DNA of 40,980 nt, taken from positions 1-40,980 of the forward strand of contig JAFAME010000444.1 of assembly GCA_019233695.1 (NCBI GenBank). Reading direction: 5' to 3'. This stretch comes from Methylobacteriaceae bacterium (GTDB taxonomy: Bacteria; Pseudomonadota; Alphaproteobacteria; Rhizobiales; Beijerinckiaceae). The position numbers and the translations under genes are program-made. Under the pieces are notes generated by a model that did no database searches, was not told the origin of the DNA, and saw only the letters and a program-made list of their open reading frames with translations. How positions within the stretch are numbered: position 1 is the stretch's first letter; every line of letters starts with the position of its first letter. Positions 1-40,980 of the stretch are shown here, one piece after another.

Positions 1-1259
1 GGAGGCGGCTGCTCGGGCCGTTCGGTGGCAGCCAACAATACGTTCGCGGTCCTGACCGCAATGGTGCTGCCAACCGTGCTGGCGTCACGCGCGTTGATGA
101 CGAGATTGAGTAACGCATTCTGAAGCTGCGACGTGTCGACGATCGCTCGGTGCGGGGAGCCGGTGACGATGGTGCGCAGCTCGATCGCCTCGCCCAGCGC
201 GCGGCGCAACAAGTCAGAGAAATTGGACACCACTTGGCCGATGTCGACGAGCGCAGGGTTGAGCGGTTGCCGGCGACCGAAGGCGAGGAGTTGCGCCGTG
301 AGCTTGGCGCCGTCCTCGGCCGCGCCCTGTGCTTCCTTCACGAGTTCGCGCTGATCGGGGCGATCGAGGCTCCCCTCAAGCATTTCCAGATTTCCCGTGA
401 TCACCGTGAGCAGATTGTTGAAGTCGTGGGCGATGCCGCCGGTGAGCTGCCCGATCGCCTCCATCTTCTGAGACTGCCGAAGTTCTTCCTCCATCCTCTG
501 CCGACTGGTGAGGTCGCGGATGAAGCCGGTGAAGATGCGCTGGCCGTTGGCGCGCGCCTCGCCGACCGCAAGCTCGATGGGAAACGTCGTTCCGTCCTTG
601 CCGAGGCCAGTGACGACACGGCCATAGCCGATGATACGCGCCTCCCCGGTCTTCAGATATCGATTGAGATAGCCATCGTGTTCATCGCGATAGGGCTCCG
701 GCATGAGCGTTTTGACATTGCAGCCCAGAACCTCCTCGGCCCGGTAGCCGAACAACTGTCCGGCCGCCGCGCTGAACGAGGTGATCTTCCCGCTTTCGTC
801 GATGACGATCATGGCCTCCGGCAGGGTATCGAGAATGGAGCGAAGAAGCGCTTCGCGCGAGGCAAGTTCGGTCTGTGCCCGCTTCAGGTCGGTGATGTCG
901 TTGTTCGTCTGGAGAATTGAAAGAACTTCGCCGTCGCCGGAGAACCGCGCCACCCACAGGCTGGCGATCGAAATCCTCGATCCATTCTTCTTGCAGTGCT
1001 CGAGCTCGCCCTGCCAGCTGCCGGTGCGGCGCAGCTCGGCAACGATCTCGCCACGAGATTGGGGGTACTTGGTCGCAAGCAGATCGTGAATGGACTGGCC
1101 GAGCGCCTCCCGCTTGCTCCAGCCGTAGAGGCGCTCGCAGCCGGTCGTCCAATGCAGGATCCTGCCGTCAATGTCGTGGGTCACGACATTGGCAAGGTCC
1201 AAGACTTGCGCAAGCTCCTCGAAATCGCCGGCGATCCTCGATGGTTTGGGATCCTTCAT
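1..1259 (-). CDS. FixL-like haem-PAS sensor histidine kinase, partial (C-terminus beyond window)
   Basis: Reading leftward from the ATG at 1259, 419 codons are open and run off the left edge. Residues about 15-125 form a PAS domain and 135-250 a second one. The second has the LMPEP motif and the sites that in Bradyrhizobium FixL bind and read haem: H194 (FixL H200), R200 (R206) and R214 (R220). FixL H214 is R208 here. The phospho-acceptor motif is the H-D-F-N-N-L type at H278, and an N-box lies near 385-392. The ATP-binding G boxes are off the window, as would be any fused receiver. It starts 26 bases after the Crp/FixK-type gene, so the two are probably cotranscribed. The haem call is inferred from residue matches; related PAS domains with this histidine are common in alphaproteobacteria and few have been tested. 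Kinase identity is near certain, oxygen sensing likely. Confidence 0.9.
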
Positions 1260-1285
1260 CCACGATCTCTGCTAGCCTTCTTCGT

Positions 1286-2032
1286 TCAGTTTGGCCAGAC
1301 GGCCCGGCGCGCCGGTACGACCCCTCGCGGAACGCCGTCGCGTTCGTCGTCGGCACCCGCAATCTCCCGCAAGGCATCGATCCTGCGCAACGCAATGGTA
1401 TGACGACCGGTCGCCGCGATGAAGCCTCGCCGGCCAAGGCTCGTCATCATCCGCGATACCGTCTCGATCGTCAGTCCCAGGTAGTCGGCGATGTCGAGCC
1501 GGCTCATGGGCAGCTCCAAGGTGCCTCCGCACCCGTTCTTGCGATGCACGGCAAGGAGGAAGCTCGCCACACGCTCCTGCGCGCTCATCCGGCCGAGCAA
1601 GAGCATCTGGTCCTGCGCCGCAGACATCTCATCGCACAGAATGGCGAAGAGCTGAGGCCGCAACAGAGGCGATTCGCCGACCAAGGCAAAGAAACGACTG
1701 CGGGAGAAGCGCCGGACCTTGACGGCGGTTACCGCCTCCGCCGTGAAAAGGTAGCGGCTTTGAAAGGACACTCCGAGCACGTCGCCGGGATAGATGAAGC
1801 CGACGATGGCGCGCCGGCCGTCCGCGAGAATCTTGTAGATGCGCAGCACGCCCGCGAGGACGTCGAAGATATGGCCCGCCTCATCGCCTTCCCAGAATAT
1901 CGCCTCGCCGGCGGCATATGCATCCGTGGGCAGCCCCTTGAAAATGTCCCGAAATGTCGGGGCGCGGTCGACCGGCTCGATCGGCACAATGGCAGCGCCT
2001 CGGGATGGCGAAACCGCGGTCTGGCTATGCAT
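1286..2032 (-). CDS. Crp/Fnr-family regulator, FixK-like
   Basis: A 248-residue regulator with an N-terminal cyclic-nucleotide-type beta barrel (about 30-120), a dimer helix (130-160) and a C-terminal winged helix. The recognition helix reads E190-T-V-S193-R194, the E-x-x-S-R pattern of FNR and FixK, which read TTGAT/ATCAA-type half sites. There is no N-terminal cysteine cluster, so it should not carry an FNR iron-sulphur cluster. This fits FixK-type proteins controlled by a two-component system. I place the start at the ATG at 2032 because AAGAGG lies eight bases upstream; an in-frame ATG at 2065 would add eleven residues. The kinase gene follows 26 bases downstream. It is the natural candidate for the TTG(A/C)-N6-(T/G)CAA boxes in this window, though that link is inference. 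Confidence 0.92.
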   Translation of the reverse strand: MHSQTAVSPSRGAAIVPIEPVDRAPTFRDIFKGLPTDAYAAGEAIFWEGDEAGHIFDVLAGVLRIYKILADGRRAIVGFIYPGDVLGVSFQSRYLFTAEAVTAVKVRRFSRSRFFALVGESPLLRPQLFAILCDEMSAAQDQMLLLGRMSAQERVASFLLAVHRKNGCGGTLELPMSRLDIADYLGLTIETVSRMMTSLGRRGFIAATGRHTIALRRIDALREIAGADDERDGVPRGVVPARRAVWPN

Positions 2033-2183
2033 GGGGGCATCCTCTTGACCTCTGATGCGAGGCATTTGAATGCGGCTGCGTCACCCGCGTATCATTCGCT
2101 TGTGAAATCGGGTGCGGATTTGTAACAACGCGTGACAGCCTTCAGCCAAGCATCGCCCTGCGTGCTGCCGTGCACACCTGTCT

Positions 2184-2921
2184 ATGACCCGACCTGAAGA
2201 CGAGGCTGCCCATATTCTGGTGGTCGACGATGACCCGCGCATCCGCCAGATGCTCACGCGCTATTTCGACAAGGAAGGGTATCGGATCGATGCCGTGGCC
2301 GACGGCACGGCCATGTGGGCGCACCTTGCCGGGAACCGGGTGGACATCGTTCTCCTCGACGTTGTCCTGCCTGGAGAGGACGGCCTGACGCTTGCTCGTC
2401 AGATCCGGGCGCGCTCCGATGTCGGGATCATCATGTTGACCGGCCGCGGCGAGGTGGTGGATCGCGTCGTCGGCCTGGAGGTCGGCGCGGACGATTATAT
2501 TGCCAAGCCCTTCCACCTGCGCGAGGTGCTCGCCCGGGTCAAGAGTGTGCAGCGGCGCCGCAAGCCCTCGCCCGAAACGGCTCCGCAGCCTCAGGCGCCG
2601 GCCGACAAGATCATCCGCTTCGACGGTTGGATTCTCGATGTCGGACGCCGGCAGCTCGTCTCGCCCGACGGCCGAGACGTCCTGCTGACCACCGGCGAGT
2701 TCGATCTCCTTGTGGCGCTGGCAACGCATCCCGGCCGCGTCTTCGATCGCGACACTCTCATGGATCTTACGCGCGGGCGAACCTGGGAGGCGTTCGATCG
2801 GACCATCGATGCCCAGGTCGCTCGGCTCCGTAAAAAAATCGAGCGCGACCCCAAAGCCCCCGCGCTCATCAAATCTGTACGCGGCGTCGGCTATGTCTTT
2901 ACCGGGAAAGCCGATGGATGA
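2184..2921 (+). CDS. OmpR/PhoB-family response regulator
   Basis: A 245-residue two-component response regulator. The receiver domain (about 10-120) has the acidic pair near D15-D17, phospho-acceptor D59 in LLDVVLPG, T86 and K108 (AKPF). A proline- and glutamine-containing linker (about 125-140) leads to a winged-helix DNA-binding domain (about 143-240) of the Trans_reg_C type, ending in the usual R-G-V-G-Y-V-F. It is divergent from the Crp/FixK-type gene with 151 bases between the chosen starts. No kinase is adjacent on the same strand, so its partner could be the kinase at 1-1259 or one elsewhere. Its 3' end overlaps that of the convergent gene at 2899-3435 by 23 bases. Confidence 0.93.
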   Translation: MTRPEDEAAHILVVDDDPRIRQMLTRYFDKEGYRIDAVADGTAMWAHLAGNRVDIVLLDVVLPGEDGLTLARQIRARSDVGIIMLTGRGEVVDRVVGLEVGADDYIAKPFHLREVLARVKSVQRRRKPSPETAPQPQAPADKIIRFDGWILDVGRRQLVSPDGRDVLLTTGEFDLLVALATHPGRVFDRDTLMDLTRGRTWEAFDRTIDAQVARLRKKIERDPKAPALIKSVRGVGYVFTGKADG

Positions 2922-3435
2922 TCGCGGGTGCTCCCTGCATGGACGTGGAGAGGCAATTCGCGATCTGAGCCACGCTCGGCACCGTCGGCAGGAAAATTCC
3001 GTGGTCCGTCCGCAGGATGTCCTCGTCGGCAAGGCGGCGGCTCCAGGTCTCGGCGCTCATCGTCCAGAATCGAACGCCAGAGCAGACGGATCTGTCGCAG
3101 ATCGACTGCAAGAATTGCAGGAGATCCGCCGCGACCCCCTCCGCATCAGCGGCACTTGCCGCGACAAAGACGGGAACGTCGAGCAGACGGCCGTAGACGC
3201 AGTGAGCTCTGACTGAATAGATGCACAGGCCTTTGACATATCTGCATCGATTCATGGCCAGGACGGCCCTTTCCCTCTCGTCCGCAGGTTCCCAGCTGGG
3301 AGCCGGCCCAGAGACGTTCCGGCAAAACCGGCGCCACTCCGAGAGAGTGAGCCCTGGTGCAACCGGGCGCATCAAGGGATAAGCTTGATCCATCAATCTG
3401 GGCGCGATCGGTTCGATGGAGTAGCTCGGCGACAT
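2899..3435 (-). CDS. Hypothetical protein with remote GNAT-like pattern
   Basis: A 178-residue protein from the ATG at 3435; an upstream in-frame ATG at 3531 would overlap the intergenic box. The N-terminus (I-E-P-I-A then L-M-D-Q-A-Y-P-L-M-R-P-V-A-P) and the middle stretch with Y-G-R-L-L-D-V-P-V-F-V resemble the first strand-helix and a core strand of GNAT acetyltransferases. The acetyl-CoA loop is not convincing, so the family is only a suggestion. It contains several cysteines. It is divergent from acetate kinase, sharing 155 bases of intergenic DNA that hold a FixK-type box, and convergent with the response regulator. The function is unknown. Confidence 0.7.
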   Translation of the reverse strand: MSPSYSIEPIAPRLMDQAYPLMRPVAPGLTLSEWRRFCRNVSGPAPSWEPADERERAVLAMNRCRYVKGLCIYSVRAHCVYGRLLDVPVFVAASAADAEGVAADLLQFLQSICDRSVCSGVRFWTMSAETWSRRLADEDILRTDHGIFLPTVPSVAQIANCLSTSMQGAPAIIHRLSR

Positions 3436-3501
3436 GGACGTGCTCGCGGCAGCTGTTGCGGGTGTTCCGCGGACAAACTCGCAGAATTGCCTGTCGGCGC
3501 T

Positions 3502-3515
3502 TTGCGCTAGGTCAA
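3502..3515. promoter_or_regulatory. Candidate FixK-type box upstream of ackA
   Basis: TTGCGCTAGGTCAA fits the FixK2 pattern TTG(A/C)-N6-(T/G)CAA but is less symmetric than classical FNR sites. Its centre is 82 bases before the ackA ATG and 73 before the divergent hypothetical gene, so it could serve either. Medium confidence because the pattern is short. Confidence 0.5.
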
Positions 3516-3590
3516 CCTTCGCGCACCCCACGGCGCTGTGTCCGGCGTGCGCAAGGGCCCGTCGAGGGCAACGTGCGTCGGAGAGGTGAA

Positions 3591-4760
3591 ATGACCTCCG
3601 CCCTTCTCGTCATCAACGCCGGGTCGTCGAGCATCAAATGTGCGATCCACCAAGCCGGGACGCTGGAACCGCTGTTGCGCGGGACGATAGACGCGATCGG
3701 CAAGAACGCCCGGTTCCGGGCGGCAGGCTCGCTGTCCGACAAATTCGCGGGGGCAAGTCCGCCGGCAAATGGCAACCATGAAGAGGTTACAGCATGGCTG
3801 ATCGAGGCAATTCGCCAGCTGCCCGGTCTGCAGGTCGCAGGCGCCGGCCATCGGGTGGTCCACGGTGGCCTCCGGTTCGATAGACCCGTCCTCGTCACCG
3901 ACGAGATCGTTGCGGCGCTCGGTCTGCTGACGCCGCTCGCGCCTGGACATCAGCCGCACAATCTTGCCGCCATCGCCGCGGTGGCGGAGCACTGGCCCGG
4001 GCTCCCGCAAGTCGCCTGTTTTGATACCGCCTTCCATCGGACGCAGCCGCGCCTGGCGCAGCTTTTCGCGCTGCCGCGCAGCTACGCCGACGAGGGGATC
4101 CTGCGCTATGGGTTTCACGGCCTATCGTATGAATACGTCGCAGGAGTTCTCCCCGAGATCGCAGGACCGAAAGCTGACGGACGCGTCATCGTCGCTCACC
4201 TTGGGCATGGCGCGAGCCTATGTGCCATGCGCGGTCGCAGGAGCATCGCAACGACCATGGCATTGACGGCCCTCGACGGTCTGATGATGGGCACCCGCTG
4301 CGGCAACATTGATCCGGGACTCATTCTGCATCTCATCCGCGAACGGGGCATGTCCGTGCAGGCGGTCGAAGACCTTCTCGACTACCGCTCCGGGCTTCTC
4401 GGCGTTTCGGGCATCAGCGATGACCTGCGCGCCCTGGAGGCGAGCGAGGATCCGGCCGCACGAGAGGCATTGGATCTCTTCGCTTATCGTTGCTCGCGAG
4501 AGGCCGGTTCGCTGATGGCAGCGCTCGGTGGGCTCGATGGGCTCGTCTTCACCGCGGGAATTGGCGAGAACTCCGCATCGATGCGCAGCGCAATCTGCGA
4601 AGGCTTGGCGTGGACCGGCTTGCGCATCGACAATGAACAGAACAATGGCAACGCTGCGCGGATCAGTGCAAGCAACTCGACTGTGGACGTCTTTGTCGTG
4701 CCCACCAACGAGGAGCTCGTGATCGCGCGCGCCGTCGTCGAGTTACTCGATCTCGGATAG
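3591..4760 (+). CDS. ackA: Acetate kinase
   Basis: A 389-residue acetate kinase (ATP + acetate to ADP + acetyl phosphate), cytosolic. The family signatures are present in order: N-A-G-S-S-S near residue 9, G-H-R-V-V-H-G-G in the substrate region, F-D-T-A-F-H around the catalytic aspartate, H-L-G-H-G-A-S, the L-D-G-L-M-M-G-T-R-C-G nucleotide loop, and F-T-A-G-I-G-E-N near the end. The length is normal. The start has GGAGAGG upstream. No phosphotransacetylase or phosphoketolase gene is beside it, so its acetyl-phosphate partner lies elsewhere. A FixK-type box 75 bases upstream suggests microaerobic induction. With PoxB in the right part of the window, it could recover acetate as acetyl phosphate. 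Confidence 0.96.
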   Translation: MTSALLVINAGSSSIKCAIHQAGTLEPLLRGTIDAIGKNARFRAAGSLSDKFAGASPPANGNHEEVTAWLIEAIRQLPGLQVAGAGHRVVHGGLRFDRPVLVTDEIVAALGLLTPLAPGHQPHNLAAIAAVAEHWPGLPQVACFDTAFHRTQPRLAQLFALPRSYADEGILRYGFHGLSYEYVAGVLPEIAGPKADGRVIVAHLGHGASLCAMRGRRSIATTMALTALDGLMMGTRCGNIDPGLILHLIRERGMSVQAVEDLLDYRSGLLGVSGISDDLRALEASEDPAAREALDLFAYRCSREAGSLMAALGGLDGLVFTAGIGENSASMRSAICEGLAWTGLRIDNEQNNGNAARISASNSTVDVFVVPTNEELVIARAVVELLDLG

Positions 4761-4797
4761 GCGCGGACACTCGCGTACATCACGCGCGGCCATCCCG

Positions 4798-4811
4798 TTG
4801 ATCCATATCAA
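4798..4811. promoter_or_regulatory. FixK/FNR box upstream of the triple-BON gene
   Basis: TTGATCCATATCAA is a perfect FNR/FixK palindrome (TTGAT-N4-ATCAA). If activation occurs from -41.5, transcription would start near 4846, 34 bases before the preferred start codon at 4880; CATGAAT at 4834 is a weak -10 candidate. The last base of the box is the first base of an in-frame ATG at 4811, which argues against that ATG as the start. Confidence 0.8.
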
Positions 4812-4879
4812 TGAGGGAGGGGGATGTCGTCATCATGAATGGGGCTCCAGATGCAAGTTCTTCCAGAAGGAGCAAGCCC

Positions 4880-5527
4880 ATGGACGACAAGACTCTGCGG
4901 CAGATGGTGATCGATGAGCTCGATTTCGAACCGAGCGTCGATGCGGCCCACATCGGCGTCGCGGTGGAGAACGGTGTGGTCACACTCTCCGGTCATGTCG
5001 ACACCTATGCCGAGAAGATCGCCGCCGAGCACGCGGCTCAGCGCGTCAAGGGAGTCGGCGGCATCGCGGAGGAGATTGAGGTTCGGCGCCGCGGTTCGCA
5101 TCCGCTCGGCGATGACGAGATCGCCAAGCGGTGCCTGGATGTGCTCGCGTGGGATGCGCTTCTGCCGAAGGACGCCGTCCAGGTCAAAGTCGAGAGGGGC
5201 TTCGTGCAACTTCGCGGCAAGGTGAAATGGCAGTTTCAGCGCGAAGCTGCCGAGAAGAGGGTCCGCAAGCTGACGGGGGTGATCGGGGTCTGCAACCAGG
5301 TCGAGGTCAAGACCGAGGTTCGGGCCGTCTATGTGAAGGAGCGCATCGAGGCGGCGCTACGGCGCAACGCCCTCGTCGAAGCCAATGCCATTCGCGTCCT
5401 CGTCGAGGAGGATCAGGTCACGCTCGAGGGCAAGGTACAGGCTTGGCCGGAGCGAGTCGCTGCGGCGAAGGCCGCCTGGTCCGCGCCTGGTGTCAATTCC
5501 GTCATCGACAATCTCCGGGTCGCCTGA
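4880..5527 (+). CDS. Triple BON-domain protein
   Basis: A 215-residue protein made of three successive BON domains, roughly residues 3-70, 78-145 and 150-215, each with the G-x-V-x-L-x-G-x-V core (for example V-V-T-L-S-G-H-V). There is no signal peptide, so it is predicted cytosolic; many OsmY-type BON proteins are periplasmic. BON domains are thought to bind membranes or hydrophobic ligands in stress responses. The start at 4880 is chosen because AGAAGGAG lies just upstream and because earlier ATGs fall on or near the FixK box. The cytochrome c gene follows about 100 bases later on the same strand. Confidence 0.9.
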   Translation: MDDKTLRQMVIDELDFEPSVDAAHIGVAVENGVVTLSGHVDTYAEKIAAEHAAQRVKGVGGIAEEIEVRRRGSHPLGDDEIAKRCLDVLAWDALLPKDAVQVKVERGFVQLRGKVKWQFQREAAEKRVRKLTGVIGVCNQVEVKTEVRAVYVKERIEAALRRNALVEANAIRVLVEEDQVTLEGKVQAWPERVAAAKAAWSAPGVNSVIDNLRVA

Positions 5528-5629
5528 CCGGACCGTCAGCGCCCCGCCGCGGTGCGGTTTCCCGCAAGCGTCGCTGCTACGGCGCCTGCATCCGAAGGCC
5601 GTTCGTCAACTGAACAGGGCGGTTGCGTC

Positions 5630-5986
5630 GTGACGGCTGCTTTGCATTGCAACCTCCTTCTGGCCCGGCGCATGGCGATGTCCGGCCTCGCGGCGCTTCT
5701 TTTTGCGGGTCCCGCGATCGCAGACGCCGATGTTTCTCCCGGGCGGCGGATCGCCGAGGTCAATTGCTCTCCGTGCCACGCTATCGATCGCATCGGCGAA
5801 AGCCCCAATCCGAAGTCTCCTCCTTTCCGGACGCTCGCAAAGCGATATCCGTTGGAGGATTTGGAGGAGGCTCTCGCCGAAGGAATCGTGGTTGGGCACA
5901 ACGGCGCCGAGATGCCGCAATTCCAGCTGACGCCCGCCCAGATCGATCGGCTGTTGGCCTACATCAAGTCCATTTCAGACCAATAG
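5630..5986 (+). CDS. Small periplasmic c-type cytochrome
   Basis: A 118-residue monohaem cytochrome c. A hydrophobic signal segment ending in A-I-A-D-A is followed by the haem motif C-S-P-C-H, and E-M-P-Q-F near the C-terminus offers the methionine ligand. The GTG at 5630 is chosen because AGGGCGG lies upstream; an in-frame ATG at 5672 has no clear ribosome site. The protein would shuttle electrons in the periplasm. It lies downstream of the BON gene and may share its FixK-controlled promoter. Its partner reductase or oxidase cannot be told from the sequence; the bd oxidases nearby take electrons from quinol, not from cytochrome c. Confidence 0.88.
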   Translation: MTAALHCNLLLARRMAMSGLAALLFAGPAIADADVSPGRRIAEVNCSPCHAIDRIGESPNPKSPPFRTLAKRYPLEDLEEALAEGIVVGHNGAEMPQFQLTPAQIDRLLAYIKSISDQ

Positions 5987-6354
5987 GACCTGGGTCCGTC
6001 GCGCCCGGCGAGGCAGGACCCGCGCAGCGAGCCTCGGTTCGGGATGCGATCAGCTTGTTTTCCTGCGCGCTGCCTGGCGGGCAAGGCGCAAGAGTGCATC
6101 CGCGACGCGCCGCTCGATCTCCGCGATCGACACTTCATGATGGATCCCTAGACTGCCGAATTCGTAAGATGAAAGGAAGCCGGGGCGGCCGCGGTCGTGC
6201 CGAGCGGTAAGAACCCTGCGCCGGGGCTGAAGCAATCGATGGCAGTCAGGCTTGAGTGAGCAGACAAGGTCGATGTCCATTGTCGTTTCCGCAAGTCAGG
6301 AGTGGCAAAAACAGCGGGTGAGGTTCGAGGGCAGGCAGTTCCGAGCAGGAGCTC
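5987..6354. other. Intergenic stretch with one weak ORF
   Basis: About 370 bases between the convergent cytochrome c and ybgE genes. GGGTCC at 5992 and GGACCC at 6016 could pair, but no T-run follows. The leftward ORF 6050-6280 (76 codons, rich in arginine, GCGGAA upstream of its ATG) shows no family I recognise and may be chance. No other feature is seen. Confidence 0.3.
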
Positions 6355-6648
6355 TCACCCGGTAGCCAGGATTGCCGCTCCGACCGCGAGCAGAAGCCAG
6401 CCGACGGCCGGGTGGAAGGCGGCATGCAGAGCGCGCCGGTCGGGCTTGTACCCCAAAGCATAGGCGAAGCTGATCGACACGCCCGTCATCATGAGCGGCA
6501 GGCCGGAATGGATCTGCCAGGAAAGTCGGGGTCCCAGGATATACGGATCGAGCAACAGGACCAGACTAACCGCCAGTGCGGCAATGAATGACAGCGCCCG
6601 TGTCGGACCAAGGCGGACCAGCCCGTCAGATTCAGCTGCCCTGTCCAT
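6355..6648 (-). CDS. ybgE: YbgE-like cyd operon protein
   Basis: A 97-residue inner-membrane protein with three hydrophobic segments (about 19-35, 45-60 and 76-95). Its length, segment pattern and position after cydX match the YbgE-type accessory protein of cytochrome bd operons; its exact role is not established. The ATG at 6648 lies inside the 3' end of cydX, overlapping it by 17 bases, which suggests coupled translation. A longer upstream ATG (6801) would run through cydX and is rejected. The name rests on context more than on sequence detail. Confidence 0.75.
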   Translation of the reverse strand: MDRAAESDGLVRLGPTRALSFIAALAVSLVLLLDPYILGPRLSWQIHSGLPLMMTGVSISFAYALGYKPDRRALHAAFHPAVGWLLLAVGAAILATG

Positions 6649-6751
6649 CGCGGCTCCCTGCACCGGTTTCACGGAGCTCGAGCCACATGGCGTTGAGGAT
6701 GGAAAACGCTCCGGCAAACCCGACGCCGAGAAGCCAGGCAAAGTACCACAT
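6632..6751 (-). CDS. cydX: CydX, small subunit of cytochrome bd oxidase
   Basis: A 39-residue protein starting M-W-Y-F-A-W-L-L-G, the hallmark of CydX/CbdX, with one membrane helix and a short charged tail (E-L-R-E-T). In E. coli CydX stabilises the haems of CydAB. GGAGGTGCAG just before the ATG is a strong ribosome site. It begins 13 bases after cydB ends and overlaps the next gene. Its size explains why automatic annotation often misses it. Confidence 0.93.
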   Translation of the reverse strand: MWYFAWLLGVGFAGAFSILNAMWLELRETGAGSRDGQGS

Positions 6752-6763
6752 CTGCACCTCCTA

Positions 6764-7903
6764 TCAGTACATCGCCGACGAATTGCGCTCGATATCGGCA
6801 CCCGTGACGCGCCCGCGCAGCACCCGATAAACCCAGGCAGTATAGGCGAGCACGATCGGGAGCAGGATTAGCGTTGCTGCCAGCATGATGAGGAGCGTCA
6901 ACCGGCTGGATGAGGCGTCCCACACCGTGAGGCTGACGTTGGGATCGAGCGACGAGGGCAGCAGAAAGGGGAACAGGCTTAGCCCGGCCGTCGCGATCAC
7001 GCCGGCCACCGCAATGCCGCTGGTGACCAGCGCCAGCCCGGCTCGCCGGACCCGCAGCAGCACGAAGGTGAGCCCCGCGCCCGCGAATACGAGGATCGGG
7101 GCGGCAAGCACTATTGGATGAAGACCGTAGTTGCCGAGCCAGGCGGCGGGCATGCGCTCGACGGTCTTCAGCAGCGGATTGGACGGCCCGTCGTGCGGCA
7201 TGACGGTCAGGATGTTGTACCCGCTCATTCCGAGCGCGACCCAGAGCCCGGCGACGGCAAAGAGGGCCATCAGGGCGCAGGCTGCGATCCGTGCAGCAAA
7301 GGCAGCCCGGCCGGCGACCGGCCCATCCGCCTTCAGGGCAAGAAAGGCGCCGCCATGCATCACCAGCATCGCGAGGCTGACGAGACCGCTGAGAAGCGCG
7401 AAAGGATTGAGCAGGCCGAACAGGCTGCCCTCGTAGGTCATCCGCATCGTGTCGTCGAAGCGGAACGGCACTCCCTGAAGGACATTGCCGAACGCGACAC
7501 CGAAAATCAGCGCCGGCACGGCGCCGCCGACGAAGAGCGCCCAGTCCCACACCGAGCGCCAGCGCGGATGATCGATCTTGGAGCGGAACTTGAAGCCGAC
7601 CGGACGCAAGATCAGTGCACAGAGCGCCAGGAACATTGCGAGATAGAAGCCAGAAAAGGCGACACTGTAGAGCGGCGGCCACGCAGCGAAGATCGCGCCG
7701 CCGCCGAGGATCAACCAGACCTGATTGCCTTCCCAGACCGGACCGATCGTATTAATGGCGATGCGTCGCTCTCCATCCGTCTTGGCAACGAACGGCAGAA
7801 GCGCCGCAACGCCGAGGTCAAATCCGTCCGTCACGGCAAAGCCGATGAGCAAAGTTCCAAGCAATGCCCACCAGATGAGCCGCAGGGCTTCATAGTCGAA
7901 CAT
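6764..7903 (-). CDS. cydB: Cytochrome bd ubiquinol oxidase subunit II
   Basis: A 379-residue inner-membrane subunit II of the classical bd quinol oxidase. The N-terminus (L-I-W-W-A-L-L-G, then T-D-G-F-D-L-G) and [10 protein letters not shown] are typical CydB, with about eight to nine membrane helices throughout. CydB supports haem-bearing CydA in reducing oxygen to water with quinol. The length equals that of E. coli CydB (379). It follows cydA by 15 bases and precedes cydX by 12. No cydDC haem/thiol exporter genes are in the window. Confidence 0.97.
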
Positions 7904-7918
7904 GGCGAGATCCTTTGC

Positions 7919-9574
7919 TTATTCCGCCGCGATCGTGATCGGCGAAGGCATCGCTGTCGTGGAAGTCCGCAACTGCTCCATCCCGGGACCAAGCCGGATG
8001 GCCTTCGCCATCAGGTAGACATCGACGATCGCCAGCGCGGAATAGAAGACGATGAAGCCGACGAGCGTGATCAGAACATTGCTTGCCGAGATGCTGGATA
8101 CGGCAAGAAACGTCGGCAGCACGCCTTCGATGACCCACGGCTGTCGGCCGACCTCGGCGACGTACCAGCCGAGCTCGGCGGCGATCCACGGCAGCGGTAG
8201 GCTGCCAAGCGCTATCCAGAGAAAGGTTCGTGCCTGGAGCAACTTGCGTGCTGAAGCCAGATAGAAGGCAACGACAAACATCGCGATGAAGAAGAAGCCG
8301 AGCCCTACCATCACGCGGAAGCTCCAGAACAGCGGCGAAACCGGCGGCACCGTATTCCATGCGGCTTGAGCGATGTCGGCATCGGTCGCATTCACGATGT
8401 CGGGGCGGATCTTCTTGAGAAGAAGAGCGTAACCGAGATCGTCCGCATGCGATTCGAGGTTGATGCGATCGTCAGCATCGGCATTCAAAAGCAGAGTGTA
8501 GTTGGCAACCTTGGTTGCGTAAGTATAGGCATCACGCTTGGCATCCTCGTTTGCCAGCGTGCGCGCCGCACGCAGCTTTTCGAGCGCCCCATAGGCGATG
8601 AGGCCCGACCGGATGCGCTGCTCGGCCCGTGCGACGAGCTCCTTGATTCCGGGCACGCTGGTGTTGATCGACCGGGTCGCGATCAGGCCGAGCACCCAGG
8701 GCACCTCGACCGCATCGTCCGTCTTGTGCGTCTCCTGGTTGGGCAGACCGAAAACCGTGAAGGAGGCCGGCGCCGCCTCGGTGTCCCACATCGCCTCGAT
8801 TGCGGCGATCTTCATCTTCTGATTTTCGCCGGCGGTGTAGCCGCTTTCGTCGCCCAGCACGACGACCGACAGGGCCGCCGCCAGACCGAAGCTTGCCGCG
8901 ACGGTCGCCGAACGCTTGGCAATCTCGACGTGCCGGCCGCGCAACAGGTAGAGCGCGCTTATGGCGAGAACGAAGACGGCGCCCGTCACATAGCCCGCGC
9001 TGACCGTGTGGACAAACTTCGCCTGGGCGACGGGATTGAAGATCACCGCCATGAAGTCGGTCACTTCCATGCGCATCGTGTCGGGATTGAAGCGCGCTCC
9101 GACCGGATGCTGCATCCAGCCGTTGGCGACGAGAATCCACAGAGCCGAGAGATTGGAGCCGAGCGCCACAAGCCAAGTCACAACAAGATGCGCGACCTTG
9201 GAGAGCCTGTCCCACCCGAAGAAGAAGAGGCCGATGAAAGTCGCCTCCAGGAAGAAGGCCATCAGCCCCTCGATGGCAAGCGGGGCGCCGAAGACATCGC
9301 CGACATAATGACTGTAATAGGCCCAGTTCATGCCGAACTGGAATTCCATGGTGATGCCGGTCGCGACGCCCATGGCGAAATTGATGCCGAACAGCACGCC
9401 CCAGAACTTGGTCATGCGGCGCCAGATCTCGCGACCGGTCATGACATAGACGCTTTCCATGATGGCCAGGAGGACCGCAAGACCCAGGGTCAACGGGACG
9501 AAGAGGAAGTGGTACATGGCAGTCAGGCCGAACTGCAGCCGCGAGAGCTGCACGACGTCCAATGCGGCAGTCAT
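7919..9574 (-). CDS. cydA: Cytochrome bd ubiquinol oxidase subunit I, long Q-loop type
   Basis: A 551-residue haem subunit. Axial ligand positions are visible: H22 (high-spin b), H189 and M422 (b558). The Q-loop starts at G-D-E-S-G-Y (241) and is long, about 170 residues, as in E. coli-type CydA (522 residues), with the conserved A-A-I-E-A, F-G-L-P-N-Q and A-T-R-S motifs. Its role is quinol oxidation and high-affinity oxygen reduction, generating proton motive force without pumping. The start at 9574 overlaps the stop of cydP as ATGA, so the two are translationally coupled; open frame further upstream is the shadow of cydP. Confidence 0.97.
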   Translation of the reverse strand: MTAALDVVQLSRLQFGLTAMYHFLFVPLTLGLAVLLAIMESVYVMTGREIWRRMTKFWGVLFGINFAMGVATGITMEFQFGMNWAYYSHYVGDVFGAPLAIEGLMAFFLEATFIGLFFFGWDRLSKVAHLVVTWLVALGSNLSALWILVANGWMQHPVGARFNPDTMRMEVTDFMAVIFNPVAQAKFVHTVSAGYVTGAVFVLAISALYLLRGRHVEIAKRSATVAASFGLAAALSVVVLGDESGYTAGENQKMKIAAIEAMWDTEAAPASFTVFGLPNQETHKTDDAVEVPWVLGLIATRSINTSVPGIKELVARAEQRIRSGLIAYGALEKLRAARTLANEDAKRDAYTYATKVANYTLLLNADADDRINLESHADDLGYALLLKKIRPDIVNATDADIAQAAWNTVPPVSPLFWSFRVMVGLGFFFIAMFVVAFYLASARKLLQARTFLWIALGSLPLPWIAAELGWYVAEVGRQPWVIEGVLPTFLAVSSISASNVLITLVGFIVFYSALAIVDVYLMAKAIRLGPGMEQLRTSTTAMPSPITIAAE

Positions 9575-9756
9575 GGCGATTGGCTCCTGGACTCCGGACT
9601 TGGTTGCATCACGCCGATGAGACGCTGCTGCACGCTCGACGCATCGATCACGGGGCGCTGTCCCGGTCCGAAGATGAAAACGCCGGCGGCGACAACGATC
9701 GCCAGTTTGACGACCACGGCGAGCGTGACCTCGCGAGCAAGCGGATGCTTCCACAT
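9571..9756 (-). CDS. cydP: CydP-like small subunit preceding cydA
   Basis: A 61-residue protein with one N-terminal membrane helix (about 12-30) after M-W-K-H-P-L-A-R-E, then a soluble tail starting F-G-P-G-Q-R-P. Length, helix and position directly before cydA match the small CydP subunit/accessory protein of cytochrome bd. It shares ATGA with cydA. As the first gene of cydP-cydA-cydB-cydX-ybgE, it lies behind two FixK-type boxes. A plain single-helix hypothetical protein is the alternative. Confidence 0.75.
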   Translation of the reverse strand: MWKHPLAREVTLAVVVKLAIVVAAGVFIFGPGQRPVIDASSVQQRLIGVMQPSPESRSQSP

Positions 9757-9790
9757 TCCCTGCGCGTAGCAGCGGCCGTGCCGGAACGTT

Positions 9791-9804
9791 TTGATCTGGA
9801 TCAG
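9791..9804. promoter_or_regulatory. Candidate FixK box proximal to cydP
   Basis: TTGATCTGGATCAG differs from TTGAT-N4-ATCAA only at the last base. Its centre is 41 bases from the cydP ATG, so for the leftward operon it would imply a nearly leaderless transcript or a modulating role. The second box at 9880 is the better-placed activator site. Confidence 0.55.
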
Positions 9805-9879
9805 TTGGCGCGGCGGAACTTACCGGGGGCTGATCTTCGGGCCCGCCTCCGCAACTTCCGATCCGGCTTTTGCCGCGAC

Positions 9880-9893
9880 TTGACGAGGATCAA
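9880..9893. promoter_or_regulatory. FixK/FNR box between cyd operon and GNAT gene
   Basis: TTGACGAGGATCAA fits TTGAC-N4-ATCAA and the FixK2 consensus exactly. Activation from -41.5 would start transcription near 9845 leftward (89-base leader to cydP) or near 9928 rightward (GNAT ATG at 10005; TATTCA at 9919 is a possible -10). It may serve both directions. Confidence 0.75.
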
Positions 9894-10004
9894 TCGCACG
9901 TCGGCCGGGACATGCGGCTATTCATGGCGATTGCGGCCCGTGCCTTGGCGATCCGCGCAGCTCCGCCTGCTGCGGGTGCAGGATGTTGTCGGAAGGATCG
10001 GAAG

Positions 10005-10544
10005 ATGAACGGAGTATCGGCTCGGCCACCATGCCAGGCATCGGAGCGCGAGGTCCGGCTCAGCCGTCCCCGCTATCTCATTCGGCCCTTGCTGAGCGCC
10101 GACGAGAGCGGGCTTGTCGACATGTTCTCCCGCTCGTCGCCCGAGGACATCCGCCTGCGTTGCCTCGGGACGATCAAGGATTTTCCGCATCTTGCAGCAA
10201 AGCGTCTTGCCGGCTGCGACAGCACCCACGAGGTCGCCCTTGTCGCGATAGATGCGGAAGCCTCTGGCCCGGGAGAGATCGTCGGCGTCGTGCATCTTGT
10301 CGATGAACCGACCGAGCCGGGCACGGCCGAGTTCGACATCATGGTGCGAACGGACATGAAAGGACACGGCGTCGGATTCCAGCTCATGAAGGATGTCCTG
10401 GCTCAGGCACGCAGGCGCGGCCTCAAGAAGATCATCGGCTACGTATTCTATGAGAACAGTGCGATGCTGCTGATGGCGAGCGAGTTGGGGTTCAAGCTAG
10501 CACATGTCGAAACGGGCATCGTGCGTGTGACCGCCCACCTCTAA
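10005..10544 (+). CDS. GNAT acetyltransferase, Pat-like
   Basis: A 179-residue GNAT enzyme. After a variable 22-residue start, R-Y-L-I-R-P-L and S-P-E-D-I-R-L-R resemble the catalytic half of Pat-type protein lysine acetyltransferases. The acetyl-CoA loop is the V-R-T-D-M-K-G-H-G-V-G region, followed by Y-V-F-Y-E-N and the C-terminal strand. The cyclic-nucleotide or CoA-ligase-like parts of some Pat proteins are absent. The ATG at 10005 has GGAAG upstream. It is divergent from the cyd operon and behind a FixK-type box; the APH/ATPase gene follows on the same strand. Its substrate is unknown. A truncated copy lies at 15203-15561. Confidence 0.88.
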   Translation: MNGVSARPPCQASEREVRLSRPRYLIRPLLSADESGLVDMFSRSSPEDIRLRCLGTIKDFPHLAAKRLAGCDSTHEVALVAIDAEASGPGEIVGVVHLVDEPTEPGTAEFDIMVRTDMKGHGVGFQLMKDVLAQARRRGLKKIIGYVFYENSAMLLMASELGFKLAHVETGIVRVTAHL

Positions 10545-10679
10545 TCGCAATGCAGGGCGAAGTCAGGGCGTGACAAAGCTGATCTCCGCCAGTGACGGTC
10601 CGACAACACGGACTGGAGCGGTCAAGAATCCGCCAGCGCGCCTGGGAACGGACTACATATTCGCCCTCGGATCCCGACG

Positions 10680-12266
10680 ATGCAATCCGATCACAACACC
10701 CGACACCAGGGCTCCGTGACATCCGATCAATCCGAGGTCTTTTCCTTCCTGGGCGAGCCAAACACATTTCGCTTGCCGTTTCCCGTGAAGCGCATCGACA
10801 CGCATGGGGCGGTGGTGTTCCTCGCCGGAGCGGAAGCATACAAGGTCAAGCGTGCCGTGCGCTTCCCCTTCATGGACTTCTCATCGCTCGAAAAACGCCG
10901 CGCCGCTTGCGAGGCGGAGATTGCGGTCAACAAAACAAATGCCCCCGACATCTACCTCGGTACTGTTCCAATCGCACGCACAGCGAATGGCTTGTCGCTC
11001 GGCGGCCCTGGCGAGGTCATTGAGTGGGCTGTCCACATGCGTCGGTTCGATGAAAACAACACCCTTGATCGCGTGGCGGATCGAGAGGCGCTTACACTGG
11101 ACATGGTGGCCAAACTGGCCAGGGTGATTCTTTCATCCCATGAACGTGCTCCGCACAGGGACGGCGAGGCCGCCACCGCCGCACTGGAACGCTACCTTGA
11201 TCAGAACGAAGAGGCCTTCGCCGGAGACCCCGATCTGTTCGACACGAGGCAGGCAGCGCAACTGGCTTGCGACGCCCGCACGAGCCTGGCATCCGTGCGA
11301 GATTTGCTGATTGGCCGAGGCAAGGCGGGGTTCGTGCGCCGATGCCATGGTGACCTCCATTTGCGCAACATCGTTTCTGTTTCCCGATCCGAACCGGTGC
11401 TCTTCGATGCGGTCGAATTCGATGATGAAGTCGCAACGGGCGACGTGCTTTACGATCTCGCCTTCCTGTTGATGGATCTTGAGGAGCGTGGGCTGCATCG
11501 CGCCGGCAATGTTCTCCTCAATCGCTATCTCTGGGATAGTGACGAGGCCCAGTTTTGTGGTCTCGCCGCCTTGCCGGTTTTTCTGAGCATCAGGTCGGCC
11601 ATACGCGCCAAGGTCGTCGCTGCCGGCCACCAACATCTGCACGGCGAAGAGCTGGATCGAGCAAGGAAGGAGGCGCGTCGATATTTCCAGTTCGCCGATG
11701 AATTCCTGCAACCGACCCCGTGCCGGCTCATCGCCGTCGGCGGGCTCTCGGGAACGGGGAAGAGTACTCTGGCAGCCGAACTGGCACCTCGTTTCGGCCG
11801 CCGACCTGGCGCCGTTCTGCTGCGCAGCGACATCGAGCGCAAAAAGCTGTTCGGTGCCGCCGAGACCGCGCCGCTGTCGGGCGATGCCTATTCTGAAGTT
11901 GCCACCCAAAACGTCTACGCACAGCTTCGCGGCAAAGCATCGTCTGTCCTGAAGGCGGGGCATAGTGTCGTGGTTGACGCGGTGCACGCCAGGCAAGATG
12001 AACGCGGAGCGATCGAAGACGTTGCGAGGGGTCTGCGCGTCGATTTCAGCGGCTTATGGCTCGATGCGCCTCTTTCGGTTTGCCTCGAGCGGGTCGCCGC
12101 AAGAAAAGCGGATGCCTCGGACGCCGATGCCGGCGTCGTCAGAGCGCAAGCATTCCGCGACGTCGGCCCGGTGACGTGGCAACGACTTGATGTGTCGGGG
12201 AGCGATCTGCCGAACACACTTGCGGCAGCACGCCTTCTATTGGCCGGGCCTGCTCCACCGACGTAG
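10680..12266 (+). CDS. Fused APH-like kinase and P-loop ATPase
   Basis: A 528-residue, two-part cytosolic protein. Residues about 40-340 resemble aminoglycoside phosphotransferase/choline-kinase folds, with the catalytic H223-G-D225-L-H-x-x-N230 and the metal site at F-D243. Residues 348-520 form a kinase-like P-loop domain with G-L-S-G-T-G-K-S-T at 355-363. This architecture (COG2187 with COG0645) is that of M. tuberculosis Rv2004c, a DosR dormancy-regulon protein whose substrate is unknown; antibiotic resistance should not be assumed. An in-frame GTG at 10716 is an alternative start. No FixK box was seen in the 135 bases upstream, so it may be read from the GNAT promoter. It converges on the universal stress gene. 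Confidence 0.9.
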   Translation: MQSDHNTRHQGSVTSDQSEVFSFLGEPNTFRLPFPVKRIDTHGAVVFLAGAEAYKVKRAVRFPFMDFSSLEKRRAACEAEIAVNKTNAPDIYLGTVPIARTANGLSLGGPGEVIEWAVHMRRFDENNTLDRVADREALTLDMVAKLARVILSSHERAPHRDGEAATAALERYLDQNEEAFAGDPDLFDTRQAAQLACDARTSLASVRDLLIGRGKAGFVRRCHGDLHLRNIVSVSRSEPVLFDAVEFDDEVATGDVLYDLAFLLMDLEERGLHRAGNVLLNRYLWDSDEAQFCGLAALPVFLSIRSAIRAKVVAAGHQHLHGEELDRARKEARRYFQFADEFLQPTPCRLIAVGGLSGTGKSTLAAELAPRFGRRPGAVLLRSDIERKKLFGAAETAPLSGDAYSEVATQNVYAQLRGKASSVLKAGHSVVVDAVHARQDERGAIEDVARGLRVDFSGLWLDAPLSVCLERVAARKADASDADAGVVRAQAFRDVGPVTWQRLDVSGSDLPNTLAAARLLLAGPAPPT

Positions 12267-12300
12267 GGTTGGCAACACGCGCTTGCAAATCGCCGGAATG

Positions 12301-13134
12301 TCAATGTGCGATCAGAATCGGCACGTCAGATCGTCCGATCATCTCCCGCGTCGTTCCACCCAAAATCCACTCGCGGAAGCGCGAATGCCCATATGCCCCC
12401 ATCACAATGAGGTCTGCAGCCATCCGATGCGCCTCGTCCAGCAGGGTCTGCGCTACCGTCCCGTCGCCCGTCTCAACCGACAGCAGATCGATCTTTGCGC
12501 CGTGCCGATTGAGATGCGCCGCAAGATCGATAGACTGCAGGTCTTGGTCAGATTTTTGCGGGGGATCGACCGTTACGATCCGGGTCGTTTCAGAGGCTTC
12601 CAGGAACGGCAAGGATTCGCCGACGGCCCTCGCCGATTCCCGTGTGTCGCGCCAAGCGACAAGAATGTGACGGATAGCATCCTTGGTTTTGCATCCCGCT
12701 GGGATCAGAAAGACACCGTGGCCGGATTCGAACAGCGCCGCTTCGACCAAACTGTCCCAAACCGATTGACGGCCGTAAGGTGCCGTCGCCACGAAAAGGT
12801 CGGCCCATCGCGCTTCGGATGCGCAGAGATTCGGAAGCTGGCTGAAGGGCGCATCGATACGTCGAATCTCATTGGGAACACGAATCCTCGTGGCGTCCTC
12901 AGTTAACCGCGCGAAGGCGATGTCGCCGTCGCGGCGTACGCGTTCCTCAACTTCAACCGGTACAACGGGGGCGAAACCTGGCTGTATGGCAAGTGCATAT
13001 GCGTATTCTGGAAGAGCATTGGTGTAGAGTCCGGTAAGATGAGCCTCGTAGCGGAGCGCAATCGATTCCGCGTGTTCGATTCGAACCTCATCTTCTGGCG
13101 TTCCGTCGAGATGGACCATCAAATCCTTCAGCAT
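12301..13134 (-). CDS. Tandem universal stress protein
   Basis: A 277-residue protein built of two Usp folds. The C-terminal one has the ATP-binding pattern G-A-Y-G-H-S-R-F-R-E-W-I-L-G-G-T (G-x2-G-x9-G region) and D-L-I-V-M-G before it; the N-terminal half is degenerate. Such proteins aid survival in oxygen or energy limitation, often under FNR/Anr control. It is 25 bases downstream of the CBS-BON gene and probably in the same operon, behind the box at 13968. It ends 34 bases from the convergent APH/ATPase gene. Confidence 0.93.
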   Translation of the reverse strand: MLKDLMVHLDGTPEDEVRIEHAESIALRYEAHLTGLYTNALPEYAYALAIQPGFAPVVPVEVEERVRRDGDIAFARLTEDATRIRVPNEIRRIDAPFSQLPNLCASEARWADLFVATAPYGRQSVWDSLVEAALFESGHGVFLIPAGCKTKDAIRHILVAWRDTRESARAVGESLPFLEASETTRIVTVDPPQKSDQDLQSIDLAAHLNRHGAKIDLLSVETGDGTVAQTLLDEAHRMAADLIVMGAYGHSRFREWILGGTTREMIGRSDVPILIAH

Positions 13135-13159
13135 GCGCTATACTCGCAGGTTGCTTGGC

Positions 13160-13891
13160 TCACGCCGCTGTCTTCTCTGCTTTGTCGTCCTCCGGCGAGA
13201 GAAGAAAGGCGCCTGAGTTGGGCTCTACCCAAATCAGGTGATCGTGGATCGCCTTCACCCCCGGTACGTTTTCCGCGAGCACAAGAATGGCTGGGCGTTG
13301 ACGCTCGTCCATGATGCTCCCACGGAATTCGACGACGCCGTCGCTGACGTTGACGCTGACCGAAGCGACACGTGCCCAATTCTGCTCATTGAGTCTGGCC
13401 ACGACCGCCGTCCTCAGGTCTTCATCGGATATTTTTTTGTCGGCGGCGGGGAGCAATTTTGCCAATGCTCGAAGGACGTCCGCTCGGGTGATAATCCCGA
13501 CAACGCGCCCGTTGAACGTCACCGGAAGGCGCTTGATGTTGTGTTGTTGCATCAGGTCGACTGCCTCGATCAGGCTCGCAGTCTCAGTCGTCGTCACGAC
13601 TTGCGGGGTCATCACGTCTTCGACCTTGCGGCTGTGTGCGTGGACGTAGTCATCGGCAAGCCTGCCGGGACCGCGCAGGAATTCGATCCACCGCGGCCGC
13701 CGCTTCTCCGTTCCAAGTTCCGCGCGACGGAGCAGATCCCCCTCGCTCAGGATCCCGATGAGCGCCTTGCCAGAATCATATACCGGTATGCCGCTGATGC
13801 GCGAGCGCAGCATCAGGTCTACTGCCTGAGCGATCGTCGCGTCGGACTGAACCCCGACCACTCTGGTGGTCATTGCGTCCCTCACCTGCAT
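13160..13891 (-). CDS. CBS-pair protein with C-terminal BON domain
   Basis: A 243-residue protein. Two CBS motifs (about 2-57 and 87-145, with D-A-M-T-T-R and D-V-M-T-P) form one Bateman module that usually senses adenine nucleotides. Residues about 160-230 are a BON domain. It starts at the ATG at 13891, with AAGGAGGAG upstream; an earlier in-frame ATG at 14011 would cover the FixK box. It probably forms an operon with the universal stress gene. The role is inferred to be stress sensing at low energy. Confidence 0.92.
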   Translation of the reverse strand: MQVRDAMTTRVVGVQSDATIAQAVDLMLRSRISGIPVYDSGKALIGILSEGDLLRRAELGTEKRRPRWIEFLRGPGRLADDYVHAHSRKVEDVMTPQVVTTTETASLIEAVDLMQQHNIKRLPVTFNGRVVGIITRADVLRALAKLLPAADKKISDEDLRTAVVARLNEQNWARVASVSVNVSDGVVEFRGSIMDERQRPAILVLAENVPGVKAIHDHLIWVEPNSGAFLLSPEDDKAEKTAA

Positions 13892-13967
13892 CGGTACTCT
13901 CCTCCTTGCCAATCGGTGGCTACAAGAGCCATCCGCTGACCTTGACGACGCCCACAACAAGCGAGCA

Positions 13968-13981
13968 TTGATCCATCTCAA
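13968..13981. promoter_or_regulatory. FixK box between CBS-BON and cytochrome c genes
   Basis: TTGATCCATCTCAA differs at one base from the perfect box at 4798, sharing even the CCAT spacer. Its centre is 83 bases from the CBS-BON start and 76 from the cytochrome start, so it could activate either or both divergent genes. Confidence 0.72.
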
Positions 13982-14050
13982 ATCCCTTCGCCGGGGACAC
14001 GTAGCCTCCAAACGAGTTCGGGATCTTCATGAACGGTTAGGGAGATGATT

Positions 14051-14401
14051 ATGCGTAGATTCCTGGTTGGCGCAGCGTTTTTCGCTCTCTGCACCGCGAC
14101 CGTTGTTGCGCAAGAAGCGGACACAGCAACCGGGCGAATTCTTGCGTTGAAAATCTGCGCTGCTTGCCATGTCGTCATGCCTGCACAGGAGTCCCCTCCG
14201 AGCTTTAAGGGCCCCCTGCAGCCGCCGAGCTTTCAGGACATTGCCGACAAGCCGACCACAACTGCACAGTCGCTGCAGGTGTTCCTTTCGAGCACTCATT
14301 CCAGCATCAAGCTGTCTGGAACCATGCCCAATCCGGAGCTCAATGCGCGCGAAACTCGCGACATCATCAGCTTTATTCTGAGCCTTCGGGCTCGCCCGTA
14401 G
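14051..14401 (+). CDS. Small periplasmic c-type cytochrome
   Basis: A 116-residue monohaem cytochrome c. M-R-R-F-L-V-G begins a signal peptide that probably ends at V-V-A-Q; the haem motif is C-A-A-C-H, and G-T-M-P-N near residue 90 offers a methionine ligand. The ATG at 14051 has AGGGAG six bases upstream, better than the in-frame ATG at 14045, which abuts it. It is divergent from the CBS-BON gene and shares the FixK-type box. It is similar in size to the cytochrome at 5630-5986 but not a near-identical copy. Confidence 0.9.
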   Translation: MRRFLVGAAFFALCTATVVAQEADTATGRILALKICAACHVVMPAQESPPSFKGPLQPPSFQDIADKPTTTAQSLQVFLSSTHSSIKLSGTMPNPELNARETRDIISFILSLRARP

Positions 14402-14412
14402 AGGCGTGTCGG

Positions 14413-14855
14413 CTAACAGCAGCTCACAAGATCCGTGTGCCCGAAGCCTTTGGTATAGTCGAGCACCGAGATCACCGTCGGAGTTACTCGAAAGACAGCG
14501 ATATCCTCGAGGCTTGGCGATGGCATATCCAGCGACTTGTACTCCGGATACTTCAGGAGAAGCCGCTGCATGATAGCGGCCGCTTCGTGCGCATCTTTTA
14601 CTGCATGAGTATGAGCGCCCATCGAAAGACCGGTGATCGCCATCGGATCCGACGTGTCGTGGTCGATCGTCAGTGAGACGCGATTGTCCCTGCTTTCTGG
14701 CTGTTCGCAGCACAAAGGAAATAGAGCGTAAGTCCGTCGTTTACGTATCCAACAGTTGTGGCCTGAGGCCAGCCGTCCAGCCGCGCCGTCGCCAATGTCA
14801 TGATCCGATGTTGGTCCAAAAGCGCAAGAATCTTTTCTCTCGTCTCGTCGTTCAT
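14413..14855 (-). pseudogene. Frameshifted pyridoxamine-5'-phosphate-oxidase-like gene
   Basis: Leftward from the ATG at 14855 (GGAGG five bases upstream), the frame reads a typical FMN-binding split-barrel start (M-N-D-E-T-R-E-K, then I-M-T-L-A-T and Y-F-L-C) up to N-S-Q-K-A near 14690. It then goes out of frame and stops at once. A second frame continues the family pattern from R-D-N-R-V-S-L-T-I-D-H-D to the stop at 14413. Compared with relatives, a few residues seem missing at the junction, so a short deletion not divisible by three probably broke it. A sequencing error is the alternative. The intact protein would be about 150 residues. Confidence 0.75.
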
Positions 14856-15019
14856 AAGCGCCTCCAAATTTCAGATATATCAATCAGACGCAGTTATGCA
14901 GGCTCTCTGACGATGTCTTTGGGTTAAATCAATTTGAAGCGTCCCTTGTTAGAACACCTGGACACTCCCGGTCCGTTTCCCGGCGAATGACGGCGACTTG
15001 GTACACTCCCAGCGAAGGC

Positions 15020-15202
15020 CTATGGCCGAACATCAAGCATGACCGGGCGGACGAGGCGGTCAGTTGCATCGCGTACGAGCTGGTATTTGGCGCTCGTCAC
15101 CATGAGGTTCTGGAACCAGTTCACAAGCTCGTTCCACGGATCGGTGACGTTGGCCAGGGCCGACAGAAAAGCCACTACCGTGCCCATCTGAATCTGGCCG
15201 CG
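15020..15202 (-). pseudogene. Fragment of an ABC exporter membrane domain
   Basis: About 60 codons ending at a TAG at 15020. The text (M-G-T-V-V-A-F-L-S-A-L then D-P-W-N-E-L-V-N-W-F and a V-T-S-A-K-Y motif) resembles the last membrane helix and coupling region of half-size ABC transporters. No ATPase domain follows, and on the 5' side it joins directly to GNAT-derived sequence, so only a fragment remains. Confidence 0.5.
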
Positions 15203-15561
15203 CCGCATCTTGCAGCAAAGCGTCTTGCCGGCTGCGACAGCACCCACGAGGTCGCCCTTGTCGCGATAGATGCGGAAGTCTCTGGCCCGGGAGAGATCGT
15301 CGGCGTCGTGCATCTTGTCGATGAACCGACCGAGCCGGGCACGGCCGAGTTCGACATCATGGTGCGAACGGACATGAAAGGACACGGCGTCGGATTCAGC
15401 TCATGAAGGATGTCCTGGCTCAGGCGCGCAGGCGCGGCCTCAAGAAGATCGTCGGTTATGTTTTCTACGAGAACCGAACGATGCTGTTGATGGCGAGCGA
15501 GTTGGGTTTTGGGCTCGAACACGTCGAGACAGGGATCGTGCGTGTCACGGCGCAACTCTGA
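15203..15561 (+). pseudogene. Truncated, frameshifted duplicate of the GNAT gene
   Basis: From CCGCATCTTGCAG at 15203 the DNA matches 10185 onward. The first ~194 bases differ by one substitution, then a single C is missing near 15397 and shifts the frame. Beyond about 15440 the copies diverge clearly (V-G-Y-V-F-Y-E-N-R-T against I-G-Y-V-F-Y-E-N-S-A), ending in TGA at 15559-15561. The first ~60 codons of the gene are absent. It cannot make the enzyme. Confidence 0.9.
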
Positions 15562-16270
15562 TTGGGCATCCCGTGGGCGGAGAATGGCCGGCCAGTCGTC
15601 CGCCTTGCTATCCGCCACGGCTGCTCGACGGTGAAGCGATCTACGGCCCATCGAACGGCTCCGCGTCGAGAGGCAGACCTCATGACCTACTATATTGCTC
15701 GCACCGTCTCGGAGGCTTCGAAGAGATAATCGCCCGAAAGCGTCGCGCGGATTGGCGCGCCGGATGTGGGCGCCGAAGGGACAGCGCAGGCCCCAACGGT
15801 CTTCGCGGCGAGCCAATCGCGGACGTCCTCTCGTTGTACCAGCACGCGTTCGCCATCGATGATAGTTTGCGCGGCGCGTTCAACCGCCGCCCGATAGCCG
15901 CAAACGTCCTGCTGCAATTGGCGCATCACCGGATACGTGCCATTGCGGCCGAGGTCGTGTGGAGCATTCGGCTGCTCAGCCGAGAAGTCAGCCCTCCGGC
16001 CGCGAGGTCCCCCGGAAAGCCCGAGAGCACGCCGACCGCGCTCGTGGAGGCGATCGCCGATCTGGAAAGGCGGCGCATCTCCGCACGCGGGTCGACAACT
16101 CCATCGCTCGTGTGCGAGCGACATGGCGGCGTCAGACCATCGCGCTTCGAAACCGAGTATCAAACTACTCTGCGCCATTGTACGGAGCGCCACCGACGAG
16201 CGACCACCGCAAGGTCCACGGCCCAGCAGGTCGTCGAGATGAGAAAACGCCCGGGACGTGATGCGCCCGT
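15562..16270. other. Gene-poor debris region
   Basis: About 700 bases without a convincing intact gene. An ATG at 15682 with GAGAGG upstream begins M-T-Y-Y-I-A-R-T-V-S, which recalls DUF302 protein starts, but stops after 15 codons; the text may continue in another frame (F-E-E-I-I-A-R). Leftward, 15690-15926 encodes 78 residues with a D-G-E-R-V-x6-V-R-D-W-L stretch resembling the tail of ParD/CopG-type antitoxins. Both are weak and could be chance. The long rightward frame 15573-16505 runs antisense into the permease gene and is not counted. Confidence 0.3.
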
Positions 16271-17248
16271 TCAGTGCTCTAACACCAGATCGCGGTTGGT
16301 AATTGCGAGAGCGCCAATGATAATCGACCCCTTCGCGATCAGCTGCATCTCGATCGGGACGTTAAGGAGCCCCAGACCGTTATCGATAATTCCGATGAGC
16401 ATGACGCCCGCGATCGTGAGCGGAATCGCGCCGCTCCCACCGGCGAGGCTGGTACCGCCGAGGACCACGGCGGCGATCACGTCGAGCTCGATGCCCATGC
16501 CATAGGTCGCAGTCGCAGTGTGCACCTGGGAAGACTGAATGAGCCCGGCTAGCCCGGCGCAGCATGAGCACAGGATATACGCGATCGTCTTCACTCTGGC
16601 GACGGTGAGACCACTTAGATGCGCGGCTCTCTCATTGTCCCCGACCGCGGTCACCGACAGCCCGAACCGCGTGCGATACTGAAGGAACGTGAAGAACGCG
16701 GCACCGACCAAGAAAAGCAACACCGAAAACGGGAGTCCGGCAACTGTTCCCGAACCGATGAACAGGAACGCGCGAGGGCCGCGAATAAGGTGCAGGTCCG
16801 GTCCGGCCATCAGCAGTGCGCCGCCGCGCACGATGCTGAGAGTCGCCAACGTCACCACGATCGGCGGCAATTTGAGCCTCGCTACGAGCACGCCGTTGAC
16901 CAAGCCGATCGCTCCGGACAATGCGATGGCCGCAGCCGTCGCTAAGGCCACGCTGTCAGCGGTCTTGTCGAGAACCTCCGCCGCGAGCACACCAGCAACC
17001 GCCAGTACCGGCCCAATGGAAAGGTCGATGCCGCCGGTCATCACGACGAAGGTCATGCCGAACGCCATGATGCCGATGATGGCGACCTGATGCACAATGC
17101 TGATCAGGTTTTCCTGCGAGAGGAAGACGGGCTTGAGGATGGCGAACAGGGCGCCCAGGACCAGTAAAACGGCGGGGAGGGCAGTGCTCGCGTGCAAGGC
17201 TGCCCGCGGGTGCCAAACCAACCAAACCCGCCTCCGCTCGGCGAGCAT
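16271..17248 (-). CDS. Sugar ABC transporter permease (RbsC family)
   Basis: A 325-residue inner-membrane permease of the ribose/xylose/AI-2 type with about nine to ten helices. The family motif G-G-I-D-L-S-I-G-P lies in the first third, and the E-L-D-V-I-A-A-V-V-L-G-G-T-S-L-A-G-G-S-G coupling loop near the end. The ATG at 17248 is chosen: it comes right after the ATPase stop (17250-17252) with GGTGAGTGAG before it; an earlier ATG at 17314 would overlap the ATPase by 65 bases. It is last in the order binding protein, permease, ATPase, permease. Two different permeases imply a heterodimeric channel, as in Lsr or rhamnose systems. Confidence 0.93.
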   Translation of the reverse strand: MLAERRRVWLVWHPRAALHASTALPAVLLVLGALFAILKPVFLSQENLISIVHQVAIIGIMAFGMTFVVMTGGIDLSIGPVLAVAGVLAAEVLDKTADSVALATAAAIALSGAIGLVNGVLVARLKLPPIVVTLATLSIVRGGALLMAGPDLHLIRGPRAFLFIGSGTVAGLPFSVLLFLVGAAFFTFLQYRTRFGLSVTAVGDNERAAHLSGLTVARVKTIAYILCSCCAGLAGLIQSSQVHTATATYGMGIELDVIAAVVLGGTSLAGGSGAIPLTIAGVMLIGIIDNGLGLLNVPIEMQLIAKGSIIIGALAITNRDLVLEH

Positions 17249-17249
17249 C

Positions 17250-18758
17250 TCACTCACCCCCGATGTAGGAGATGAGCTCGGGTTCGGTAAGCCGGACGGT
17301 GTCGTAGATTCCATGCACTTTGCCGGCCCGCATCACCATCACCCGATCGGCAATGGCCATCACTTCCTCGATATCCGAAGAGACGATGAGAATGGCGGCG
17401 CCTTCCTGCTTGAGACTTTTGAGGATGCTGTAGATCTCTGATTTGGCGCCCACGTCGATGCCGACGGTTGGCTCGTCGAGAATGAGAACACGAGTGCCGC
17501 GCTGGAGCCATTTCCCGATCAGCACCTTCTGTTGGTTGCCACCGCTCAGCTTTCCGACCCGATAGCGCGGGCTGGCTGGCTTTATCCCTAGCCGCGAGAT
17601 CTGTTGCATGGTGTGCGCGGCCTTCTTCCGCCGCTGCAGCACACCGTGCCTCGAAACGCTCGCGAGCATCGCCATCACCAGATTGTCTTCGACGCTCATC
17701 TGCAACATTAGACCGTCGTGGTGGCGATCTTCGGGAACGAAAGCGACACCGCGTTCAATGGCGTCACGGGGATTCTTCGGCGCGAAAGCACGTCCGTTGA
17801 GCATCATGCGCCCACTGTCGAGGCGGTCGGCGCCAAAGATGGCCCGCACCAGCTCGGTCCTCTTCGAACCAACCAACCCGGTGATGCAAAGGATCTCGCC
17901 GGCATGGAGGGCGAAGCTGACTTCGTGGAAAACGCCGGCCCTGGTCAGCCCCTCACAAACCAAGCAGGCCTCACCGCGCCGGCTCTCATTTACGTCGCCC
18001 GCCGAATGCGTAGCCACCTCGCGGGCGAGCTTCTCTCCGACGAGCCTTCGGAGCAGTTCCGGTCGATCGATATGGCCAACCGGGCAGGCCGCGACGACCC
18101 GCCCGTCACGGAGGATGGTGACGTCCTGAGCGACTTCGTAGATCTCGTCGAGCACGTGCGAGATGTACAGGATTGCGACCCGGCGCTCTTTCAGCGACTC
18201 GATCGTGCGGAACAGATTCTTCACTTCATGCAAAGAGAGCCATGCGGTCGGCTCGTCCATCAGCAGAACCTTCGCGTCGAGCGACAGCGCCTTAGCGATC
18301 TCCACCTCCTTCTGTTTCACTGTCGGGAGGTCCCCGACTACGGTGTCGAGCGGCAGATCGATCTCATATCCCCCGAGCAGCCGTTCGGCTTGCGCCCGCT
18401 GCTCGCGGGCGTTTACGAGCCCCAGCGCATGGGTCGGCTGCCGTCCCAGGAAGATGTTGTCGAGAACCGTCATCGCCGGGACGAGGTTGGCGTGCTGGTA
18501 GATACAGGCCACCCCCGCCTCGATCATGCGGGCCGGGCTGCCCGGCTCGATGCGATTGCCGCGGATCTCGATCTCCCCGGCATCAGGGCGGACCGCGCCG
18601 GTCAGGATTTTTATGAGCGTGGACTTTCCCGCTCCGTTAGCGCCGACGAGAGCGCGAACCTCGCCGGCCCGGATCGTCAAGTCCGCGTCCGCAAGCGCAA
18701 AGGCGCCCCCATATTTCTTGGTCAGTCCGGTTCCCCTGAGCAGAATCTCGCCGGTCAT
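17250..18758 (-). CDS. Sugar ABC transporter ATPase, double NBD (RbsA family)
   Basis: A 502-residue protein with two ATPase domains. The first has Walker A G-A-N-G-A-G-K-S-T (about 39-47) and Walker B L-L-M-D-E-P-T but a degenerate signature (L-P-T-V-K-Q-K-E). The second has a degenerate Walker A (G-L-V-G-S-K-R-T-E-L) but an intact signature L-S-G-G-N-Q-Q-K and L-I-L-D-E-P-T. This asymmetry is usual in RbsA/MglA-type ATPases. It overlaps the upstream permease by ATGA and abuts the downstream one, so expression is tightly coupled. The substrate cannot be told; ribose-type or deoxy-sugars are plausible. Confidence 0.95.
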   Translation of the reverse strand: MTGEILLRGTGLTKKYGGAFALADADLTIRAGEVRALVGANGAGKSTLIKILTGAVRPDAGEIEIRGNRIEPGSPARMIEAGVACIYQHANLVPAMTVLDNIFLGRQPTHALGLVNAREQRAQAERLLGGYEIDLPLDTVVGDLPTVKQKEVEIAKALSLDAKVLLMDEPTAWLSLHEVKNLFRTIESLKERRVAILYISHVLDEIYEVAQDVTILRDGRVVAACPVGHIDRPELLRRLVGEKLAREVATHSAGDVNESRRGEACLVCEGLTRAGVFHEVSFALHAGEILCITGLVGSKRTELVRAIFGADRLDSGRMMLNGRAFAPKNPRDAIERGVAFVPEDRHHDGLMLQMSVEDNLVMAMLASVSRHGVLQRRKKAAHTMQQISRLGIKPASPRYRVGKLSGGNQQKVLIGKWLQRGTRVLILDEPTVGIDVGAKSEIYSILKSLKQEGAAILIVSSDIEEVMAIADRVMVMRAGKVHGIYDTVRLTEPELISYIGGE

Positions 18759-19729
18759 TGCGACTTGCCAAGGCGAAGTCGGCGACGGCCCAGGAGAACC
18801 CGGTCATAGTACACGGCCCCGAGCAGGATGAGACCGGTGAGCACCGGCTGTGCGTAGGTCGTGATGCCCACGAGGTTGAGGCCGATGAGGATCACGCCAA
18901 GCAGAAATGCGCCGATAACCGGCCCGATCGCATTGCCGGTTCCTCCTTGGAGGCTGGCGCCGCCGACAATCGCAGCCGCGATCGCCGATAGCTCAATCCC
19001 GATGCCCAGATTTTCCTGAGATGTCGTCATGCGGGAAACGAGGATGAGTGCTGCGAGCCCGGCGCAGAATCCGGAGATCGCGTAACAGATGGCCGTGGTC
19101 CGCCCTATCGGTATTCCGGCCAGTCGCGCGGCTTCACGGTTGCCCCCGACGGCGTAGACGTCGCGGCCGAATCTCGTTGCAGCAAGGAGGAGCTGGGAGA
19201 GGCCGGCAACGATCAGGAGGAGGAAGAACGCGTAGGGGAAATGGCCGACATAGTTGTCGAGACCGAGGAGCAAATCGTCGTCGATCGACCGTGTCGCCAG
19301 CTCAGGAAAGAGCTGGCGACCAGAGATGGCGTAAGTCACGCCGCGATAGACGGCCATCGTCGCAAGGGTGGCCACGAAGGGCTGCAGCCGGGCCCCGGTG
19401 ATGAGCACGCCGTTGAAAATGCCGGCGACCACCGAGGTCGCCAGCATAACCGGGATGACGATTGCTCCCGGCAGTCCGAAGATCAAGAAACCGTCGAACC
19501 CGACCATCCCGGCGAGCGCCACGATCGAACCGACGCTGAGGTCGATCCCGCCAAGCAGGATCGGGAACGCCTGTCCTACCGCAAGCACTCCCATATGGGA
19601 GAACCCGACGAGAATGTTTTCGAAATTCTCACCGGTGCGAAAGCTGGGCGACAGCGAACAAAAAATGGCGACTGTGACGATAAAAAAGATGGCGAGCTCC
19701 TTGTTCGGGATTCTCGCCACCGATTTCAT
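18755..19729 (-). CDS. Sugar ABC transporter permease (RbsC family), second type
   Basis: A 324-residue permease with about nine to ten helices, the motif G-G-I-D-L-S-V-G-S and the loop E-L-S-A-I-A-A-A-I-V-G-G-A-S-L-Q-G-G-T-G. It is clearly different from the partner permease at 16271-17248. The ATG at 19729 is chosen because AGGAAACAGG lies upstream; an in-frame ATG at 19765 would add twelve basic residues. Its stop overlaps the ATPase start (ATGA). It follows the binding-protein gene by about 90 bases. Confidence 0.93.
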   Translation of the reverse strand: MKSVARIPNKELAIFFIVTVAIFCSLSPSFRTGENFENILVGFSHMGVLAVGQAFPILLGGIDLSVGSIVALAGMVGFDGFLIFGLPGAIVIPVMLATSVVAGIFNGVLITGARLQPFVATLATMAVYRGVTYAISGRQLFPELATRSIDDDLLLGLDNYVGHFPYAFFLLLIVAGLSQLLLAATRFGRDVYAVGGNREAARLAGIPIGRTTAICYAISGFCAGLAALILVSRMTTSQENLGIGIELSAIAAAIVGGASLQGGTGNAIGPVIGAFLLGVILIGLNLVGITTYAQPVLTGLILLGAVYYDRVLLGRRRLRLGKSQ

Positions 19730-19817
19730 TCGAGCCTGTTTCCTGCGTGCTGAGGTGCGCCGCACTACGAGTGTCGATCGATCGGCGGCCGAGTCGCGCG
19801 AGCTCGCTTTCCGGCCA

Positions 19818-20828
19818 TCACCAGCGCTGGTACGTCTGTATCGTTCCCACCGTCTCCTTCGTAGCGATCACATAAGGCATGAGGAGATGGCCCTGTTCGG
19901 CGAAGGCTGAGGCCTGAACGCCGCCAGTCGCCAGCACAGTCGCCACTGCCGCCGCAAAGCGCCCTTGCTGGAACACGTCCGTATACTGCGTGCCAGCAAG
20001 ATCGCCGGCTTCGATGGCCTCCAGCGCGTCCTTCTCACCATCGTTCCCGAAGATCACAAGCTTGATGCCCTTGGACTTGGCGACGTCCATCGCCCCAAGC
20101 GCCATGGAATCGTTGACCCCGTAGACGCCGCCGAGATCGGGATGGGCGGTCAGGATCGTGCTCAACACGTCTTGGGCCTTCTTGCGATCCCAATCGGCCA
20201 CCTGGTCGGCCACGATCTGTACGTCTGGATGATATTTCTTCATGCCGTCAACGAAACCGTTCGTCCGCTGGTCGCGGATGATAATGCCCGGCGGCGCGTT
20301 CAGGATAGCGACCTTGCCCTTGCCGCCGATCATAGTCCCCATCGCATTGGCGATCTCCATCGCACCAAAGTAATGGTTCATTTCGATGTGGGCGGCGTGC
20401 TTGGCCGTCGAATCGATATTGAGCGTGATCACTGGAATGCCCTTGCGGGCCGCCTTCTTGATCGAAGGCCCGATCCCGACGCTGTCGACGGGTTGAACGA
20501 AAATCACGTTCACGCCGTCATTGATCACGGTGTCCATGAGGCTGATCTGGATGTCGGCCTTGGCCTGGCCGTCAAGTAGTTGAAAACCGAACTTCGGCTG
20601 GATCGAGAGCACGTCCTGGATGCCTTTCGCCCATGCGCTCGAGACGGTGTGCGGCTGGAACTGAATGAACGCCATCTTTATCGGCGCCGGCTCGGCCGCC
20701 CGCGCCGAGCTGGCCAGCGTCCCGGTAAGAGCCGCCCCGCTCGATCCTGCAACAAGCGCTCCCAGTGCCAGGTTTTTCATCACCTCGCGCCGGCTGGTTT
20801 CGTAAGTGTCAGTGGTGCGTGTCCTCAC
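19818..20828 (-). CDS. Sugar-binding protein with Tat-type signal (type I periplasmic)
   Basis: A 336-residue periplasmic binding protein of the ribose/galactose class (Peripla_BP_4). The GTG at 20828, with AGGGAG upstream, is preferred; the frame is open to an ATG at 20930, but that would cross the promoter dyad. The leader contains S-R-R-E-V-M-K, a twin-arginine motif, then a hydrophobic stretch ending in S-A-R-A-A-E, so export by Tat is likely, unusual for this family. The mature part has the two-lobed pattern with Q-P-V-D-S-V-G and G-V-Y-G-V-N-D-S. It is first of the leftward operon. Confidence 0.92.
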   Translation of the reverse strand: MRTRTTDTYETSRREVMKNLALGALVAGSSGAALTGTLASSARAAEPAPIKMAFIQFQPHTVSSAWAKGIQDVLSIQPKFGFQLLDGQAKADIQISLMDTVINDGVNVIFVQPVDSVGIGPSIKKAARKGIPVITLNIDSTAKHAAHIEMNHYFGAMEIANAMGTMIGGKGKVAILNAPPGIIIRDQRTNGFVDGMKKYHPDVQIVADQVADWDRKKAQDVLSTILTAHPDLGGVYGVNDSMALGAMDVAKSKGIKLVIFGNDGEKDALEAIEAGDLAGTQYTDVFQQGRFAAAVATVLATGGVQASAFAEQGHLLMPYVIATKETVGTIQTYQRW

Positions 20829-21006
20829 GTTTCGCTCCCTTGTTGGATCTCTGTCGACGAAACTGTTTGACAGTCGCCTTCGTCCTTTTATATTCAAAAA
20901 AGTGGTTTTTGTATATAGCCTGACAATCACAATTGTAGAAGGTGCAACTCATGCCCGCTGCGGTCTCGACCAGGCGTTCACCCGTCCGGCACGGCGGAAC
21001 GAGCTC
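20829..21006. promoter_or_regulatory. Shared divergent promoter region with operator-like dyad
   Basis: These 178 AT-richer bases separate the two sugar operons. ATATTCAAAAA (20890-20900) and TTTTTGTATAT (20906-20916) form an inverted repeat with 10 of 11 matches around AGTGG. Rightward, TTGACA (20867-20872) with a 16-base spacer and TATATT (20889-20894) make a good sigma-70-type promoter whose -10 lies in the left arm, so a bound repressor would block it. The GntR protein at 26017-26907 is a candidate ligand. No equally good leftward promoter was found. Confidence 0.65.
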
Positions 21007-21765
21007 GTGACGCCGATTCTAGAGGTAGCCGGGCTTCGCAAGAGCTTCGGTCCAGTGGAGGCGCTCCGTGGGGCGGACCTGCAGCTTTACGCCGGAGAAG
21101 TATTGGCCCTCGTTGGCGACAATGGCGCCGGCAAGTCGACATTGATCAAGCACGTCTCGGGGGTTTACCGCCCGGATGCGGGCCAGATGCTGTTGGGCGG
21201 CGAACCTCTCATCCTCAGCTCGCCACGCCACGCGCGCGAGCGCGGAATCGAGACCGTCTATCAGGACCTCGCGCTCGCCGACGATCTCTCCGTCGGCGCC
21301 AACATCTTTCTCGGCCGGGAGCCAGTGCGGCGGCTGCTCGGCATACTTCCCTATGTCGACGATCAGACGATCCGCAGCGAAACCGCGAATCTTCTGGCCA
21401 AGATCCGCACCGAGATTCCGGCCGAAGCGCGGACGGTGGCGCGCCTGTCCGGCGGCCAGCGCCAGGCGGTCGCAATCGCGCGCGCGATCTACTGGCAGGC
21501 CAAGGTGGTGCTCCTCGACGAGCCCACCGCCGCGCTTGCCGTCATGGAGCGCGAACGAGTGATCGGCCACGCTCGTGACCTCGCCGCCCACGGCGTCGGT
21601 GTCATCTACATCGGTCACAACCTTGCCGAGATCCTCAAGGTCGCAGACCGGATCGCCGTCATGTTCCGTGGCCGCACGATTCACGTGACCGCTGCACGGG
21701 ACACGAACCAAGAGACGCTCATCAAGTACATGACGGGTTACAGCGATTCAGCATTGGCAGCCTGA
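21007..21765 (+). CDS. Sugar ABC transporter ATPase, single NBD (FrcA-like)
   Basis: A 252-residue ATPase from the GTG at 21007 (V-T-P-I-L-E-V); open frame upstream to 20806 covers the promoter. Walker A G-D-N-G-A-G-K-S-T at 37-45, Q-loop Q86, signature L-S-G-G-Q-R-Q at 147-153, Walker B ending at D171 with E-P-T-A-A-L, and switch H204. A single domain rather than the RbsA double form is typical of FrcA, the ATPase of rhizobial fructose-type systems. The binding protein and permease follow, giving the set Frc A-B-C. The true sugar is unknown. Confidence 0.94.
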   Translation: MTPILEVAGLRKSFGPVEALRGADLQLYAGEVLALVGDNGAGKSTLIKHVSGVYRPDAGQMLLGGEPLILSSPRHARERGIETVYQDLALADDLSVGANIFLGREPVRRLLGILPYVDDQTIRSETANLLAKIRTEIPAEARTVARLSGGQRQAVAIARAIYWQAKVVLLDEPTAALAVMERERVIGHARDLAAHGVGVIYIGHNLAEILKVADRIAVMFRGRTIHVTAARDTNQETLIKYMTGYSDSALAA

Positions 21766-21791
21766 GCGCTGCACAACATGGGAGGGAAGTG

Positions 21792-22775
21792 ATGCAGTGG
21801 AAGACAATCCTGGCCGCCTCGGTGGCACTATCCACGTTGGTCGGCCTGCACGCGGCCGAGGCCGAAGACAGCATCGCGGTGATCGTGAAGGCGACCACCT
21901 CGGAGTATTGGCAGTGGGTGTTCAAGGGTGCCGAGGATGCCGGAAAGGAGCTCGGCATCAAGATCGACAAGCTCGGGACGCCGAAAGACGACGCCGCCGG
22001 CCAGATTGCGGTGTTGGAGAGTGCCGCCGGGTCCAAGCCTGCGGCGATCGTGATTTCGCCGACCATTTTTGAGGCCCTGGGCGATCCGATCGCCGCCGTC
22101 ACCAAGGCTGGAATTCCAGTGATTGTTATCGATTCCGGCGCCAAGACCGACAAATATTCCTCGTTCCTCACCACCAATAACGAAGCCGGCGGCAAGGCTG
22201 CGGCCGAGGCGCTGGCGGCATGCATCAAGGAACGCACGGGCAAGATGGCCGGCAAGGTCGGCTACATCACTGCCATGGCGGGCCATGAATCGCTCGACTC
22301 GCGCGACAAGGGCTTCGTCGAAGGCATGAAGGCCTACCCTGACATCACAAATGTCGGGAACCGGGTTGCCAACAACGAAGAAGCAGAAGGCATGAACTTT
22401 ACCGCCGACATGCTGACCAAGGATCCGGACCTGGTCGGCATCTTTGCCGACAACGCGCAAATGGGCACCGGCGCCGGCGCCTCGATCAACGAGCAGAAGC
22501 TAGGTTCCAAGTTCTGTCTCGTCGCCTTCGATTCCGATGCTGGCGAGCTCGAGCATCTCAAGGACGGCTCGATTTACGCCCTGATCATCCAGGATCCCTA
22601 CATGATGGGCTTTGGCGGCGTCTGGTACGGCTATGCTGCCGCCCACGGAGTGCGCCTGCCCAAGAACGTCGACACCGGTGTCGGCACGGTCACCAAGGCC
22701 AGCATGGATGATCCCAAGCTCGCCGGCCTGCTCGACGTCAACAAGCGCAAACTCACGCCGTTCCTCGGCAACTGA
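21792..22775 (+). CDS. Sugar-binding periplasmic protein (FrcB-like)
   Basis: A 327-residue type I periplasmic binding protein. The ATG at 21792 follows GGAGGG; a GTG codon directly before it is a second option. A Sec signal peptide ends near H-A-A-E-A. The mature part has the ribose-class features: A-T-T-S-E-Y-W near the start, I-V-I-S-P-T in the middle, and D-N-A-Q-M-G-T-G-A and F-D-S-D-A in the second lobe. It follows the ATPase by 26 bases. A strong hairpin terminator follows before the permease, which would favour excess binding protein. Confidence 0.94.
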   Translation: MQWKTILAASVALSTLVGLHAAEAEDSIAVIVKATTSEYWQWVFKGAEDAGKELGIKIDKLGTPKDDAAGQIAVLESAAGSKPAAIVISPTIFEALGDPIAAVTKAGIPVIVIDSGAKTDKYSSFLTTNNEAGGKAAAEALAACIKERTGKMAGKVGYITAMAGHESLDSRDKGFVEGMKAYPDITNVGNRVANNEEAEGMNFTADMLTKDPDLVGIFADNAQMGTGAGASINEQKLGSKFCLVAFDSDAGELEHLKDGSIYALIIQDPYMMGFGGVWYGYAAAHGVRLPKNVDTGVGTVTKASMDDPKLAGLLDVNKRKLTPFLGN

Positions 22776-22792
22776 GCTCCTCCCCTACTCCA

Positions 22793-22822
22793 GCCGGGAC
22801 GAGCTTCCCGGCCGGCCTTTTT
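22793..22822 (+). terminator. Intra-operon intrinsic terminator or attenuator
   Basis: GCCGGGA (22793-22799) and TCCCGGC (22806-22812) form a perfect 7-bp stem with a 6-base loop; four bases later comes CCTTTTTC. It sits 18 bases after the binding-protein stop and before the permease. Partial termination here would lower permease mRNA relative to binding protein, as in other sugar ABC operons. Confidence 0.7.
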
Positions 22823-22837
22823 CATTGCGGATTTCCG

Positions 22838-23851
22838 ATGACGGAAGAACTCCTTATCCGAACCCGCTCGGGGTCGCGGTTCTTCGCTCGCGGAAGCCGC
22901 GGATCAATGAAAGCTTTGCTGAACCGCCTGCCCATCGAGACTTATGTCGTCGCGTTCACCGTGGCGCTCTGGATCGCGCTGTCGCTGACCGCGCCCAATT
23001 TCCTCTCCCAGAACAACATCAGCAACATGATGCGGCAGACGTCGATCGCGGGCATCGTGGCGATCGGGGTGACGTGCACGATCGTGATCGCCGGTATAGA
23101 TTTGTCGGTCGGATCGGTGGTCGCGTTCTGCGGCGTCGCCTTCGCCCAGATGTGCGGGCATGGTCTTGGGCTTGCCCCCGCCGCTGCCATCACGCTGCTC
23201 GCCGGCCTTACGGTGGGCTTGATCAACGCGGTGGCGATCGGCCGTCTCGGCATTCCAGCCTTCATCGTCACTCTGGCCGGGCTGCAGGTCTATCGAGGAT
23301 TAGCGCTTCTGTTGTCTGGCGGCATGACCGTCGGCGGTCTTCCTCCAGAGGTCAAGGATTTCGCCCGCGGGACGGCGGCACTACCGAATCTATTCTGGAC
23401 GATGCTAGCCGTTGCAATCGTATTCCACTATCTCCTCCGATACACGCGCACCGGGCGCTACATGTATGCCCTGGGCTCGAACGCCGAGGCGGCGCGCCGC
23501 CAGGGCATCAACACCTTCCGCATCACGCTCACCGCCTATGTCATGAGCTCCGGCCTTGCCGCGCTCGGGGGTCTGCTGCTCGTTTCGCGTCTGAGCATTG
23601 CATCGCCGTCGATGGCCAATGCCTATGAGCTGCAGGCGATCGCCGCCGCCGTCGTCGGTGGCGCGAGTCTTTTCGGCGGCAGGGGCACCGTGCTCGGCGC
23701 TGTCGTCGGCGCGATCCTGTTCACTACGATGAGCAATGCCGCCGTCCTCCTCAGTGTCGATCCGTTTTGGGAAATGGTGCTCGAAGGTCTTCTGATCGCG
23801 CTCGTTGTTTACCTCGACAACCTGCAGAAAAGACGCCAGTCCGGCGCGTGA
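22838..23851 (+). CDS. Sugar ABC transporter permease (FrcC-like)
   Basis: A 337-residue inner-membrane permease of the RbsC/FrcC class with about nine to ten helices. Motifs: G-I-D-L-S-V-G-S near residue 85 and E-L-Q-A-I-A-A-A-V-V-G-G-A-S-L-F-G-G-R-G near 270. A later in-frame ATG at 22907 (M-K-A-L-L-N-R-L) would still leave all helices and is a possible start. One permease per operon implies a homodimer. It follows the binding protein across the terminator and precedes the zinc dehydrogenase by 49 bases. Confidence 0.93.
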   Translation: MTEELLIRTRSGSRFFARGSRGSMKALLNRLPIETYVVAFTVALWIALSLTAPNFLSQNNISNMMRQTSIAGIVAIGVTCTIVIAGIDLSVGSVVAFCGVAFAQMCGHGLGLAPAAAITLLAGLTVGLINAVAIGRLGIPAFIVTLAGLQVYRGLALLLSGGMTVGGLPPEVKDFARGTAALPNLFWTMLAVAIVFHYLLRYTRTGRYMYALGSNAEAARRQGINTFRITLTAYVMSSGLAALGGLLLVSRLSIASPSMANAYELQAIAAAVVGGASLFGGRGTVLGAVVGAILFTTMSNAAVLLSVDPFWEMVLEGLLIALVVYLDNLQKRRQSGA

Positions 23852-23900
23852 CTTCCCCATTCAAGACTGGACGGTCCCTAATCGATAGCGGACAAGATTC

Positions 23901-24914
23901 ATGCAAGCCGTGGTATGCAGAGCACCAGGGGAGCTGACTATCGAAGAGCGCCCCGAACCCGAGCGAGGCGTCGCAGAAATCCTCGTTGGCGTGCGTCGCA
24001 TCGGAATCTGCGGCACCGACTATCACATCTATGAAGGGAGCCATCCCTACCTGCAGTATCCGCGTATCATGGGCCATGAATTGTCCGGTGAAGTGCTTGA
24101 GGCACCGCCGGATAGCACCTTCGATCGCGGTCAGATCGTCGTCATCAATCCGTACCTTTCCTGCGGTGGCTGCGTCGCCTGCCGGAACGGGAAGCCGAAT
24201 TGCTGCACGCGGATCGCCGTGCTCGGCGTTCATCGCGACGGCGGCATGTGCGAGCGGATCAGCGTCCCGGAGACGAATGTCTATCCCGCCGGCAGGCTCA
24301 CGCTGGATGAGGCGGCGAGCGTGGAGTTCCTGGCGATCGGTGCCCATGCGGTGGCACGTTCGCGTCTCAAAGCAGGAGCCCGCACGCTGGTGATCGGCGC
24401 GGGGCCGATCGGCCTCGGCAGCGCCCTGTTCGCCAGTTTGGCTGGCGGCGACGTGACTATCCTAGACCGCGACTCGGACAGGCTTGCTTTCGCCACGCAG
24501 GCCGGCATCGTCGCAAAGACTATCGAGGCTGGAACTCGCACACTAGAGCGGGTTCTGGTGGCGACCGGCGGCGAGGGTTTTGGGATCGTCTTCGACGCAA
24601 CCGGCAATCGCGCCTCGATGGAGGCCGCCTTCGCATACGTTGCCCATGGCGGGTCGTTGACGCTGGTCAGCATCGTCACCGAGAGCGTGACGTTTTCGGA
24701 TCCGGAGTTTCACAAGCGTGAAATGACGGTGTTCGGCAGCCGCAATGCGTTGCGAGGCGATTTTGAAACCGTCGTTGCAGCGATTGAAAGCGGCCGCCTG
24801 CCACTGCCGCGCATGCTTACCCACCGCACGCGCCTGACCGGCGTAGTCGCCGACCTGCCGCGCTGGACAAGCGAGAAGAAAGGCCTGATGAAGGCGATGG
24901 TCGAGGTCGGATGA
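23901..24914 (+). CDS. Zinc-dependent medium-chain dehydrogenase (polyol/aldonate type)
   Basis: A 337-residue cytosolic MDR enzyme. Catalytic zinc ligands are C37 and H59-E60; structural zinc cysteines are C88, C91, C94 and C102; the NAD(P) loop is G-A-G-P-I-G-L-G at 166-173. Length and motifs resemble sugar-alcohol or L-galactonate/L-gulonate dehydrogenases (LgoD-like). In the uronate-type pathway LgoD makes tagaturonate, which a mannitol-dehydrogenase-family enzyme reduces; the next gene is of that family, which supports but does not prove this. It overlaps that gene by ATGA and sits in the transporter operon. Confidence 0.92.
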   Translation: MQAVVCRAPGELTIEERPEPERGVAEILVGVRRIGICGTDYHIYEGSHPYLQYPRIMGHELSGEVLEAPPDSTFDRGQIVVINPYLSCGGCVACRNGKPNCCTRIAVLGVHRDGGMCERISVPETNVYPAGRLTLDEAASVEFLAIGAHAVARSRLKAGARTLVIGAGPIGLGSALFASLAGGDVTILDRDSDRLAFATQAGIVAKTIEAGTRTLERVLVATGGEGFGIVFDATGNRASMEAAFAYVAHGGSLTLVSIVTESVTFSDPEFHKREMTVFGSRNALRGDFETVVAAIESGRLPLPRMLTHRTRLTGVVADLPRWTSEKKGLMKAMVEVG

Positions 24915-26020
24915 GCGAATTATCCAATTTCGGCACCAGCCGTTTTCTCCAGGCCCATGTCGATATCTTCGTGCATCAGGCCCGTCAGTCGGGGCAACCG
25001 ATCAGGCCGATGCGGTCGTCAAGACAATGGCAGGGCAAGCGCGTGCCTGTCGGATTGCTGCCCTGAGGCACGGCCTACCGTTCCCGGTCCGCATCAGGGG
25101 GAATGGAGGCCGGCCGTGTGATCGACGAAACCATCGAGGTCGCGAGCATCGATAGGGCCTTCGATGCGCACTACGAATGGCCTGCAGTAGTGCGCATTTT
25201 CGCGGAGGAGGCGGAGATCGCCGTCTCCAATGTCGGAGACCGCGGTTATGGCTGTCTGGCCGAAGATTCCGCTTACGACTTTACATCACACTGGGCGCCG
25301 CGGAGTTTTGCCGCGAAGCTCCTCGCTTTTCTGCTCGCGCGCTTCCGCCAGGGCGCAAACCTATCCTTTTCCCCCCACTGAACTCGTGTCTGGCAACGGC
25401 GGGCGTTTGACCAGAATTATCTCCGAACTAGCCGCTGCGAGCTGCCAGCCGGATGCGTTCCGTTCCTGGCTCGCCCAATCAGTCATATTCGCTGACACCC
25501 TTGTGGACAGGTCGTTTCTGAGGCGATCGAGCCCGTCGGCGCCGTGGCAGAGCCATATGCATTGTGGGCGATCCGCAGGGGCAGCTTTGCGGAACCGTTT
25601 CGCGCCATCCGGCGGTGCGAATGGTTGTTGATCTGGAGCCGGCGGAACGGTTGAAGATACACATCCTCAATCTTGGCCACACCGTGCTTGCCGACCAATG
25701 GAAGAAGCAGGGCCGCGCCGCTGATGAGAGTGTTCGCGCGATCCTCGACGACCCGGCCATCGCCGCGCACCTGGCAGCGATCTATGCGGAGGAGGTCCTG
25801 CCTGGCTTTGCGCTGTACGGCATGGGCTACGAAGCGGAGCGCTATGTCGTCACCACGCTCGAACGGTTCCGCAACCCCTTTTTGGACCACCGGCTCGCCG
25901 ACATCGCTCAGAGCCACACCGTCAAGCTCGAGGAACCGAATAGCCGCGTTCCTCGATTGGGTGCGTCCCGCGTGATCCCGGCTTCATCGCCCGCGCCTGA
26001 CCGCCTTGCTCGCGGCCTAG
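24911..26020 (+). pseudogene. Decayed mannitol-dehydrogenase-family oxidoreductase
   Basis: The ATG at 24911 overlaps the stop of the zinc dehydrogenase. It reads M-S-E-L-S-N-F-G-T-S-R-F-L-Q-A-H-V-D, the standard start of mannonate/altronate/mannitol dehydrogenases, then breaks. Family text reappears in other frames: S-N-V-G-D-R-G-Y-G, then L-N-L-G-H-T-V-L-A-D, A-A-I-Y-A-E-E-V-L-P-G-F and E-A-E-R-Y-V-V-T-T-L-E-R-F, and a terminal L-T-A-L-L-A-A stop at 26018-26020. At least four frame changes are needed over about 1.1 kb, so it is dead. It converges on the GntR gene with overlap of four bases. The loss suggests the sugar pathway no longer runs as built. Confidence 0.88.
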
Positions 26021-26907
26021 GTCTGAATGATCGACCGCAACAGAGTCTCACGCGCCGAGGCGAGGTGGATGCCGCACGCCTTTTCGATACGCTGAGGATC
26101 GCGGGTCTCCAGCGCCTTGATGTAGTCGAGGTGCTCGGCGATAGCGACGGCGTTGCGTTCACGCTCGTCTGCCTTGTTCCATTGGTAGTGATAGTGGAAG
26201 ATGAGGCTGATCACGTCGTGGAAGTCCTCGATAAAGCGGTTGCGGGAAGCATTGTTGATCAGCCGGTGGAACCGTTCATCGAGGCTGGAGAAGTCGTGAT
26301 ATCGGGTTTTGATCTCGGCAAGCAGCTCCCGGTGCTCCTGCGCCATCCGGCGCAGCGCCGTCCACGCCGGTGCATTCGGATGCTGGTGGGCGAAGGCGAG
26401 CGCCGAGCGCAGCTCGAACATTTCGCGGACCTCGAACAGCTCGAGCGCGAATTCTTTGGTGAAGCCGCGGATTATCCAGCCGGAATTCGGTCGTCGCTCG
26501 ACCAGTCCGAAGCGCGTGAACCGGTTGAGGTAGTCCCGGATCGCGATCGTCGAAACGTTGAATTCGCGTGCAAGCTCGAGACCGTTGATCTGCTGGTTGG
26601 GCTTGCGGTCGCCGCGAAGGATCCATTCCAGAAATTTCTGCTCGACCCGGTCTGAGGTCGACACCGTGTCCTCGCTCGGAAAATAGTCCCGGCGAGCGGG
26701 TTTCTTGCGGAGACGAATTTTAGTGCCGCGTCGAACAACGATGCCACGTCTCTCCAGTTCTACCAGTACTTTTCGTACCGTCGTCCTGCTCACGCCGAGT
26801 CTATCCGCCAACCGCGCTTCCGGTTCCAGGCCGATATCACGGGCTGAGTCGGCGAGCCGACTGAGCAAAATGTTAAAAGCCTTTTTGAATACCGAATCGG
26901 ACTTCAT
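26017..26907 (-). CDS. GntR-family regulator with two winged helices and FCD domain
   Basis: A 296-residue regulator. Residues about 8-67 form one GntR winged helix (recognition part L-G-V-S-R-T-T-V-R-K-V-L), and 86-148 a second (F-N-V-S-T-I-A-I-R-D-Y-L, ending E-R-R-P-N-S-G-W-I-I). The effector domain (155-290) is FCD type with D-E-R-F-H. Normal FadR-subfamily members have one winged helix and about 230 residues, so the tandem head is unusual. It lies at the end of the sugar cluster and is the likely local regulator. It converges on the decayed oxidoreductase. Confidence 0.9.
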   Translation of the reverse strand: MKSDSVFKKAFNILLSRLADSARDIGLEPEARLADRLGVSRTTVRKVLVELERRGIVVRRGTKIRLRKKPARRDYFPSEDTVSTSDRVEQKFLEWILRGDRKPNQQINGLELAREFNVSTIAIRDYLNRFTRFGLVERRPNSGWIIRGFTKEFALELFEVREMFELRSALAFAHQHPNAPAWTALRRMAQEHRELLAEIKTRYHDFSSLDERFHRLINNASRNRFIEDFHDVISLIFHYHYQWNKADERERNAVAIAEHLDYIKALETRDPQRIEKACGIHLASARETLLRSIIQT

Positions 26908-27298
26908 AGCGTTCCAGGATAGACGAGGACCTCATGGATTCTAGCCCGCCACGACTAGACCGCATGGACTCGATGGCCGGCGGACTAACGACGGCTCATT
27001 CATCAGCTGTCCCTCTAGGTGTTTTCTCGATACACAGAGTGCATAAATATAGTCTATTCCTAGGAAACCGCCGCTGTCACTCGCCGAACACGCTCCAGGC
27101 GCCATCTCCGTACGGGACGACTAGTCAAGGTGGCGGATCGCGCGCTCACCACCGGACAACTCCGAACCAGTCATGCCGAGCCATCGCCATCTCGCGAATG
27201 GGGGAGCCTAATGACTACTATCGTACGCAACAACTCGCCTACACCACCTACACGCCGCTTAAGGCCGGTTTAATCGGAAATACGTATGCCGGGCAATG
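26908..27298. other. Gene-free stretch
   Basis: About 390 bases upstream of the GntR gene. I see no credible ORF; short frames on the plus strand lack family resemblance. An imperfect GTGTTTTCTCGATACAC at 27018 is weakly palindromic. A promoter for the GntR gene must lie at the left end, but no clear box was found. Confidence 0.4.
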
Positions 27299-27620
27299 TC
27301 TATTGAATTCCACGGGTCCGAGCACGGTTTCCACCGGGCCGCCGGCGCGCAGCGCCTTGGCGATTGCCGGGCCGTCGAGCTTTCCCGCCCGCTTGTAGCC
27401 TTCGGCGAGCGCCTGCACGACCGCGTAGCTGAAGAGCGTGACGCCCTCCGGATCGTAACCGGCCCGGCGGGTCGGCCGCGCGCTCGGGCTTCTCGCCGCG
27501 GCCCGACCAGTCGGCGGCTTGCGGGTCTTTGGCCGGCAGGTGTCGGCGATCGCCGGCGGCGGCAGTCGGCCTCCGCTGTGCCAACTTGCCGGTAATGAAC
27601 CGGTCTCGAGCACTATGTGC
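27299..27620 (-). pseudogene. LivJ-type amino-acid-binding protein, C-terminal fragment
   Basis: From 27466 down to 27299 the frame reads A-G-Y-D-P-E-G-V-T-L-F-S-Y-A-V-V-Q-A, then A-K-A-L-R-A-G-G and T-V-L-G-P-V-E-F-N, the C-terminal pattern of branched-chain amino-acid ABC binding proteins. Just upstream a different frame holds weaker similarity, suggesting one frameshift. The N-terminal two thirds are absent and no liv transporter is adjacent, so it is a remnant. Confidence 0.65.
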
Positions 27621-27941
27621 GAACCTCCGCATTGAGACTTGACGCCCAGAAAAGGATCTGTGCGGTGGAGATTAAGGGGCGGCAAAGTGCACGGACCCGC
27701 GCCGGAGAGCCTTGGGACAAACTCACAGAGAGATCCGGGCGTTCTTGCCTACCACCGCCATGTTACCCAAAGTAACGGAATGGAGGTTTTGGTTCTCGTC
27801 CGCTGAGATCTCGCGAGATCAGGCGTTCCATATAGCGTCCTTGGTGGATCGCGGCTTGCGCTACGCCAGGCACCGGGCGTCCCCCGCACACGACCGATGA
27901 CGCATCGAGGACAATGAAGACTACCTCGACATCCACCCCTT
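27621..27941. other. Gene-free stretch downstream of the FUSC gene
   Basis: About 320 bases between the LivJ remnant and the stop of the FUSC-type gene. Only short frames without recognisable features are present. I see no hairpin with a T-run. Confidence 0.4.
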
Positions 27942-30059
27942 TTAGAGGACGATTTCGCCATTGCCGCAGTGATCGGGTCCTGTTGGCAACCGGTCACGCA
28001 GAATGGCATCGATCGTATCGACGGCATCGACCATGCGGTCCGTCAGGTCGACCACTCCAGCGTCGGTGAGCGCTGGGTCGGCACGTAGCTCGGCGTGGAT
28101 AGGGCGCAAGGCAGGTATGCGCTGAGGCCGAGCGAGTTGCCGGAGTGCCAGCGCCAAACGGCTCATCGCTGTTTCAAGGGCCGCGGCCAGATCTCCAATG
28201 GCCTGCGCGGTGGCCTCAGGCTCGTTCGTTTGCGTCGTCGCGCCGGGTGCCAAGACGTATGCATGCAGCGCGAGCTCGGCGAGGGCAAGGCGGGTCACCG
28301 CGGCGATGATCGCCTCAGCTGTCGCGGGCGTCAGCGGAGGATGTGCGGGTTCGCTGCCAAGCCTGACCGTAGCTGCCTCGGCATCGTTCCGCGCCCTGCG
28401 GGCCGAAGTTTGCAGCGCCCGCAGCCGCAGCGCGTCCATAGAGGCTAGACGGGCCAGCACACGCAGCAAGCCGGCCGCATAATCGCGGTGCGCATCGAGC
28501 ATTTGGGCGAACTTCTCATGCGCCGTCATGCCTTCCCATGTGGGCCAAGCGAGATAAGCAGCGAGCCCCAGCGCCGCTCCAATGAAGGTGTCGAGAAAGC
28601 GAGCCTCTGCAGTCAGCAGCGCCGGGCTACCGAGGAGACTCAGCAGCACCATGATGAAGGCAGTTAGAAACACGCTGAATAGGAGATAGCTTGCATCGAA
28701 CAGCGCGTAGGCGCCTGCGACGCACATGCCGGCCGTGACTGTCTGGCTCGCCACTCCTGGAAGATTCATCGCCGCCATGGCGCCCAGTCCGGCTCCGATG
28801 GCCGTACCGACGGCCCGCTGCACGCCGCGATACAGCGTCGACGCGTAGTCTGGTTTCAAGATGATGAAGATAGTGAGCGCCACCCAGCGCCCTTGGTAAA
28901 AGCCGGTCGCCTGTATGATCGCTTCGGCGAGTGCCGCTATCGCGGCCAGCCGCAACGCGTGTCGGCCGGCTTCGCTTCGATGGGTGAGATTTGCGCGCAA
29001 TGTGAGGAGAACCCATTGGGCACCGGCGTGGGCGGGCATGACAACCCGCTCGTGCGATGTTGCCTCCGCCGCAATCTTCTGTGGCGACCTTGACTCGATG
29101 CGAGCCGAGAGATGACCGACAGCCCGCAATTGTCCGAGCAATCCCTCTCCTGCCCAGCGCCAAGGTTCTTCCGGGGCGACGGACCAATTGGCGAGCTTTC
29201 GCCTGAGCTCGCTTATGAGAGGGAGGCGCCGTGCGCGCTCCGTGACTAGCGCGTGGGCGATGAGCGTGAGAGCCGCCGCGATATCTTGCAAGAACATCCC
29301 TAGTTCCGGCTTGCCCTTTCCGGCGGCAAGGGCGGCCAACGAGGCCCGTATGCGTTCGGCCTCCTCGAGCAAATCCAAGAAGGCCAGCCGCACCGCCGAT
29401 GGCAATAGTGGATTGGAATCGGCGACCGCCATGCGAGCCGGAAAGGCAGCGGACGGCGGAGCTCCCGATTTGCCGGCGGACAAATCGGAGGCGTAGGCGG
29501 CGAGCGCGCGATAGGATTCCGCAAGCGCCTCTCGCTCGTGCAAACCCGGGCGAAGGGCCCACGATATTCCGACAAGGCCCGCCTGAAACAAGCCGCCGCC
29601 CAGGACCAGCAACGCGCGCAAGAGCGCCTCCGCATGTTCCATCGGGAGCCCAACAGAGATCAGCAGCGCGACCGACCATTGCAGTATCGCGACGCTCCAT
29701 CGCTGACCGAGCGCCACCGATAGACCGGCGACATAGCCCCAAAGGGCGATGGCCGGTACCAGTGCCCACGGGGCTGTTGCAGCCGTGGTCGCGCCGACGA
29801 AGGTCGACACGGCCATCCCGACACTGGCAATCACAACGGCCCCGACACGGCCCCGAGCTTCGCCCTGAAATGTCACGAATCCGGCGGGAAGCGCGCCCAA
29901 TGCGGCATAAGCGCCGTATTCGACGCGGCCTGCTGCGGCGCCGACAACGAGCGGAATGACCACGCCAACGGCTCCCCGAAAGGCGCGACCTGGCGCGATC
30001 TGGTTCCATCGGCAGGGGCCAAGCAGCGCGAGGTGCTTGGAGGCGACAGACATGGTCAT
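27942..30059 (-). CDS. FUSC/YccS-type inner-membrane protein
   Basis: About 705 residues. Two blocks of about five to six membrane helices (roughly residues 30-165 and 370-505) are each followed by a helical soluble region, the layout of FUSC-family proteins that include aromatic-acid efflux (AaeB) and YccS. The second block has the W-V-A-L-T-I-F-I-I-L-K-P-D-Y pattern. The start is uncertain: ATGs at 30104, 30059 and 30053 are in frame, and none has a strong ribosome site. It lies about 45 bases after lutC on the same strand and may end that operon. The substrate is unknown; organic acid efflux would fit the neighbours. Confidence 0.85.
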   Translation of the reverse strand: MTMSVASKHLALLGPCRWNQIAPGRAFRGAVGVVIPLVVGAAAGRVEYGAYAALGALPAGFVTFQGEARGRVGAVVIASVGMAVSTFVGATTAATAPWALVPAIALWGYVAGLSVALGQRWSVAILQWSVALLISVGLPMEHAEALLRALLVLGGGLFQAGLVGISWALRPGLHEREALAESYRALAAYASDLSAGKSGAPPSAAFPARMAVADSNPLLPSAVRLAFLDLLEEAERIRASLAALAAGKGKPELGMFLQDIAAALTLIAHALVTERARRLPLISELRRKLANWSVAPEEPWRWAGEGLLGQLRAVGHLSARIESRSPQKIAAEATSHERVVMPAHAGAQWVLLTLRANLTHRSEAGRHALRLAAIAALAEAIIQATGFYQGRWVALTIFIILKPDYASTLYRGVQRAVGTAIGAGLGAMAAMNLPGVASQTVTAGMCVAGAYALFDASYLLFSVFLTAFIMVLLSLLGSPALLTAEARFLDTFIGAALGLAAYLAWPTWEGMTAHEKFAQMLDAHRDYAAGLLRVLARLASMDALRLRALQTSARRARNDAEAATVRLGSEPAHPPLTPATAEAIIAAVTRLALAELALHAYVLAPGATTQTNEPEATAQAIGDLAAALETAMSRLALALRQLARPQRIPALRPIHAELRADPALTDAGVVDLTDRMVDAVDTIDAILRDRLPTGPDHCGNGEIVL

Positions 30060-30104
30060 CGAGGTGCCGCTTCTGCGCCTGGGCGTCAACGATGATGGCG
30101 ACAA

Positions 30105-30713
30105 TCAGTTCCTGAGAGGTACGGATCGAGGCAGCAGCAGAACGGAGAGCGAGCGCACTCCTTGAGCGCCGTGGATGAGCACGCCCTCAATATCCGCAGT
30201 GGCCGATGGTCCAGTGTGAAACGCGGCATAATGGCGGTCGTGGAGTTCGGGCCGGCGATAAGCGTGATGGAGATTGACGACAATGTCGGTCGGATCGAGC
30301 AGCACGATCATATGCTGCGCCAAATAGGCGACCGCGTTCACCTTGAGATCCGTGTCACTCAGCAACACTGAGCCGGTCTCGGCGACCGCAAAGGCGGCGC
30401 GGACTATGACGAGATCGACATCGGCCAGGTCCTGCGGAGCCTCCACCCGAGCCATCTCGCAATTTCCGTTGATCTCGGAGACTGTGGAGCACACGACTTT
30501 CGCGCTCGCGATTTTGTCCTGGACGGCCGCGAGCGGATCGCCGGTGGCCGGTTGGTCCAGCCACAGGCCACCCATGCGCTCGAGGCTTTCCTTGAACTGG
30601 GCGACGATCGAGCCAGGTGGATCGGCATCGAACAGCGGAACGGAAGGCAGCGGTCGATCCAGGCGCGGCAAGTTCGCTCGGATCGATGCGAAGATTTCTG
30701 CGCGGCTGCTCAT
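30105..30713 (-). CDS. lutC: LutC-like lactate utilisation protein
   Basis: A 202-residue LUD-domain (DUF162) protein, third component of the LutABC L-lactate oxidation complex. It has the family run T-V-S-E-I-N-G-N and the A-V-A-E-T-G-S-V motif in the middle. The ATG at 30713 shares ATGA with the lutB stop and has GGAGGGAAGAA before it; the longer frame to 30794 lies inside lutB. The complex is cytosolic or membrane-associated and turns lactate into pyruvate. Confidence 0.93.
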   Translation of the reverse strand: MSSRAEIFASIRANLPRLDRPLPSVPLFDADPPGSIVAQFKESLERMGGLWLDQPATGDPLAAVQDKIASAKVVCSTVSEINGNCEMARVEAPQDLADVDLVIVRAAFAVAETGSVLLSDTDLKVNAVAYLAQHMIVLLDPTDIVVNLHHAYRRPELHDRHYAAFHTGPSATADIEGVLIHGAQGVRSLSVLLLPRSVPLRN

Positions 30714-32248
30714 TTCTTCCCTCCGCGGTTCTGGCGGTACCAGCTGTGGAATGTCTCCTTGGGCGGATGGGGCACTTCGCGATGCCTCCCCCACGCGTTG
30801 AGGCCGTTGTAGATGACGAAACGCGGCAAGTGCGCGAGCGCCGCGTCGGTAGCGGCAATGGCGGCGCGATAGGCAGCCGGCCGCGACAGCAGCTCGCCAG
30901 CTGCCTTCATCGCCGCCTTCTTCGTAAAGGGAACGTCGTGACGGTTCACGAGCTCGCGGCGCCAGGCGTAGATCTGCTCGTGGATATTGATCTTGACCGG
31001 GCAGACATTGGTGCAGCTGCCGTTGAGCGTCGAAGCGAAGGGCAGGTTGCTGTACTTGCGCGCGTTGAAGGTCGGATCAATGATGAGGCCGATCGGCCCG
31101 GAATAGGTCGCGCCGTAGCTGAGACCGCCGCTGCGGCGATAGACCGGGCAGGTGTTCATGCACGCACCGCAGCGGATGCATTTGAGCGACGTCCAGAACT
31201 CGGCCATGCCCAGGCGCTCGGACCGGCCGTTGTCCACCAGCACGACGTGCATCTCGCCACCCGCGCGCGGACCGCGGAAATGCGAGGTGTACTGGGTAAT
31301 CGGCGAGCCCAGGGCGCTGCGCGACAGCAGGCGCACCAACACAGCGAGGTGTTCGAGGCGCGGAATGATCTTCTCGATGCCGATCGAAGCTATGTGCAGC
31401 TTGGGCACGTTGGCCGAAAGGTCGGCGTTACCCTCATTGGTGCAGACGACGAAGGTACCGGTCTCCGCGACAACGAAATTGGCTCCGGTCATGCCGGCGT
31501 CGGCGGCGAGGACTAGCGGCCGGTTCGATTCCCGCTGCGCCTCCGCCAAATAATGCACATCGTCATTGTCCGGATCAGTGCCGATCGTTTTGGCGAATAC
31601 CTCGGCGACATCTGTCCTGAGCTTATGCACCGCCGGGACGACGACATGGCTCGGATCCTCGTTGTCGAGTTGCTGGATGCGCTCGCCCAGATCGGTCTCG
31701 ATCACGTCGATCCCGACCGACGCCATATAGGGGCGAAAGCCGCACTCCTCGGTGAGCATCGACTTGCTCTTGATGAGCGACTTGGCGCCATGGTCCTTGA
31801 GGATGCCGTGGACGATCCGGTTGTGCTCGGCGGCGTCGCGTGCCCAGTGGACATGGATGCCGTTCGCCAGCGCGTTCGTCTCGAATTGCTCGAGATACTC
31901 GTCGAGATGGGTGAGCGTGTGCTCCTTGATCGCCGAGGCGAGCGAGCGCAGCTCCTCCCACTCGGCGAGGCCATGCATCTCGCGGTCGCGCTTTTGGCGC
32001 AGGTCCCACAGCCGCTCGTCATGCATCTTTGCGTGCTCGGGTGCGGCGATGAACCGTTCGGCGGCCTCGGCCTGATTGATGGGTCGGCTGCCGTGGACCT
32101 TCGCGCCCCGTGGTTGCGCTTCCGGTCGTGGTCGCAATGGCTTCGAGGCCGCCTCGGCGTGATCGAGGCGGCGGCCGTCACGCACGATCGCATTGGGGTC
32201 GTCCCGGGCCAGGAGCTCGGGATGTAGCATTCCCGGAGGGGTGCTCAT
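30710..32248 (-). CDS. lutB: LutB-like iron-sulphur subunit of lactate oxidation
   Basis: A 512-residue protein with an N-terminal LUD-type domain (about 90-340, with the same A-E-T-G-T-F-V motif as LutC) and a ferredoxin-like part: C-I-R-C-G-A-C-M-N-T-C-P then C-T-N-V-C-P, ligands for two 4Fe-4S clusters. The start at 32248 overlaps the lutA stop by ATGA. The first ~60 residues are proline- and arginine-rich and poorly conserved. With LutA and LutC it passes electrons from lactate to an unidentified acceptor, probably quinone. No lactate permease or LutR regulator is nearby. Confidence 0.95.
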   Translation of the reverse strand: MSTPPGMLHPELLARDDPNAIVRDGRRLDHAEAASKPLRPRPEAQPRGAKVHGSRPINQAEAAERFIAAPEHAKMHDERLWDLRQKRDREMHGLAEWEELRSLASAIKEHTLTHLDEYLEQFETNALANGIHVHWARDAAEHNRIVHGILKDHGAKSLIKSKSMLTEECGFRPYMASVGIDVIETDLGERIQQLDNEDPSHVVVPAVHKLRTDVAEVFAKTIGTDPDNDDVHYLAEAQRESNRPLVLAADAGMTGANFVVAETGTFVVCTNEGNADLSANVPKLHIASIGIEKIIPRLEHLAVLVRLLSRSALGSPITQYTSHFRGPRAGGEMHVVLVDNGRSERLGMAEFWTSLKCIRCGACMNTCPVYRRSGGLSYGATYSGPIGLIIDPTFNARKYSNLPFASTLNGSCTNVCPVKINIHEQIYAWRRELVNRHDVPFTKKAAMKAAGELLSRPAAYRAAIAATDAALAHLPRFVIYNGLNAWGRHREVPHPPKETFHSWYRQNRGGKK

Positions 32249-32988
32249 GCTTCGGCTCCATTCAGAATCTGGGCGATGTGGATGAACTTGATCGGCACGC
32301 CGATCCGCTCGGCGCAGCCCTGCTGGTGCATTAGGCAGGAAGTGTCCGCCGAGACTATGTAATCGGCGCCTGCGCGCGCGTGGTCGCTGACCTTGTCGGA
32401 GCCCATTTTTGCCGAGACCCTCTCCTCGAACACCGAGAAGGTGCCGCCAAAGCCGCAGCATTCATCTGGCCGGGACGGCGTGACGAATTGGATGCCCCCC
32501 ACCTTCGAGAGCAGCGCCATCGGCTTCGAAAAGAACGGCTCATGCAGCTCGGATGGCGTTGCATGCTTGAGGCGCCGCAGCGTGCCGCAACTGTTGTGCA
32601 GGCCGACGCGGTGCGGAAAGCGCGCCCAGGGGAACGCATCCACCTTCAGCACGTCGTGCAGAAACTCGACGACTTCGTAGGTGCGTGTGCGCACCTCTAT
32701 GACCTCGGGCGTCTGCTCGATCGCATCGAAATTGTCGCGGACGTGGTGAACGCAGCTCCCTGACGGTGCCACCACATAATCGAAGCCGCTGAAGTTGCGC
32801 ACGAAGAGCGCCTCGGTAGCGGCACAGTCGGCATTGAACCCGCTGTTCGCCATCGGCTGCCCGCAACAGGTCTGGTCGCGCGGATATTCGACCTCGTGGC
32901 CGAGCCGCTCCAGCAGCTCGAGAGTAGCGATGCCGACTTCAGGGAAGAACGCGTCGATGTAGCAGGGAACAAAGAGCCCGATTCGCAT
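32245..32988 (-). CDS. lutA: LutA-like Cys-rich subunit of lactate oxidation
   Basis: A 247-residue protein with two CCG-type cysteine-rich domains (T-C-C-G-Q-P-M near residue 41 and E-C-C-G-F-G-G near 185), as in LutA/GlcF/heterodisulphide-reductase subunits. P-C-Y-I-D-A-F-F-P at the start is typical LutA. The ATG at 32988 follows GGAGGCAG; the longer frame to 33540 is antisense-like text inside cioB. It begins 11 bases after cioB ends, so lactate oxidation genes are read together with a quinol oxidase. Confidence 0.95.
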   Translation of the reverse strand: MRIGLFVPCYIDAFFPEVGIATLELLERLGHEVEYPRDQTCCGQPMANSGFNADCAATEALFVRNFSGFDYVVAPSGSCVHHVRDNFDAIEQTPEVIEVRTRTYEVVEFLHDVLKVDAFPWARFPHRVGLHNSCGTLRRLKHATPSELHEPFFSKPMALLSKVGGIQFVTPSRPDECCGFGGTFSVFEERVSAKMGSDKVSDHARAGADYIVSADTSCLMHQQGCAERIGVPIKFIHIAQILNGAEA

Positions 32989-32999
32989 ATCTGCCTCCC

Positions 33000-33986
33000 C
33001 TAGTAATGGTTTGATGTCGTCTCGACCTTGCCTCTGAAGACGCGGAAACTGATCGCGGTGTAGACGAGCATCAGGGGGAAGACGAACAGGCCCGCGCCCC
33101 AGAACATGAAGGCAAGGCTGGCAGGGGGCGCGGCGGCCTCGGCTATCGTGACCGAGAACGGGATCATGTAGGGCCAGAACGAGATTGCGAGCGTGCCGAA
33201 TGCCGTCGCGAAGATAAGCGCGACGAGGGGGAACGGCACTGAGTCCTGGCGGGTTCGGACACTGATGGCGAGCGCGATGGCGCCAAGCGCACCGGCAAGC
33301 GGGAAGACGAAAAGGTACGGCCGTTCGAGCCATCGGCTCATGACCGGAAGATCTTGAGCCAGGGCATAAACGAACACGACGATGAGGAACGCCAGCAGCC
33401 CGCCAGCGAGATACGGAATGTTGCGATACGCGCTGTCCCGCACCTCGCCTTCGCATTTCCGGACGAGCCAGCTGGCACCGAGCAGCGTATACCCGAGGCA
33501 GAGGCCGAGACCGCAAAGCAGCGCGAAGGGGCTGAGCCAAGCGAACTCGCCGCCGGAATAACGGCCGTTGGAAACCGGCACGCCTTCGACCAAGGCGCCG
33601 ACCATCAGCCCCTGCATGAAAGCGGCCACCAGCGAACCGCCGGCAAAGCTCGCGTTCCAGATCCAGCGCATGCGGGTCGTCTTGTGCCGGAATTCAAAGG
33701 CAACGCCGCGCAGGATAAGCCCCGCGAGCATGAGGAGAAGGGGCAAGTAAAACGCCGGTAGAAGGATCGCGTAGACCGCCGGAAAAGCTCCCCAAAGGGT
33801 GACACCGGTCGCGACGAGCCAGGTTTCGTTGCCGTCCCAGATTGGCGCTACTGCGTTCATCATCGCATCCCGCTTCGCTTCGTCGCGGGCGGCGCCAAAG
33901 AGAATGCCAATGCCGAGATCGAAGCCGTCGAGAAGCACGTACAGCAACGTGCTGATCGCGAGAACGGCTACCCAGAAGAGGATCAT
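33000..33986 (-). CDS. cioB: bd-type quinol oxidase subunit II, CioB type
   Basis: A 328-residue membrane subunit II. L-D-G-F-D-L-G-I-G near residue 22 and A-P-I-W-D-G-N-E-T-W-L are the CydB/CioB hallmarks, with about eight to nine helices. It is shorter than the 379-residue CydB in the left part of the window and resembles the cyanide-insensitive branch. It lies three bases after cioA and 11 before lutA. No cydX-like small gene follows, in keeping with this branch. Confidence 0.95.
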   Translation of the reverse strand: MILFWVAVLAISTLLYVLLDGFDLGIGILFGAARDEAKRDAMMNAVAPIWDGNETWLVATGVTLWGAFPAVYAILLPAFYLPLLLMLAGLILRGVAFEFRHKTTRMRWIWNASFAGGSLVAAFMQGLMVGALVEGVPVSNGRYSGGEFAWLSPFALLCGLGLCLGYTLLGASWLVRKCEGEVRDSAYRNIPYLAGGLLAFLIVVFVYALAQDLPVMSRWLERPYLFVFPLAGALGAIALAISVRTRQDSVPFPLVALIFATAFGTLAISFWPYMIPFSVTIAEAAAPPASLAFMFWGAGLFVFPLMLVYTAISFRVFRGKVETTSNHY

Positions 33987-33989
33987 CGT

Positions 33990-35402
33990 TCATTCACCCG
34001 AAGCAACTGCGCTGGCCACCGCCACGGCCGGCCGGCCGACGACAGACATCGGACGGTTGGGGATGGCCGCGACCGGCGGCAGACCAAGATCGCCGGCGGG
34101 ACCTGTGCGCAGCAGGCGGTGGATGTAGAAGGTGCCGAAGGCAAAGATGAACAGGTAAACGGCGCAGAAGACGACGAGCGAGATCGAGGCGGCATGCGCC
34201 GTGAGAGACGGCGTCAACGCGTCGGCTGTCCGCAGCACGCCATGGACTGTCCAGGGCTGCCGTCCGACCTCGGCCGTGAACCATCCGGTCAAGATCGCGA
34301 TATGAGGCAGGGGAAAGCTGAGGAACGTGCACCAGAGCAGCGCCCGGTTCTGCTCGATGCGATTCTTGATGCTCAGATAGGTGCCAGCCCACGCGAGCAG
34401 CAGCATGACCATGCCGCAGCCGACCATGACGCGGAACGCGAAGAATGGGATGGCGACCGGCGGACGATCCCGCGGGGGAAAGTCAGTCAAACCGACTTCC
34501 TTCGAGGTAAAGCTCATGCTGCCAATCAGGCTGCCGAGGAGCGGCACCGAGATCTCGTACCGGTTGCTCTGTGTTGCCTCATCCGGAAGCGCGAACAGGA
34601 CCTCGCTCGCGGGCTGCTCGTCGTGCCAGCGACCTTCGATGGCGGCGAATTTGGCCGGTTGGTACTCGTGAACGTAGTCGCCCGTGAGATGGCCGAAAAA
34701 GATCTGCACCGGCACGAGCACGGCAGCGAGATAGAGGCCCATGCGCAGCATAATGCGAGCCTCGGCGTGAACCTCGCCCCGCAGCACGTACCAGGCTCCT
34801 GTCGCTGCTACGCAGAATGCGCCTGTCAGATATGAGGCGAGCAGCATGTGCGGAAAGCGCACCCAGACGACTGGGCTGAAGATGATCTTGGCCCAATCGG
34901 TCGGAACGAAGATGCCATTCTCGAAGGCATAGCCGACCGGGACCTGCATCCAGCTGTTGTTGACCATGATCCAGAATGCCGAGAGGGTGGTGCCGAGCGC
35001 GACCATGGCGGTCGAGAACAGGTAGAACCACGGCGCGACCCTTTGCCGCCCGAACAGAAGCACGCCGAAGAAGCTCGCCTCGAGCGCGAAGGCTGTGAAG
35101 GTCTCGTAGGTGAGGAGCGGACCCTGGATCGGTCCGGACATGCGCGACAGTTCGCTCCAGTTGGTGCCGAACTCGAAGCCCAGCACGATCCCCGAGACGA
35201 CGCCGAGACCGAACGCCACCCCGAAGATCTTCAGACAGAAATCGAAGACGCGGCGATAGGCTGGCCGCCCGGTGGCCAAGTGTAATGCTTCAAGGACGGT
35301 CAACCAAGCCGCCAATCCGATCGTGAGCGAGGGAAAGATGATGTGAAACGAGACTGTGAATGCGAACTGCAGTCGCGACAGGAGGAGTGCCGTCAGCTCC
35401 AT
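33990..35402 (-). CDS. cioA: bd-type quinol oxidase subunit I, CioA short Q-loop type
   Basis: A 470-residue haem subunit. H20 in the F-T-V-S-F-H-I-I-F-P motif is the first axial ligand, the R-F-P-H-M-L-L-A-S-Y region holds the second, and F-R-V-M-V-G the methionine. The Q-loop, after Y-Q-P-A-K-F-A-A-I-E-G-R-W, is short, as in CioA of Pseudomonas; those enzymes often resist cyanide and sulphide, which is inferred, not shown. The ATG at 35402 is chosen because GAGGAG lies six bases before it; an ATG at 35408 abuts that site. It starts ten bases after poxB ends. Confidence 0.95.
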   Translation of the reverse strand: MELTALLLSRLQFAFTVSFHIIFPSLTIGLAAWLTVLEALHLATGRPAYRRVFDFCLKIFGVAFGLGVVSGIVLGFEFGTNWSELSRMSGPIQGPLLTYETFTAFALEASFFGVLLFGRQRVAPWFYLFSTAMVALGTTLSAFWIMVNNSWMQVPVGYAFENGIFVPTDWAKIIFSPVVWVRFPHMLLASYLTGAFCVAATGAWYVLRGEVHAEARIMLRMGLYLAAVLVPVQIFFGHLTGDYVHEYQPAKFAAIEGRWHDEQPASEVLFALPDEATQSNRYEISVPLLGSLIGSMSFTSKEVGLTDFPPRDRPPVAIPFFAFRVMVGCGMVMLLLAWAGTYLSIKNRIEQNRALLWCTFLSFPLPHIAILTGWFTAEVGRQPWTVHGVLRTADALTPSLTAHAASISLVVFCAVYLFIFAFGTFYIHRLLRTGPAGDLGLPPVAAIPNRPMSVVGRPAVAVASAVASGE

Positions 35403-35412
35403 GGGCATCTCC

Positions 35413-37149
35413 TCAGCGCCAGAGATTCGTCTTGGCGAGGTCGATGAGTTCGTCGGTCCGACCGTTCATGATCGCCTTCACCATGTAGAGCGTGAAGCCC
35501 TTGGCCATCTCGACCGTGATGGACGGCGGCATGGCGAGCTCGGTCCGGTTGACAACCGCGTCGATCAGGGCCGGCCCGTCATGGGCGAGCGCGGCAGCGA
35601 TGCCGTCATCCACACCGGCCGGATCCTCGAGCCTGATGCCACGGATGCCCGCTGCCTCTGACATGGCCGCGAAGTTCGGGTTCTTGAAATCGGTTCCGAA
35701 GTCGAGAAACCCGGTCGACTTCTGCTCGAGCTCGATGAAGCCGAGCGCGCTGTTGTCGAACACCACGACCTTCACCGGCAGCTCGAGCTGCGCGAGGCTC
35801 AGGAAATCGCCCATCAGCATGGTGAAGCCGCCGTCGCCTGACAGTGAAACAACCTGCCGGCCAGGATAGGCGGCCTGGGCGCCGATCGCCTGAGCGAGCG
35901 CGTTGGCCATGGAGCCGTGCCAGAACGACCCGAGGAGCCGGCGCTTGCCGTTCATCGCTAGATACCGCGCGGCCCACACCGTCGGCAGGCCGACGTCGCA
36001 GGTGAAGACCGCGTCCTCGGCTGCATGCTTGCTGATCGCCTTGGCGATCTGCTGCGGATGGATAAGTCGCTTGCCTGGCGTGCCGACAGCAAGGTCGTCG
36101 AGCTGTTGGCGCGCTTTGGCGTAGTGCTGCTGGGCCTGCTTGAGATGGACGTCGTTGGGCTTCTGATCGAGACGCGGCAGTAAAGCCTTCAGGGTCTCAC
36201 GGACATCACCGACAAGGCCGAGATCAACGGCCGTGCGGCGGCCGAGATGTTCGGGGCGGAGGTCCACCTGTGCGATCTTGACGCCGCTCCCCTGCGGATA
36301 GAACTGGCGATAGGGAAAATCCGTCCCCAGCATCAAAAGGAAATCGCAATCGAGCATGGCGTAGTAGCCGGAGGAAAAGCCGATCAGCCCGGTCATGCCG
36401 ACGTCGTAGGGATTGTCCCATTCGACGTGCTCCTTGCCGCGCAGTGCGTGCACGATGGGCGACTTGAGCCGCTCGGCAACGGCCAGCAACTCGTCATGGG
36501 CGCCGGCGCAACCGGAGCCACAGAGGATGCTCACGCGCCCGCCGTTGTTCAGCATGGCCGCCAGGCGCTCGAGATCGGCGGCGCCGGGCACCGTCACCGG
36601 CTGTGGTGGCAGGAGCCCGGCGAGTTTCGGCAGGGGCGCGTCCGCCGCCGGCATAAGCGCCACATCGCCGGGGATGACGACCACTGACACGCCTCGTTTG
36701 CCGACGGCCTCGCGAATTGCCACCTCGAGCGTCCGCGGCATCTGGTTGGCGCCCGACACCAGCTCGCAATAATGGCTGCATTCCTTGAACAGGATCTCGG
36801 GGTGGGTCTCCTGGAAATACGACGCGCCGATCTCCGCCGAAGGGATATGCGCAGCGATCGCGAGCACCGGCACGCGCGAGCGATGGCAATCGAACAGACC
36901 GTTCACGAGATGCAGATTGCCCGGCCCGCAGCTTCCGGCGCAGACCGCGAGTTCGCCCGTCAGATGCGCTTCGGCGCCGGCCGCAAAGGCGGCGACCTCC
37001 TCATGCCGGACGTGGATCCAATCGATCTTTCCTTGCCGGCGAATGGCATCAGTCAGCCCATTGAGGCTATCACCCACAATTCCGTAGATGCGCTTGACCC
37101 CTGTTGCAGCAAGAGTTCCGGCGAATTGTTCTGCAACGGTCTGCGCCAT
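35413..37149 (-). CDS. poxB: Pyruvate:quinone oxidoreductase (pyruvate oxidase)
   Basis: A 578-residue thiamine-diphosphate enzyme that turns pyruvate into acetate and CO2 and gives electrons to quinone. The catalytic glutamate E50 lies in [15 protein letters not shown], followed by [11 protein letters not shown]; the diphosphate motif is G-D-G-G-F ending in F-D-N-S. The C-terminal region F-T-L-Y-M-V-K-A-I closely follows the membrane-binding end of E. coli PoxB (572 residues), so it should dock on the membrane when active. First gene of the poxB-cioAB-lutABC run. A degenerate FixK-type box lies about 120 bases upstream. Confidence 0.97.
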
Positions 37150-37270
37150 GGCTCATCTCCCGGGTTAGGGCTCGGCATCCTCGGATGCTCCTGAGCACGT
37201 TCGCGCGCAATCGCAGGAGGCAGAGGTTTGCGCGAAGCAGATTGAACTGAATGCATCAGGCGTTGTCTTG

Positions 37271-37284
37271 TTGACTTCGGTCAG
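37271..37284. promoter_or_regulatory. Degenerate FixK-type box upstream of poxB
   Basis: TTGACTTCGGTCAG matches TTGAC-N4-GTCAA except for the final base. Its centre is 128 bases from the poxB ATG; activation from -41.5 would give a leader of about 87 bases. Lower confidence because of the mismatch. Confidence 0.4.
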
Positions 37285-37297
37285 TAGTGTAATCCTG

Positions 37298-37754
37298 CTA
37301 AATTGCGACGTTGTCGCAGTCCGCGCCATAGCAAGAGATGGCGTTTCGAAGGCAAAGCTCGCATTGATCGACGCAATAACGCCAACCAGAGAGAGGAGGA
37401 AGATCGGCCAGCTCCGCGTCTCCGCGAAGTAATAGGGATCGCAAGGCTGAAAAGTAATCGGCGATCTTCTGCAGATAGGCTTCCGTCTGATATTCGAGGA
37501 GGTAATTCATCGGGGCGAGGCGTAACGGCGGCGCCCTGCGATGCGACCAGCTGGTTTCTTAAGTAGCCCGCCGGCTTACCCGCCAGACGGAGAAAATAGT
37601 CGTTATCCGTCCCTTGTTCGACGGCACAGTGCGAAGGCGTGCATCGCCCCTCGATCGTGTCGGGCGCTTTTCGCATTGCGGTTCCCCTGCGGGCGCCGCC
37701 AGGCCCCACCGCCAGCGCGAGGGCCAGAGCACCGAAAACGGGCCGATCCCTCAG
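37298..37754 (-). pseudogene. Broken cytochrome c (c4/c553-like) gene
   Basis: Leftward from about 37754, one frame reads a hydrophobic leader (A-L-A-L-A-L-A-V-G), R-K-A-P-D-T-I-E-G-R, then C-T-P-S-H where C-x-x-C-H is expected (37629-37643), Q-G-T-D-N-D-Y-F-L-R-L-A-G-K-P-A-G-Y-L-R-N-Q-L. Near 37515 the pattern moves to another frame, which continues M-N-Y-L-L-E-Y-Q-T, I-A-D-Y-F-S-A-L-R to the stop at 37298. So the second haem cysteine is lost, a frameshift is present and no good start is seen. The 70-codon frame 37298-37510 is its tail and not a separate gene. Confidence 0.75.
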
Positions 37755-38425
37755 GCCAACGAGGTCTCCCCCAGTCGACAGTCGACATTCGCCAGACCGC
37801 GCAACTACTGCTTCACGGTCGCACGTCTCACCGGCATAAGGCAAGGGAAATCGGGTTCGGCGCGGGCAAAGAGGCGGTTCGAAGATCCGCGGTTGGCGGC
37901 ACCTACGCGCCGAAACGCGTCGCTTTGCTGCATCGGGGCGCCTCGACCGTGGTTCTGTGGCCGCATCTGGCCTCAGCGCCCGTCATTGCCAGCGCTGGCG
38001 GTCTTCAAGACCGAACACCGATAGCCGCACCAACCCGGCAGCCGATAGCGTTTTTGCCGCTGCCCGCATCCGTCAGCCTATGGGCCGCGCGTCGGTCAGC
38101 GTCGCGTATAAGTCCGAACTCGCGGTACGCCAGCAGCTCAGCGCGCGAGCAAATCGCGGAGCCGCGAAAAATTGCAACATCACTGGGGGTTGAAATCGAG
38201 CCTAGCACCTCGCCTTTCGCTTCACCCATCGGGTACGCCATCCCCCCGCCCGATGGATCCTCGACAAGAGGGTGTATCTCATACAAAAACCCATCGGCCG
38301 TGCCCTTAGGTCGAGGCCTCATCCGGGTAATGCGGCGTTTCTGCTTCCGCCGGAGTGCTGCGATGCCGCGGCTTTGCAAACCTCACTCGCACGCGGAGTG
38401 TGACAGCGCCGGGCGCGAAGCGTCA
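37755..38425. other. Gene-poor stretch
   Basis: About 670 bases between the cytochrome remnant and the MscS gene. A leftward 124-codon frame at 38005-38379 and a long rightward frame (37541-38557) are open, but neither resembles a family I know, and high GC makes such frames common. No repeats or terminator were recognised. Confidence 0.35.
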
Positions 38426-39934
38426 TCAAGGCGCGGCGAGGCCGTGCCGATGAAAGTGTCTGTCGAACCAGGTCCCGATTTGGTTCGTCGATGTTGCCTC
38501 CGCGGCCGGCGCGGCATCGCTGCTGATCTTGCCGGCAGCTTGCCATCGCGCGAGTGAACGGCTGAGTTTCCGGGACGCTTCCGGACTGGCTTCGAGAACG
38601 GGCCCGAGTTCTTCGTTAGTGAGCTCATAGACGGTAGCGGGCGTGAGTGCGGAAATCCTGACCGCACTCGGTGCGCCGGCCAGCACGCCGATCACACCAA
38701 AGTAGTCACCCGGCCCGAGGCGAAGAATCTCTGAGCCAGCGTCGCCGTCCTCACGCGCCACCGCAAGGACGCCCTCAGCGACGATGAACAGGGACCGCAC
38801 GACGGTGCCGGGTTGAACCAAGCTGTCGCCGGGATCGTGCAGTCGCGAGCGCAGTTTTGCCGCGATCGCTGATCGCTCGTGTGCGGTCAACGGCTGGAGG
38901 ATGTCGACCAGATCGAGCACACGTTCCGACCTCGTCCGCGAGGCCGATGCATGCGGGTCGGCTGGCCGACGATTTTCATCCGAAGCCATCGCTATATCGA
39001 TCCCGGCGGAAGCGAGGTGACGATAGATCAGATCGAGCATCTCGTTTTGCGCACCCGTCGCAGCGGCGAGCTCCTCAATGAAGAAGGTGACCTCATACGC
39101 CGTGCCGGTGCGCTTGATCGACTTGACGCTGATGACCGGCTCCGCGGTGTGTAGGATGGCGCGGCAATTGAGAGCAGCCCGCTGCAGCAGCTCGATGCAT
39201 CGCGCGGGCGGTGTATCGCTTTCGGTCTCGATGGTGACGGAGACGCCATGCACGCCGGAGGGCGAGCTGACATTGACGATCTTTGCCTTGGCGATGCTGC
39301 TGTTCGGGACTATCGCGAGGTCGCGCCGCCCGGTGAGGATAAGCGTCGCCCGCCAATTCATCTCGATGACTTGCCCTTCCGTGGCGCCCTCGATGTTGAC
39401 CCAGTCGCCCGGACGGTAAGGTCGGCTGAAGCTCAAGACGATGCCGGAGAAAACGTCGCCCAGCGTACTTTGCAGCGCGAGTCCCAAGATGATGGCGATT
39501 ACGCCTGAGGTCGCCAGCATCCCTTCGATTGGCTGGTCGAATACATACCGGACGATGGCGAGCAGCGCTGTCAGGTAGATCACGCCGGCCAGCAGGTCGT
39601 GCAACAGCCTTCCTTCATGCGGTCGGCTTTCGACCCGAAATAGGACGCGCAGAAACCCGACCACGAACCACGCCGCCCACAGCCACCATGCGATCTTCAA
39701 TACCGCGTGCACGACATCGCGGACTGGCGCCCCAGTCGGTTGGAGCGGCTGGTAGGGAACGATCCCGGCGCGGTTCAAGACGACGGTCAGGAGGGCCAGG
39801 CACACAACTCGCACGACGGCGCGACCAAGCGGTCGACTCCTGAACAGAAGGTGCGAGAGACCCACCCCTGCCGCCAACAAGGCTAGGAGCGCTATGAGCG
39901 GATCGCCAGCAGCGTTGTCGAAGATCGTTCGCAT
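38426..39934 (-). CDS. MscS-type channel with C-terminal cyclic-nucleotide-like domain
   Basis: About 502 residues. Four to five N-terminal helices precede the MscS core (roughly 150-320): a pore-helix region with T-S-G-V-I-A-I-I-L-G-L-A-L-Q and the beta domain with P-G-D-W-V-N-I-E-G and I-V-P-N-S. Residues about 365-470 form a Crp-like barrel (L-F-I-V-A-E-G, R-L-G-P-G-D-Y-F-G). The glutamate usual in cyclic-nucleotide cassettes (F-G-E) is V here, so the ligand is doubtful. Starts at 39934 or 39946 are possible. It would relieve turgor or pass ions in response to tension or a ligand. It lies 35 bases after the HlyD gene. Confidence 0.9.
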   Translation of the reverse strand: MRTIFDNAAGDPLIALLALLAAGVGLSHLLFRSRPLGRAVVRVVCLALLTVVLNRAGIVPYQPLQPTGAPVRDVVHAVLKIAWWLWAAWFVVGFLRVLFRVESRPHEGRLLHDLLAGVIYLTALLAIVRYVFDQPIEGMLATSGVIAIILGLALQSTLGDVFSGIVLSFSRPYRPGDWVNIEGATEGQVIEMNWRATLILTGRRDLAIVPNSSIAKAKIVNVSSPSGVHGVSVTIETESDTPPARCIELLQRAALNCRAILHTAEPVISVKSIKRTGTAYEVTFFIEELAAATGAQNEMLDLIYRHLASAGIDIAMASDENRRPADPHASASRTRSERVLDLVDILQPLTAHERSAIAAKLRSRLHDPGDSLVQPGTVVRSLFIVAEGVLAVAREDGDAGSEILRLGPGDYFGVIGVLAGAPSAVRISALTPATVYELTNEELGPVLEASPEASRKLSRSLARWQAAGKISSDAAPAAEATSTNQIGTWFDRHFHRHGLAAP

Positions 39935-39969
39935 CCCGTCACCCATCCATCGCTGAGTTGTCTGTGCCT

Positions 39970-40872
39970 TTACTGGGACGCCAGTCGCAGCGCGCTCCAC
40001 GTCGCCCACTGCCGCGGCGGTGACTGGACCACGACCGTCGCGGTCATTCCGGAGCTGATGAAGATCCCCTCAGGGACATTGTCGATGTCAATGCGCACCG
40101 GAATGCGCTGGGCTAGCCGAACCCATTCGAATGTCGGCGTGGCATTGGCGAGCAGATCAGGACCGCTAGGATTATCCCGGTCGGTAACGCCGCGGCTAAT
40201 GCTGACGACATGGCCGCGCAAAGGCGCCCCGCCACTCATCAGGTAGATCTCGACCTGTTTCCCGGGCGGCACGGAGGGGATCTTGGTCTCCTCGAAATAT
40301 CCGGTGACCCTGTAAGAGTCGCTGTCGATCAGGGCCAAGACCCTGGCACCGACCGTGGCGTACTGACCGACGTCGACTGTCAGGTTGGTGACGTATCCGT
40401 TGACAGGCGCGTAAATGGTCGTGCGATCGAGATTGAGTTGCGCCGTCGAAAGGTCGGCGAGCGCCTCCTGATAGGCCGCCTCGGCGGCCTTGGCGTTTAG
40501 AACGGCGCTTTGGCGCGCCTCGTCGGACACGGAGAGGTTCGTTAGTCGCGCCATCCGTCCCGCGCGCTGTTCGGCGTCCTCCATGGTCGCCTTGCGGGCG
40601 GCGACTGCCGCTTGGGCGGTGGCGAGCCCGCGCGCATACCGCTCTCGGTCCAGAATAAAGAGCACGTCACCCTTGTGGACGAACTGATTGTCCTTGACCC
40701 GCAACTCGCTGACAAAGCCGGATATGTCGGGGGCAATATCAACAACGTCGGCCTGCACACGGGCGTCGCGAGTCCAGGGTGATAGCATGTAGTAGTTCCA
40801 CAGCTCATACCCGCCGAAGCAGCCGGCGGCGACAATGGCGAAGGTCAAGATAACGCGGGCGAGCTTTTTCAT
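39970..40872 (-). CDS. HlyD/AaeA-type membrane-fusion protein
   Basis: A 300-residue periplasmic adaptor with one N-terminal membrane helix (about 5-28), then T-R-D-A-R-V-Q-A-D-V of the lipoyl-like domain, a short helical hairpin (about 80-150) and a second lipoyl half (I-Y-A-P-V-N-G-Y-V). GAGGAGACACCC precedes the ATG. With the DUF1656 gene just upstream it forms an aaeXA-like pair; a FUSC-type pump gene is probably further upstream beyond the window. The likely role is export of aromatic or organic acids. Confidence 0.93.
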   Translation of the reverse strand: MKKLARVILTFAIVAAGCFGGYELWNYYMLSPWTRDARVQADVVDIAPDISGFVSELRVKDNQFVHKGDVLFILDRERYARGLATAQAAVAARKATMEDAEQRAGRMARLTNLSVSDEARQSAVLNAKAAEAAYQEALADLSTAQLNLDRTTIYAPVNGYVTNLTVDVGQYATVGARVLALIDSDSYRVTGYFEETKIPSVPPGKQVEIYLMSGGAPLRGHVVSISRGVTDRDNPSGPDLLANATPTFEWVRLAQRIPVRIDIDNVPEGIFISSGMTATVVVQSPPRQWATWSALRLASQ

Positions 40873-40882
40873 GGGTGTCTCC

Positions 40883-40980
40883 TCAGGGTGCGGTGGACAG
40901 GACTAGGCCGGAAAAGATGCAGGCGAACAGCGCGAGCCGGACCAGCGGCGGATGCCATACGAGGCGATAGAGACCGAGTG
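40883..40980 (-). CDS. DUF1656 (AaeX-like) small membrane protein, 3' end only
   Basis: The last ~32 codons, entering from the right edge. The text G-L-Y-R-L-V-W-H-P-P-L-V-R-L-A-L-F ends in a hydrophobic helix and a TGA at 40883-40885, the C-terminal pattern of DUF1656 proteins. It ends ten bases before the membrane-fusion gene. Confidence 0.7.
   Translation of the reverse strand, partial: LGLYRLVWHPPLVRLALFACIFSGLVLSTAP

Follow-up and report, generated by a model that had tools for sequence, protein, structure and literature searches.

The stretch of DNA analysed here, called the window throughout, spans 40,980 nucleotides and starts with base 1 of contig C12, which belongs to a draft assembly of 5.36 Mb (514 contigs, 96.5% complete, 3.9% contaminated). 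At its left end lies a minus-strand frame that runs from an ATG at 1259 to base 3 with no stop before the window edge, and the gene is cut by the assembly, since the window starts where the contig does. The C-terminus thus lies outside the window, as an earlier note made from the sequence alone had stated, and reading past the left edge, as that note proposed, reaches only the contig start, with nothing further left on C12. The gene and its neighbours comprise the following features:

3..1259, minus strand: very probable hfixL, coding for a hybrid FixL oxygen-sensor kinase of which the N-terminal part, 419 aa, is present (ORF, Pfam, phmmer, alignment)
906..1157, minus strand: PAS-A, the first PAS domain, residues 35-118 (Pfam PAS_3, E 1.1e-6, weaker; haem signature not claimed)
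507..848, minus strand: PAS-B, FixL-type predicted haem PAS, residues 138-251, with H194, R200, R208 and R214 (Pfam PAS, alignment, Foldseek)
267..452, minus strand: HisKA, residues 270-331, box H278-DFNNL (Pfam HisKA, E 1.5e-10, alignment)
3..80, minus strand: residues 394-419, off the hFixL consensus (family alignment)
1286..2065, minus strand: fixK-like Crp/Fnr regulator, recognition helix with ETVSR (Pfam; identity)
2121..2137, no strand: K-box-like site TGTAACAACGCGTGACA between fixK and fxkR, two mismatches to GTTACA-N4-GTTACA
2184..2921, plus strand: fxkR-like OmpR-family response regulator, divergent from fixK (Pfam Response_reg, Trans_reg_C)

Compared with solved structures by phmmer, the fragment matched FixL best (1d06 from S. 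meliloti, E 1.8e-44, followed by 8js5 from B. japonicum), and the CckA structures 5idj and 5idm were also among its sequence matches. The predicted model of the fragment is of moderate confidence (mean pLDDT 69.6, pTM 0.39), so the geometry between its domains is unsure; PAS-A has a pLDDT of mostly about 90. With Foldseek, the top PDB match of the model was the FixL PAS-PAS dimer 8js5, and the predicted PAS-B fold agreed closely with the FixL haem domain 1xj6 (TMt 0.93, rmsd 1.3). The B. japonicum haem-domain chains listed gave TMt values of 0.89-0.93 and rmsd values of 1.2-2.1, and the fit to S. meliloti 1d06 was looser (TMt 0.83, rmsd 4.1). Sequence identity of PAS-B is 60% to 1d06 and 50-55% to the B. 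japonicum chains listed.

The earlier note had matched H194, R200 and R214 to the FixL haem residues H200, R206 and R220 and had placed a kinase core of the HDFNNL type behind this FixL-type PAS. Alignment with B. japonicum FixL bears out all three residues, and the box H278-DFNNL is also that of hybrid FixL (hFixL). The note had further singled out an R in place of FixL H214, and R208 does stand at that position, but the substitution is not unusual: S. meliloti FixL has it, as do 7/7 FixL and 15/16 hFixL. Being the common letter in both families, R at 214 was rejected as a special feature, and so was R206 (R200 here) as a defining haem residue, since only 7 of the 16 hFixL carry R there. The comparison behind these counts drew on 84 collected proteins, from which 79 PAS domains standing directly before the kinase were compared; L024, L026, L032, L051 and L068 were left out because they had no recognised H-box, although L024 does carry the PAS motif. 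Seven FixL and 56 other proteins were sorted by H-box alone, and the hFixL list was compiled with the motif already known.

When PAS-B was aligned with FixL and with other PAS domains, a check suggested in the earlier note, the His200 and Arg220 pair was present in 7/7 FixL, in none of the 56 other HDFNN-box kinases, which we take to be CckA-like, and in 16/16 hFixL, a count that is partly by choice because this group was defined with the motif in view. The window gene also keeps the letters at FixL positions 200, 215, 216, 220 and 236 that are common to all 16 hFixL and all seven FixL. It thus resembles the other HDFNN-box kinases in its HisKA domain and differs from all 56 of those compared in the FixL His-Arg pair of the PAS that precedes it. 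On these alignments, the His200/Arg220 match of the fragment is not a matter of chance.

The earlier note had contrasted the combination of a FixL-type PAS and an HDFNNL kinase with the core of classical FixL. The mixture is real, but it is not novel: as far as sequence comparison reaches, it is the known build of the hFixL family, already described, with FxkR and FixK adjoining, and the puzzle is settled in that this is the normal construction of hFixL. The domain mix is not new because the hFixL proteins of R. etli CFN42 and R. leguminosarum 3841 show the same order, the HDFNNL box and R at 214; by Pfam, both carry two PAS domains, HisKA, HATPase and a receiver. The fragment is 56% identical over 399 aa to the former (encoded on p42f), 58% over 399 aa to hFixL9 of the latter (pRL9) and 64% over 393 aa to the S. 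meliloti GR4 homologue. Its 11 nearest named relatives (L005-L015) are 52-66% identical, with stop-to-stop frames of 639-784 aa that all end in a receiver-type stretch, and the Rhodospirillaceae MAG L016 is built alike, with HDFNNI as its box. A 1996 paper is said to describe an 'unusual fixL homologue', and papers of 2012 and 2016 reportedly deal with FxkR and with S. meliloti, respectively.

The hFixL-FxkR-FixK pathway and its K-box, GTTACA-N4-GTTACA, are described in PMC7888657 and PMC4999443; the former also gives the anaerobox (TTGAT-N4-ATCAA) and reports mutant and reporter evidence for the pathway in R. leguminosarum. The hFixL features found in the fragment and around it are the His/Arg PAS, a preceding PAS, an HDFNNL-type HisKA, FxkR and FixK partners and a K-box-like site upstream of fixK. 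The locus is like the pathway of R. leguminosarum 3841 and R. etli CFN42 in its PAS-PAS(haem)-HisKA(HDFNNL) order, in R at 214 and the OmpR-type FxkR, in a FixK that lacks an N-terminal Cys cluster, in having fixK directly upstream of hfixL, and in its K-box-like site and anaeroboxes. We therefore read the gene as hfixL, a hybrid histidine kinase of the hFixL-FxkR-FixK pathway with PAS-A, a FixL haem PAS-B, an HDFNNL-type HisKA and, as its likely C-terminal part, HATPase and a receiver, and give this reading a probability of about 0.92. Its basis is the N-terminal domain order, the residue and fold match, the gene order, the homology of sensor, FxkR and FixK, and the box sequences.

The fixK-like gene lies 26 bp upstream of hfixL on the same strand, and its product, which has Cys only at 144 and 179 and so lacks an N-terminal Cys cluster, is 52% identical to R. 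leguminosarum FixK9b, 47% to FixK9a and 43% to R. etli FixKf. With R. leguminosarum FxkR9, the FxkR-like protein shares 62% identity over 237 aa; FxkR is described as OmpR-type in PMC7769827, and deletion of fxkR9 lowered the microaerobic induction of fnrN according to PMC7888657. Across the window, matches to the K-box with at most three mismatches numbered 5 against 5.94 in shuffles, which is no excess, so the K-box-like site is argued from its position and recurrence. The palindromic pattern TGTMAC-N5-GTKACA, written after the site had been seen, occurs at a single place in the 5.36 Mb genome, the fixK promoter, with 0.56 occurrences expected from base composition. Of the 11 relatives, 7 have the K-box motif in the fxkR-fixK interval or ahead of fixK and 4 lack its strict form; the motif also recurs in the loci of R. 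etli, R. leguminosarum and S. meliloti. Among the fixK-bearing HDFNNL loci of the order-wide survey described below, window included, a related motif is found in 5/10 and missing in 5/10.

The order fxkR-fixK-hfixL is shared by ten of the 11 loci L005-L015, the remaining one, L007, having no fxkR match in its 13.2 kb. It also recurs in four of six longer stretches from hand-picked genomes (L172-L175); L176 and L177 (20 kb each, opened from 24 same-family genomes) hold hFixL, fxkR and fixK in other orders. R. lentis L101, with a sensor 63% identical, has no fxkR match in 13.2 kb and a fixK match more than 5 kb away. Only fixK adjoins hfixL, with fxkR elsewhere, at the R. etli locus and on pRL9 of R. 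leguminosarum. The single cluster of the window thus resembles the chromosomal copy of R. leguminosarum, which has no K-box, and is unlike the pRL9 arrangement, according to PMC7888657. Beside fxkR, at 2899-3531, lies an unnamed protein with 28-34% matches near fxkR or hfixL in L005, L007, L012, L015, L100, L172, L173 and L177, and it is possibly an extra member of the cluster.

The two halves of the sensor appear to have separate histories, as judged from quick trees of PAS-B and of the kinase (the window row being cut at NARDA in the latter). PAS-B of FixL and hFixL forms one group apart from the 56 other kinases (SH-aLRT 100; 99 under a mixture model), inside which hFixL is not one group: FixL rows are nested in hFixL, and L014 and L016 branch first. 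In the kinase tree, the window falls within a set of 14 hFixL rows (98), and the seven FixL cores form a set of their own (100). A branch with support 93 separates hFixL from the other rows, and the attachment point of FixL carries a long-branch warning. In identity, the kinase core of the window scores 29-31% against two FixL and 64-76% against the hFixL members compared. Because the PAS domains of FixL and hFixL group together and the kinase cores apart, the simplest reading appears to be that a single haem PAS was joined to each of two kinase cores, that is, one oxygen sensor on two kinase engines. These trees also bear on whether the gene could come from a FixLJ pair, as a classical FixL with a drifted kinase core. 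The PAS-B grouping (SH-aLRT 100), with FixL rows nested among hFixL, would suit such an origin, as would the 60% identity of PAS-B to 1d06. Against it stand the separate kinase sets, the core identities and, at this locus, the HDFNNL core in place of HELNQP and an OmpR-type neighbour in place of FixJ. When the genome was searched with a FixL query, the best match was the window gene itself (47%, over part of the query) and the next three by E-value reached 25-31%. On tree, identity and partner we rejected a drifted FixL as scarcely credible. Almost as improbable is a FixL-like PAS that holds no haem and serves some other signal on a hybrid kinase: the variation at position 206 would allow it, but the letters at 200, 215, 216, 220 and 236 are kept, the fold matches the FixL haem domain, and fixK and fxkR adjoin. 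Our literature search, covering titles and the starts of abstracts, returned no haem measurements for hFixL; the hybrid FixL of R. etli is reportedly the subject of a paper by Sousa and others.

The fused receiver that the earlier note had called possible can now be called likely, because the 11 closest named relatives end in a receiver-type stretch, because the hFixL of R. etli and R. leguminosarum have a Pfam receiver and because a suitable piece exists in the genome. This best C-terminal piece, C366:8-697, encodes HATPase and a receiver, is 67% identical to L005, and is likely the C-terminus of the window hfixL, judging by homology. Aligned to L005, the C366 piece starts from residue 407 and the window fragment extends up to residue 413, an overlap of 7 residues (about 15 counting the unaligned end of the window), in which the letters differ; the left end of C12 and the start of C366 share no 12-mer. 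All 14 printable family rows (of 15) read NARDAMP, and the last 26 residues of the window diverge directly after NARDA. This stretch, residues 394-419, has no other match in the assembly and is probably a mis-assembled contig-end artefact. The two fragments might instead belong to two different hfixL genes, which the overlap without matching letters or a common 12-mer would favour, as would the two hfixL genes of R. leguminosarum 3841 reported in PMC7888657. We consider this unlikely, since the genome offers no second N-terminus (the next match is 52% identical over residues 248-412 only, the kinase part), the tail leaves the consensus as a mis-joined contig end would, and exact anaeroboxes occur just twice in the genome, once on C12 and once on C366 (C12:4798 and C366:845; 0.82 expected). 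The second of these boxes (C366:845-858) sits between the convergent ends of the hfixL C-terminal piece and a phosphoketolase gene (ends 932), which speaks against the linkage, and no clear target gene was seen for it. A homologue of this phosphoketolase was found near hfixL in none of 21 loci and 6 longer stretches, so joining the contigs through this neighbour is unsupported.

The spread of the module was surveyed in 297 genomes of the window's order with a profile from PAS-B to the H-box. At a cut-off of 1e-60, 61/297 genomes matched, and the best 30 of the 62 matching loci were read, 23 of them with an HDFNNL box and 7 with HELNQP or HEINQP. Among these 23 HDFNNL loci, 22 have a receiver match (that of the window being cut), 22 have the FixL motif by a simple pattern (L153 does not), 15 have an fxkR match of at least 50% identity, and 10, window included, have both PAS-A and fixK matches, under five family codes. 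The code f24 is probably Rhizobiaceae, because the receivers of its loci L144 and L147 are 84-89% identical to R. etli, and the window's own family, f1, is probably not. A set of 40 relatives included no second genome from the window's genus. In a megablast of window positions 1-24900 against plasmids, coverage reached at most 6% among the 15 matches listed of 119 records. HDFNNL kinases with the FixL PAS motif and a close fxkR-like gene, and with no PAS-A match of the window type, occur at L154-L158 and L162; no fixK match was found near them in about 3.5 kb, and they are possibly a second hFixL subtype. Beyond Rhizobiaceae, the module was found in Microvirga, in a Rhodospirillaceae MAG and in Bosea, which belongs to a different family. 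This occurrence contrasts with PMC4999443, where an analysis of 50 genomes placed the origin of the hFixL module in the Rhizobiaceae ancestor.

If the window locus works like the pathway described, haem held by H194 would bind O2 next to R214, and bound O2 would silence the kinase. As O2 falls, the kinase would autophosphorylate at H278 and pass the phosphate to FxkR (2184-2921), perhaps through its own predicted receiver and perhaps directly. Phosphorylated FxkR would then bind the K-box-like site at 2121-2137 and presumably switch the fixK-hfixL operon on, after which FixK would act at TTGAT-N4-ATCAA boxes. Candidate boxes and genes for this last step lie further along the window:

4798..4811, no strand: TTGATCCATATCAA, an exact FixK/FnrN anaerobox, followed after 68 bp by the likely BON start at 4880 (first ATG of the ORF at 4811)
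4880..5527, plus strand: BON-domain protein, candidate FixK target (Pfam BON, 3 stretches)
6764..9574, minus strand: cydAB, cytochrome bd oxidase, candidate FixK target (Pfam PF01654, PF02322)
9791-9804 and 9880-9893, no strand: a pair of anaerobox-like sites, each with a single mismatch, 216 and 305 bp upstream of the ATG at 9574 (minus strand) that likely starts cydA
13968..13981, no strand: anaerobox-like site TTGATCCATCTCAA with a single mismatch, 76 bp upstream of the ATG at 13891 (minus strand) that likely starts the CBS-BON gene

Anaeroboxes with at most one mismatch number 4 in the window against 0.55 expected, and none of 100 shuffles reached 4. From these sites we infer that FixK may control the cydAB, BON and CBS-BON genes. 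The two sites before cydA are far away for an activator, and the one at 9880, which also stands just before the first ATG (9912) of a GNAT ORF on the opposite strand, could serve that gene instead. Besides cydAB, Pfam places acetate kinase, BON, CBS-BON and universal stress genes in the window. Subunit I of cytochrome bd (PF01654) is encoded twice in this one window, in the stretches 6764-9754 and 33990-35408, the first as part of cydAB near the oxygen-sensing cluster, the second beside a TPP enzyme and with LUD/LutB-type genes nearby, and two sugar-type ABC transporter sets (permeases, ATPases and periplasmic binding proteins) lie back to back at 16271-23851.

Searches of this draft genome, which may be incomplete, gave only weak matches below the cut-off for nifH and ccoN and no match for ccoO; in the control genomes, 3/14, 1/14 and 1/14 were above the cut-off for nifH, ccoN and ccoO, respectively. 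Unlike R. leguminosarum and R. etli, the host thus shows no nifH or cbb3 gene above the cut-off and has boxes by cytochrome bd, BON and CBS-BON genes, and the output may for these reasons differ from the symbiotic one. No link of cytochrome bd with hFixL or FxkR was found in our literature search. We therefore offer only tentatively, at rather less than even odds, the suggestion that hFixL-FxkR-FixK here governs a low-oxygen programme outside Rhizobiaceae that does without nitrogen fixation or a cbb3 oxidase and drives cytochrome bd together with BON and CBS-BON proteins, perhaps along with metabolism through acetate kinase and phosphoketolase. If this were true, the module would be an oxygen switch of the Hyphomicrobiales that is older and more widespread and that symbionts later used for nodules.
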